DNA from: Myxococcales bacterium
GTDB taxonomy: Bacteria > Myxococcota_A > UBA9042 > JABWCM01
DNA: 47,788 bases
Reading direction: 5' to 3'
Assembly (NCBI GenBank): GCA_013360285.1
Contig: JABWCM010000076.1
Location: 1 to 47,788, forward strand
The notes below the pieces were generated by a model that was given only the letters and a program-made list of their open reading frames with translations, made no database searches and had not been told where the DNA came from. The position numbers and the translations under genes are program-made. Shown here piece by piece: positions 1 through 47,788 of this stretch. Position 1 is the stretch's first letter; each line of letters opens with the position of its first letter.

Positions 1-66
1 TGCGCTTGCGCCGGGGAGTTTCGGGAGTGGGGAGTGTGTCTTGCGTCATAACACGCTTGTACAGCG

Positions 67-103
67 GTTTTTTATTCCGTCAAGTTTTTCACAAACACCC
101 TCT
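67..103. repeat. End fragment of dispersed repeat family B
   Basis: The stretch reads, on the minus strand, AGAGGGTGTTTGTGAAAAA followed by a CTTGACGG-like segment. This matches the end of the fuller B copy at 24857-24959 (AGAGGGTGTTTGGGAAAAA). It abuts the stop codon of the toxin gene. Only one end is visible, so it is either a remnant or a copy whose other end lies before the window. Confidence 0.5.
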
Positions 104-428
104 AAGCCTGCAACAGACGCCGTTGTAGCAATGTTTGCATGTCGCGGCGACCGTCAGCGATCATCATGACGTAGGCATTTTCGGCCATAATCCGGTAGAC
201 AATGCGATAGGGTTTGAAAAATATCTCACGGTACTCGCGAAGCCCAATGGCCAGAAGTTCCTTCGGATAGGCGCCTCGTTCCGGGTTTTCAGACAGACTC
301 GAAAGAGCCTTTTCGATTTGATCGAGAACGTAATTCGTTTTTCCCGGCGCATCGTGAGAATCAATGTAGTCGTATAACTCTTCCAGGTCTCGGGAGGCAT
401 CGTCGGTCAGAAATACTTGGAAGGTCAT
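102..428 (-). CDS. ParE/RelE-family toxin of a toxin-antitoxin pair
   Basis: The 108-aa protein has the size and pattern of the RelE/ParE superfamily: an N-terminal strand (MTFQVFLTDDASRDLEELYDY), two helices with a Pro-rich turn (LSENPERGAYP), the conserved strand-turn around REYREIFFKPYRIVYRI and a final strand YVMMIADGRRDMQ. Members are either ribosome-dependent mRNA endonucleases (RelE) or gyrase poisons (ParE); the sequence alone does not decide, although the LEELYDYI helix is more typical of ParE. Its ATG overlaps the stop of the upstream antitoxin by one base (TGATG), so the two are translationally coupled. The 3' end abuts a repeat-family B fragment. Confidence 0.85.
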   Translation of the reverse strand: MTFQVFLTDDASRDLEELYDYIDSHDAPGKTNYVLDQIEKALSSLSENPERGAYPKELLAIGLREYREIFFKPYRIVYRIMAENAYVMMIADGRRDMQTLLQRRLLQA

Positions 429-703
429 CAGCGACTCTTACTCCGGTCACGAAGCCGCTGAACGACATCCCCGGCGGGTTGGACCTTGCCTTCCTCAATT
501 TGACGTGTGCCGAGTGCGAGAATCTTTAGAAGGGCCATGGTCTCCTGAGTTTGCTCATAACTTTCGATTCCCTGCATCACGACCTTGGCTTCGCCATTCT
601 GGGTGATGATCAGCGGTTCACCTGTCCCCGACAGGGTACGTACAATTTCTGCGGCATGGGCCTTCAGATAACTGATTGGTTTGATTTGACTTGATAACTT
701 CAT
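428..703 (-). CDS. Phd/YefM-family antitoxin
   Basis: A 91-aa protein. The N-terminal part (KLSSQIKPISYLKAHAAEIV, then GEPLIITQNGEAKVVM and a SYEQTQETMALLKIL helix) is the standard Phd/YefM DNA-binding domain; the C-terminal part is a flexible charged tail expected to wrap the toxin. The start at 703 is chosen because an AAGGAGG ribosome-binding site sits about 9 nt upstream; the in-frame ATG at 712 lies directly on that site and is unlikely to be used. It is first in the operon with the ParE/RelE toxin. Family members autorepress their own promoter, which would lie in the 704-927 intergenic stretch, though no operator was identified there. Confidence 0.85.
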   Translation of the reverse strand: MKLSSQIKPISYLKAHAAEIVRTLSGTGEPLIITQNGEAKVVMQGIESYEQTQETMALLKILALGTRQIEEGKVQPAGDVVQRLRDRSKSR

Positions 704-927
704 CACCACCATCCTCCTTTCATGACCAGATATAGTCCGAAAACAGGTCCACCTGTCAATCGGAAACACCATATAGTTCAAATCCCCCGAGCAGAATTAC
801 AAAATCCTTCATAAGATTCCGCTTTTCCCACCACCAACGGGGCGCGAACCGCCTTCCACAACCTTTCACACGTCGATCTACCACGATCTAGGCTCAGGAG
901 TTTATTTGAGATCTTCAGAATTGGGTC

Positions 928-1641
928 TCATTCACTCCATTTATCAATATCGGTCGGGGAAAAACCTGCGCCGATCAGCGTTTCGTACAGCTTGGTTTTC
1001 AACGTCGGGTCGATGGATGTTTCGTGGAGCTTCTTCAGCCATTCTTGCCACTTGAGCCGATCGTGTTGTTGAGCGCCGTACGTTTTTAAGCCAAGGAGGA
1101 CGATCCGGACCACCTCATTGGGAAATTGCGACAACAGGTCAGGATCTGCCTGTTCAAACGGCGGAAACCAGTTACACATGGCCTCAATGGTATGCGCACT
1201 TTCCGGAAGAGACTCAGCAAATGTTACAGCCTCGGCAAAAACTCCGGGAACCGCCAAATCGCCGAGCCAACCCATTATCGCATTGGCCTCGACCGAACCG
1301 ATTCCCACCGGTTTCCCGTCGAGTCGGCCTTGCCAATAATCGTGAAGCCATCGGTGCCATAACGTCGCCTTGGCATCATTTCCCGTCGACTCGTCGGAAA
1401 GATAGGTGTTGATAGAGGCTGCGACATCCGCGAAATCATCCCGCTCCAGGTGCTGCCACAATTCCCGGTACCACGTGGTGCTTTCGGATTGCTCCTTGAT
1501 GATAGAGAACAAAATGTAAACATAAAGTTCGAGAAACTTTTGGCGGTCACACCCAAGAGCATCCAGGCGGGTAACGGCGGTTTGGATGTGTGTCTTCAGC
1601 AAATCGAAATCTTCTGGACGGATATGCCACCTCTGCACCAC
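928..1641 (-). CDS. C-terminal part of the SIR2/DUF4020-like protein in a shifted frame
   Basis: This frame holds about 237 codons of protein-like, Trp-rich helical sequence (for example WHIRPEDFDLL, HRWLHDYWQGRLDG, FPNEVVRIVLLGL). It overlaps the end of the 1547-3757 gene by 95 bp in another frame. The overlapping end of the upstream frame becomes Arg-rich and low quality (PSRRFRFAEDTHPNRRYPPG), while this frame is open from about 1658 and gives sensible sequence. No ATG and no ribosome-binding site precede the GTG at 1641. The simplest reading is a frameshift between about 1550 and 1665 that splits one gene of about 940 codons. Alternatives are a sequencing error, programmed frameshifting, or a genuinely separate GTG-start gene. 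Confidence 0.6.
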   Translation of the reverse strand: MVQRWHIRPEDFDLLKTHIQTAVTRLDALGCDRQKFLELYVYILFSIIKEQSESTTWYRELWQHLERDDFADVAASINTYLSDESTGNDAKATLWHRWLHDYWQGRLDGKPVGIGSVEANAIMGWLGDLAVPGVFAEAVTFAESLPESAHTIEAMCNWFPPFEQADPDLLSQFPNEVVRIVLLGLKTYGAQQHDRLKWQEWLKKLHETSIDPTLKTKLYETLIGAGFSPTDIDKWSE

Positions 1642-3757
1642 GAGTATAATAGCCGCTAGTCACGGATATTGCCGAGTCAGAAGCGGTATTGTCACGCTGG
1701 GTCGTTTCCTCCGAAGGCGCGGGCGGTTGGTTTCGGTTGGCAACATCACGATAGCCCTCTTGGCGTGGCCCCGCCTCCATACGTTGAATAAACCCTTCGA
1801 CTTGCTGGAGAACGCCCGGCGAGGTGTGCGGAAGGGCATGCTCCCACATCGTCCATATTGCCTCATCCCAGTCGGCGTCATGGTATTCGAACTTCATGGA
1901 CCACAACACCTGCTGGTCGGCGGTCCAACACGAGGCGATCGCACGTACCACTGCGCAGCGCACCAAAGGCGAGGGTGAGCGTACTAACTCGTCGACCCAA
2001 AATTGAAAACCAGGTGAAGGATGGTCGGCAAGGTAGGACAAACACTTTCGAATGACCTCGACCTCAAAAACTTGGGTAAACGGGTAGGTGGATTCGCGCC
2101 ACCGAAATTCCGGAACGGTCCAAACTTTCTGGAACCGATGACGCGATTCTAAATAATCAACCATCAGGGGCAGAATCCGTGTCGGCCCGATGGATGTTTC
2201 ACCAAGAAAGCCATCGTCCCAAAACGACTTTATGGGCAGCGAGTTTCCTCTCTTCTTTTGTCGCGACCACCGTGGCAGAGCCCGATCTTCCACAAACCCC
2301 GGCGGAAATTGCGCTTGATCTTCGGCGCTCAGATCTTTCAGTGCAACGTCACCCGGTTCCACGACGGTAACGTCGTTACGGAACAAGAATGAATAGATAC
2401 GCCATTGGAGATGTAACTTAGGGATCTTTTTACATTGTCCGCCGATCATTTCTATCGAGTGCCGAATGTTGATGTCATGTCCGTCCGGAACCGTGTCCAG
2501 CAGCCACTCCGCCCATCGCTCAAAGTCATCTGCGGCCCAGGAAGCATTCCTGCCATAAAGGCGGAATGCAATGCTTTGCCACAACCGTCGGCTCGGTCGC
2601 CGACGGTTTTTGTGCAACACCGTGACTAAATCCACTCCGTGGTTTGGTGCCATACATCGGTCGGCCACCCATTGGATCAACGTTTCTGAAATGGATGCCG
2701 CTGCGGTAGATGTCGCTGTTTCGCCCGTGTGCTCATCGTGGGCACGATCAATGGCAAACAAACACCCCAAAAGACCATGTTCGTCGAGCCATGGGAGCCA
2801 TCGGACGTCAGCCGTGGTGGTGAACCATTTGAGCTTCGTCGCGTCCTGAAAAATCTCTCGAACCTGTCGTTCAGGTTCAGGGTTATCCGTTCCAGCGTTT
2901 TGTGGTGGTCCTTTTTGTGCAAGGTCTTGGACTTCCGTGCATCTGGCGGCAGTACTCAAATTGGCGGCTTTGGCGAAATCTTGGACTTGACCGAGAAGAC
3001 GGGAGTAGTCCGAGTTTTTGGACTGGTCAAATGCGATAGCTGAGATTCCAAGGTCGGCGAAGTGTTTGCTGACGTTCCGATCAGCAGGGGATTCCGGTTT
3101 ACCGACCATGGTAAACCGCCTGGCAGTACCTGGTGCTATCGCACGCGTTAAGTACTGCATGGGAATATCCCCGTAACTATAACCGACGAACAACACGGTG
3201 TAGGTCTGAAAAACGTCCACGAGAAACCGACTTGCCCACCCCTTAGTCAGATAAGCGCGCCCGTAGTCTCCGTCAGTCAGAACCATGTTTTTGGGGCTTT
3301 CCACATGTCCATGAAGGTATACCAGGCCGAAGAAATCATCGCCCGATGGCAATGCGGGGGCTGCAAAACGAGGGATCGTGTGATTGGGCCACGGCCCAAG
3401 TGCCGCTTTGTCAAAAAGGGGGTCAAAATTGGTGGTAATCAGCCTGACATTGTCGGGAGTTCCAAATATTCCGAGAAGCGTTCTGTGTAGGTCGGTTGGC
3501 TCTAAACCAGGCTTGCTCAACTCGTTGGCCGCGTTTTGGTGGACGTGCGTTCCACCATCGTGTGCTTTCCCCAAGAACACTTCAAGTTGCATGTTTTGGG
3601 GCGGTTTGCGGCCGGTGATGTTTTCGGCAAGGGTTCTGAAATCCGGCAGGTTGGCCGGTGGGCCCATGGATACCCCCGCACCGGCGAATACCACGAGCTT
3701 TCTTTTGACGGCTGCTTCCATCAATTCGGGAACTTTGGTGAGACAGTCGTAGGTCAT
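1547..3757 (-). CDS. SIR2-family NAD-binding defence-like protein (N-terminal part, DUF4020-like C-terminus)
   Basis: The N-terminal 250 residues form a SIR2-like Rossmann domain. The nucleotide-binding motif GAGVS is at residues 26-30, TTNFD at 108-112 (catalytic-site Asn110) and YLHGH at 147-151 (His149). SIR2 domains of this kind occur in anti-phage proteins that deplete NAD+. The long helical remainder resembles the DUF4020 region that often follows SIR2_2 domains. A GAGGAGG site lies 4-9 nt before ATG 3757, and the gene starts 9 nt after the stop of the AAA/DUF4143 ATPase gene, so the two form an operon. The last 35 or so residues look out of frame; the natural continuation is probably 928-1641. 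A role in abortive defence is an inference. Confidence 0.75.
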   Translation of the reverse strand: MTYDCLTKVPELMEAAVKRKLVVFAGAGVSMGPPANLPDFRTLAENITGRKPPQNMQLEVFLGKAHDGGTHVHQNAANELSKPGLEPTDLHRTLLGIFGTPDNVRLITTNFDPLFDKAALGPWPNHTIPRFAAPALPSGDDFFGLVYLHGHVESPKNMVLTDGDYGRAYLTKGWASRFLVDVFQTYTVLFVGYSYGDIPMQYLTRAIAPGTARRFTMVGKPESPADRNVSKHFADLGISAIAFDQSKNSDYSRLLGQVQDFAKAANLSTAARCTEVQDLAQKGPPQNAGTDNPEPERQVREIFQDATKLKWFTTTADVRWLPWLDEHGLLGCLFAIDRAHDEHTGETATSTAAASISETLIQWVADRCMAPNHGVDLVTVLHKNRRRPSRRLWQSIAFRLYGRNASWAADDFERWAEWLLDTVPDGHDINIRHSIEMIGGQCKKIPKLHLQWRIYSFLFRNDVTVVEPGDVALKDLSAEDQAQFPPGFVEDRALPRWSRQKKRGNSLPIKSFWDDGFLGETSIGPTRILPLMVDYLESRHRFQKVWTVPEFRWRESTYPFTQVFEVEVIRKCLSYLADHPSPGFQFWVDELVRSPSPLVRCAVVRAIASCWTADQQVLWSMKFEYHDADWDEAIWTMWEHALPHTSPGVLQQVEGFIQRMEAGPRQEGYRDVANRNQPPAPSEETTQRDNTASDSAISVTSGYYTRGAEVAYPSRRFRFAEDTHPNRRYPPGCSWV

Positions 3758-3766
3758 CCATCCTCC

Positions 3767-5233
3767 TCAGGCGTCAACGCCCCCGCCCATCCGCGCCGTA
3801 TTTCGGTACAGATTCGCTCCGATGGCATAGACATAAAGACTGGCTGGGATGAACTTGAAGCGAACGTTTCGGTATTGTACGTCGTTGTCGGTCACGGTGC
3901 GACTGGTGACTACCAGCGGTTCTTCGCCGATGCCCGGATGTTTGGCGGCGAACGTTACACACGCGTCCAGCTCCGAACGTACAGTGTAAGGCCGGTCACT
4001 CCACTTGATTTCTGTGGCCCACGAAGGTGTCTGCGTGTGGGTTGGAAGGTGGACTAAATCCACTTCCCCACCATTCCAGCGGGCGTAATACAACTTCGTT
4101 ATGTGGGTGTGCGACCACTGGCTCAACACCGCCGTTTCTGTCAATGGACCCATCTCTTTGGATTCCGCTGTCACCGGACCGAACAGGGCCGCCCTCATCG
4201 ACGGGTTGGTCAGATACACCTTAAACCACAGCGCCCGACGAAATCGGGTGGCGTTTTGGTCGATGCGTTCGATGCGGCTGACCAAAAATGCCGCCTCCAG
4301 GTATTCCAGATAACGGCGGACCGTGTTTTTTGCCACGCCGGATGATTGGCACAACTTGTCGGGGCTTACTTCGTTGGCTGTGTTGTAGGCAAGGGTGGTA
4401 AACAGGCGATTGAGTTCCTGAATGTCGCTGATTCCATACAGACTGGGCAAATCACGGAGCAGCACTTTATCGATAACGTCGCTTTTGATGTACTGATTTG
4501 GGTTTTCACGGATGGTTTTCGAAAATACCGCTTCGGGATAGCCGCCAAAGTTAAGATAGTTGATAAATTCAGCATTGAGCGCGTGGATGTCGGTGGTGGT
4601 GTATGGCCACACGTCAAGTGCGTGTTTTTCGTGTGGCAGGGTTCGGATCAATTCCTGTTCGCACCCGATAAATTGTAGATATTCCGCAAAGGTGAGTGGC
4701 GGCAGCACAAAATCGCTGAACCGACCGGCACCCGACTCCTGGCTTTTCAATCGTAAAGCCGCGGCCGCTGAACCGGTAGCGATAAATCGACACTCCAAAT
4801 ACGAATCGACCAGGGACTTTAAGTGAACCTCCCAATTGCGTAAATATTGGATTTCATCAAAAAAAACGAACAACTTGGCATGGCGGGGATGGCCGTGCAG
4901 GTCTTGAAACAATCCCAGGATTCTCTCGAGCGACAATCCCGTATAAACGGGCGTTTCCAGCGAGACGTACAGAATCGAAGCAGCCTCTACCCCCGTATCC
5001 AGAAGCGCCCGGATAGAGTGGTACAGCATAACGGTTTTCCCGACCCGACGCGGCCCCATCAGCACAATGGCGCGGCGTACGGTGGTATCCGCAACCAACG
5101 AATAAAACGATTCAAAATACTTCCGCCGCGGAGTTGTCTGGAAAACAACCTGTCCCACCCCGTGATCCTCCCACCACGGGTTGTCGAATTTTAAGCGAGC
5201 AATGATGTCGTGTTGGTCAATTTCAGCAAACAT
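3767..5233 (-). CDS. AAA_14 / DUF4143 ATPase
   Basis: A 488-aa protein of the common 'AAA_14 + DUF4143' family. Walker A is GPRRVGKT at residues 60-67, Walker B LFVFFDE at 121-127 with a following IQYLRNWE, and a sensor-like FIATGSAAA stretch follows. The second half has a winged-helix segment (residues 295-330, SGVAKNTVRRYLEYLEAAFL) and a DUF4143 nuclease-fold-like end (WNGGEVDLV and later EIKWSD, a PD-(D/E)xK-like pattern). Members are usually orphan ATPases of unknown role. AAGGA precedes ATG 5233. Only 9 nt separate its stop from the SIR2 gene, which suggests co-expression and possibly a two-protein defence unit. Confidence 0.85.
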   Translation of the reverse strand: MFAEIDQHDIIARLKFDNPWWEDHGVGQVVFQTTPRRKYFESFYSLVADTTVRRAIVLMGPRRVGKTVMLYHSIRALLDTGVEAASILYVSLETPVYTGLSLERILGLFQDLHGHPRHAKLFVFFDEIQYLRNWEVHLKSLVDSYLECRFIATGSAAAALRLKSQESGAGRFSDFVLPPLTFAEYLQFIGCEQELIRTLPHEKHALDVWPYTTTDIHALNAEFINYLNFGGYPEAVFSKTIRENPNQYIKSDVIDKVLLRDLPSLYGISDIQELNRLFTTLAYNTANEVSPDKLCQSSGVAKNTVRRYLEYLEAAFLVSRIERIDQNATRFRRALWFKVYLTNPSMRAALFGPVTAESKEMGPLTETAVLSQWSHTHITKLYYARWNGGEVDLVHLPTHTQTPSWATEIKWSDRPYTVRSELDACVTFAAKHPGIGEEPLVVTSRTVTDNDVQYRNVRFKFIPASLYVYAIGANLYRNTARMGGGVDA

Positions 5234-5419
5234 AACGTCCTTTAAAATTAATCGACAAGGTTAGTTTAGCGGATTGTGCAAACAAGGTCAACGCGCTGAC
5301 CTTAACGGGAACACGTGAGCGGGGTGTACTGAAATCATGACCCCGGGGTGCATTGCAAACGCCAGGGTTATGCACTTTTTTGTGATGCCTCCAGGTGTTT
5401 CCAGTGGCGTTGCCAATCA

Positions 5420-5584
5420 GAGAGGCTGTGAAAAAATAGCTGCGCGGCCTCTGGGCGGTGGCTTTGGGGCGGCTTGGCTCCGAAAAACCCTGCGCCATAT
5501 TCCCGGTATGACTCGGGTTTTTCAAAACCAATCCGCCGCCAAATCCACGCCCACAGTCCGCGCCCATATTCTTCACAAACTCAG
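5420..5584. mobile_element. Repeat family A, copy 1 (165-bp MITE-like element)
   Basis: This is a 165-bp non-coding element with imperfect terminal inverted repeats. The left end reads GAGAGGCTGTGAAAAAATAG and the right end, read on the minus strand, CTGAGTTTGTGAAGAATATG. The same element recurs at 13193-13357 and 46341-46505, each also 165 bp. Its right end supplies the TGA that closes the truncated transposase reading frame. Confidence 0.8.
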
Positions 5585-6741
5585 ACCCATTGCTGTAGGG
5601 CGGTCGTATCGGAGTGCAACGCGTGTCCCGCTTCCCATACGTGCTGCCGAACCTGCTGAATATCGATAATGGGAACGAGCGGTTCTCCCCAGAAGCATTC
5701 CTTGTTCTGCTGGATCAGGTAGGAGCTTCCGTCGGTGACCGAGACCACTGCTGTTCGGCGAAGGACGCCCTTGGTGGCCGCAGCGGCATGCTTTTTTGTC
5801 CCAAAATGCTCCCGCTCGTTCAGTGTGGCCACATACCGCGGATCCAGCAATGCGCCTCGACCAGGGCTTTCCTCTACGGCGTCTTCCTGCAAGTAGATCA
5901 TACCCATACACACCTCGCGGCCTCGCACCCGAGGGGAGCGGCCCACCGGTCCCATCGGGGAACCTTCCACCTCGGAAACCACACTATCTGGCTGATGACG
6001 CGTCGGATTGAGGTTGAGTTCGGAGACCTCTTTGCTCACCGGTTCGGCAGGTTCCGCGGAGGTCGCCTCGGTCGGTCCCGCCGTTGGCTTGAGCCGCGGT
6101 TGTTGTTCGGGTTTCCACGTCAGCACATGCACGCCGTCCATTTCCCCTACGCCGTATCCGTTCTCGCGCGCTCCGGCTCGGTGGGCGCCCGCGTATCCGT
6201 CCGAGTGTGGTTGGCGGTAGTGGGCCCAATGCTGTGCGGCCTGTTCACGAGCATGTTGTTCCAACTTCGCTCCGTCGCGATCCACCCAACGCTTGGCTGT
6301 GCTCTTGTCCTGACCCACCCCCCACAAATGCATCAACTCGTCGACGGCCTCCCCATACCCCAAGCGACAGGAAAGTCGCTCCGTAGCTTCTCGGATCTCC
6401 GCGCTATAACGACCGGCCGGCAGCTCCCAACGACAGCCCCTGTCCAGTTCAGTGCGACCACACTTCAGACACAACCAGCGCCGACGCCGATAGGATAGTC
6501 GCCCAAAGCGGCAAATGAATCGTTTGGCTTCAAAGCCTCGCGAGACTTGCTCACAACCGCAGCAACAATGGGATTCGCCTGCCTCCCGCGCTGCCGCTCG
6601 ATCGAGCAAGGACTGCATGGCCCGGCGACACACCTCCAACAGCGTGGCCATCAGCACGCCAACGAGCACTGCAATCGGAATTCCTTGACCTTGCTCAACG
6701 ACATCCGCGAGTTTCGCCAATTTCTGGACCATCGGCTCCAT
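5581..6741 (-). pseudogene. ISKra4-like transposase, 3'-truncated by repeat A
   Basis: The protein has a zinc-binding stretch (CCCGCEQ ... WLCLKCGRTELDRGCRWELP) and the later motif VVSVTDGSSYLI, then IIDIQQVRQHVWEAGHALHS. I associate these with ISKra4-family DDE transposases. The frame stops inside the terminal repeat of the 165-bp element A1, right after the ALHSDTT stretch, so the C-terminal part carrying the last catalytic region is missing and no continuation is visible beyond the element. The start is uncertain: ATG 6741 is the first ATG after a ribosome-binding-site hairpin, but the frame stays open to 6849. It is very probably inactive. Confidence 0.7.
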
Positions 6742-6780
6742 CACATATACAGTATCTACAGCGGCATCTTGCCGTTTTAT

Positions 6781-6815
6781 GGCGGTTCCTCCTTTTTTGC
6801 ACAGAAAGAACCGCC
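6781..6815 (-). promoter_or_regulatory. Hairpin enclosing a Shine-Dalgarno sequence upstream of the transposase
   Basis: GGCGGTTC (6781-6788) pairs with GAACCGCC (6808-6815), an 8-bp perfect stem with a 19-nt loop. On the minus strand the loop and 3' arm contain AAAAAAGGAGGAACC, so the best ribosome-binding site in front of the transposase would be partly sequestered. It could limit transposase translation or be a relic of the IS end. No ATG lies at the right distance from this site in the transposase frame. Confidence 0.4.
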
Positions 6816-7216
6816 ATGATTTTATCCAGAAAGCAACTTTTTGGCCCACTTTTTATACGCGCCTACCCGCCGCTTGACTCATACACCCAAGGTCAGCATC
6901 GAATTTGGTTATTTTGCGCCAAGCGGAACATGGAATCTCACCCTTCACCGACCAAGCCACCTTTGCGCCAAAGGGCGCATGGCCACGCTCAATCCCGCGC
7001 TCAAACTCTCAGGTCGGGCGCACGGCCAACCCTGGCGCTTGCAACGCAGCCCCAAGTGTGTTGACACGAAACGCCGACCTGGTAAAGTTGGACTGCCCCT
7101 GATGCGAGCGGTTTGGTTGTTGGGGAGTGACCGTTTGAGAAACCAGTCGGTTGTTTTGTTGGACCGGATTCCGCAAAAGCAACCCAAGTTTAATCCGTTC
7201 TGCACGTGGAGGCATT
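6816..7216. other. Intergenic region with no supported gene
   Basis: About 400 bp between the transposase and the HK97-like gene. Open frames exist on both strands, but they have no ribosome-binding site and give Arg/Pro/His-rich shadow sequence. I see no RNA gene or terminator. A promoter for the 7217 gene must lie here or within it. Confidence 0.4.
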
Positions 7217-8224
7217 ATGCTTCGTTCACTACGCCCTCAACCGCCAATTTGGGCCCGATCCCTTGCGGAATTGCCCCCCCCGCCAACCGGCGATTCGGGT
7301 TCGAATCACGCGTTAGGTGGCTTTCAGGACACCATTGACGCGTCACGACGCCTCTTTTTCGTCGGCTCCAACGAGCATGTGGCGGAGTTGTTGTGCGCAC
7401 TGCCGATGGTCCGCGTAAATCATGTTCAGGTCGACACCACCGGTCGAATGTACTTTGAAACGTCGACTTTGGAGGCGCCACCCACTGTGCCGACGTTCTA
7501 CACCGCTGCCGATCCTCCCGCGATCTTTACCCGGGCTCAGGAGACTGCACCTTCACGGGTGTACCTCGTCCGTATGGGGCTCAACGTGCCGGCGCTGGTC
7601 TTGGACAGCCGAGTTACCGACGACGTTTCGGCGTCCAATCCATCGTATTGGAAGGTGCAAAGCGCTGCCTATTCCGTTGTGCGACTCTTGGATGAAACCA
7701 TTGCCAACGGAACCGGATCACCCGACTTTGAAGGTTTGATGAACCTCTCCGGCATCACGCCGACTGCTCCGGGCTCCGATTTGGAAGCCACCATGGCACG
7801 AGCGCTGGTCCGCGTACATCCCAGCGGCAACGGGGCGGGAGACGGACCCCACTGCCTTATCGGCAACTCGGATTTGCTGGAACGCCTGATGCAGACCGAC
7901 ACCGCAAAATCCAATAGTTCGTGCGGGTTTCGGTACAACCTGAGCAGCGGACTATTTGTGTATCATTATCTCGGTGTGCCGTTTTATCGGTGCCCATTGC
8001 CTACCGACGGCAATGAAACAACGCTGTTTGCCGCAAACTTGGGCAAAACCGGCCTCCACCTGGAGTACGCCTATGGCTCTCCGGAGACGTTTGGAATCGC
8101 CGTCGATGACATTTTGGTCAATGGGACCAGTCCGCAAACCACCTACTATGTCCATGGTGCCTGGCGATTGGGGGTTTGGGAACCGGAAGGGCTGTGCAAA
8201 ATCACCGGTGTCGATTTGAGCTAA
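7217..8224 (+). CDS. HK97-fold major-capsid-like protein (orphan)
   Basis: A 335-aa protein starting at ATG 7217, with GGAGG 5 nt upstream. Its last 100 residues follow the order typical of HK97-fold capsid proteins: a helix ending in a strand (GPHCLIGNSDLLERLMQ), then a 'Y.GVPFYRCPLP' segment where capsids have 'y.G.Pi...d.iP', a TTLFAANLGKTGLHLEY strand, and a final pair of strands ending in LGVWEPEGLCKITGVDLS. No portal, terminase, protease or tail gene is nearby, so it is not a prophage. It might be an encapsulin-like shell, a domesticated capsid or an unrelated protein with a similar pattern. It is followed after 15 nt by another phage-like structural protein. Confidence 0.45.
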   Translation: MLRSLRPQPPIWARSLAELPPPPTGDSGSNHALGGFQDTIDASRRLFFVGSNEHVAELLCALPMVRVNHVQVDTTGRMYFETSTLEAPPTVPTFYTAADPPAIFTRAQETAPSRVYLVRMGLNVPALVLDSRVTDDVSASNPSYWKVQSAAYSVVRLLDETIANGTGSPDFEGLMNLSGITPTAPGSDLEATMARALVRVHPSGNGAGDGPHCLIGNSDLLERLMQTDTAKSNSSCGFRYNLSSGLFVYHYLGVPFYRCPLPTDGNETTLFAANLGKTGLHLEYAYGSPETFGIAVDDILVNGTSPQTTYYVHGAWRLGVWEPEGLCKITGVDLS

Positions 8225-8239
8225 GGAGAGGTGCACGCC

Positions 8240-8866
8240 ATGAGCTCTGACATCCTGTTCGACGACGATACCGTTGATCTCCGTGGCAAATTTGTCATGC
8301 TTGGCGCAAAAGACAATCCGTCGCACGTGGTCATTCGCGGGTCGGGTAAAACGCATCTGGTGGACTGCAACACGTTGCAAAGGTGGATGTGGATACGCGG
8401 CCAACTGAGGATCGACGCCAACGCCGGCGATGGACCGGAAACTTCGCCGATGGTCGTTCGTGACTCGGAAGGAGGGCCGCTGTTTCGGCTGACACAGGAT
8501 GGCGCCGTCGTAGTGGGTGGCGCCGAGAGTCAAGGGAAAAATTCCGCAGTCGGCAACGACGGTTCCGTGTTGCTGCGGCAGGCCAATGACAAAAAATCGA
8601 TCGAGTTGATTACCAACGACCGCGACGGAACAAACGCTGTCGTCATTTTCCAATCCCCTGCCGGCCACGCAAAATCGAAGGAAGCCATCGTCCTGAGGTC
8701 GGATGGCACGATCCATGTGGGTGGACCGGGATTGAACGGCAAGGTCTTTTTGTGGAACGAAAATGCGCAACAGTATGTCGATATCGGAAGCGCTCTGGCG
8801 GAGCACCGGGCGAAGATTCACCAACTGGAGGCCCAAGTTGCCCTGTTGATGGGAACGTTGTTGTAG
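8240..8866 (+). CDS. Beta-rich protein with C-terminal coiled coil (tail-fibre-like, unknown)
   Basis: A 208-aa protein with no signal peptide. It is built of short glycine-turned strands (for example GKFVMLGAKDNPSHVVIRG, GAVVVGGAESQG, GTIHVGGPGLNGKVFLWN), suggesting a beta-helix or fibre, and ends in a short heptad-like helix (AEHRAKIHQLEAQVALL) that could trimerise. This layout is common in phage tail fibres and other trimeric surface proteins. The AAGGAGAG site at 8224-8230 favours ATG 8240 over the GTG at 8231. It sits 15 nt downstream of the HK97-like gene and 40 nt upstream of the propeller-like gene, so the three probably form an operon. The function is unknown. Confidence 0.6.
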   Translation: MSSDILFDDDTVDLRGKFVMLGAKDNPSHVVIRGSGKTHLVDCNTLQRWMWIRGQLRIDANAGDGPETSPMVVRDSEGGPLFRLTQDGAVVVGGAESQGKNSAVGNDGSVLLRQANDKKSIELITNDRDGTNAVVIFQSPAGHAKSKEAIVLRSDGTIHVGGPGLNGKVFLWNENAQQYVDIGSALAEHRAKIHQLEAQVALLMGTLL

Positions 8867-8906
8867 GTTTCTGGGTTACCCCGCCAGCCGCAAGGAGCAA
8901 CGTCTT

Positions 8907-10007
8907 ATGAAAAGTTTTCGCCAATCCCTTGAAAGCGCCCACCCGGAGTTGGACTTTTCCAAAGGTGTCAAAAACCGGCTGCTCAGTCACCATACCCCTG
9001 AACCTGGGGAGACCTTTCCGTTTCCGACCGCGCGACAAATCATGACCGCGGCTGAGTGGCCGGCCGGCTACACGTACTTGGGGAATTATCCCGACGAAAT
9101 CGATGCTGTGTGGACGGAAGATGTGCAAGGCGGCACCCATGACGACTCGTTTTGGTACATTTCTCAGGCGTCGAGGATCTGGAAGTTTCCCAAGCACATG
9201 GCTCTTGGCAAACAACTTCCGAGGCCGTGGCCTCACAACTGTCCGGGGCTGCCCGGCCCGGCGGCTAATGTGTCCGGAATAGGGTTCAACTTGGCATCGA
9301 TCCTTCCCGAGAGCCTGGAAGTGAGCTGTCTTCCGATTCCCCCCCACTTGGTGACGGCGGGCTACGACCATTGGGGGGATCTGGATTACTACGCCGGGAA
9401 CTTGTTTGTGCCGCTGGAGCGAGACGGCAACAAGGATCCGCTGTTGATGGTCGTGGTGGCGGCGGCCGAGCTAACGGTGATAGCCACGGGAGAACTCCCG
9501 GCGTCGCATGATCACGCGGCCTGGTGTGCGATCAATCCCCTAAACGGGTTGTTGTACACATCCGAAATGTTTCACGCAGTGTCGCACATCACCGTCTATC
9601 GCTGGAGTATTGCCAACGCCACACTGACCTTGACGAAAGTGGCAGACATCGCGCTCCATGACGCATCGAACAAGAGTGTCGTAATAAAACGCGTACAGGG
9701 CGGAGTGTTCTCCAAACTCGGGCACCTATATCTGGTGTCAGACTCAGAAAATTCCGGGGCAGGGGTTTATGGTTTTGACGGGATCACCGGGCTTCTCCAG
9801 CGGTTCGTGCCGATCAGACATAATCCAAGTTTTACATACTCCGAAGAACTGGAAGGAATCACCATATGGGACGGCAGTGCGGCCGGCATCCCTGGTTTCA
9901 AGGGTCAGATTCATGTCTTTGCGCTGGATAATGACTGGCCATTGGGGAGCGATGACGCCTACGTAAAACACATTGGAGTATCTGCCGATGATTCGGGAAA
10001 GTTGTAA
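8907..10007 (+). CDS. Putative beta-propeller-like protein of unknown function
   Basis: A 366-aa protein starting at ATG 8907, preceded by AAGGAG. I do not recognise the family. It contains several propeller-like strand motifs: YDHWGDLDYYAGNLFVPLE, HAAWCAINPLNGLLYTSE, VYGFDGITGLLQRFVPI and KGQIHVFALD. Such '(H.)GD...g.lyvP' patterns occur in extracellular six- or seven-bladed propellers. No signal peptide or transmembrane segment is present, although the context (putative capsid, fibre) suggests a structural or cargo role. It is the third gene of the 7217-10007 group. Downstream lies a repeat-family B copy. Confidence 0.6.
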   Translation: MKSFRQSLESAHPELDFSKGVKNRLLSHHTPEPGETFPFPTARQIMTAAEWPAGYTYLGNYPDEIDAVWTEDVQGGTHDDSFWYISQASRIWKFPKHMALGKQLPRPWPHNCPGLPGPAANVSGIGFNLASILPESLEVSCLPIPPHLVTAGYDHWGDLDYYAGNLFVPLERDGNKDPLLMVVVAAAELTVIATGELPASHDHAAWCAINPLNGLLYTSEMFHAVSHITVYRWSIANATLTLTKVADIALHDASNKSVVIKRVQGGVFSKLGHLYLVSDSENSGAGVYGFDGITGLLQRFVPIRHNPSFTYSEELEGITIWDGSAAGIPGFKGQIHVFALDNDWPLGSDDAYVKHIGVSADDSGKL

Positions 10008-10340
10008 ATGGGAGACGTGTCCGGCAAGGCCAACCGGTTGCCAAGTCTGTCGTGGACCGTCGCCCGCGAGAGTACCGAGGTGCCTGCGAAAATTCTGGGC
10101 GCCCAGACGATGACCGCGTGGAGGCGGTCGTTTTACGCGTGGGACAAGGACCTAGGAACACGGCGAAAGATGCTGTTTTGGAAAAAATCAAGTTACGCGA
10201 ACCATTGGCGTACTCCGTCGGCCGTACCTCGGTCGGCCCACCTGCCTCGTTACGGCCATTGTTTCGCTCGCCGTCAATTTCTTCACAAACTCGCAGAGTA
10301 CGCGAGCAGATCGACCCCCGTAGCCGGAGGATGGTAAGAA
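10008..10340. other. Intergenic region filled largely by repeat B1
   Basis: A reading frame opens directly at 10008 but lacks a ribosome-binding site and runs through repeat copy B1. The last 17 bases before and over the next start (GTAAGAAATGCGGGTTA, 10333-10349) resemble one end of MITE C (GTGAGAAATGCGGGCTA). I call no gene here. Confidence 0.4.
10173..10292. repeat. Repeat family B, copy 1
   Basis: About 120 bp. On the plus strand it contains GTTACGCGAACCATTGGCG, then CTGCCTCGTTACGGCCATTG and TTTCGCTCGCCGTCAAT. Each aligns with the reverse complement of copy B2 at 24857-24959. B1 carries about 15 extra bases in the middle. It is flanked by A/T tracts as in B2 and ends in TTCACAAAC, like the terminal repeats of family A. 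Confidence 0.65.
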
Positions 10341-10961
10341 ATGCGGGTTAGCTTCGCCACGATCATCACACTACTCATAAGGATGGCGTCGGACATTTCA
10401 GCAGCGCCACTCGATATGCCTGATTGGGAACCTGAACTGCGGGTTGTAATGACACCCTATTCGAACCTTTGGTTTTTGGTCGGCGGGGACGGCTTTGCCC
10501 ACATGGACCAGCGAGATGATGAGTTACATTTTAGCGCCGTTGGAGTTGAAGTAGGGATGGTCGCAGACTCACGGGTTCGATTTGCTCTAGGGACAACGTT
10601 TCTTTTCCCACACGACGTTCCACTGGGTTTTTCACTCCATGACGAGCGGGCGTTGGGGGTCAGGGGTTCGGTAGTCGTCGAGTGGATTTTGCCGTGGGCA
10701 GATGGTCGGTGGGAGGCGTTGGTTGGTAGTACGCTTGGCCTTACCTGGTGGTGGATGGAAGACCAGTACGACGGCATCGGGTACCACGGTTACGCCTACG
10801 TCGGGATCGTCCGCCAACTCATCGACGGCTTCTACGCGGGGGGGCGATTTTGTTCGGGAATAGACTCCGTTGTTCAATCAGACCCTTCGTCGAGGGCAAC
10901 ATCGGAGGTTTTCCTCTGGACCCTGATCCAATTCGATCTTGTGCTCGCGTTTCGATTTTAG
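10341..10961 (+). CDS. Secreted outer-membrane-barrel-like protein
   Basis: A 206-aa protein with an N-terminal signal-peptide-like stretch (MRVSFATIITLLIRMASDIS, then AAP). It continues with alternating aromatic/hydrophobic strands (VVMTPYSNLWFLVGG, RFALGTTFLFPHD, WEALVGSTLGLTWWW, YAYVGIVRQLIDGFYAGG) and ends in Phe (FDLVLAFRF), the usual C-terminal signature of outer-membrane barrels. GGAGG lies about 10 nt before ATG 10341. The start codon itself lies in a sequence resembling one end of MITE C. The gene precedes two tandem paralogues of a similar type. Specific function unknown. Confidence 0.6.
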   Translation: MRVSFATIITLLIRMASDISAAPLDMPDWEPELRVVMTPYSNLWFLVGGDGFAHMDQRDDELHFSAVGVEVGMVADSRVRFALGTTFLFPHDVPLGFSLHDERALGVRGSVVVEWILPWADGRWEALVGSTLGLTWWWMEDQYDGIGYHGYAYVGIVRQLIDGFYAGGRFCSGIDSVVQSDPSSRATSEVFLWTLIQFDLVLAFRF

Positions 10962-11161
10962 TGCCCCCGCCAGTTTGGATGCCTTTACCAACGCTGCGTC
11001 ATCGTCCGTTGCAGGCGGCATTTCCTGGGTGTGCTCGATGTCATGTCAAAGACTCGGATGTTTCGTACCCGTTCAACGAACTAAAGTGGGCCCCGCTGTT
11101 TGGACAATAAATCATCTGCTGATGATGGATAACGACCTTCCCTGGTTCGCAGGTGACGACG

Positions 11162-12040
11162 ATGTATACTTCAAGCACTTCTCGTGTGGCACGCACAAAG
11201 GCAGCAAAATCTAAAGGTAGTAAGGGCGTTGGACATTGCCATTCACCTCGGGGACATTTCGCAATGATGCTGGTCTTTTTCCCCGGGGTCTCGTTGCAAG
11301 TCTTCTTCGTGATCGGGCCCCTCATACTCCCCACCGACCTTTATGGCGATATGGGTACAGCCGGTTTCGACAACGGCGACTCAGCGCCTCCGGTCGACGA
11401 ACTTCCCGTAGCGGAGGATCGGTCGATGCAGGAAGATGATAACTGGACGTTTGGCCTGATTCCGGTGGTACCGACCGCTTTGCTGGGCGGCAGGTCTCAC
11501 CCGGATGAGGGGGGCCGCGATGGTTTTGGGTCCGTGATGGCTTTGGGGGTCGTTGGTCGTTGGGAACCGCATCGTGAGGGACGCGCTCAGTTGGGAATGC
11601 TGGCGAGTGTCTGCGCAGCGGGGGGGCCCTTCGACAGCGTCTTGAGGGATGATATCGACGGGGGATCTCCGGCTATCTATGTACGTGTGGGCGGTACCGT
11701 ACGCTGGTCGTATCCCATCATGGATGACGTGTGGTATTTTCACGCCGGATTGAGCGGGGGGTTGTTGGGATTTGCGTTGCCGAATTCCCAAAGCAATCCA
11801 TGGGAAACGGGCCCTGACATGGTTGGCGGGTTAGGAATCTATCTGAACCCCCTGACGGTGGGTTTCGACTGGCCGATCCGCAATTCGGCGTGGACCCTGG
11901 GGCTCCAACTGGACGTCCTGGAGTTTGGGGTAGCGTTTCCCCTCAACGGCGGCCCAGACGGGGACTCGTCCGCTGTCGACCTCCAATACCTATTGCTGAG
12001 CGCCGGCAAAGTCACTGTGCATGTTACGGTGAGGCTGTAG
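11162..12040 (+). CDS. Outer-membrane-barrel-like protein, paralogue 1 of a tandem pair
   Basis: The protein has about 290 aa. A basic N-terminus (TKAAKSKGSKG) is followed by a hydrophobic core (MMLVFFPGVSLQVFFVIG) compatible with a signal peptide. The start is uncertain, with ATG at 11162 or 11264. From about residue 95 it aligns throughout with the next gene: DNWTFGLIPVVPT/LSLGFLPLAPT, AAGGPFD.../AVGGPFD..., GGLGIYLNPLTVGFDW/GGLGIYLVPCTLGFEW, and a shared end (LQYLLLSAGKVTVHVTVRL). The alternating pattern suggests a beta barrel in the outer membrane. I do not recognise a named family. Confidence 0.6.
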   Translation: MYTSSTSRVARTKAAKSKGSKGVGHCHSPRGHFAMMLVFFPGVSLQVFFVIGPLILPTDLYGDMGTAGFDNGDSAPPVDELPVAEDRSMQEDDNWTFGLIPVVPTALLGGRSHPDEGGRDGFGSVMALGVVGRWEPHREGRAQLGMLASVCAAGGPFDSVLRDDIDGGSPAIYVRVGGTVRWSYPIMDDVWYFHAGLSGGLLGFALPNSQSNPWETGPDMVGGLGIYLNPLTVGFDWPIRNSAWTLGLQLDVLEFGVAFPLNGGPDGDSSAVDLQYLLLSAGKVTVHVTVRL

Positions 12041-12168
12041 TGTTTCGCTGCCTCATTGGTTCCTGAATCGACCGGTTGGACTGATCTCGATGCGGCGCGC
12101 CGCGGATCATTACCTTGCATATCGAATCCATGAATGAGGAACCCGTGGTTTTAGAGTCCCGAACGGTG

Positions 12169-13095
12169 ATGAAGGCGACAAAACAAACACTGCTCGTTGT
12201 CGTTGTGTGTACACTGTCGATCCATAGCGCACGTGGTGACGGGCGCAATCCGGATGCGGCGCCGGACAATTCGCACCCCGGTGAATGCGTGGTCCCCCAA
12301 AAAGTAACGACACAGCAAAACGACGTATTGTCGCTCGGATTTCTCCCATTGGCGCCCACCATGCTATGGGACGGGCGTTCTTCGGCGGAGGGCTCTCCGA
12401 CGGTCGGACATTTCGGAGTTTTGGCGTTGGGTCTAATGGCGCATTGGGAACCTTACCAAGGAGATCGTGCCGTAATTGGATTGTCGGGTGGCGTTGTCGC
12501 GGTTGGCGGTCCATTCGACCGCATATGGACCGATGATCTCGCCGACGGGCCTCCGGCGGCCTACCTTCGGCTGGGCGCCACTCTTCGGTGGTTATACGGT
12601 CTCGTCGACGGGCAGTGGAACTTCACTGTCGGAATGGGTGCGGGACTTATGGGTTTTGTCGTTCCAAGGGATGCCGGGGGGCAGGACGAAAGCTCGCGAT
12701 CGACCTTTGGTGGACTCGGGATTTATTTGGTGCCATGTACATTGGGATTCGAATGGCTGATCCCTGACTCGACCGCAGGAATAGGGATTCAAATGGACTT
12801 GATGGAACTAGGAGTGGTATTTTCGTTGAACGGTACGGCCACTGGGTCTGTGGCGCAACAATACCTAGCCCGCATTTCTCACGAGGGTTTGCAGCGAGAC
12901 CGCCGAAACGCCGGCGAGTTCTGGGCGCGCGGACCTCCGGCGCGCGGAGGCGGGCCCCCGGCCCGTCGAGCACGCCGGAGGGAGCACGACCAGAAGGCGC
13001 CAGCGGATCGGCGGTCGCAGCCGAAGACTCGTGAGAAATGCGGGCTAACTGTGGGCTTCGGCCAAACGACTCTGTATGCTACCATTCGGATGTAG
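12169..13095 (+). CDS. Outer-membrane-barrel-like protein, paralogue 2, with an in-frame MITE insertion
   Basis: It has a signal peptide (MKATKQTLLVVVVCTLSIHS) and is a tandem paralogue of the 11162-12040 protein. Near the C-terminus the homology is interrupted by 60 residues of Arg/Pro/Gly-rich sequence that exactly match a 178-bp inverted-repeat element plus a TA duplication. Removing 180 bp rejoins QQYL to TVGFGQTTLYATIRM, which aligns without gaps to the paralogue's LQYL...VTVHVTVRL end. The insertion falls before the last predicted strand, so the present product is probably misfolded or has a long periplasmic or extracellular loop. The start at 12169 is chosen for the signal peptide; upstream in-frame ATGs exist at 12130 and 12115. 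Confidence 0.6.
   Translation: MKATKQTLLVVVVCTLSIHSARGDGRNPDAAPDNSHPGECVVPQKVTTQQNDVLSLGFLPLAPTMLWDGRSSAEGSPTVGHFGVLALGLMAHWEPYQGDRAVIGLSGGVVAVGGPFDRIWTDDLADGPPAAYLRLGATLRWLYGLVDGQWNFTVGMGAGLMGFVVPRDAGGQDESSRSTFGGLGIYLVPCTLGFEWLIPDSTAGIGIQMDLMELGVVFSLNGTATGSVAQQYLARISHEGLQRDRRNAGEFWARGPPARGGGPPARRARRREHDQKAPADRRSQPKTREKCGLTVGFGQTTLYATIRM
12866..13047. mobile_element. MITE C: 178-bp element with TA target duplication
   Basis: The ends are a perfect 20-bp inverted repeat: TAGCCCGCATTTCTCACGAG at 12866-12885 and its complement at 13028-13047. Reading the outermost TA as a target-site duplication leaves a 178-bp element (12868-13045), typical of IS630/Tc1-mariner-type MITEs. The interior is markedly GC-rich and has no transposase. 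It is inserted in the coding sequence of a barrel-like protein and keeps the frame (net 180 bp). A half-site-like sequence is at 10333-10349. Confidence 0.85.
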
Positions 13096-13162
13096 CCATC
13101 GGTTCGGCGGGCATGCCGGTGTGGCGCGGACGCCGTGTTTGCTCCGCAATGATACCGATCAC

Positions 13163-13192
13163 TGAGAGGGTGTTTGGGTAAAAATTGACAGT
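13163..13192. repeat. End fragment of repeat family B
   Basis: GAGAGGGTGTTTGGGTAAAA followed by TTGACAGTGA matches the left end of B2 (AGAGGGTGTTTGGGAAAAA). It directly abuts the left end of repeat A copy 2, so the two families sit in tandem here; A may have inserted into B. Confidence 0.5.
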
Positions 13193-13357
13193 GAGAGTTT
13201 GTGAAAAAATAGCTGCGCAGGCTTTGGGCGGTGGCTTTTGGCCGCCTTGGTTCCGAAAAACCCTGCGCAACTACCCGGATATGACTCGGGTTTTCCAAAA
13301 CCAATCCGCCGCCAAATCCACGCCCACAGTCCGCGCCCATATTCTTTCACAAACTCA
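13193..13357. mobile_element. Repeat family A, copy 2 (165 bp)
   Basis: The best-preserved copy of the element. The left end is GAGAGTTTGTGAAAAAATAG and the right end, on the minus strand, TGAGTTTGTGAAAGAATATG. The interior is almost identical to copy 1 over the last 80 bases and to copy 3 over the first 80. It lies in the intergenic region in front of the Cys-rich lipoprotein gene and could affect its transcription. Confidence 0.8.
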
Positions 13358-13494
13358 AGGATCTGTGCTTAAGTCACCGGCATTGAGGTTCACCACAGGT
13401 GGCTGGAATTATTCGACGAAAAAATCGATCATTCGGAACAGTGCTGCAAACCTTGGACCCAGGTGGTTTGGGCCTTGTCGTTGGAGAAAGAAGC

Positions 13495-15558
13495 ATGAAA
13501 AGATACAAACATTGGCAAAAGAGTTGGCGACGGATGTGGGCGTGGGGATTTTGTTTCCCCCTGCCCGCAGCTAAATCGAGTCACATCGGGAACCGATCGC
13601 AGTTTTTTTTCCAATCGGGGGGTACGAACGTTTCTATCCCCGTTCGTTCCGCATTGTTTTCCCAAATACAAAGTGGGTTGTTGGCCGTTGTTTTGGCCAT
13701 GACGGCTTGTGAGGGGAACCATGAATTTTCCACAACCGAGTTGGTTTCGTCGGAAACGGCTGTTCTGCAACCATCGTTGACCAACGCCGGCCTGGACATC
13801 ATCACTTCCTACTGCGAGCCGGCTTATCACGAAACCCAGTGTATTTCCGCGGCCCAACTGTTGCTTGTTGCGGCTCAGGAATGCAAAAAATCGTCTATGA
13901 CCCTTGCGGGATGGAATCCACAGTCTCCTTGCGACGATGGGTTTCAGGCCGTGGAATATCTGTGTTGTCCTGGACAATCCGCGTGCTGCATCACGGATTC
14001 GGGCCTTGATTTTGTGCCGATTGCCCAGTGCCCACGTCCGCTTCCCCCTTTGTTTTGCGATGTGGAACTTCCCGTATGCTGCCAGACGGAAACGGGTCCG
14101 ACTTTGGTTTCGCCTTCGGAGTGTTCACCCAAAGTACTTCTTGAACCCACGGTTTGCCAGGCCCCCTGCGTTCCCAAAAGTTCGGTCGAAAGTTGTCAAT
14201 CAGCCGAAATCTGGAACATATGGGCCGAAAAACAATGCGCTGAACTGGGTCGACTTCCCGGCGAAATTACCTTGGGACCCGCCTGCGACAAAGGGAAATT
14301 TTTCGGCGCCAAAACCCTGTGTTGTGGTTGGAAAAACGTCTGCTGCAACACGGCGGCCGGTCCCAGCGTGACCACCGCCGACGAGTGCTTCGAAGACCAC
14401 ATCATCGCCTGGGAAGAATGCGTTGTCGAAACCACCCTGGAATGTACTTTTGACGATGGCTGCTGCCCTTCATTAACCGAACCCATCGTCGCCGGATCGC
14501 CGGATGCCGAATGTCCAAAATCCGCCGGAGCCAACTATGACTGGCAATGTTGGGGTGCAAAAACACAGTGCACCAACTGGGGATTTGGAATCGCGGCAGA
14601 AAATTGCGATCCCAATACCATGCCCGATTGCCCGGCGGGCGAACTCAAAGAAGGTTATTTGTGGCGATGTTGGCCCGACGGCACCACCAAATGTACTACC
14701 AAAGACACTGCGGTCGTGGTCGCTTCCGGCGCTTGTGACGGGTTGACCAAACCGACCTGCCCCACTGTCAAAAAAACCAGCGGACCTCAGTTTGAATGGG
14801 GGTGCTGGGAAGGCCAACCCAACTGTTTTAGCTACGGTTATCTGGTTTCGCCAGAATTGCGTATGAGCCTGCCCAAACCAGCGTGTTCACTTACCGACAT
14901 CGCGAAGAAGCAAGGGTACAAATGGCAATGTTGGCCCGACGGAACCTTACATTGTACGTTTTGGGGAACATCCATCGGGTCCACCCTACCCTGCCGCGAT
15001 TTACCCAAACCCAACTGCGGCGGCACCAAAAAAGAAGGTCCCAATTATTCCTGGAAATGTTGGCCCGACGGCTCCTTGAAATGCACCGATTGGGGGGTGG
15101 CCCTGGGTTCTACCACCCCGTGTAAAGATTTGCCGAAACCAACATGCACCACGGGTAAGAAGGGCTCCGAGCCCAATTACGCCTGGCAATGCTGGGGAAG
15201 TACCGCGCAGTGCACCAACTGGGGATACGGCGTTGCGCCGGGAGCCTGCGCCAACCTTCCCAAACCCGACTGCGGCAAACCCAAAACGACCGACGCCCCC
15301 AATTATAAATGGGAATGTTGGGGAGAAACGGCGCAGTGCACCAACTGGGGAACCGGAGTTGCGTCGGGATATTGTTCCAACTTGGCCAAACCGGTGTGCA
15401 AAAAAACCACCAAAAAGGTCAGCGGTCCCAATCTGGCTTGGCAATGTTGGGGTGGAACAGCGCAATGCACCAACTGGGGAATCGCCGTCAACGCCGCACA
15501 ATGTTCGGAACTCCCCACACCTGTATGTGAACCGTCGGGGGAAACCGGGTCAAAATAA
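13495..15558 (+). CDS. Cys-rich secreted lipoprotein with eight C-terminal W-C-W repeats
   Basis: The start at 13495 is chosen for the GGAGAAAG site before it. A lipobox (LLAVVLAMTAC) lies about 66 residues in, so either the true start is a later TTG/GTG codon or there is an unusual N-terminal extension. The first half has many Cys pairs (CCPGQSACC, CCGWKNVCC). The second half has eight tandem units of about 42 residues, from about 14520 to 15550, each with the pattern Y.W.CW...(T)..CTNWG....(C)..LPKP.C. The four Cys per unit suggest small disulfide-bonded modules. It is probably anchored in the outer membrane facing outward. I do not recognise the module; binding or adhesion is a guess. Confidence 0.7.
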   Translation: MKRYKHWQKSWRRMWAWGFCFPLPAAKSSHIGNRSQFFFQSGGTNVSIPVRSALFSQIQSGLLAVVLAMTACEGNHEFSTTELVSSETAVLQPSLTNAGLDIITSYCEPAYHETQCISAAQLLLVAAQECKKSSMTLAGWNPQSPCDDGFQAVEYLCCPGQSACCITDSGLDFVPIAQCPRPLPPLFCDVELPVCCQTETGPTLVSPSECSPKVLLEPTVCQAPCVPKSSVESCQSAEIWNIWAEKQCAELGRLPGEITLGPACDKGKFFGAKTLCCGWKNVCCNTAAGPSVTTADECFEDHIIAWEECVVETTLECTFDDGCCPSLTEPIVAGSPDAECPKSAGANYDWQCWGAKTQCTNWGFGIAAENCDPNTMPDCPAGELKEGYLWRCWPDGTTKCTTKDTAVVVASGACDGLTKPTCPTVKKTSGPQFEWGCWEGQPNCFSYGYLVSPELRMSLPKPACSLTDIAKKQGYKWQCWPDGTLHCTFWGTSIGSTLPCRDLPKPNCGGTKKEGPNYSWKCWPDGSLKCTDWGVALGSTTPCKDLPKPTCTTGKKGSEPNYAWQCWGSTAQCTNWGYGVAPGACANLPKPDCGKPKTTDAPNYKWECWGETAQCTNWGTGVASGYCSNLAKPVCKKTTKKVSGPNLAWQCWGGTAQCTNWGIAVNAAQCSELPTPVCEPSGETGSK

Positions 15559-15571
15559 TAAGCTCAGAGGC

Positions 15572-16225
15572 TCACCGCACCCGATTTTTCACAGCGTAAT
15601 AAATCAACGCTGCCGGCCAGCAAAAGACCACCAGCAATACAAACACCGGTAAGTTAAATGACTCGGCGGGAGTCACGGTAACCACGCCCGGCCTGCGTAA
15701 TGACGCCATGACTTCATCACGCAGTCGTTTCCAATCGGGTGGCACCACCGAGGCACCACAATGGCCGCAAGTGGGGGGTCCGGTCCAATCCGCAACACTC
15801 AGTTTTACCGAGGCACCACAGGACAAACATCTGGTTTCGTGGGCGTGCTGATGCCTAAGCCGGCCGTCCAGGATGGTATCGGTCGCCCCATCGTGTACGA
15901 AATACAGGTTTTTGCGACTATTCAGGATACGTAAGGCTTCGAGAACTTCGGTACGGCGAAAGCCCGCGCCGGCGACGAGATCGTCCATCCGAACCACCGC
16001 GGTTTGCTCGATAATACGCCACAGCGCCAAGATCCTACGTTCTTTGTAACGATAATATCCACCGGCTATAAGAAGACCTATCGGGGCCAACGCGAACAAC
16101 AACGCCACAAGAAAAGACCAGGTGTCATGCACTGATCCCACAAGCACAAGAAACGACACCAACAGCAGGGGAATGCCGATTCGAATCAGGATATCGTCGC
16201 GCTTAAATAACTGTTTGCCTGCCAT
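15572..16225 (-). CDS. Membrane protein with winged-helix-like and zinc-ribbon segments
   Basis: The 217-aa protein has two N-terminal transmembrane helices (about residues 15-31 and 38-55). A cytosolic helix-turn-helix-like segment follows (WRIIEQTAVVRMDDLVAGAG, then FRRTEVLEALRILN), then a four-Cys zinc ribbon (CLSCGAS...CGHCGAS) and a C-terminal transmembrane helix (LPVFVLLVVFCWPAALIYY). The layout resembles PCI/wHTH-bearing membrane proteins of unknown role often found in myxobacteria-like genomes. It converges with the Cys-rich lipoprotein gene and is separated from the esterase gene by the inverted-repeat element D. Confidence 0.6.
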   Translation of the reverse strand: MAGKQLFKRDDILIRIGIPLLLVSFLVLVGSVHDTWSFLVALLFALAPIGLLIAGGYYRYKERRILALWRIIEQTAVVRMDDLVAGAGFRRTEVLEALRILNSRKNLYFVHDGATDTILDGRLRHQHAHETRCLSCGASVKLSVADWTGPPTCGHCGASVVPPDWKRLRDEVMASLRRPGVVTVTPAESFNLPVFVLLVVFCWPAALIYYAVKNRVR

Positions 16226-16258
16226 CTGGTCTTTCTACACGTGGTCCAGTCGGCCTCT

Positions 16259-16418
16259 AGGTGTGTGGTATTTTAGATGAAATTTTTGTCTTGGCCATAT
16301 TTTGCCGCATCCCCGCAAAAATCCCCGCGGCATATTCCCGAAATTCCTTAGGATTTTTCCGGACGATCCGGCTAAAATCCGGCTTGCCAAAAATTCCCCT
16401 AAAAAACACCACACACCT
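16259..16418. mobile_element. Inverted-repeat element D (160 bp, MITE-like)
   Basis: AGGTGTGTGGTATTTTAG at the left end pairs with the complement of CTAAAAAACACCACACACCT at the right end. The pairing continues imperfectly for about 34 bp (GAAATTTTTG against CAAAAATTCC). There is no coding capacity and no other copy in this window. It lies between two minus-strand genes, 7 bp from the esterase stop codon, and its hairpins might terminate that transcript. Confidence 0.55.
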
Positions 16419-16424
16419 CGGCTA

Positions 16425-17873
16425 TTATTCGGCAATACTACAATACTGCGGCGTCGAATCAGGAAGCCCACCCGCATACGGTTCGGGGGCGACCCCCATG
16501 GGATGACTCATCAGAAACTCAACCGCCACCTGGGTCATTTCATCGGGCCACTTGTGACCGGTCCCATGATTACATTGGGCTACGAAATGGTCGTTCGTGC
16601 GCAGAAATTCGATGAGTTCCATCGCCAAAGTATCAAAGTTCTGACCGGTCGAGCCATCGGTCGGCCCACCCCAGGTGACCAACATCGGCAATTTATGACT
16701 GATAGCCGGCGGTTCGATGATCAATCCGCCGGAAAACGGCGCGGACGACGCAATAACCGATGATCGCATCACCGACAAAAACACGGTGAACAAACCGCCG
16801 GCGCTCATGCCGGAAACATGGACTCGGTCGGGGTCTACGCTCAGTTTCTCGATGCTGCAGGAAACCAGGTCGTCAAAAAAGATGAGATCCGGATTTTGTT
16901 CTTTGTTGTCCAATTGAACCCATTCGACTGGACCTTGGGTGGACTCGGGAATGATCAGGATAAATCCATATTTGTCGACGTATTCATCCATTTTGGTATC
17001 GTCCAGAATATCGGTCACGCTGCTGCCCAACCCGTGGAACAAAAAGACCACAGGCCATTTTTTGTCGGTGCTGTAGTCGGTCGGCAACACAACGCGGAAC
17101 GAACGGCTTAACTTAGCGGTATTGAAATCGCTGTTTAATCCGGCCACGACGTCCGGACAACTTTCGATGTGCGGCAATTCTTCAATATTGCCGGAATCAC
17201 AAGATACCACGGGTGGGCTGGCCTGTTGGCCCCAAGGAGTCGCGGCAAACGTCGTTTTGTCGCCCAAATCGAGGTTTAACGTGATGACGGTACCGGTGAC
17301 CTTGCCGCACACGAACGTGGATTCCTGTATTGTTCCGTCAAATTGGAACGCCACCACCACGTCGCTGCCGGTAATCGTGTACTGCCCGGGCAGGGTGACT
17401 TCGATAAGCGGGGTGATGAAGGTACCATCCGCAGCCACATCAACGGTTTCGATGGTGCCCAACACATCGCTGGTAGAGGTTCCGTCGCTTCCTACCGCCC
17501 GGATCGACACATTGGTTAACTTACCGGATCCGTCGCCATTGTTTGTGCTCGTAATGTCGAGCTGCAACGGCAAAACGAAGCCACCCAAGGGCTCCACGCT
17601 GACCGCAGTAAACCACAAACCGTCGGCCAACAAACCTTCGGGCGCTAAAACGTCTTCCCCGCCAGTTCCCGTATCTTCCGTGGCGCCGGTCGTATCGGTG
17701 TCGGAACCACCGGTGGTATCCCCTTCGGCCTCAGCAATATCCGCGCCGCCGCCGTTTCCTGTATCCGCCGTATTGCTGTTGCCATTGTTCGCCGAACCTG
17801 AGTCGTCATCGGAACAACCGATGCACAAAAATACAATCATCCCGAGCCAACACCACTTACCAACGTTCACCAT
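16425..17873 (-). CDS. Secreted alpha/beta-hydrolase esterase lipoprotein (feruloyl esterase / PHB depolymerase type)
   Basis: A 482-aa lipoprotein. The signal ends in the lipobox FLCIGC, followed by a Ser/Asn/Gly/Asp/Thr-rich linker to about residue 75, then a beta-sandwich-like domain. The alpha/beta-hydrolase domain starts at about residue 260: PVVFLFHGLGSS (oxyanion region), GMSAGG (nucleophile Ser in GxSxG), WGGPTDGS (likely acid Asp) and NHGTGHKWP (catalytic His). This matches the LpqC/poly(3-hydroxybutyrate) depolymerase/feruloyl esterase group acting on extracellular esters. Substrate cannot be told. It stands alone, divergent from the cytochrome operon. Confidence 0.8.
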   Translation of the reverse strand: MVNVGKWCWLGMIVFLCIGCSDDDSGSANNGNSNTADTGNGGGADIAEAEGDTTGGSDTDTTGATEDTGTGGEDVLAPEGLLADGLWFTAVSVEPLGGFVLPLQLDITSTNNGDGSGKLTNVSIRAVGSDGTSTSDVLGTIETVDVAADGTFITPLIEVTLPGQYTITGSDVVVAFQFDGTIQESTFVCGKVTGTVITLNLDLGDKTTFAATPWGQQASPPVVSCDSGNIEELPHIESCPDVVAGLNSDFNTAKLSRSFRVVLPTDYSTDKKWPVVFLFHGLGSSVTDILDDTKMDEYVDKYGFILIIPESTQGPVEWVQLDNKEQNPDLIFFDDLVSCSIEKLSVDPDRVHVSGMSAGGLFTVFLSVMRSSVIASSAPFSGGLIIEPPAISHKLPMLVTWGGPTDGSTGQNFDTLAMELIEFLRTNDHFVAQCNHGTGHKWPDEMTQVAVEFLMSHPMGVAPEPYAGGLPDSTPQYCSIAE

Positions 17874-18058
17874 CTGGTTTCTCCTTCAATTCACTATGCT
17901 GCTACCACCGCAACCCCAAAATCCGGTTTTGGGTCACCCCAAAGCCGGTCCAAAACACGATAGTCATGCCCTACAGTCGGGATTGTTGCAACAGATGTAG
18001 ATGCAACTTTATAGTTTCGCCTGTCTGCATTTGGGGGCCAGAACAAAGGATAAAGGCG

Positions 18059-20233
18059 ATGACGCACATCATTTGGCGAAAAACGACGTTTCTGACCAGT
18101 GTTTTGTTTGTGCTGAACGTGTCTTCCGGTTGTGGAGAATCGTCGGAAAAAAGCCAAACAACCGACGTTTCGGAGCCGGTACCAGACCTGGGAACCGACA
18201 GTGGGCCTGAATCAGCCGGTGATACGCAAGACACTCTGGAACACGCAGATATGGTCGCCGAATTGCCCCTGCTATGGGAAATGACCGTGTACGTAACCCT
18301 CGACGGCAGGCCTGTTGCCGGCGCTTTGGTCATGCAAGGCGGGCGAGTGCAACGGTGGGAAACGGACACCCTGGGTATTGCAACCGTCACGCTGGATTTG
18401 TCGACCCCGGGGGATTTGGGAATTGTGGCTGCCCATCCCAACGCACGCTCCCAAGCGGAAACCTTTGTTCTTGAGCTGGGTTTGCCAAACGAAGTCACCA
18501 TTTCGTTGACCTCGTTTGATGAGTTGGACAATGAAAGTTATGTGTTTGGTGACCCAGGGCGCCCCGACGAAAATTCGTCGAGTCAGTGCCGACATTGCCA
18601 TGAAACGGTTACGTTTTCTTGGTTTGATTCGCCACATCGAACGTCGGCATCCAATCCAAAAGTACACGACTTATATTCGGGGACCGCAGCATCGGTAAAT
18701 ACCCAGCAAGATTGTGAAAAGAAGGGCGGCCATTGGGATTTGGGGATAGAGCCGGGAACGGGAAAAGAAATAAACCGTTGTTATGTTGGAGCGGGGTTGT
18801 TGCCGTATGCCAATGTGGGATGTCAAGACGGGCCATGCGACACGCCGCCTGACCAATTTGGAGCGTGTGCCGACTGCCACGCGCCGGGCATCAATGGGAA
18901 ACTTGGCGGGCGGGACCTGCACGAAGCAACCGGAATCGCTTATGAATACGGCGTACATTGCGATGTATGCCACCACGTGGAATCGGTGGACTTGGCCCAA
19001 GATGCCCCGGGTGTGGCAGGACGGCTCAAAATCCATCGGCCGACGGAACGAGCGTCAAGCCCGGCGCTGGGTGATTTTTTGCCGTTGACGTTTGGCCCCA
19101 ATCCCGACGTACCGGTGGTTAAAATGGGGGGTGTGGCGCGAAATCATTTTCGTGATTCCACGTTGTGTGCCGGCTGCCATGAGTTGGAACACGAAGGTTT
19201 TTTGCCGGGAGACAAGCCGGATGTCTCCCGATGGCCCACAGGAAAAATCCCGATTCAGACAACGTTTTCGGAATGGGAACAAGGACCGTTTCATCCGGGC
19301 GCTCCCTGCCAGAGTTGCCACATGGAGCCGGCACCGCTGGCACAAAACGGGGCAGACGTCCAGAATCTGGCGATTGGGCCGGGGTTGATTTCCGGATGGG
19401 AGCGGCCACCCGGTACGGTGCGTCAACATTCGTTTGCAGGACCACGGCAACCGAAAACAAATATGTTGCAATTGGCGGCGGCGGTGTTTATTGAAAAAAC
19501 GGTCGAAGCAGGCGCAGTAACCGGTAAGATAACGGTGAAAAACGTCGGCGCGGGCCACGCCATTCCGACCGGAGAGCCGATGCGTTCCATGATAGTCGTC
19601 GTACAGGCATTTTGTGGAACCACGGAGTTGACCGCGATCGGGGGAGACGCGATTTCCGACGTCGGCGGGTATCTCGACCGGCGCCAAGTCGACCAGGGTT
19701 TCGATACGTGGCCCAATGCGCAGGTGGGAGATGTGATTCGGGTGGTGCAAACCACAGGGGAATACCACGATTACCCCGGCTTTGGTCCATTTGGGGATGG
19801 CACGTTCACACCGGCGCAAAAAGGGTTGGCCAAAGAATGGGTCGCAGGTCAGGTCACTGTGACCGCGGTCGAAGGAGACACCGTAACGTTTAGCGGGCCG
19901 TTGCCCGAAGGCACCGTGGCGTACCGGTCGCGCCCACCCGCCGTTGACTCACCCGTACCTCCCGGGTGGGCGGGAGCCGCGGGTTTTGTGTTTGCGCGCC
20001 TGTTGGCCGATGCGGCGGGAAAACGCCAAGTTCCCCATTTTGTTGCCAAAGATGTGTTAAGCGATAACCGCCTGCTGCCGCAGCAACAATGGACCTCAAC
20101 CCATATTTTTGCCGCCGGATGTGGCGATCCAACCATCCGCGCCACCTTATATTACCGGCCGTACCCATTGGGGTTGGCGATGGAACGAAGCTGGAGTTTT
20201 CAAGATACCATCATGGCGGAGGCACAACGATGA
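18059..20233 (+). CDS. Pentahaem c-type cytochrome lipoprotein
   Basis: A 724-aa protein starting at ATG 18059 after AAAGGATAAAGG. The signal peptide ends in a lipobox (NVSSGC), followed by an acidic linker and a carboxypeptidase-regulatory-like beta domain (VYVTLDGRPVAGALVMQGG). Five CxxCH haem-binding motifs start at residues 177 (CRHCH), 270 (CADCH), 301 (CDVCH), 370 (CAGCH) and 417 (CQSCH). The C-terminal 250 residues are beta-rich and contain AGHAIPTGEPMRS, typical of cytochrome c554-like periplasmic multihaem proteins. It is translationally coupled (ATGA) to the multicopper oxidase, suggesting an electron-transfer partnership at the cell surface. The redox substrate is unknown. Confidence 0.85.
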   Translation: MTHIIWRKTTFLTSVLFVLNVSSGCGESSEKSQTTDVSEPVPDLGTDSGPESAGDTQDTLEHADMVAELPLLWEMTVYVTLDGRPVAGALVMQGGRVQRWETDTLGIATVTLDLSTPGDLGIVAAHPNARSQAETFVLELGLPNEVTISLTSFDELDNESYVFGDPGRPDENSSSQCRHCHETVTFSWFDSPHRTSASNPKVHDLYSGTAASVNTQQDCEKKGGHWDLGIEPGTGKEINRCYVGAGLLPYANVGCQDGPCDTPPDQFGACADCHAPGINGKLGGRDLHEATGIAYEYGVHCDVCHHVESVDLAQDAPGVAGRLKIHRPTERASSPALGDFLPLTFGPNPDVPVVKMGGVARNHFRDSTLCAGCHELEHEGFLPGDKPDVSRWPTGKIPIQTTFSEWEQGPFHPGAPCQSCHMEPAPLAQNGADVQNLAIGPGLISGWERPPGTVRQHSFAGPRQPKTNMLQLAAAVFIEKTVEAGAVTGKITVKNVGAGHAIPTGEPMRSMIVVVQAFCGTTELTAIGGDAISDVGGYLDRRQVDQGFDTWPNAQVGDVIRVVQTTGEYHDYPGFGPFGDGTFTPAQKGLAKEWVAGQVTVTAVEGDTVTFSGPLPEGTVAYRSRPPAVDSPVPPGWAGAAGFVFARLLADAAGKRQVPHFVAKDVLSDNRLLPQQQWTSTHIFAAGCGDPTIRATLYYRPYPLGLAMERSWSFQDTIMAEAQR

Positions 20234-21687
20234 AATCCAATATTCGATACGGATCCCGTTGGTTGGGTTTGGGAACGGCCATCCTGTTGGTTGTGGGTTG
20301 CAGTGGGGAACCGACTCCGAGGGTATCGGGAGGAGCTCAGCTCACAGGTGCGGCAGTCCATCGGGAACACACGATTTTCCGGACCATCCCGGCGGCCGTT
20401 GATACCGATTTGGCCCCCGGCATCGTAGCCGTAGAATTGACCGCGCGCCCCTACAAATTCACCGTCGGGGATCAACAGGTCCTAGGATATGCCTATAACG
20501 GCCAGGTGCCGGGACCCACGCTGGTAGCCAAGGTAGGAGATACCGTTCGGGTAACATTACATAACCAATTACCCGACCCCACAACGATTCACTGGCATGG
20601 TGTCAACGTCCCGATCACGATGGACGGCGTGCCGTGGAAAATGCCGGCGGTGGAGCCGGGGGACAGTTTTGTATACGAGTTTGTGGTGAACCAGGTGGGA
20701 ACGTTTTGGTATCACCCCCATTTTGACACCGGCAAGCAGGTGGATATGGGGCTTTATGGAGCGTTGGTCATAACGGACCCAACCGAACCCACGGCCAATC
20801 GGGATGAAGTAGTGGTATTCGATACCTGGGGGGAACATGGCGGCCTGCCGGCGTTTCCTCCCTTGGGGGAGGCATGGGGAACGGTTATGGAAAAACCGAC
20901 CGACCATGAAGTGGACCATGGTGTTGATCTGCGACAACTTCGCTGGACGGTAAATGGTTCGTTTAACCCAGAGATGGACGCTGTTGCCGGGGAATCGGTG
21001 CGGCTGCGGTTTGTAAACGCGAGCAACAATGGTTATTTGGAGTTGAGTTGGCCCACCATTCGCCAAATCGCCGGGGACCAAGGCCTGCTGGCGGAGTTGA
21101 AACTACCGGAAACATTGGTTTTGGCGCCGGGGGACCGCGCTGAGGTGGAGTTGCTCATGGGAGAAGACCCCATTGTGATTACGACGTATCCATACACGAT
21201 GTATGGAGGAAGAACATCGGGGAGCCCGGTCGAACTGTTCCGTGTGGTTCCGAAAGGCCAGGGAAACAAACCCGCTGGGCTGCCGTGGAATTTTTCCGGC
21301 GAAAAACCCAGTGAAGATCCGTTATACACCGACTTGGTGTACGTGTTGAGCGGATCCAATCAAGGGGGAGTTTGGATGATCAACGGAGAAACCTTTCCCA
21401 ACATCACTCTGGCCAAAGTGGCCACCGGTTCACGTCCCGTCGTGGAAATCCGTAATCTTTCAACAACCGAGCACCCGTTTCACACCCACGGAATGGTGTT
21501 TGAGGTGTTGTCGCACAACGGGGTGGCTCCCAAGGTGCGGAGCATCGAAGATACGATCAACATTCGGATTCGTGAATCGGTCCGGATCAGATTACACCCC
21601 GAAGAACCCGGAGAATGGATGATTCACTGTCATATTTTGCCCCATGCTCATGGGGGCATGATGACCCTATTGGAGGTCACTCTATGA
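20230..21687 (+). CDS. Multicopper oxidase lipoprotein
   Basis: A 485-aa protein. A lipobox (LLVVGCS) at about residue 24 predicts a lipoprotein. The four copper-ligand motifs are present: HWHG at 121-124, WYHPH at 160-164, HPFHTHG in the C-terminal cupredoxin domain, and HCHILPHAHGG at 466-476 with the type-1 Cys467. The axial position five residues after H472 is Met477, consistent with a medium-to-high-potential laccase or metal oxidase. The start overlaps the cytochrome stop (ATGA) and the gene is followed by another ATGA overlap, so it is the middle of a coupled operon. It may oxidise a metal or phenolic substrate and exchange electrons with the cytochrome; this is inferred. Confidence 0.9.
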   Translation: MKSNIRYGSRWLGLGTAILLVVGCSGEPTPRVSGGAQLTGAAVHREHTIFRTIPAAVDTDLAPGIVAVELTARPYKFTVGDQQVLGYAYNGQVPGPTLVAKVGDTVRVTLHNQLPDPTTIHWHGVNVPITMDGVPWKMPAVEPGDSFVYEFVVNQVGTFWYHPHFDTGKQVDMGLYGALVITDPTEPTANRDEVVVFDTWGEHGGLPAFPPLGEAWGTVMEKPTDHEVDHGVDLRQLRWTVNGSFNPEMDAVAGESVRLRFVNASNNGYLELSWPTIRQIAGDQGLLAELKLPETLVLAPGDRAEVELLMGEDPIVITTYPYTMYGGRTSGSPVELFRVVPKGQGNKPAGLPWNFSGEKPSEDPLYTDLVYVLSGSNQGGVWMINGETFPNITLAKVATGSRPVVEIRNLSTTEHPFHTHGMVFEVLSHNGVAPKVRSIEDTINIRIRESVRIRLHPEEPGEWMIHCHILPHAHGGMMTLLEVTL

Positions 21688-24146
21688 AGTCTGGGTGTTT
21701 GTGGGGGATACTGGGAATCGGGTTGATCACCTCGACTCCGGGACTCGCCGGCCCCCATTGGTCGCAGTTGCCTATGTCCAATGGACAGGCGGCGGCAGTA
21801 TTCGATCTTACCACCCGTAAGTTAACCGCGTTTTACGAACATCCTTATCGATTTCCCAAACAAGGCGCGGAATCTGCCGATTTGTGTTACGACACTTATG
21901 GGGGAATTGCGGTGGACGGAAAAGGGATGTGGTTAACCGATGTTCCATTCAACCCAGGCGAAGGGTACGTGTGGGGAACGGGAATTGTCCGAACACATCA
22001 GTGGGTCTCGGAGTTTACGATCGAAACCTCGTGGTTTTCCCCGATGACGGCACAGGGGCGCCTGTTGGTCAATACGATCAGGGTCACCCATACCGGAACC
22101 ACACCGCGGCAGGTTTCGCTGTTCACGTTGCACAATTACCATGTTGGCAAAGGGAGTCCTATTCCGAAAAATGAGCAGGAACGGATTGTGTGGAACAACA
22201 TCGGGTATGTGGAAACCGCCCAAGATTCACCAAGAGTGGTGGCGTATGTGCCCGTAGGCGGTGCCGATGTTCATGGGGCAAGCCCACACAATCCCTATCC
22301 GCTGATCGGCAGCGGACAACTGATCTCTGTGGACGATACCGGGGTGACCAACGACGCCGTGTGTGGGTTTCAGAAAAACCTAGGCGTGATGGTTCCCGCA
22401 GACTCGGTTGTTTTTGGAGTGATCACGGCCCTTTCCGGAGATGGGTTGACTGGCGACGAGTTGATTGACCAAATCAATACCTGGATCGCAGGAAGAACCG
22501 CCGAGCAGTTGGTGACCGATGAAGAGTCGGAATGGACTACCTGGCAGAACAAAGCAGCAGTTCCCCAATCGGGAAACGAATTGTTGTATCGGCAATCGCT
22601 CGCAACGTTACGAATGGCGCAGGTTCGCGAGCCCAATACCGAATCAATTCGCCCCTTTGGGCAGATTTTGGCTTCGTTGCCGCCGGGTCAATGGGCGATT
22701 AGTTGGCCGCGGGATGCCGCATATGCGATTTCGGCTTTGGCGGCTTCGGGTTATCACGAAGAAGCGCGGGCGGCACTGGAGTTTATGTTCACCGCGCAGT
22801 CGGGGGGGTATACGTCCTATCTCAACGGGGTGCCGTATCTCATTTCGGTGTGCCGTTATTATGGATATGGAATCGAAGAAAGCGATGGCGACCCCAACAA
22901 AGAAGGACCCAACATTGAGTTGGATGACTTCGGACTGTTTTTGTGGGCGTTGGGTCAGTACCTGAAATACAGCGGCGACATCGGTTATTTTGCTGAACAT
23001 TTTCCCGCGGTAAGGGACTTGGTCGCCGGGGCATTGGTGAAGTTAATCGATGCGGACTTAAATATAGTGGTCAAAGATTCATCGATTTGGGAGCGACACT
23101 GGAACGGGAACGAACAACATTTTACGTATTCCACGTTGACCGCAATCCGAGGTTTGTGTGATGCGGCCCATTGGAGCGACGAAATCGGGGAGACAACGGC
23201 GGCAACGGGGTTTCGGGATGCCGCACGGACCTTACGTATGGGAATGCTCACCCAGCTTGTGGACCAAAACGGGGCGCTGGTAGGCAATCTGGAAGAAACG
23301 GCAAGTGGGTTATACGCGGATGCCGCCGTTGTCGAGGCCATTAACTTAGGCGTATTGGTTGGAGAGTGGAGTACGGCGCAGCAAACCATTCAATTGATCG
23401 ACAAACGTCTTCAATTGCCAAGCGGAGGATACAAACGGAACGACGATGGGGATTGGTACGACGAACAGGAGTGGATTTACATCGATCTGCGGGTAAAAAA
23501 AGCACGGGTTAAGTTGGGGTTACCGCCGGCCATTGCTGCCGACACTGTGCTTAGCAAAACCGTTGTCAATCACGGACTTTTCGCCGAGTTGTACACAGAG
23601 ACAGGGGCTTATGCGGGGGCCGTACCGATGGTGGGATATGGTGCGGGGGTCTACGTGCTGGATTTGTTGGAAAATGAACCGACAGATGTGCTGCATTCGT
23701 GTTTGGCGGAAACCGAACCGTTGCCGGTCGAGCCGGACCTGGGCGATCTTGCTGCACCGGATGCCGGAACAGGCGGCTCCGATACGACTTCTTTCCCAGT
23801 CGATACCGTCATATCGGACCTGATTGGGCAACAGGACAGCACAAACGGGCACAACGATGTGATTGACGAACCCGCAGTCGACGTTGCAGGTCAACCTGAG
23901 GTCGACTTGGCAACGCCGGCCCCCAATGTGGACGGAGTCAATGACGCGGGTACCGGTGTGATGGAGGTGGGGACGGGTACGGCGGACGTTGTTGCCAAAC
24001 CCAATCCAGCCGATTCCTCGTCGGACGGATGTAAGTTAACGACAGGAGACCGGACACCCCCCCTTGGATGGGTGAGTCTCCTGTTGATGGGAATCATGGC
24101 GTTTGTGAAAAAATATGGGCGCAGGTTTTATAGGAGACCAGTTTGA
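21684..24146 (+). CDS. GH15-type glycosidase with a MYXO-CTERM-like C-terminal anchor
   Basis: An 820-aa secreted protein with signal peptide MKSGCLWGILGIGLITSTPG. The (alpha/alpha)6 catalytic part contains WAISWPRDAAYAISALAASG (about residue 333), GPNIELDDFGLFLWAL (about 410) and SSIWERHW (about 468), the set typical of GH15 glucoamylase-like enzymes. An Asp/Thr/Val-rich linker follows (about 700-780), then a C-terminal Cys (DGCKL), a transmembrane stretch (GWVSLLLMGIMAF) and basic residues, resembling MYXO-CTERM sorting signals. The codons for FVKKYGRRF coincide with a half-copy of repeat A. Both ends overlap neighbours (ATGA and TTGA). It probably releases glucose units from extracellular glucans. 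Confidence 0.8.
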   Translation: MKSGCLWGILGIGLITSTPGLAGPHWSQLPMSNGQAAAVFDLTTRKLTAFYEHPYRFPKQGAESADLCYDTYGGIAVDGKGMWLTDVPFNPGEGYVWGTGIVRTHQWVSEFTIETSWFSPMTAQGRLLVNTIRVTHTGTTPRQVSLFTLHNYHVGKGSPIPKNEQERIVWNNIGYVETAQDSPRVVAYVPVGGADVHGASPHNPYPLIGSGQLISVDDTGVTNDAVCGFQKNLGVMVPADSVVFGVITALSGDGLTGDELIDQINTWIAGRTAEQLVTDEESEWTTWQNKAAVPQSGNELLYRQSLATLRMAQVREPNTESIRPFGQILASLPPGQWAISWPRDAAYAISALAASGYHEEARAALEFMFTAQSGGYTSYLNGVPYLISVCRYYGYGIEESDGDPNKEGPNIELDDFGLFLWALGQYLKYSGDIGYFAEHFPAVRDLVAGALVKLIDADLNIVVKDSSIWERHWNGNEQHFTYSTLTAIRGLCDAAHWSDEIGETTAATGFRDAARTLRMGMLTQLVDQNGALVGNLEETASGLYADAAVVEAINLGVLVGEWSTAQQTIQLIDKRLQLPSGGYKRNDDGDWYDEQEWIYIDLRVKKARVKLGLPPAIAADTVLSKTVVNHGLFAELYTETGAYAGAVPMVGYGAGVYVLDLLENEPTDVLHSCLAETEPLPVEPDLGDLAAPDAGTGGSDTTSFPVDTVISDLIGQQDSTNGHNDVIDEPAVDVAGQPEVDLATPAPNVDGVNDAGTGVMEVGTGTADVVAKPNPADSSSDGCKLTTGDRTPPLGWVSLLLMGIMAFVKKYGRRFYRRPV
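24101..24127. repeat. Half-copy of repeat family A terminal repeat inside the GH15 gene
   Basis: GTTTGTGAAAAAATATGGGC, followed by GCAGG, matches the right end of repeat A2 read on the minus strand (GTTTGTGAAAGAATATGGGC, then GCGG) with two or so differences. It encodes the last basic residues of the GH15 protein and lies directly before the ribosome-binding site of rnhA. Confidence 0.6.
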
Positions 24147-24844
24147 GTCAGTATTGGATAAAAGGAAAGTTTAAGGACCAAGACGTTTGGGTTCATTCAG
24201 ACGAACACGGTGTTCCTGTTGTCGACAAGGGTTATATCCAGGTGCGGTATTCCGGCAACAGCACCAAGATATATCGGGGACACCATAAAAATCTAAACCA
24301 CACGGCAACCGACACACCACCAGTACGTGTTGACATGCCGGAAACCCTTCCCGAAGCCACACCGATCCAAAAAATCGCCGCGGTTGATAAATCCAAACCA
24401 ACCCCGCCCATCACCCCGGCTCGCCCCGGCAGCATTGTGTTGTTCACCGACGGCGCCTGCTCCGGTAATCCCGGGCCGGCGGGTTTGGGGGTATTGATGC
24501 AGGATGGCGATTCCAAACGGGAACTCAGCGGCTATTTGGGCATGGCCACCAACAATATCGCTGAATTGGATGCGATTCGGCGCGGGTTAAAGATGATCGG
24601 CGACAAAACGCGGCCGGTGGATTTGTATACCGACAGCAATTATGCCATTGGGGTGTTGACCAAAGGCTGGAAAGCCAAAGCCAATACCGAACTGGTGGAA
24701 GAAATCCGCGATTTGCTGGAGGATTTTCGTAATATCCGGTTTCATTGGGTGCGGGGGCATATGGGCCACGACGGAAACGAACGTGCCGACGAGCTGGCGC
24801 GAATGGCGATTGAAAAGCGGGAAACCCGCGAGTTTGAGTCGTGA
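24143..24844 (+). CDS. rnhA: Ribonuclease HI with N-terminal extension
   Basis: A 233-aa protein starting at TTG 24143, inferred from AGGAGACCAG just upstream and the TTGA overlap with the GH15 stop. The C-terminal 140 residues are RNase HI: the catalytic carboxylates are in LFTDGACSGNPGP (Asp), NNIAELDA (Glu), DLYTDSNYA (Asp) and GNERADELA (Asp), and HWVRGHMGH carries the flexible-loop His. It degrades RNA in RNA-DNA hybrids. The N-terminal 90 residues (WIKGKFKDQDVWVHSDEHG...) are of unknown type, followed by a Pro-rich linker. Its place behind secreted redox and carbohydrate enzymes is odd. The opposite strand here is open because of a read-through acyltransferase frame. Confidence 0.9.
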   Translation: MSQYWIKGKFKDQDVWVHSDEHGVPVVDKGYIQVRYSGNSTKIYRGHHKNLNHTATDTPPVRVDMPETLPEATPIQKIAAVDKSKPTPPITPARPGSIVLFTDGACSGNPGPAGLGVLMQDGDSKRELSGYLGMATNNIAELDAIRRGLKMIGDKTRPVDLYTDSNYAIGVLTKGWKAKANTELVEEIRDLLEDFRNIRFHWVRGHMGHDGNERADELARMAIEKRETREFES

Positions 24845-25775
24845 TCACGTGGCTAAGAGGGTGTTTGGGAAAAAAATAACGGCGAGCGAGACAGTGGCCG
24901 TAGCGAGGCAGGACCGACGCAGTAGGCCAATGGCTCGCGTAGCTTATTTTTTTCTGCATACGGGATATCACCACATCGTATAATTCGCGGGGGCTGTCCG
25001 GGTTTTCGTGGTCCGCCGGGTGATAAGACGGATGGTCTGCTTCGGCACGATTCGGCCAAATCGGCTTCAAGATTTCGCTGACAATACGGCTGGGCAACGG
25101 CCAGGGCGCAGGCAACGGTCCTATGTACAATCCCAGCGGAAAACCCAACGCAATCGGGAAAGATTCAACACGCAGCCATTTTGGAAACCCCAACAATTTG
25201 GCAATCCGTTCGCCCCGTTTGAGAATAAAAAACATTTCGTGACCACCGATGCTGACAACCGGGGTGATCGGCACGCCCATCCGTATCGCTTCGCGCACAA
25301 ATCCGGTTCGCCCGGAAAAATCCACGACATTCCGATAACGATATGGCCGAAAGGTCTCATATTCACCTCCGGGGAGGACCATGACGGTCGCCCCTTCACC
25401 CAAAAGCAGGCGGACATTTTCGGGACTTGCTCGCACACATCCCATCGATCTTAGCCGGTTTGCTGTCACCCGATTTAGCCGGAACAACACGTCGTGCATC
25501 AAAAAATACAGGGGTCGACGAAACAGAAAATGCCGGTGCCACTCCACCGCAAACAACGTGACATCAATGGGGATTTTGCCGCCGGAATGATTGCCGACCA
25601 ACAATGATGGACCATCGGGAATCAGGTGGAATCCACGTACTTCGTAACGAAAATACGCCTTTCCGAACTTGTGGAGCACATTTGCCGCACGCTGCATCGC
25701 GCGCATATCCATGGCGCCCGGCGGGTCGGTCAACTCGCTGATGACTTGTGAATCAAATGGATCTTGTTCAACCAT
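24525..25775 (-). CDS. LPLAT-type acyltransferase whose 3' end runs into repeat B and antisense of rnhA
   Basis: The first 272 residues form a PlsC/diacylglycerol-acyltransferase-like LPLAT domain: NHSGGKIPID (the acyl-acceptor NHx(n)D motif), the block VMVLPGGEYETFRPY (the usual 'PGG..E' motif), and FVREAIRMGVPITPVVSIG. It should acylate a lysophospholipid or acylglycerol at the inner membrane. From residue 273 (MQKKI...) the frame continues through repeat B2 and then antisense to rnhA, giving about 140 Arg/Pro/Trp-rich residues that do not look natural. The repeat has removed the native stop and possibly a few C-terminal residues. The native protein was probably about 275-290 aa. Confidence 0.7.
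   Translation of the reverse strand: MVEQDPFDSQVISELTDPPGAMDMRAMQRAANVLHKFGKAYFRYEVRGFHLIPDGPSLLVGNHSGGKIPIDVTLFAVEWHRHFLFRRPLYFLMHDVLFRLNRVTANRLRSMGCVRASPENVRLLLGEGATVMVLPGGEYETFRPYRYRNVVDFSGRTGFVREAIRMGVPITPVVSIGGHEMFFILKRGERIAKLLGFPKWLRVESFPIALGFPLGLYIGPLPAPWPLPSRIVSEILKPIWPNRAEADHPSYHPADHENPDSPRELYDVVISRMQKKISYASHWPTASVLPRYGHCLARRYFFPKHPLSHVITTQTRGFPAFQSPFAPARRHVRFRRGPYAPAPNETGYYENPPANRGFLPPVRYWLWLSSLWSTPQWHNCCRYTNPPAAFCRRSSLTRAESHPIQRYCWWPCPNSR
24857..24959. repeat. Repeat family B, copy 2
   Basis: About 103 bp beginning GAGGGTGTTTGGGAAAAAAA and ending with a T-rich block before CTGCAT. The interior (AGCGAGGCAGGACCGACGCA, then CCAATGGCTCGCGTAGC) matches B1 at 10173-10292 in the opposite orientation. 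It sits between the converging rnhA and acyltransferase genes and overwrites the end of the latter. Confidence 0.65.
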
Positions 25776-26024
25776 GTGCAGACCCTAAACAATGTCGGGA
25801 CGACCAACGTCCGCGCCCCATATACCGAATTTGGGCCGCGGAGACAACGCGGTCTATCCCAATAAAGATTTCCGGAATCGTTGTTGAATTGTAAAACGCA
25901 ACGAGTAGTATGCCGCCCGGCCGAAACGACCCGCCTCAGTCCGGGGCGGCGTTGCTTGATTTTGTGATCTTATCGGGTCACAACGGCCCATGTTGAACGA
26001 CGCCGGAAGTGTGAGCGCAGTGCC

Positions 26025-27851
26025 ATGACAGATTCAAAGCTTCGTAATATCGCCATTATTGCCCACGTCGACCACGGAAAAACCACCTTGGTCGATGGAT
26101 TGTTAAAACAATCCGGAACATTCCGCTCCAACCAGGTAGTGCCCGAACGGGTAATGGATTCTTTTGACCAGGAACGGGAACGGGGAATCACCATTTTGGC
26201 CAAAAATACCGCGATCAAGTGGGGTGATTACCGAATCAATATCGTTGACACCCCCGGACATGCCGATTTTGGCGGCGAGGTAGAACGGATCCTGCGGATG
26301 GTCGACTGCACCTGCCTGTTGGTGGACGCGGCCGAAGGTCCGATGCCGCAAACCAAGTTTGTGTTGAGAAAGTCGTTGGCCATGGGCCATCGGCCTATCG
26401 TCGTGATCAACAAAATCGACCGACCGGATGCACGAATCGATGAAGTTTTAAATGAGGTTTTTGATCTGTTTGTCAGTTTGGACGCCCACGATGAACAACT
26501 GGATTTTCCCGTGGTATATGCAGCGGCACGCGATGGGTACGCGCTGCATCAACCGACCGATACGCCCGTTAACTTACAACCACTTGTGGAAACCATCATC
26601 CGACACGCCCCGACTCCTCCGGGAAAACCCGACGAACCGCTGCAATTGCAGGTAGCAACCCTGGATTATAACGACTTTTTGGGTCGAATCGCCATCGGAC
26701 GGATTCTGCGCGGCACCATTGAGCGTGGTCAACGGGTGGTGTTGGTAAAACGCGACGGGTCGCTGCTGCCGTTCCGCGTCACCAAACTCATGGGATTTAT
26801 GGGATTGGAACGGATCGACCAGGAACGGGCCTCGGCAGGGGACATCGTCGCTTTGGCGGGGATTACCGACGTGACGGTGGGTGAAACCATCTGCCCCGAA
26901 GATGCAGTCGATCCGTTGCCGCTTATTCCCATCGACGAACCGACCGTTTCGATGAATTTTATCGTGAACAATTCACCGTTTGCCGGCCGCGAGGGCAAAT
27001 ATGTTACCAGCCGTAACTTAAAGGAACGGCTTGCACGACAATTGGAGCACGACGTCAGCCTTCGGGTTGAAGAAGGCGCAAGCCCAGACACCTTCAAAGT
27101 AAGTGGGCGCGGCACCCTTCATATCGGTGTATTGATCGAACAAATGCGCCGTGAAGGATACGAAGTCGGCGTATCCCAACCTACCGTTATCTTACGAGAA
27201 GTCGACGGCGTCATCCACGAACCCTTTGAAGAAGTCTATGTAGAATGCGACCAACCTTTTTCCGGCACCGTGATCGATAAGTTAAATCAACGCGGCGGCG
27301 TGATGCAGGATTTACACGTAAGCGAAACCGGAACCGCACGGATTCGGTACATCGTTCCGGCTCGTGGGCTTATCGGGATGCGTAACGAATTTCTCACCGA
27401 TACCCGAGGAACCGGGGTCATGTACGCCGTGTTTAGCCATTATGGACCCCAGGCCGGTGAGTTAAAGCGCCGCAAAAACGGGGTTATGATCGCTCAAGAC
27501 GAAGGCGAAACAGTCACATACGCGCTCTACAGCCTTCAGGAACGGGGTTATTTGTGCGTGGGCGCCGGCGAAAAAGTGTATGGCGGCCAGATCATTGGGG
27601 TCCACGCCAAATCCAACGATCTGGTAGTCAACCCCAGCAAAGCCAAGCAGTTGACCAACATGAGGGCGTCGGGAACCGACGAAGCGCTGCGGCTCACGAC
27701 CCCGCGGCGGTTTGGGTTGGAAGAAGCGTTGGAATTTATCGAGTTTGATGAGTTGGTCGAAGTCACACCCAAAAACATTCGGCTGCGAAAACGGGCTCTG
27801 GACCACAGCGACCGGAAACGTCAAGAAAAACTGCTTATGGCAAACGAGTAA
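26025..27851 (+). CDS. typA: Ribosome-associated GTPase TypA/BipA
   Basis: A 608-aa protein of full length for the family. The G1 motif AHVDHGKT is at residues 13-20, G2 is in [10 protein letters not shown]3 is [11 protein letters not shown] and G4 is NKIDRPDAR; elongation-factor domains II, III and V follow, then the TypA-specific C-terminal domain ([14 protein letters not shown]...). TypA is a translational GTPase that binds the 70S ribosome and aids 50S assembly and stress adaptation. It is monocistronic; the 250 bp upstream hold no other gene. It converges with the 27891-28943 gene. Confidence 0.97.
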
Positions 27852-27890
27852 GATAACAACCCAATGCCGCGGTCCCGGTCCAAGAGCCAA

Positions 27891-28943
27891 CTACTCCCCA
27901 GGAAATGCTTCGGGTTCGTCGTATTGCTCCTGAATCCGGCGACTCGCATCCAAATACCGCTCAAACGCCGCGGCTCCGGTTGCTGCAAGCACCCCCACCA
28001 CCATCGGCACCGCGGCGATTTGTGCCGACAGAAGATTTGAATTGGGATTTTCCAAACGGATCGTGAGCGTATCCCCACTGTAATCAAACCGAAGGTTGTT
28101 TTTAACCGCCCGAACGATGTAATCGGTCATCAACAACCCAAATTCTTCTTCCATACGCGGTTTTTCATCTTTGAGCCGCGCATTGACCACAAACAAGCCG
28201 GCGGCGGACAACCCCAAACGAATCGATTCTTCAACCTTTTTGAGCGATTCGGGTGTACCCGTGACCCCTACGGTGACCCCTCCCAACAAATCCACACCTA
28301 TGGCGGCGGCTTCCAGTTGAATGCCGGGTAAAAACCGCGTTATCTCCTTTTCCCACGTCCCCATGTGGCTTGCAAACACCATATCGGCGTTGCCGACCAG
28401 CTCGACGGCTTTTGCGATGCCTTTGTACGGAGCATCGTTGGTAATCGCGGCTTTTGATTCAAACATCGCAATACCGGCGGCGTTTCCAAAAAGAGCACCG
28501 GAGTCCTGCGGCACCAAAATCACCGGATCGTGCCCCGAACCCACGGTTTTTTGGTCACGGGATTCCCAAACCCCATCTCCACGCAAAATAACTGCTCCCG
28601 CTTCGTCCCGCAGCCGCAAAAAACCAACAACATCTTTCACCCGGGTTAAATCCGCCCCGATGTGCCTCAGCAAAAAAGCCCGCAGATCGGCCTCAAACGC
28701 TTTGGCATCATCACTTCCGGCGGCCAGCCCCATCAACGCCGTCAACGTGGGACCAACCGGTTCCCGAACCGCCATCAACCCAGCAAAATCCACGTCTTTC
28801 GGCACCAACTCCAGCAGTTCTTCCGTATTGGATGACGTCAACGCCGGCTTGATTCCACCTACGTGGGGGCGAATCAAATACCCAACCAAGCCACCGATAC
28901 ACAAAAGAACAACACCAATTAGGATTTCCCGGGTTCGCATCAC
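27891..28943 (-). CDS. Membrane-anchored protein of unknown function
   Basis: A 350-aa protein with an N-terminal transmembrane helix (ILIGVVLLCIGGLVGYLI) and a second hydrophobic stretch near the C-terminus (AAVPMVVGVLAATGAAAF). The region between them is a periplasmic domain with alternating strands and helices (DVVGFLRLRDEAGAVILRG, GGVTVGVTGTPESLKKVEES) like the DUF3352-type or 'hypothetical with Val-rich repeats' proteins of myxobacteria-like genomes. I do not recognise a defined family. It lies 5 nt downstream of pntB in the same direction and is probably the last gene of the pntA-pntB operon; whether it relates to the transhydrogenase is not known. Confidence 0.6.
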   Translation of the reverse strand: MMRTREILIGVVLLCIGGLVGYLIRPHVGGIKPALTSSNTEELLELVPKDVDFAGLMAVREPVGPTLTALMGLAAGSDDAKAFEADLRAFLLRHIGADLTRVKDVVGFLRLRDEAGAVILRGDGVWESRDQKTVGSGHDPVILVPQDSGALFGNAAGIAMFESKAAITNDAPYKGIAKAVELVGNADMVFASHMGTWEKEITRFLPGIQLEAAAIGVDLLGGVTVGVTGTPESLKKVEESIRLGLSAAGLFVVNARLKDEKPRMEEEFGLLMTDYIVRAVKNNLRFDYSGDTLTIRLENPNSNLLSAQIAAVPMVVGVLAATGAAAFERYLDASRRIQEQYDEPEAFPGE

Positions 28944-28948
28944 GCCAC

Positions 28949-30355
28949 CTATCCGGCTTTTACCGCGTTGAGCACTTTGTCAATACTGTCCCGCGCATCG
29001 CCAAACAACATCATGGTGTTTTCACGATAAAACAACGGATTGTCGATACCCGCGTATCCTGCCGCCATACCTCGTTTCAAAAACACAACCGTTTTTGCTT
29101 CCCAGGCGTGTAAAACAGGCATCCCATAAATGGGGCTCGACGGATCGTCCAACGCCGCCGGGTTCACAATGTCGTTTGCGCCCACCACCAACACCACATC
29201 GGTGTCCTTAAAATCGTGGTCGATTTCTTCCATCTCCAACACGATGTCATACGGCACGTTGGCTTCCGCCAACAACACGTTCATATGCCCCGGAAGACGT
29301 CCGGCAACCGGATGAATCGCATACCGACATTTTGCACCCCGCTTTTTTAGCAACATGATCAACTCATGTAATGGATGTTGAGCGCGCGCCACAGCCATGC
29401 CATATCCCGGCACCACAATCACACTGCGGGCTGCCAAAAGAAGGTCTTTGACCTGATCTACCGACCCGGTCCACACCTGACCTCCGCCGGATGACGACCC
29501 GGCCGCAGGCGCCGCACCCGATTGGGTTCCGAACCCGCCAAAAATAACGTTCCAAATCGACCGGTTCATCGCTTTGCACATGATGTAGCTCAGAATCGCC
29601 CCGCTGCTCCCGACAAGTGCACCGGTCACGATCAACAAGTCGTTTTCCAGCATAAACCCCGCAGCAGCAGCCGCCCACCCGGAATAACTATTGAGTACGG
29701 AAACCACCACCGGCATATCCGCGCCACCTATCGCCACCACCAAATGAACCCCCATCACCAACGCAACGGCGGTCATAAGCAACAACGACATCATTCCGCT
29801 GTGGTCAGGCGCGGCAACAAACAACACGCCCAATATAATAGATGCGACCAGCATCCCTAAGTTAATAAAATGGCGGCCCGGCAACAACAACGGTTTCCCG
29901 CTGAGATTGCCCCGTAACTTAGCAAAAGCAATCACCGATCCGGTCAACGTAATGGCGCCGATCCACACACCCACAAAGATTTCTACAAGATGAACCGTCC
30001 GCGACGTAGCGTGAGCGCTCAGCGCCGGATCCACGTAGGCGGCAATTCCCACCAACACCGCGGCAGCCCCGACGAAACTGTGTAAGATAGCGACGAGTTC
30101 CGGCATGGAAGTCATCGCCACACGGGCGGCGACAAACGCACCAACGACGGCACCGATGGCGATGGTTCCCGCTAAGATAGCGTAACCGGACGGCGAAGAG
30201 GCAAACAATGTCGCGAGCAGCGCTATCACCATGCCGATGGCGCCGTAACTGTTGCCGCGCCGAGCCGTTTCCTGGCTCGACAACCCACGAAGAGAAAGGA
30301 TGAACAACGCGCTGGCGGCAAGATAAGCCACCGAAAGAAGACTGTCTTTCATCAT
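28949..30355 (-). CDS. pntB: NAD(P) transhydrogenase subunit beta
   Basis: A 468-aa protein. The N-terminal 260 residues form transmembrane helices (domain II, for example [15 protein letters not shown] and [19 protein letters not shown]). The C-terminal domain III binds NADP(H): [16 protein letters not shown] (fingerprint region), [23 protein letters not shown], and [14 protein letters not shown]. With PntA it couples inward proton translocation to hydride transfer from NADH to NADP+. Its start is 12 nt after the pntA stop. Confidence 0.97.
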
Positions 30356-30367
30356 CGTACACCTCGC

Positions 30368-31924
30368 CTATTTCCGGAACATGCGAAGCATGCGCTGGGT
30401 GACCAAAAATCCGCCGGCGACATTGATCGACGCCAACACCACGGCAATCGCGCCCAATATGGTCGGAAGGCTGAATTCGGCACGTACCTGAAGCATTCCA
30501 CCGATTAAGATAATACCGCTGATCGCATTGGTAACACTCATCAGCGGGGTGTGCAAAGCCGGCGTTACGTTCCAAATCACTTGCCAACCCACAAAACAGG
30601 CCAACACAAACACAGTGAGATGTTGAAGTAAGGACGGAGGTGCCGAAGTCGCCAACAAACCGGCCAACACAACAACCAAACCAAGGCCGATCCACCCGGA
30701 CAACGACTTTTTGGGAGCAGCCGGCACGTTTTTGGAGTCGGCGACGGACTGTGCCGTCTTCACCGGAGCCGCAGGGGTTGGCGGTCCCGCAAACTTCGGC
30801 GGCGGCCAGGTGATGTTCCCCTCATGGGTTACCAACGCCGTACGCACCACTTCGTCTTCCAGGTCGATCTTAAATGAACCGGAACGAACCATATCTTCCA
30901 GAAGATGCACCTGGTTGTTCCCGTAAAGATGGCTGGCATGGGTGGGAAGGCGGCTCACCAAATCGGTATCACCGATGATCGTGACCCCGTGTGTCACAAT
31001 ACTTTTGCCGGGTTCGGTCAACTCGCAGTTACCACCTTGCTCCGCCGCCAAGTCCACCACCACCGACCCGGGTTTCATACTGCGAACCATGTCCGCGGTG
31101 ATCAGGATCGGCGACCGTTTTCCGGGAATCAACGCGGTCGTGATAATGATGTCGACCTGGGTCGCAAGGCGGCGAAACAGTGCCATTTCCGCGTCGATGA
31201 ACTCTTTGGACATCTCTTTGGCGTATCCACCGACCCCCTCCCCGCTTTCTTCCAACTCCACTTCCAGAAATTCGGCGCCCAGGCTTTGCACCTGCTCGCG
31301 CACCTGGGGCCGAACGTCGAAGGCCTGAACCCGTGCGCCCATGTTGTTCGCCGTGGCAATGGCTGCGAGCCCGGCCACGCCGGCGCCAATAACCAACACC
31401 CGGGCTGCGTCCGACCGACCGGCCGCCGTCATTTGTGGGGGAAAAAGACTACCAAACGCGGCCGCTGCTTCCAATACGGCACGATATCCGGCGATATTGG
31501 CCATGGAACTGAGCGCATCCGACTTCTGTGCCCGGCTGATACGCGGAATAGCGTCCATTGCAATGGCGCTCACCTTCCGTTTCGCCAATCGTTCCAGCAG
31601 TTCTTTGTTTTGCGCCGGCCAGATAAAGCTGATAAGGCACGCCCCTTCGCGCATCAAATCCACTTCGTGTACACCCAAATCGGGCCGGGCAACCGGCGCC
31701 AACACCTTCAGAATCAGATCGGCCTGCCCATACAGTTCTTTCGGCCCCGGCACAACCGTCGCCCCCGCCGCCGCATAAGCCGCGTCCGACACGTTGGCAA
31801 ACTGACCCGCTCCGGATTCAACCAGCACCTCGAATCCCAGTTTTTTCAGGCGCTCAACCGTTTTCGTCACCCCGGCGACGCGCCGTTCTCCAGGGACGAT
31901 TTCTTTCGGAATACCAACCTTCAT
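30368..31924 (-). CDS. pntA: NAD(P) transhydrogenase subunit alpha (single-chain form)
   Basis: A 518-aa protein, the length of the undivided alpha subunit. Domain I (residues 1-380) is alanine-dehydrogenase-like: MKVGIPKEIVPGERRVAG at the start and an NAD-binding VLVIGAGVAGLAAIATANNM Rossmann motif at about 174. A Pro/Ala-rich linker follows and then four C-terminal transmembrane helices (for example SGWIGLGLVVVLAGLLATS). AGAGG lies before ATG 31924. It is first in the pntA-pntB-membrane protein operon. It binds NAD(H) at the cytoplasmic side of the inner membrane. Confidence 0.97.
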   Translation of the reverse strand: MKVGIPKEIVPGERRVAGVTKTVERLKKLGFEVLVESGAGQFANVSDAAYAAAGATVVPGPKELYGQADLILKVLAPVARPDLGVHEVDLMREGACLISFIWPAQNKELLERLAKRKVSAIAMDAIPRISRAQKSDALSSMANIAGYRAVLEAAAAFGSLFPPQMTAAGRSDAARVLVIGAGVAGLAAIATANNMGARVQAFDVRPQVREQVQSLGAEFLEVELEESGEGVGGYAKEMSKEFIDAEMALFRRLATQVDIIITTALIPGKRSPILITADMVRSMKPGSVVVDLAAEQGGNCELTEPGKSIVTHGVTIIGDTDLVSRLPTHASHLYGNNQVHLLEDMVRSGSFKIDLEDEVVRTALVTHEGNITWPPPKFAGPPTPAAPVKTAQSVADSKNVPAAPKKSLSGWIGLGLVVVLAGLLATSAPPSLLQHLTVFVLACFVGWQVIWNVTPALHTPLMSVTNAISGIILIGGMLQVRAEFSLPTILGAIAVVLASINVAGGFLVTQRMLRMFRK

Positions 31925-32356
31925 GCCTACCTCTTTCGAAGGTTGTCCCGGAGCCTAAGCCGCACCATCCTGCCGGCGCACCCATCACTCCAGGGCATGC
32001 GAAAACGTGGGTCCACAACACCGGACCAAAATCCGGTCCAAACAAACGACCACAACCGTCTGCGCACAGGTTCAACTCCATGGTCAACCGGCGTTTGTCA
32101 ACACGCCGCGGGATGTCATCAAACCGAGTCCATCCCGACCGGCAACCGCGTGTATGGCTATCACACCCAGCGCCGCTGTAAAAGCCCACCGACGACGGAA
32201 TTTTCGTTTCGTGATACCGACAATATCTACATCATATTCGTAACTTAAACACATAAACCCAATCGGGGATGGCGGAGGGTTTCCAAAAAGTTATGTTCCG
32301 ATTGTGGCGCCGCCATCCGTTGACCGAACGGCGACGTTGTGTTCCAATCTCAAACC
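31925..32356. other. Divergent intergenic region upstream of pntA
   Basis: This 430-bp stretch separates pntA (leftward) from the metallo-hydrolase operon (rightward). Open frames here are shadows with no ribosome-binding site. It must hold both promoters, but I could not place boxes with confidence and see no RNA gene or riboswitch-like structure. Confidence 0.4.
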
Positions 32357-33184
32357 ATGAAAACGATTCACCTCAATTGTGGTTCGATGTGTCCTTACGG
32401 CGGCCGGTTTGTATCCGGCAGCAATCAACAACCTCGTATGGTATGCCATTGTGTTCTTGTCGAAACATCCGGTGGGTTGATACTGGTCGACACCGGAATC
32501 GGCACGCTGGATATCGAACACCCATGGAAACACCTCACCGGTGCCTTTGTACTCGGGATGCGACCCACTCTCGGCCTGCACGAGACCGCCCGCTCGCAAA
32601 TTTCCGCCTTAGGTTACTCACCAAACGACGTTCGCCATATCGTTGTCACTCACTTAGACGTCGATCACGCCGGAGGAATCCCGGATTTTCCCGAGGCCAC
32701 AGTCCACGTGTATGCCGCCGAACATGAAGCAGCCACCCACCGGCAAACCACACGGGAACGGCTAAGATACCGCCCCCATCAAACCGCAAACCACACCCGT
32801 TGGAACCTGTTGTTAACCCACGGGGAAAAGTGGTTGGGTTTTGACAGCGTCCGCGCCGTTCCCGATTCCGATTGCGAGGTATTGTTGGTACCGCTGACGG
32901 GCCACACCCGCGGCCACTGCGCCGTGGCGATTCGCACCGGCAATACCTGGCTGCTTCATGCGGGCGACGCTTATTTCCACCATCACGAAGTCCGCGGCGC
33001 CACCTACAAATGCCCGCCGTTTTTGAGTTTTTTTCAGAACCAAGTCGCAATGGACAAACAGTCCATGCAACACAATCGGGCGCGGCTGCGGGAGTTGGCA
33101 ACATCACACAACACCTCGGTCCGACTTTTTTGTGCTCATGATCCAGTTGAGTTTGACCAATTGGCAACGGGAAACCATTCATGA
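32357..33184 (+). CDS. MBL-fold metallo-hydrolase (HxDxDH variant)
   Basis: A 275-aa protein. The metal site motif is THLDVDHAGG at residues 98-107: His99, Asp101, Asp103 and His104, that is H-x-D-x-D-H where most members have H-x-H-x-D-H. Further ligands are in GHTRGHCAVAI and HAGDAYF, and HDPVEFDQL near the end. The group is related to lactonase-like MBL enzymes ('LVDTGIGT' opening). Substrate unknown. No strong ribosome-binding site precedes ATG 32357. Its stop overlaps the sirtuin start (ATGA), so the two are translationally coupled. Confidence 0.8.
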   Translation: MKTIHLNCGSMCPYGGRFVSGSNQQPRMVCHCVLVETSGGLILVDTGIGTLDIEHPWKHLTGAFVLGMRPTLGLHETARSQISALGYSPNDVRHIVVTHLDVDHAGGIPDFPEATVHVYAAEHEAATHRQTTRERLRYRPHQTANHTRWNLLLTHGEKWLGFDSVRAVPDSDCEVLLVPLTGHTRGHCAVAIRTGNTWLLHAGDAYFHHHEVRGATYKCPPFLSFFQNQVAMDKQSMQHNRARLRELATSHNTSVRLFCAHDPVEFDQLATGNHS

Positions 33185-34041
33185 CGTTATGGAATCGAAT
33201 TGAAACGTTGATTCAACAAACTTTGTCTCAAGGTGGCCCGGTGTTATTTCTGACCGGCGCCGGATTGTCTGCGGAAAGCGGTATCCCCACCTTTCGTGGC
33301 CAAGACGGGTATTGGACTATCGGATCGCGCCATTATCGACCGATGGAACTCGCTACCTATGCCCAGTTTTCCCGGACCCCGGGACCGGTCTGGTCGTGGT
33401 ATTTGTCGCGGCGGGCGACCTACGCCAACACCCAACCCAATTCCGGTCACCAGGCGATTGTGGATATCGAAAAGGTTCTCGGACAGCGGTTTTTACTGGT
33501 CACCCAAAACGTCGACGGTCTACATCAAGCGGCGGGAAGTTCGGACACAAAAACGTTGCCGATTCACGGAAACATTCACAAAAAACGTTGTTTTGCCACC
33601 TGCACAACCGAAGTATCGTCGCTTCCGGGTCTGGACAAACTCCCAGGCAACAATCCAGACCTCACCGAACAGGAAATTGCTTATCTTACCTGCGACCGCT
33701 GCGGCTCGTGGTTTCGACCCCATGTGTTGTGGTTTGACGAGAGCTACAATGAGGAATGGTACCACTATCACACCGCCATCACTGCCGCGGCCCGCGCGAG
33801 CCTCCTGGTCATCGTCGGCACCTCGGGCGCCACAAACCTACCGATTCAGATGGGCCAATTGGCAGCCCGCCAAGGTGCGGCAATCATTGACATCAACCCC
33901 GACCGCGGCCACTTCGCGTCCGTAGCCGAACGATCATCACGCGGCGAACATATCCAAACCTCGGCCGGCGAAGCATTACCAAAACTCGCCGAAATGTTTC
34001 GGCGGATTATTGGCGAACCACCCCACCCGTTGGAGTCTTGA
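33181..34041 (+). CDS. Sir2-family NAD-dependent protein deacylase (sirtuin)
   Basis: A 286-aa protein with all class motifs: GAGLSAESGIPTFRG at residues 26-40, TQNVDGLH at 108-115, the catalytic His129 in IHGN, zinc ligands C137, C141, C171 and C174, and GTSGATNLPIQMG plus DINP for the nucleotide. The residues after PTFRG (QDGYW) resemble those of bacterial CobB-like enzymes. It removes acyl groups from lysines using NAD+. It is unrelated in role to the SIR2 defence-type protein at 1.5-3.8 kb. It overlaps the MBL gene by 4 bp and is followed after 1 nt by the YtkA-like gene. Confidence 0.9.
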   Translation: MTLWNRIETLIQQTLSQGGPVLFLTGAGLSAESGIPTFRGQDGYWTIGSRHYRPMELATYAQFSRTPGPVWSWYLSRRATYANTQPNSGHQAIVDIEKVLGQRFLLVTQNVDGLHQAAGSSDTKTLPIHGNIHKKRCFATCTTEVSSLPGLDKLPGNNPDLTEQEIAYLTCDRCGSWFRPHVLWFDESYNEEWYHYHTAITAAARASLLVIVGTSGATNLPIQMGQLAARQGAAIIDINPDRGHFASVAERSSRGEHIQTSAGEALPKLAEMFRRIIGEPPHPLES

Positions 34042-34042
34042 T

Positions 34043-34456
34043 ATGAGGTGGACAGATGTTTCTCTACAACGGATTGGTTCTGCGGGAGCCATCGCTCTTC
34101 TATTTGTTATGCTGTCCACTGTTGTTGGCTGTACCGAGGACCAAGACAAAACGTCGGGAGAATTGGCCATATCCTGGGTGATGTCCCCCAACCCACCGAT
34201 TGTCGGGGCCAACACCATGACTATCACCGTGACCTACCAAGGGAATCCCATCACGGGTGCCAGTGTGGAGGTGGCCACCGAAATGCCCGCACACGGCCAC
34301 GGATCCAGCGAAACACCGATTATTGCCGAAAAAGGCAACGGCACCTACGAAGCAACCAACGTGGTTTTACAAATGCCCGGAACATGGCGGATCGAAGTCG
34401 ATGCAACTTGGAAGGACAAAACCGGGTCTGCATTCCACGTATACGATATCCCATAG
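34043..34456 (+). CDS. YtkA/FixH-like lipoprotein
   Basis: A 137-aa lipoprotein with lipobox STVVGC at residues 25-30. The rest is one Ig-like beta domain with VTYQGNPITGASVEVATEMP, the AHGHG stretch and GNGTYEATNVVLQMPGTWRI, the pattern of YtkA-like/FixH-like domains, some of which bind copper. TTGGAG precedes ATG 34043. It starts 1 nt after the sirtuin stop and is followed by the outer-membrane-like gene, with which it may work in metal handling; this is inferred from similar pairs elsewhere. Confidence 0.75.
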   Translation: MRWTDVSLQRIGSAGAIALLFVMLSTVVGCTEDQDKTSGELAISWVMSPNPPIVGANTMTITVTYQGNPITGASVEVATEMPAHGHGSSETPIIAEKGNGTYEATNVVLQMPGTWRIEVDATWKDKTGSAFHVYDIP

Positions 34457-34462
34457 GTGACC

Positions 34463-35389
34463 ATGCGACATGGTATGTACACATTTTGTGCCGTTATCTT
34501 AACAACACTGATGCTGCCGCCCACCCTGGGACACAGCTCACCCTGTTGTTTTTCGGCATCGGGCCTTCAATCGGCAAGACTCAAAATGTGGGAAACATTG
34601 GCTGTAGGTTGGTCCGCGGCGATATCGGTATACGTGGGCACATGGACCGCAAACGGCGATTTCGCATTCACCGACCAGGACAACTTCAGCGAAATCGGTA
34701 TCCGGAACACGTTGTGGACGTTATACCGACCGGCCTGGAGGCATACTTTGTCGGCATCGGTTCCGACTCAGTGGACTTTCCGCAGCGCCGGAGAACTCAG
34801 CGACACCGGCGGTGGCATGGGCGACATCACGGTAGGTTACCGTTATGACCTGTTGACCGTCCACGAACTGGAAAACGTACCGGCCATTGCCCTGACTTTT
34901 GGATTAACATTGCCGTCGGGTGTGTCCGCCGACGCGTCGGCACAAAAGTTGGGAGCAGACACAACGGGAAAAGGTACGGTGGTGCCGTCTGTGGGTCTCG
35001 TGGTGGAAGATGCCGTCTATCCCTGGTTTTGGCGTGTGGCAGTCGATCTTCGAATGCCGCTACCAACTCAACGGCTCGACACCGGTGTCATCCAAACACT
35101 GGGGCTGGGTATTACCACCACCGTCGTTGCGGGGATCGATGTGATCCCCAATGATTTGTTGTTGTCTGTAGGCATCAACGCCGCCTGGGAAACCCCAACC
35201 CAACACGACGGCACGCCCATCGACGATTCCCACACCCAGGATCTGACGGTTTCCGCCTCGGCTGCCTGGCGGCTCGACCGCCACTGGACACTTCAGGCCG
35301 GATTGGACACCGGAATTTTTATTTCCGGCTTAGGCTTCAACCGACCGGCATTGATCACACCAACGTTGGGGATTCGTTTCGGGGGGTGA
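34463..35389 (+). CDS. Outer-membrane beta-barrel-like protein
   Basis: A 308-aa protein with signal peptide MRHGMYTFCAVILTTLMLPP. It then shows regular amphipathic strands (ISVYVGTWTANGDFAFTD, GGGMGDITVGYRYDLL, AIALTFGLTLPSG, LTVSASAAWRLDRHWTLQAG) and ends in a strand with near-terminal Phe (PTLGIRFGG). This fits a 10-12-stranded barrel of the 'transporter/DUF' type seen beside YtkA-like lipoproteins. Specific cargo unknown. AGGTG lies before ATG 34463. It closes the MBL-sirtuin-YtkA operon. Confidence 0.65.
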   Translation: MRHGMYTFCAVILTTLMLPPTLGHSSPCCFSASGLQSARLKMWETLAVGWSAAISVYVGTWTANGDFAFTDQDNFSEIGIRNTLWTLYRPAWRHTLSASVPTQWTFRSAGELSDTGGGMGDITVGYRYDLLTVHELENVPAIALTFGLTLPSGVSADASAQKLGADTTGKGTVVPSVGLVVEDAVYPWFWRVAVDLRMPLPTQRLDTGVIQTLGLGITTTVVAGIDVIPNDLLLSVGINAAWETPTQHDGTPIDDSHTQDLTVSASAAWRLDRHWTLQAGLDTGIFISGLGFNRPALITPTLGIRFGG

Positions 35390-35489
35390 ACTCTTCTTGG
35401 TGTGAACCTCACCGAGATCTTGGTGATTGACATCGGTCACCGAACCCCTCAGATTAGCACCTTGACGGTCCGAAATGACGGAGGTTTCG

Positions 35490-37550
35490 ATGTCGTCCAG
35501 CCACGGTCATGAACCAGCCAAAACGCCGGCAAAACAACCCGCCGCCATTCAGAAAAAACCACGCCCCCCTGTGCCGAAGCAGCCCAGTCCAATCTGGCGC
35601 GCGCTTGCGACCCGCGTGCCCCCGGGAGTGGACGTCGCACCGGCCAACGATCCCGGCGAAAAACGGGCCGAACAGCTTGCCGACGCGGTTACCCAACCCA
35701 ATGGCCTTTTCAAAACACCCGACACGACCTCTACCAACGACTGGCCCATGTCTTCAGTGAGCCCGCCGGAAGGATTGGGAGCCGGGCAAACACTGGATGG
35801 AGGCTTACAGAACTATTTTGAAGGGCGACTTGGGCGTTCGCTGGACCACATTCGGATTCACACGGACCAGGCAGCGGCGGATATGTCGGCATCGATCAAC
35901 GCCCAAGCGTTTTCGTTTGGCAACCACATCGCGTTCGGCAAAGGGGAATTTGCGCCCGAAAATCAAGAAGGTAAACATCTGATAGCCCACGAGTTGGGCC
36001 ATACCCTGGAATCTCCGAGCCGCGCCCAGTCGACTTTGTTCCGCAAAGTGACCGAACCCGATGTAGACGCCGAGTTTTCCAAATGGTGTGACGACAACAA
36101 ACGGGTTAAAGACAAAACCCACAAAGAATTTCCTTGGTCGGCGTGGGATTTTATTCGCCCGCAGATCCAGGACAACCAGATGAAGGCGTTGCCCAAACCC
36201 GCGGACAAAGCGGGGCAACAAAAATGGGAAGACAACTTCACAAAAGCGGAAATCATCGGCGGATGGCTGGCCAATCTGAAATCGACCACTACGAGTGATG
36301 CGGTCAAAGAAGATGCCGAATCCAAAATTTATTTTATCGCCGACACCATGGTGCAAGCGGGGCTTATCAGCAAAGGGATGGCGCAGGCTGCCAACACCGA
36401 TGATTCCCAAAAGGAGTTGATTTACACCCAGGTGCTCAACAACCCGTCCGGAGCCACTGCCGCGGAATTGACAACGATTTTTAAGTTTCAAACCAACGGC
36501 AAAACCGATCCGAACGGCGTACCGTTTATTGAGACCTTGTGTTCAAGCGATGGCAACAGCCTCCAAAAAATGGACACGGCCCGTACCCGAGCCATGTTCG
36601 AACACATGCAAACCACCTATCCCAACCACGAAAAGATAGTCGAAGCCATGGCGGCAACCCTTATTTTTAATCCGGGAGTCCGAACGTCTATTGCCGACGA
36701 AATGATGAAAGGAACGTTGGGCACACCGGAGTTGTTGTTCCAGATTTTACAGCACCCCTATTTTAAAGACCCGGAATACGACGGCGCGATGTTGATCAAC
36801 ACCCCCAACCAGGACGTGGACAAAGACACGGAAAAACACTGGAAAGACGACATGCCGTTTGCTTACAAGTACAAACAGCAATATTACGTAACGTACCTAA
36901 TCGGTTTAGCCAAAAAACACGCCATCGACATCAAACCACCCGCCGATCACAAAATCGCCACATTACAGGCCTGGCTCGACACCAACACCGAAAACATCGG
37001 CCAAGCCGCAGCCAAAGAATATCCGACAAACAACGACGCAATCTTTGCGATTTACAACAACATCGCCGACATCTTCTTTTATCATACCGACAAAAACGTA
37101 ACGCCGGACAACCAAGGTAAACTGTCGAAACTAGGCACCGAGGGAAAACCCGACAAAATGCGAATCGAAGCCGACTGCGACGTATTCGCCACCTACGCGA
37201 TGCGCCTGCACGCAAGCGCAGGGTATGAAACCATAGGATATATGGGCCTTTATCCCCAGGGCAACTTCGTCGGTCGCGACGCCCACGCCGCAGCATTGAT
37301 CCGCAAAAATGGTGCGTACTTTGTCATCAACAACAAAGGGGTGTACGACAGCGGGATTACCGAAGCCAAAACCGACGAAAACAAACAAGACGCGATTACG
37401 GAAATGAAAAGCATCGCCATCGACCAGACCTACGGCGACCCCAAACCAACCCAATGGAATATCTATTACGCCGACGCGTTGGCCAAAGGTGCCCTGCCCG
37501 CAGATTTTCTGTCCAAACCCCAAACCTACCGCCGCACCGATTTGGAATAA
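35490..37550 (+). CDS. DUF4157 (eCIS-core) protein with C-terminal Cys/His/Asn peptidase-like domain
   Basis: A 686-aa protein starting at ATG 35490 after CGGAGG. The N-terminus is Pro/Lys-rich and disordered. A DUF4157 domain follows (about 95-180): LGRSLDHIRIHTDQAAA, SFGNHIAFGKGEF and the metalloprotease-like AHELGH (His167-His171). This domain marks cargo and effectors of extracellular contractile injection systems, although no sheath or tube genes lie in the window. The C-terminal part has ADCDVFATYA (Cys563), RDAHAAALI (His599) and FVINNKG (Asn614/615), the order of papain-/transglutaminase-like cysteine enzymes. It is probably a secreted toxin or protein-modifying effector; both activities are inferred from motifs. 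It converges with cas2. Confidence 0.7.
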   Translation: MSSSHGHEPAKTPAKQPAAIQKKPRPPVPKQPSPIWRALATRVPPGVDVAPANDPGEKRAEQLADAVTQPNGLFKTPDTTSTNDWPMSSVSPPEGLGAGQTLDGGLQNYFEGRLGRSLDHIRIHTDQAAADMSASINAQAFSFGNHIAFGKGEFAPENQEGKHLIAHELGHTLESPSRAQSTLFRKVTEPDVDAEFSKWCDDNKRVKDKTHKEFPWSAWDFIRPQIQDNQMKALPKPADKAGQQKWEDNFTKAEIIGGWLANLKSTTTSDAVKEDAESKIYFIADTMVQAGLISKGMAQAANTDDSQKELIYTQVLNNPSGATAAELTTIFKFQTNGKTDPNGVPFIETLCSSDGNSLQKMDTARTRAMFEHMQTTYPNHEKIVEAMAATLIFNPGVRTSIADEMMKGTLGTPELLFQILQHPYFKDPEYDGAMLINTPNQDVDKDTEKHWKDDMPFAYKYKQQYYVTYLIGLAKKHAIDIKPPADHKIATLQAWLDTNTENIGQAAAKEYPTNNDAIFAIYNNIADIFFYHTDKNVTPDNQGKLSKLGTEGKPDKMRIEADCDVFATYAMRLHASAGYETIGYMGLYPQGNFVGRDAHAAALIRKNGAYFVINNKGVYDSGITEAKTDENKQDAITEMKSIAIDQTYGDPKPTQWNIYYADALAKGALPADFLSKPQTYRRTDLE

Positions 37551-37638
37551 TCTCACCGGTGTTCGCAGCCGGACCAAGGAGAGCCGCGGTTGTGACGTTG
37601 AACCTGTCATCAATACGAGAGATGGGCGATGGTTCATG

Positions 37639-37908
37639 TTACACAATCCGAAACCCCTCCGGCAATCGAGGCATCGCCGCACGCCCCAGCAACACCGCTT
37701 TTCCGTGGCATCCCAGACAGATGGGGTGAATTCTCACGTTGTCTTCCCGCGGTTTGATAATCGGTCGTATGATGCCCGCGACCTCGGTGACGGTTGCCCG
37801 TTCCACCACAAATACGCTGTATTGCACCCTAGAGCCCACCTTGAGCAACGTTTTGGCCAACTTGGTCCGGCGCCTGTCATTCGGAATGTCGTAGGAGACG
37901 ATCAGCAT
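37639..37908 (-). CDS. cas2: CRISPR adaptation protein Cas2
   Basis: An 89-aa protein with the ferredoxin-like Cas2 pattern: VSYDIPNDRRRTKLAKTL, where Asp7 is the conserved acidic residue, then GSRVQYSVFVVERA and DNVRIHPICLGC. It bridges two Cas1 dimers in the spacer-integration complex. The start at 37908 overlaps the cas1 stop by 7 bp; the ribosome-binding site is weak, so expression probably depends on translational coupling. It is last in the seven-gene operon starting at 44527. Confidence 0.93.
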   Translation of the reverse strand: MLIVSYDIPNDRRRTKLAKTLLKVGSRVQYSVFVVERATVTEVAGIIRPIIKPREDNVRIHPICLGCHGKAVLLGRAAMPRLPEGFRIV

Positions 37909-38927
37909 GGGGGTTCGGCCTGAGCCGCTTGTGTGTCCCCCCATGGTGGGTCCATTTCCTCGTCGGGTAACGACGGCTCCATGATTTTCCGGCGCAGTTC
38001 GGTGAGTTCGTTGTGCAACTGTTCCCGCACCGATTTGCCTTGCGGCACCACATCCCCCATCGACGCTTCGAACACGCCCACAAACCGGTGTAAGGTTTCT
38101 TTGTTCATTCGTACTCCGGCGTCCGTTTTTTCAAAATCGTTCAGCGAAACCATCCTTCGGTTGAGCACCGACAACACCATTCGGCTGACCGCGGGTCGAT
38201 GTGGCTCCATCATATCCAACGCCAACGAACTACGCCCATACCGAATCCCATGATAATAGCCGATTCGCGGATCGAGGCCCGCCGTTTCCAGCCGACTTTC
38301 CACCTCCAATGCCAACAAGGTAAAACCCAGGTTCAACAACGCGTTGACTTCATTGTGAGCCGGATGTTTGCTGCGCCGTTCAAACAAAAACGGCGGCTTC
38401 ACCATGATATGAAACGCTTCAAACCACGCCGAAGCAGCAGCTCCTTCCAATCCCATCAACGTGGTGGAGTTTGCCGCAGAATCCAAACAGCCCACCATCT
38501 GCCGCATCCTTTCCACTTTGGGGCTCAACATTTCCGCTGTATCGGGATGGTTCCGCATATAACGCATCACGATTTCTACGTCGCCGCGGATTTTTTTTGC
38601 AACGATCGACCGCGCAAATTCCAGCCGAAATTCCATATCTCCAAACCGAGCATGTTGTGCCATCCGCAAAAAAATATTGCCTTCTTCCGGGGCAACGATC
38701 TGCCCCCGCAACCGCCCCGAGCGCGACAACAAAAACAAAGGAATACGATGTTTTAACAGCAGATGAACCGCCGTAGTCGTGATTTGCGCCGAGCCAAACA
38801 ACAACACCCGTTCCACGTCGTCCAAAGCCCAGCGATCGACACGCTGTTTGTCGATGTTGGCGGCAATCATCCCGTCGGCCCGGTAAATTTTGGCTGCCGG
38901 GTGAGTTACATAAATCGCTTTTTTCAT
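37902..38927 (-). CDS. cas1: CRISPR integrase Cas1
   Basis: A 341-aa Cas1. The N-terminal beta domain ends near residue 80. The alpha domain carries the metal-binding set: Glu in LMGLEGAAASAW, His in GYYHGIRYGRSSLAL, and Glu in DMMEPHRP. It is the nuclease/integrase for new spacers. Unlike many RT-containing loci, Cas1 is a separate chain and not fused to the reverse transcriptase. AGGAGA precedes ATG 38927, and the start overlaps the stop of the RT-primase gene (ATGA). The C-terminal 40 residues are a charged extension. Confidence 0.95.
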   Translation of the reverse strand: MKKAIYVTHPAAKIYRADGMIAANIDKQRVDRWALDDVERVLLFGSAQITTTAVHLLLKHRIPLFLLSRSGRLRGQIVAPEEGNIFLRMAQHARFGDMEFRLEFARSIVAKKIRGDVEIVMRYMRNHPDTAEMLSPKVERMRQMVGCLDSAANSTTLMGLEGAAASAWFEAFHIMVKPPFLFERRSKHPAHNEVNALLNLGFTLLALEVESRLETAGLDPRIGYYHGIRYGRSSLALDMMEPHRPAVSRMVLSVLNRRMVSLNDFEKTDAGVRMNKETLHRFVGVFEASMGDVVPQGKSVREQLHNELTELRRKIMEPSLPDEEMDPPWGDTQAAQAEPPC

Positions 38928-41476
38928 GGGGTTTCTCCTGTCAAGGCACCCGCCGCCCACCGATGAGGGGGAAGCAGTTTGGGCAAATCCGCTTCCGGTT
39001 CTACCTCGACCGCTACAACTCCTTCCGTTGGCCGAGGCAAAAACGCGGTTTCCCGCCTGCCCCGCAAAACCTCCCGCCATTGCCTACGAAACCCGCCGGC
39101 GAACAATACCGGCGTGGGATAACCTCCGGACTTCGCCACGTTGCCGAATTCACATCGGCAGGGCTCCACATCCGGTGGCAAGGGGTGTTTTTCCTTAAGC
39201 CGCGCACAACCGATAGGCAATCCCGTCAACTTTTGGATTTGCCGGTCGGTTTCCCGCACGTCGTAATTTCGGCATTTGCCGACAATCGCGTGAATGGCCC
39301 GGGTGCCCCCCGAATCCAAATGCCCCAACGTATATAAGATCGACAACCGCTCAGCGTGGTTTAGATGCCCCACGGCGGCGGCTTTGTCCGCCAGAAACCG
39401 CAAAATGGAGCATCCATCCATGACACCGGCCACTTGTTTGCCGAATTGACTCCAATCGGGAGTGGCGGTACCGACCTGCCCCAACCCAGACGTCTCGACT
39501 GGAAGTGGAGCAGGTACCAGCGGAGCGAACGCCGCCACCGGAATGGGCTCCCCCATTAAAATGCCGCTCAAATCGGATTCGATTTCCGCGCCGTCAAACC
39601 ACCACAGGCGACTTGGGTTTCCTGTACCCGAATGTTTACCGCAGGGCAACGCCATGGCTTGGTTGGCCAACTCCGGAGCGTCATCTTGACCCGGAAAAAT
39701 CTCGACGGTCACCCCATCAGCCGATCTTCCGGCAAGGGATACCAATCGGCGTAACGCTTGGGCCAACTCGTCTGCCGGCAGGGGATCCTGCAACGGAAAC
39801 CACACATGCATTCCCCGGCCCCCGGTTTGTTCCAGCAATACCCGCATTCCCAACCTCGATGCCACAGCAGCCACTGCCTGCGCCAACGCCGTCACCCCCA
39901 GCACCGCGTCCGCATGCACGGCGTCGATGTCGATGACTCCCAACAAGGTATCGTTGTTGGGAAGCCGGGGGCGAATTGCAATACTCCGACTCCCCATCAG
40001 GTGTTCCTGAACATCGGCGGGACCGGGAGGACGGTCCACCCAGGCGTAATCCCGGTCCCCCGAATTGGCTGTGGACAGGTCGGCCATTTCAAATCCATCT
40101 TGACCTGCACAAAACAACGCAAGAAAAACGTCGATCCGTTCTTCTTCCACCACCGGCACCCCTTCCGGGTCTTCATCCGGTACGGCAACAACAGTTTGCA
40201 GGGTCATCGCCTGAAAAAACCGTTGTTCGGCTTCGGCAAATTGGCCGGCGATGGCCAACGTTTCTGCCTCTGTGAGCAGCAAATCCGCACCTTCTGGAGC
40301 GCCGCCTTCGAGATCCCATGACACATCCCAGTTCTCGCCATCGTGGTCCATGTCCAACCAATCCTCGCCGTTTTCGGCAGGCTGGTTTGAATCGGGTTCG
40401 GTCGTGGTGGGCTCGTGGGGAAAAACCGATTCTCCCAACTGCTGGATAATCAACTGCCGCAAAATCGGACCATGAACCCCCAAATCGGAATGTTCGGGCA
40501 ACGGCACACGAAAATATTGAGTCCAACCCAAAACCAAGGGCATCAACAATGAGGTGACATCGGCGTTGGGTGTTTTGGAAACGATCTGTTCCGCCCGGTG
40601 TCGCAACACACTGACTGCACCCTTGGAAACCCGTTTTCCCGAATCGTCGAGATAAAACCCGAGCCACTCAAAGCCCAATGCACCATCCACCACCTGGGTG
40701 GCTTTCGGTTTTAATCGTAATCCCAGTTTTTTGGCCTCGCTACGAACCAATTCCAGGGCTTTGTGCACCGTTGCCCGATCCGCCGCAGTGACACACAAAT
40801 TGTCGCAATACCGCACCAACGCAAAACCCGCTTTTGCCATGGCATTGTCAAGCGGCACCATCGCCAGATTGGACAATGCCGGGGACAACGCGGCCCCCTG
40901 AGCCAATCCAATCCCCGGTTTGGTGCGATGGTGGGTCAACAACAATTGAAGGGTATCTAAACACGATGGTGGAACGGGGAGGGACCGAAGGGGGGGCAGT
41001 ACCGCTCGATGGGGAATGGAGTCAAAAAAGTCGCGGATGTCGGTCAACATGACCCACTTTTTGCCTGACTGTACATTTTTGACAACGGTGTCGGAAGCCG
41101 CAAGCGCCGACCGTCGGGGGCGATAAGCAAAGGCCGATGGATGTAATACCGTTTCAATGACCGGCTCAACAATCCCTCGCAACGCTTCAATGACGATGCG
41201 GTCTTGGACCGACGGGATACACAGTGTCCGAAACCGCCCGTCGGGTTTGGCTTTTCTGATTTTGAGCACCGGTTTGGGTTTGTAGGTACCCGAATCGAGA
41301 CCGGTTTTGAGCTGAGCCAGATTGGTTTCCAACTGTTGTTCATAAACCGCGGGAGTAACCCCATCCAAACCCGCAGCCGGACTGCGGCGGGCGATATCAA
41401 AAAACGCTTTTCGTAACATGGCCGGCGAAGCCCACATCGAGGCTGCATACGATACGTTTGAATTAATTGCTGTCAT
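38924..41476 (-). CDS. Reverse transcriptase fused to an AEP-type primase-polymerase
   Basis: An 850-aa two-enzyme fusion. Residues about 10-290 are a group-II-intron-like reverse transcriptase: motif A TDIRDFFDSI (Asp146), motif B LAQGAALSPALSNL, motif C VRYCDNLCV at 221-229, where YxDD has become YCDN, and a thumb-like WLGFYLDDSGK. An acidic, helical linker spans about 360-460. Residues about 480-660 are an archaeo-eukaryotic primase domain: VIDIDAV (Asp516, Asp518), GGRGMHVWFPL (His557), VEIFPG and LPCGKHSG. A Cys-containing primase C-terminal region follows (C689, C734, C757, C773, C775). The GGAG before ATG 41476 sets the start. It probably copies RNA or DNA into precursors for Cas1-Cas2. 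Confidence 0.9.
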   Translation of the reverse strand: MTAINSNVSYAASMWASPAMLRKAFFDIARRSPAAGLDGVTPAVYEQQLETNLAQLKTGLDSGTYKPKPVLKIRKAKPDGRFRTLCIPSVQDRIVIEALRGIVEPVIETVLHPSAFAYRPRRSALAASDTVVKNVQSGKKWVMLTDIRDFFDSIPHRAVLPPLRSLPVPPSCLDTLQLLLTHHRTKPGIGLAQGAALSPALSNLAMVPLDNAMAKAGFALVRYCDNLCVTAADRATVHKALELVRSEAKKLGLRLKPKATQVVDGALGFEWLGFYLDDSGKRVSKGAVSVLRHRAEQIVSKTPNADVTSLLMPLVLGWTQYFRVPLPEHSDLGVHGPILRQLIIQQLGESVFPHEPTTTEPDSNQPAENGEDWLDMDHDGENWDVSWDLEGGAPEGADLLLTEAETLAIAGQFAEAEQRFFQAMTLQTVVAVPDEDPEGVPVVEEERIDVFLALFCAGQDGFEMADLSTANSGDRDYAWVDRPPGPADVQEHLMGSRSIAIRPRLPNNDTLLGVIDIDAVHADAVLGVTALAQAVAAVASRLGMRVLLEQTGGRGMHVWFPLQDPLPADELAQALRRLVSLAGRSADGVTVEIFPGQDDAPELANQAMALPCGKHSGTGNPSRLWWFDGAEIESDLSGILMGEPIPVAAFAPLVPAPLPVETSGLGQVGTATPDWSQFGKQVAGVMDGCSILRFLADKAAAVGHLNHAERLSILYTLGHLDSGGTRAIHAIVGKCRNYDVRETDRQIQKLTGLPIGCARLKEKHPLPPDVEPCRCEFGNVAKSGGYPTPVLFAGGFRRQWREVLRGRRETAFLPRPTEGVVAVEVEPEADLPKLLPPHRWAAGALTGETP

Positions 41477-41813
41477 CCAGTTCTCCATGACGGTTGGTCG
41501 AAATCGACATCGGCAACTCTTCCATTTCCCCATGCCGATTGAGCACAAACCTGGTGGGGGCAAACACCGGTTGAACGACGCGAGGCGGCAATGGGGGCGG
41601 ATTGGCTGCCGATTGTCGCTGAGGCGTATTCACGCGCGCATCACCACGAACCCGCGTTTCCGAAACCCGGGGCACTGCCCCATAGGGCCGGCGTGGCGGC
41701 TGCGGCGCCGTCGCAGACGAGTTCCGTACCATTGCCCAAATCGCCACAACCAATGCGGCAACCGCCAGCACGCACACCAAAATAAGGAGACCTGCCAAAA
41801 TTTCTGGGTTCAT
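41463..41813 (-). CDS. Small single-pass membrane protein of the operon
   Basis: A 116-aa protein with one N-terminal transmembrane helix (residues 5-29, EILAGLLILVCVLAVAALVV) and a Pro/Arg/Gln-rich, probably disordered tail ending NRHGELDDSN. GGAGG precedes ATG 41813, which overlaps the E1 stop (ATGA). Its own end overlaps the RT-primase start by 14 bp. I do not recognise the family. It has no beta-grasp pattern and no C-terminal Gly-Gly, so it is not an obvious ubiquitin-like modifier. It may anchor part of the machinery to the membrane. Confidence 0.75.
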   Translation of the reverse strand: MNPEILAGLLILVCVLAVAALVVAIWAMVRNSSATAPQPPRRPYGAVPRVSETRVRGDARVNTPQRQSAANPPPLPPRVVQPVFAPTRFVLNRHGEMEELPMSISTNRHGELDDSN

Positions 41814-42988
41814 GGACCGCCTCCGCATACCGGGCAATCATCCGCCCGTATCGGTTGGTAGATCACCCTATCCATGGGATTTTCAAAAACCCACGTGTCG
41901 GGTTCCAACGCCATAAATAAAATGGTGCCCTGCTGTTTTCCATGGATAAAATATTCGGACCACAGTTCGGGAGATGGAACGGGGGGCTCGGTTTCGATTT
42001 TGAATTGAGACAAAAACGCCACCGCAATTCGGGCGGCCCATGCCGAGGCGATTCCCACGTTGATGGGTAATGCCGATACCGCCGTTTTCGCCACATCGGC
42101 GGCGTAGGGAATGAGCGTACCCGCACCAAATTTGGGCGCCACGTCCCCTTCGGCTTTGGAACTGCACCAGTGGCACGGGCCTGCTTGCGCATTGGGAACC
42201 AATTCGATGCGGGCACTTTGAGCCCCGTCGGAAAGCGCAACATACAACGCGGCAATCTTGTGGCGAGCGCACAAGCCGTTGATAACCAACCGCGAATCGA
42301 GGGTGTCGGTTGCTGCAATCACCAGCCCGGGGCGGAAGTCGACAAGTAGTTGTTCAAATTCGTCGGTTTGCGTAACGACGTCGTTAACAACACCCCGCAC
42401 TTTGGCATCCGGAACGATGGCACAAAGATGGTTTGCCCACACATCGACTTTGGGAAGGCCGATTTCGGCTATGCCGGCGGAAACGCCCCAGCGGATGAGG
42501 TTTTCTACCGACAAAACGTCGGCGTCACAGGCAACGACCGACGCCCCGAGGCGTACCAGGCGGGCACCGATGTCGCTGCCGACGGACCCACATCCCACCA
42601 ACAATACACGGGTGGAAAGCAGCAGGTCCATTGTCGGCAACGCGCGCACCCGGTCCCGGTAACGATTGGGATTCAAAAAACAAACCCCGAGTCGACGCCC
42701 CTGAAACGAAGCCAGAGGATCGAGGCCGCCGGTGCGGGGTTGTAATACCGGCGTCTGGTCGTCATTACAAAACTGCGTGCCGATTGCTATGGGGATAGTT
42801 GTTCCCCCGACTTCGTCGGTTGTGAGTGTCCAGCGGGGAAACGATTCGTTCGTCACATAAGCAAACAACGGAGGGGGATTTTCTCCCATTAACACGTCTT
42901 CGATGTCGGGGGGAACCAAAATGGTTCCCAAGGGTGCCATAGAACGTTTTTTGATACGAGCCAAATGTTGTTGAAGTGGATTATTCAT
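41810..42988 (-). CDS. E1/ThiF-like adenylating enzyme
   Basis: A 392-aa protein. A Rossmann adenylation domain starts at about residue 125: nucleotide-binding GCGSVG at 132-137, acidic Asp155, the SVENLIRW segment with Arg166 (where E1 enzymes have D..NL.RQ), Lys180, and ATDTLDSR with Asp228. Zinc-binding Cys pairs are at C272/C275 and C385/C388, as in ThiF/MoeB/E1 proteins. The N-terminal 120 residues are a separate domain. E1 enzymes adenylate the C-terminus of a ubiquitin-like protein and pass it to an E2. GGAGG precedes ATG 42988, which overlaps the JAB gene stop (ATGA). Confidence 0.88.
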   Translation of the reverse strand: MNNPLQQHLARIKKRSMAPLGTILVPPDIEDVLMGENPPPLFAYVTNESFPRWTLTTDEVGGTTIPIAIGTQFCNDDQTPVLQPRTGGLDPLASFQGRRLGVCFLNPNRYRDRVRALPTMDLLLSTRVLLVGCGSVGSDIGARLVRLGASVVACDADVLSVENLIRWGVSAGIAEIGLPKVDVWANHLCAIVPDAKVRGVVNDVVTQTDEFEQLLVDFRPGLVIAATDTLDSRLVINGLCARHKIAALYVALSDGAQSARIELVPNAQAGPCHWCSSKAEGDVAPKFGAGTLIPYAADVAKTAVSALPINVGIASAWAARIAVAFLSQFKIETEPPVPSPELWSEYFIHGKQQGTILFMALEPDTWVFENPMDRVIYQPIRADDCPVCGGGP

Positions 42989-43962
42989 AACGAACCTCCG
43001 GACGATTGGATTGTCGGGGACGAACACGTAAGGCGGCGTTTTCGAGTTCTGAATAGGCGGTGAACCCAAGTAATCGGCGGGTCCCCGTCCCCGGCACGCA
43101 GCCCTTCCTCCACCACGTCGGTGAGCCGATGTAAGCTGCTCCATCCGTAACGAAGAGGGATGGGTGTCAGGGGGCCTGACTGCAATTGGCCGGAGAGCAC
43201 CAGGGGTGCCCCCATGGGGTATTCCGGTGGAAACACTACAGAAACTTCGTGGCCACCTCGGACAATATGGGCCGCAAGAGTTCCACAGGATAACATCTGC
43301 AACTTGGTCTCGGCGTGTAGCCGACTACGCACCTCTTGAAGATCCCGTTCGATGCGTGCTGATGTTTCGGGGGGAATCACAACAGGGGCTGCCGTGGTGG
43401 TCGGACCGGGGTTCAACAGTCGTTCCAAAGGCGGAACGGACTGTTTTAACCTATTGATGACAACCGCATCATCGTCGGGCACCACGGCCAACTGAAGGGG
43501 TTCCATCCACAATCCATAACGCGGCATCAGGGAAACACGGAATCCCAACAACAACTCATCGCCGTTGTGACCGGGGGTGCCCAACAACAAATCAACATGA
43601 GACCGGGCGGGTGTGGTTTCGGTGAGTAATTTTCCAGCGGTTTCCATGTCGGTGCTGGACAAAAACGGCAGGTGCATGGGGTGAATATGCCAATCGCCGA
43701 CATAGGTCAGGTTGGGAAACGTACGTCGAATCGCGGCGATCGCCGTATTTTGGTAATGGGCGTCGGTTTCGAGGTGGGCGTACCCCTGGTCGGCATTGGG
43801 ACCGGTAGGAACCGCCACCACGATAAGCGGCGGTGACTGGGATTCACAAGCAAGAAGCGACCCACCTTGCTCCAATCGGTGTTGTACGGAAGTCCGAAGG
43901 GAGCCCAGAATCGTGTTCTGGGCCGACTCGGTAAGATAAACGGTGCGTTGTTCGACATTCAT
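42985..43962 (-). CDS. JAMM/JAB isopeptidase fused to an inactive E2-like domain
   Basis: A 325-aa protein. Residues about 1-150 are a JAB/MPN domain with the JAMM zinc motif complete: Glu40 (LLACE), His92 and His94 (WHIHP), Ser102/103 and Asp105 in the H-x-H-x10-D spacing. Such enzymes cleave ubiquitin-like proteins from targets or trim their precursors. Residues about 200-300 resemble the UBC fold (HEVSVVFPPEYPMGAPLVLSG, then WSSLHRLTDVVEEGL) but have no Cys at the active position, like UEV/RWD variants. GGAG precedes ATG 43962. It starts 10 nt after the E2 stop and overlaps E1 by 4 bp. Confidence 0.85.
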   Translation of the reverse strand: MNVEQRTVYLTESAQNTILGSLRTSVQHRLEQGGSLLACESQSPPLIVVAVPTGPNADQGYAHLETDAHYQNTAIAAIRRTFPNLTYVGDWHIHPMHLPFLSSTDMETAGKLLTETTPARSHVDLLLGTPGHNGDELLLGFRVSLMPRYGLWMEPLQLAVVPDDDAVVINRLKQSVPPLERLLNPGPTTTAAPVVIPPETSARIERDLQEVRSRLHAETKLQMLSCGTLAAHIVRGGHEVSVVFPPEYPMGAPLVLSGQLQSGPLTPIPLRYGWSSLHRLTDVVEEGLRAGDGDPPITWVHRLFRTRKRRLTCSSPTIQSSGGSL

Positions 43963-43972
43963 CGGTCTGCTC

Positions 43973-44527
43973 CTACCAGGGGATTCCGGTTTCAACCCAT
44001 GCTTCGTACAAAACAAGCCATACGGAAACCCACGCCAAAAACGTGACCAACGTCGATCTGGCGGTAAATGCACCCCCTTCGTCCAGGCACAGGTGTCCAT
44101 CAATATATTGATGGGGGGCATTGGGAATCAGGTCCGGGGAAATGACATAAGCGCGCGGCATCACACCGGTACCATAAGCCGGCGGAAGCGTCACCATGAC
44201 ATGGTATCGCTGTTTTAATGTCGCGGTGGGACCAATGAATCCATGAACATAAGGGGTTCCGTCATCATGGAGGTCGATGCCAAACAAGGGGTATTCTCGG
44301 GAAAGAACAGCTTTTTCGGTGAAGATACGTTTTTCCAGGTCGGCATTCCACTCAAAAGCCATGGCCCACCGATGGTTTTTGACTTCCACTCCTTGTGGTT
44401 CCGGAGTGTTTTTTTCCGGTTTGACGGACGCAGGAGCGGATTGAAGGTACACATGCCCTTCTCTGACATCGAAAATCTGGCCTTCCCGGAGTTTTTTCCG
44501 GAGTTCTTCAAGTTGTTTCGGGTCCAT
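43973..44527 (-). CDS. E2-like ubiquitin-conjugating protein
   Basis: A 184-aa protein and first gene of the operon. The last 130 residues follow the UBC order seen in bacterial E2 proteins: a strand pair, RYHVMVTLPPAYGTGVMPRAY (the 'YP.~P' region), then PHQYIDGHLCLDEGG with His139 and putative catalytic Cys147 ('H.y.dG.lCL'), and a C-terminal helix VWLVLYEAWVETGIPW. E2 proteins receive a ubiquitin-like protein from E1 as a thioester. AGGAAA precedes ATG 44527. The order E2, JAB, E1 matches BilB-BilC-BilD of the Bil anti-phage system, but no BilA-like modifier gene is present upstream. Confidence 0.82.
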   Translation of the reverse strand: MDPKQLEELRKKLREGQIFDVREGHVYLQSAPASVKPEKNTPEPQGVEVKNHRWAMAFEWNADLEKRIFTEKAVLSREYPLFGIDLHDDGTPYVHGFIGPTATLKQRYHVMVTLPPAYGTGVMPRAYVISPDLIPNAPHQYIDGHLCLDEGGAFTARSTLVTFLAWVSVWLVLYEAWVETGIPW

Positions 44528-44655
44528 TGTATTTTCCTTTTTTTAGGTTTCGATTAACAATTCGTATGTTGTTCTTGACGGAATCAACCATACGAGCGCA
44601 GTCTCGCATTTGGCAGTGGGTGTGTTTGTGACTAGTCACAAAAAGGGGAAGCACC
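44528..44655. promoter_or_regulatory. Divergent promoter region of the conjugation/CRISPR operon
   Basis: These 128 bp are the only non-coding space between the E2 start and the divergent 508-aa gene, so promoters for both directions must lie here. TTGACG at 44575-44580 is a possible -35 box for the rightward gene, but no convincing -10 box is at the expected distance. Confidence 0.5.
44625..44642. promoter_or_regulatory. 18-bp perfect palindrome, candidate operator
   Basis: TTTGTGACTAGTCACAAA is a perfect dyad of nine bases per arm, ending 13 bp before the ATG of the 508-aa gene and overlapping the space just before its ribosome-binding site (AAGGGGAA). Such a site is expected for a homodimeric repressor that would control the divergent pair. 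A short transcript hairpin is an alternative reading, but there is no loop and no T tract. Confidence 0.65.
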
Positions 44656-46182
44656 ATGCAAACAGATAGAATTGATTCTAAACGGGAGTTTGACGCAGCG
44701 AGTTGGCCGGAAACATGGAAAGCATGTGTTGTGTTTATTCGTGAACTACTGGCGGTAAAAAATCAGGTCAAAACCGAAGAAATTCCGGAGGCGGACGCCG
44801 AGCAATTTTTTTGGACCAAGATGTTAAAAAAGCCGCACGACGGAACGGGTCAGCGGACACAATTGGCGCACAAACGTAAACGGCGGTCGGAAATTGCTGC
44901 CGGAAGTGTCGGCGGATGGGTTTGGGCGGCCGTACAACGGATTTTTGCTCTAGGGGAAAAAATAGGAAAAACAGCGTTTGTCACCGGGGGTGTCGCCAAA
45001 GACAGTCGGGCGAATTATTTGAAGATCAAGCGGTCTGCTCTTGCTGCCGCTTTGGGTTTGGTGCCGAATGTTGAATTGTGGATGAACCGGATCGAAGCTG
45101 CGGCAAGAATTTTCGAGGAATGTTGCGAAAACGTGAAAACAAAGACGTCGCGTAAAGGGGCTACCAAACGACCGAAGCCACGACATGGGGTGCGGCGGGA
45201 CGTTGTGCTGGGCTGGTTGCGGAAACATCGTAGGCTTCATCGAAAAGGGGACGCGGTGTTTATTCGGATCCGCATGGGAGAGATTTCGGAACACGTACGG
45301 CGGTGGATTCAACACGGCGATGTGGAGCATGTATCGAATGCCGAGCCGATGTTGTCCCATTATTTACACGTATTTGAGCAACACGACTTACGGGTGGAAA
45401 TGGCTACAGCGGCCGCAGCGGGAAGAAATGAGCGGCATCATGACCCCAGAGCTGCGGCAGAAAAAGCGCACGCGTTGATCGAGGGGCTCGGCTGGGAATG
45501 GATGCGGGCAAAGGAGTTTGGCAAACTCTACGAGTTGGTGCTGACGAAGGACATTCGCCTGGGATTGTTGGACACTGTGGAAAAATTGGCGCAAAAAACG
45601 TCCGATTTCACGGCGCTGCGGCTGGTGGAGGTTTCACGCGGTGTGTGGTGGCGGTTGAGGGCAGTAGTGGCACAAATGCAGGGTATGAGCGGAACAAAAG
45701 TTTTGACGTGGCTGAACCGGGCATTGACCCATGTTGTCAAAGCAGGCCATGAATCGTTGGCGTTGTCGATTTTGGGCGACATGGCAACGGCACAGGCAAA
45801 GATGGGGCTAGTCAAAGAAGCGATGATTACTATAGAGAATGCAAATGAGTTGGCCCTAGCACACGGAAATGACCGAAGACGATTCCGATTGTTGTGTATT
45901 GGTGCCGAGTTGGCGCATCAATTGAATCATCCGGGATATGCCATGATGCAGTTCCGACAAGCGCAAATGATTTTTGATGGCCTTCAGACGGCAGACCCAA
46001 AACTGTTGTCCGACGGCGTACCCAAGGTATGGTATCAGCAGAGTTTTCAGAAGGAGCTGGACCGGGTAGCGGAGGTGTTGGCGAAGGATGTAATCAAAAC
46101 ACCGGTCACGCTGGAGTCGATCACCGGAATGAAAATGGATGAACGACTGATTATGGGGATAGAAGACGACGAGGAAGATTAA
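44656..46182 (+). CDS. Unknown 508-aa protein divergent from the conjugation/CRISPR operon
   Basis: I do not recognise this protein. It has no signal peptide or membrane segment. The N-terminal 100 residues contain a basic patch (AHKRKRRSE). Residues about 100-135 (AFVTGGVAKDSRANYLKIKR) could form a helix-turn-helix-like unit. A second very basic linker (about 160-180, SRKGATKRPKPRHGVRRD) follows. The C-terminal 200 residues are helical repeats in TPR style (HESLALSILGDMATAQAKMG, EAMITIENANELALAHG, GYAMMQFRQAQMIFDGL), and the end is acidic (GIEDDEED). Basic and TPR-like parts suggest a nucleic-acid-binding adaptor or sensor. It shares the promoter region and palindrome with the operon and lies between it and the CRISPR array. 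Confidence 0.8.
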   Translation: MQTDRIDSKREFDAASWPETWKACVVFIRELLAVKNQVKTEEIPEADAEQFFWTKMLKKPHDGTGQRTQLAHKRKRRSEIAAGSVGGWVWAAVQRIFALGEKIGKTAFVTGGVAKDSRANYLKIKRSALAAALGLVPNVELWMNRIEAAARIFEECCENVKTKTSRKGATKRPKPRHGVRRDVVLGWLRKHRRLHRKGDAVFIRIRMGEISEHVRRWIQHGDVEHVSNAEPMLSHYLHVFEQHDLRVEMATAAAAGRNERHHDPRAAAEKAHALIEGLGWEWMRAKEFGKLYELVLTKDIRLGLLDTVEKLAQKTSDFTALRLVEVSRGVWWRLRAVVAQMQGMSGTKVLTWLNRALTHVVKAGHESLALSILGDMATAQAKMGLVKEAMITIENANELALAHGNDRRRFRLLCIGAELAHQLNHPGYAMMQFRQAQMIFDGLQTADPKLLSDGVPKVWYQQSFQKELDRVAEVLAKDVIKTPVTLESITGMKMDERLIMGIEDDEED

Positions 46183-46340
46183 CCGGATTTCTCACAAACC
46201 TTACGGACGGGGGGCCACGCCGGCAAATTTGTAAATAGATGCCTCTTTGCCGGGCAACATGGCGGCGTCATGTTGAGGATAAAATAGGTTCATCATGCCC
46301 GAAGATGCTCGTAGATCGGCGTTCGTGGGATCTAGATCAT

Positions 46341-46505
46341 GAGAGTTTGTGAAAAGATAGCTGCGCAGGCTTAGGGCGGTGGCTTTTGGCCGCCTTGGTT
46401 CCGAAAAACCCTGCGCAATATTCCCGATATTACTCGGGTTTTTCGAGTCCAATTCGGCGCAAAATTCGCGGCCCCAAAACGCGCCCAACTTTTTTCACAG
46501 CCTCA
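46341..46505. mobile_element. Repeat family A, copy 3 (165 bp)
   Basis: GAGAGTTTGTGAAAAGATAG starts the element, and its right end on the minus strand reads TGAGGCTGTGAAAAAAGTTG. The first half is nearly identical to copy 2, while the second half has diverged. The right terminal repeat forms the last codons and stop of the minus-strand 84-aa gene. Confidence 0.8.
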
Positions 46506-46749
46506 GAGCAACCATATCGACGCCGACCGCGGTATGGCGACCCGATTTTTTGGTGTAAGCGTCATCGGCAGTGCGTAGCTCGGCAAGCGTAGAACGAAGT
46601 TTTTCGGTTTTGGCGGAACCCCAACCGTTTCCCGCCAATCCCGCAGCATCCCGTTCGGCAAGAGTCAGGCTGAATTCCGTCTGGGTAATAACCGCAGAAC
46701 TGGACAAAGTATCACCGATTTCGATGTACTCTTCATTTGTAAGCTCCAT
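46495..46749 (-). CDS. Small protein of unknown function, ending in repeat A3
   Basis: An 84-aa protein starting at ATG 46749 with CAGGAGG ahead of it, a strong ribosome-binding site. It has a helix-rich N-terminus (MELTNEEYIEIGDTL) and a stretch AERDAAGLAGNGWGSAKTEK. The last codons (VALRL and TGA) come from the terminal repeat of element A3, so the original C-terminus may have been lost. No family was recognised. It has no terminal Gly-Gly and no beta-grasp pattern. It lies between the 508-aa gene and the CRISPR leader. Confidence 0.6.
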   Translation of the reverse strand: MELTNEEYIEIGDTLSSSAVITQTEFSLTLAERDAAGLAGNGWGSAKTEKLRSTLAELRTADDAYTKKSGRHTAVGVDMVALRL

Positions 46750-46892
46750 GAGAAACCTCCTGTAAGAGTTGTGTAAACCACTGCTTGTTTGCGTTTGTGA
46801 TCTATTCAATCAACCCATGTCAAGGCCGAAAATCATAGAGGTTAAATTAGTTCCGACTTCTCATCTGGCTTGGTAGTAGGACCACCGAGACA

Positions 46893-46923
46893 CCCACAAA
46901 TTCGTGATTTGTGGGCTTTTTTA
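46893..46923 (+). terminator. Rho-independent terminator
   Basis: CCCACAAAT (46893-46901) pairs perfectly with ATTTGTGGG (46907-46915) over a 5-nt loop, followed by CTTTTTTAC. It acts rightward. The nearest rightward gene ends 700 bp upstream at 46182, so it either closes that long transcript, ends an unrecognised small RNA from 46750-46892, or insulates the CRISPR leader. Confidence 0.8.
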
Positions 46924-47435
46924 CTCAGAACTATGGCGGTGCCGTGTGGAAAACAAATGAAGACAAAAACGGTCGACGATGACCGAAGCGGGTCCCGGAT
47001 CAGTGTTCATAACCTCAAGCTTATGGGAAATACGGGCAAACGGGTAACCATTTGACGGACGTCTACAGCCAAATTCGGATTGATGGACTTCTATGGCAAA
47101 AAATATATAAAATCGGACGATTATGAATACTGTTTTCGGTTGAATCCAAAACTTCTGGTTATTTTTGGACTCTCTTTGGAAATAGTGCATAGACCCAGTG
47201 TCGGCAACACGTGAACGCCAATCCCGTTGTCAAAACAAACCAAATCCGCTAACCTAAAAATGACCCTGGAGACGGGGGTGTTGAGCGATCTTTGTAAACC
47301 GAAGAAACAACACAGGAATTCAGAAAAAAAACGACAACATGTCACAGGCATTTGGAAGCCAAAATAAAAAAGAGCAGGCCATTAGCGAAAACAGATATTG
47401 AAGTTGAAGAAATCATAGACGATATTAAGCCAGGG
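46924..47435 (+). other. Putative CRISPR leader region
   Basis: This 510-bp, comparatively AT-rich stretch without a supported gene lies directly upstream of the first repeat, on the side expected for the leader given the repeat orientation. A candidate promoter (TTGATG at 47080-47085, 18 bp, TATATA at 47104-47109) would read into the array. Short open frames that cross into the repeats are spurious. Confidence 0.55.
47080..47109 (+). promoter_or_regulatory. Candidate sigma70-like promoter for the CRISPR array
   Basis: TTGATG and TATATA are separated by 18 bp within an A/T-rich block (GCAAAAAATATATAAAATCG). It lies 330 bp before the first repeat, which would give a long leader transcript. 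It is a visual match only. Confidence 0.3.
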
Positions 47436-47788
47436 CCTGCAGGACCCTCCCTCACTCATGGGGGATTGAAACCAGATAGTTTTGAAACCGGAGGGAAATC
47501 CCCGTCTTCACCTGCAGGACCCTCCCTCACTCATGGGGGATTGAAACACCCTGGCTCTTACTTACTAGTCAAAAGAACGAACACCTGCAGGACCCTCCCT
47601 CACTCATGGGGGATTGAAACTTTTTGATGGCCAGCTCTTCGGCGGCTCTTTGTTGGTAGCCTGCAGGACCCTCCCTCACTCATGGGGGATTGAAACTGGG
47701 AGCGGCCGGCGGGGGGTCGCAGGGCTTGGGCCCTGCAGGACCCTCCCTCACTCATGGGGGATTGAAACACGATCCACGGCCAGGAAAC
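47436..47788 (+). CRISPR. CRISPR array, five 37-bp repeats, continuing beyond the window
   Basis: Five identical 37-bp repeats start at 47436, 47511, 47584, 47660 and 47732. Each begins with the palindrome CCTGCAGG and ends with GGGGGATTGAAAC. The four complete spacers are 38, 36, 39 and 35 bp (47473-47510, 47548-47583, 47621-47659, 47697-47731), and a fifth begins at 47769. The ATTGAAAC end is the usual 8-nt crRNA 5' handle of type I and type III systems, which sets transcription rightward with the leader on the left. No degenerate repeat is seen, so the array continues. Effector and cas6 genes are absent here and may lie past 47788. Confidence 0.97.

What the first reader, a model, noticed from the sequence alone, without database searches (positions are those of the whole stretch)
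37639..44527. One operon joins a ubiquitin-like conjugation cassette (E2, JAB, E1) to RT-primase, Cas1 and Cas2
Seven minus-strand genes run from 44527 to 37639 with junctions of 10-nt gap, ATGA overlap, ATGA overlap, 14-bp overlap, ATGA overlap and 7-bp overlap. Products in order are E2-like, JAMM peptidase + E2-like, E1-like, a membrane protein, RT + primase-polymerase, Cas1 and Cas2. Such tight coupling implies one functional unit. E1/E2/JAB cassettes are known in CBASS and Bil defence, and RT or prim-pol proteins are known beside Cas1-Cas2, but I know of no described system that combines them. Protein tagging could regulate spacer acquisition, mark RT-primase/Cas1, or modify phage proteins.
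Basis: partly seen in the sequence, partly recalled or inferred. Interest (0 to 1): 0.95.

Follow-up and report, generated by a model that had tools for sequence, protein, structure and literature searches.

The report
Ubiquitin-like tagging of CRISPR memory polymerase
In a bacterial genome, the genes of a ubiquitin-like tagging pathway form one tight gene cluster with the enzymes that write viral memories into CRISPR arrays; a distant relative carries the same pairing, and a conserved tail on the CRISPR polymerase suggests that the polymerase itself is likely the tag that is joined to a partner protein.

Summary
In detail: seven minus-strand genes, 44527 to 37639, encode E2, JAB (plus E2-like domain), E1, a small membrane protein, RT-PrimPol (CART-CAPP type), Cas1 and Cas2. 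The link is not accidental: all 11 close RT-PrimPol relatives listed on contigs of 7.5 kb or more share their contig length with a close JAB or E1 relative (indirect), and a distant genome of the same phylum (L058) carries JAB-E1, E2, membrane protein, RT-PrimPol, Cas1, Cas2 in series (read as DNA). New here: (1) 17 of 17 close RT-PrimPols carry a [PN]H[EDR]WA tail, 15 exactly at the C-terminus; 0 of 30 other frames have it. CBASS cyclases conjugated by Cap2 likewise end in a conserved Gly or Ala. (2) Linked proteins have YxDN for YxDD in the RT (16 of 17) and an intact primase DxD (18 of 18); unlinked RT-PrimPols are the reverse (0 of 8 for each). I propose that E1 and E2 join the RT-PrimPol C-terminus to a partner, perhaps Cas1, and that JAB reverses this. 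No conjugate has been shown; L058 lacks the tail; the window's own tail has a nine-residue extension; some related cassettes have no detected RT-PrimPol.

The parts
43973..44527 (-). E2-like conjugating enzyme, 184 aa; H139 and C147 (HxxxxGxxC) conserved with two other E2s
   Evidence: PADLOC E2 5.2e-16; alignment with L058 and L095 E2s; phmmer 6.4e-12 to L058 E2
42985..43962 (-). JAB/JAMM isopeptidase with a C-terminal E2-like (probably inactive, UEV/RWD-type) domain, 325 aa
41810..42988 (-). E1-like adenylating enzyme, 392 aa; Zn-type tetrad CxxC...CxxC invariant, no other invariant Cys in 24 rows
41463..41813 (-). Small protein with hydrophobic N-terminus (membrane protein by eye), 116 aa, no lysine, C-terminal NRHGE motifs
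   Evidence: translation, K=0; similar C-terminal NxYGE peptides on the two small proteins after E1 in L095
38924..41476 (-). RT-PrimPol fusion (CART-CAPP architecture), 850 aa
40799..40810 (-). RT motif 5, YCDN (usual YxDD)
39923..39937 (-). Primase motif I, VIDID (DxD intact)
38954..38968 (-). Conserved tail PHRWA (family PHEWA)
38927..38953 (-). Nine-residue extension AGALTGETP after the tail; would have to be trimmed
   Evidence: a second relative with an extension is P0097
37902..38927 (-). Cas1, 341 aa
   Evidence: Cas_Cas1 1.5e-78
37639..37908 (-). Cas2, 89 aa
   Evidence: CRISPR_Cas2 1.7e-16
47437..47788 (+). CRISPR array, five copies of a 36-nt repeat ending GATTGAAAC, spacers 36-40 nt, cut by the contig end; eight more copies at the end of contig C332
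44656..46182 (+). Divergent gene of unknown function between operon and array (508 aa), membership in the system not shown
   Evidence: no family over a cut-off

Best explanation
The operon encodes a CRISPR adaptation module (RT-PrimPol, Cas1, Cas2) together with E1-, E2- and JAB-like proteins that are predicted to attach the RT-PrimPol, through its conserved C-terminal ...HEWA tail, to a partner protein, likely Cas1, and to remove it again. Steps: (1) shown by sequence: the genes are coupled, a distant locus has the same set, and the tail is present in 17 of 17 close relatives. (2) Inferred: JAB trims the extension AGALTGETP in this genome to expose ...HRWA. (3) Inferred: E1 adenylates the terminal Ala; because no invariant Cys is left outside the Zn-type tetrad, the acyl group probably goes straight to E2 Cys147. 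(4) Inferred: E2 joins RT-PrimPol to a lysine. The target most in keeping with the gene order is Cas1, which would give, after translation and reversibly, the same link (polymerase C-terminus to Cas1) that RT-Cas1 gene fusions have in other type III systems; this target is a guess. (5) Inferred: JAB releases it. (6) Inferred from motifs: the working polymerase is the primase domain, since the RT active site is YxDN.
For: Linkage: RT-PrimPol relatives on contigs of 7.5 kb or more share a contig length with JAB or E1 relatives in 11 of 11 cases (11 of 16 over all lengths; 0 of 16 shared with 30 distant E1s). Second locus in another class: L058 has JAB-E1 fusion, E2, membrane protein, small ORF, RT-PrimPol, Cas1, Cas2, all on one strand. 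Tail: 17 of 17 close RT-PrimPols, exactly terminal in 15; positions -1 A, -2 W, -4 H invariant in those 15 after a linker with about 10% pairwise identity; 0 of 30 stop-terminated frames of other CAPPs and RT-CAPPs in the loci fetched (that 30 includes L058). Precedent: cGAS-like cyclases from operons with full-length Cap2 and Cap3 end in conserved Gly/Ala, those of other operon types do not; the terminal residue forms a thioester with Cap2; Cap3 cleaves a linear fusion right at the cyclase C-terminus (passages of PMC10097602). Deconjugation is scarless and the B. cereus cyclase is conjugated through a C-terminal Ala (passages of PMC11153139). Catalytic residues: JAMM motif invariant in 22 rows, E1 residues that I recall as the adenylation site invariant in 24 rows, E2 H/C invariant in three E2s. 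CAPPs interact with Cas1 in yeast two-hybrid tests, less than with Ago (passages of PMC8211822).
Against: No conjugate has been seen. The L058 RT-PrimPol, although linked to E1/E2/JAB, has no such tail, so the substrate there must be something else or the tail is dispensable. The window's own tail is not terminal. The E1 has no conserved candidate catalytic Cys beyond the Zn-type tetrad, whereas Cap2 needs one in its E1 domain. From the cassette side the link is weaker: on contigs of 7.5 kb or more, 9 of 12 JAB and 8 of 17 E1 contig lengths recur among the RT-PrimPol hits, and L095/L096 show an E2-JAB-E1 cassette without RT-PrimPol or Cas1 in the stretch held. Shared contig length is indirect; the DNA of those contigs could not be fetched, so E2, Cas1 and Cas2 beside the close relatives were not seen. 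A promoter-like site lies at the RT start. There is no sequence evidence for Cas1 as the target.
Confidence: 0.55

Rival explanations
1. RT-PrimPol is conjugated through its tail, but to a membrane or envelope protein, so that the adaptation polymerase is held silent at the membrane until infection releases it, as proposed for the B. cereus CBASS cyclase held on PspA.
For: The cassettes read here that have E1, E2 and JAB together (window, L058, L095/L096) are each followed by a protein that looks membrane-bound by eye; cyclase-PspA precedent.
Against: The window's small membrane protein has no lysine, so it is not itself an obvious target; no PspA-like protein among those scanned.
Confidence: 0.2
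2. The cassette uses another modifier (for instance a ThiS/MoaD-like or unnoticed ubiquitin-like protein encoded elsewhere) and tags Cas1, RT-PrimPol or phage proteins; the HEWA tail is only a docking peptide for E1, JAB or Cas1.
For: L058 lacks the tail yet has the cassette; some bacterial E1-E2-JAB operons carry a Ub-like protein (passages of PMC1779556).
Against: No ubiquitin-like protein was found in the operon; a mere docking peptide need not sit at the very last residue in 15 of 17 relatives with Ala invariant.
Confidence: 0.17
3. The two gene sets are neighbours in a defence island and work independently.
For: Related E2-JAB-E1 cassettes exist without cas genes in the stretch held.
Against: Overlapping genes, shared contig lengths in relatives, a divergent second locus, and RT and primase motif states that go with the linkage.
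Confidence: 0.04

Closest known systems
CART-CAPP adaptation modules (Caloramator australicus type; PMC8211822, PMC10415136; passages seen)
   Same: RT fused to an AEP primase-polymerase beside cas1-cas2; CRISPR array near
   Different: E1, E2, JAB and membrane protein in the operon; RT YxDN and primase DxD intact, whereas in the published fusions tested the RT is active and the primase part inactive; conserved C-terminal HEWA tail
Type II CBASS (Cap2 E2-E1 fusion, Cap3 JAB; PMC10097602, PMC11153139; passages seen)
   Same: E1, E2, JAMM isopeptidase; partner enzyme with a conserved C-terminal small residue; Cap2 is the best PDB hit of the E1 profile and Cap3 matches the JAB model
   Different: No CD-NTase found; E1 and E2 are separate proteins; the tailed partner is an RT-PrimPol in a CRISPR adaptation operon
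Bacterial E1-E2-JAB operons of Iyer et al. 2006 (PMC1779556; passages seen) and Bil/Bub systems (Bil recalled; Bub seen as PDB entries 9ea4-9eav)
   Same: E1, E2 and JAB genes side by side, often mobile
   Different: Those in the passages seen have a Ub-like protein, a nucleotidyltransferase, a metallo-beta-lactamase or a metal-binding protein; none of the passages names cas1, cas2 or RT as partner
RT-Cas1 fusions of type III CRISPR (CART-Cas1 in passages of PMC10415136)
   Same: RT joined, ahead of Cas1, for spacer acquisition
   Different: Here the proteins are separate genes; a covalent link would be made after translation (inferred)

Membership tests
CART-CAPP adaptation module | RT domain fused to AEP primase-polymerase in one protein | tested here: met
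   RVT_1 106-304 and AEP 516-649 in one ORF; NCBIfam NF040561 146 bits, below its cut-off of 200
CART-CAPP adaptation module | next to cas1 and cas2 | tested here: met
   ATGA and 7-bp overlaps
CART-CAPP adaptation module | RT catalytic motif YxDD | tested here: not met
   YCDN; 8 of 8 RT-CAPPs without a detected cassette have YxDD. Hence described by architecture, not filed as an ordinary member
Type II CBASS | CD-NTase gene in the operon | tested here: not met
   none among the seven proteins and the divergent gene
Type II CBASS | E2-E1 fusion Cap2 | tested here: not met
   separate genes
Type II CBASS | JAMM isopeptidase | tested here: met
Type II CBASS | partner enzyme ending in conserved Gly/Ala | tested here: inconclusive
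   15 of 17 close relatives end in WA; the window's protein has a nine-residue extension
Bil / Bub (bacterial ubiquitin) systems | dedicated ubiquitin-like protein in the operon | tested here: inconclusive
   no Ub-like hit in Pfam, NCBIfam, PADLOC; very divergent Ub folds could be missed
Any ubiquitin-like conjugation pathway | covalent E1/E2-dependent conjugate | not testable with these tools
   needs biochemistry

The most novel reading that the evidence does not exclude
A CRISPR memory-writing polymerase is itself the 'ubiquitin': E1 and E2 charge the C-terminal Ala of an 850-residue RT-PrimPol and weld it reversibly onto Cas1, a switchable, post-translational version of the RT-Cas1 gene fusion. 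It would be the first ubiquitin-like conjugation pathway built into CRISPR adaptation, and its polymerase has swapped catalytic duty from the RT to the primase domain.
Probability: 0.35. Interest if true: 0.96.

Novelty: categorically new. Interest (0 to 1): 0.9.

Why it matters
Ubiquitin-like conjugation in bacteria is known for cyclases (CBASS) and, as recalled, for Ub-like proteins in Bil-type defence; finding it fixed to the memory-writing step of CRISPR would show that tagging pathways also serve adaptive immunity. It also gives a direct test of how an adaptation polymerase is coordinated with Cas1-Cas2, which a passage of PMC10415136 says remains to be established. The motif pattern predicts which of two polymerase domains works in each RT-PrimPol lineage.

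Tried and rejected
Independent recruitment of the cassette in L058 and in the window clade: the E1 tree places them apart, but one clade is not rejected (p-AU 0.245), and the primase tree puts L058 beside the close clade (90/82, not starred). Claim dropped; it can be one old association or two.

Finding more loci: genome-contig scan with the E1 profile gave 2 distant loci only; viral-contig scan with the JAB profile none; the genome search with the E1 profile in 52, 71, 317, 1 and 90 genomes (limits 1e-20, 1e-20, 1e-30, 1e-30, 1e-30) found no close E1 outside the window's genome, only three distant ones: L085 beside a SMODS cyclase (2.5e-7), L083 beside a cyclase-like ORF (by eye), L082 near a DUF87/TrwB-type ATPase. 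First-look candidates were scored only in part (for example 4 per genome, 3). JAB profile in 377 genomes: 4 with a match, own genome included. The close relatives are therefore known only as proteins with contig lengths. E2 presence in them was not tested (no protein search left).

E1 catalytic Cys: looked for and not found beyond the tetrad (Cys206 in 18 of 24 rows lies in the nucleotide-binding part).

tblastn of P0098 in plasmids: the limit of 5000 records was reached; the 20 rows listed all cover only the RT part (query 1-354) and none of the records covers 80% of the query. CRISPR array in L058: none found within 2.6 kb after cas2, only two 96-nt repeats. A 16S gene for naming the genome was not found in it; the phylum (Myxococcota, by source names of three close JABs, two E1s and two RT-PrimPols) is an inference. 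The JAB protein's E2-like domain was not covered by the fold comparison. The 508-aa divergent gene, membrane topology and the spacers' targets were not studied.

Rows dropped before counts: P0106 has no RT part and is left out of the YxDN count. The E1 tree used 13 of 40 close relatives plus the window's own, 14 of 30 distant ones and 5 locus rows; 5 of those 33 were dropped. Frames open at a contig end are left out of the tail count; that count uses loci fetched's matches, not every match, and some of its 30 frames are single-domain pieces or AEPs of other kinds. A1 holds 24 and A2 22 of the sequences found.

Full report

Surroundings. A CRISPR array starts at 47437 and runs off the contig; its repeat, with up to 3 mismatches, occurs in the genome only here (5 copies) and at the end of contig C332 (8 copies, opposite orientation), which fits one array broken by assembly (inference). 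The genome has a second cas1 on C73 beside an array with another repeat and nine RAMP matches on three contigs, C171, C284 and C89, so type III-like interference genes exist elsewhere in the genome; which of them uses this array is unknown.

Is the linkage conserved? The protein searches gave 22 close JAB relatives, 40 close E1 relatives (30 further, distant ones below 62 bits) and 16 close RT-PrimPol relatives, the window's own left out; searches scored only the 8,000 or so candidates that share most words. The listing gives the longest contig of each. Eleven of 16 RT-PrimPol contig lengths equal that of a close JAB or E1 (11 of 11 at 7.5 kb or longer), none equals that of the 30 distant E1s; by a rough model of random lengths the chance of 11 or more is about 5e-21. 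In the other direction, at 7.5 kb or longer, 9 of 12 JAB and 8 of 17 E1 lengths recur; the rest may be limits of the search or cassettes with another partner. Eight E1 relatives seen are fused to a JAB in one protein (P0026, P0033, P0037, P0040, P0057, P0058, P0060, P0061).

A second locus with its DNA. In G179, another class of the same phylum, L058 holds JAB-E1 fusion (9150-11384), E2 (11288-11851), a 275-aa protein that looks membrane-bound, a 74-aa ORF, RT-PrimPol (13206-15923), Cas1 and Cas2, all on one strand. It was found because the JAB search and the CAPP search hit the same contig 5 kb apart. Its E2 matches the window's at 6.4e-12. In G049 and G020, of the window's class, an E2-JAB-E1 cassette in the window's gene order stands with two small proteins that look membrane-bound and, in L095, a TraG/TraD-type ATPase and a replication-relaxation protein, without RT-PrimPol, Cas1 or Cas2 matches in the stretch held. 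So the cassette is a separable module that has been joined to CRISPR adaptation.

The tail. The alignment of RT-PrimPols shows a variable linker and then PHEWA at the very end. All 17 close members (window included) have [PN]H[EDR]WA; 15 end there; the window and P0097 carry 9 and 10 further residues. Among the 15, A at -1, W at -2 and H at -4 are invariant; the positions sampled from -14 to -36 agree in 7-14% of pairs, with a partly conserved stretch between (G at -13 in 74% of pairs). Of 30 stop-terminated frames with CAPP or RT-CAPP similarity from the other loci fetched, none has it (L058 is one of the 30). In CBASS, cyclases from operons with Cap2 and Cap3 end in conserved Gly or Ala and are conjugated through it, and no such conservation was found in other operon types (PMC10097602, passages; PMC11153139, passages). 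The parallel is the main reason for naming RT-PrimPol as the conjugated protein.

The catalytic swap. RT motif 5 is YxDN in 15 of 16 close members that have the RT part (P0098 has YADD) and in L058: 16 of 17. It is YxDD in 8 of 8 RT-CAPPs without a detected cassette (L061, L067, L068, L077, L078, L079, L080, P0114). The primase DxD is intact in 18 of 18 linked proteins and in 11 of 11 stand-alone CAPPs in the alignment, but in 0 of 8 of those RT-CAPPs. For published CART-CAPPs an inactive primase and active RT were reported (passages of PMC10415136). Because linked proteins are related, these counts are not independent events; the Fisher values should be read with that in mind. Whether YxDN abolishes RT activity is not known here.

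Mechanism and limits. Shown: operon, second locus, tail, motif states; shown indirectly: linkage in the close relatives. Inferred: conjugation, trimming by JAB, transfer through E2 Cys147, Cas1 as target, primase as the working domain. Against: L058 has no tail, the window's tail is extended, E1 lacks a further invariant Cys, many E1 contigs have no RT-PrimPol among the hits, and no conjugate has been seen. The small membrane protein, without lysine and with NxxGE-type C-terminal peptides like those after E1 in L095, may anchor or recruit the machinery.

Known or new. Ten literature searches in open-access PMC listed no paper that I could recognise as joining ubiquitin-like conjugation to CRISPR adaptation; several lists were shown only in part (for example 20 of 650, 20 of 184, 12 of 30,373), I saw listings only apart from the five papers whose passages are cited, and subscription papers and most preprints are not covered. 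Each half is known; the joined system fails the defining tests of CBASS (no CD-NTase, no Cap2 fusion) and departs from CART-CAPP in its RT motif. I therefore rate the system as categorically new, with the caution that a stricter reader could call it a new variant of CART-CAPP adaptation.

Noticed in passing
L095 9848-13232 (G049:C214) and L096 (G020:C83): E2-JAB-E1 cassette in the window's order, followed by two small membrane-like proteins with C-terminal NxYGE peptides and, in L095, a TraG/TraD-type ATPase; probably a mobile element.
   Followed up: partly
L061, L067, L068, L077-L080: RT-PrimPols without a detected cassette keep YxDD but have lost the primase DxD; the reverse of the window's lineage.
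   Followed up: yes
window 44656-46182: Divergent 508-aa gene between operon and array with no family over a cut-off; possible regulator.
   Followed up: no
window 35475-37550: Gene with an eCIS core domain (PF13699, 2.8e-23) convergent with the operon, next to cas2.
   Followed up: no
L026 14178-15143 (G000:C73): Second CRISPR array with a different repeat, near a second, divergent cas1.
   Followed up: no
L085 8931-11965 (G464) and L083 7217-10109 (G141): Distant E1 proteins beside cyclase-like genes, CBASS-like (SMODS domain found for L085; L083 judged by eye).
   Followed up: partly
L084 2039-10018 (G000:C332): A 2659-codon ORF on the short contig that carries eight further copies of the repeat.
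   Followed up: no
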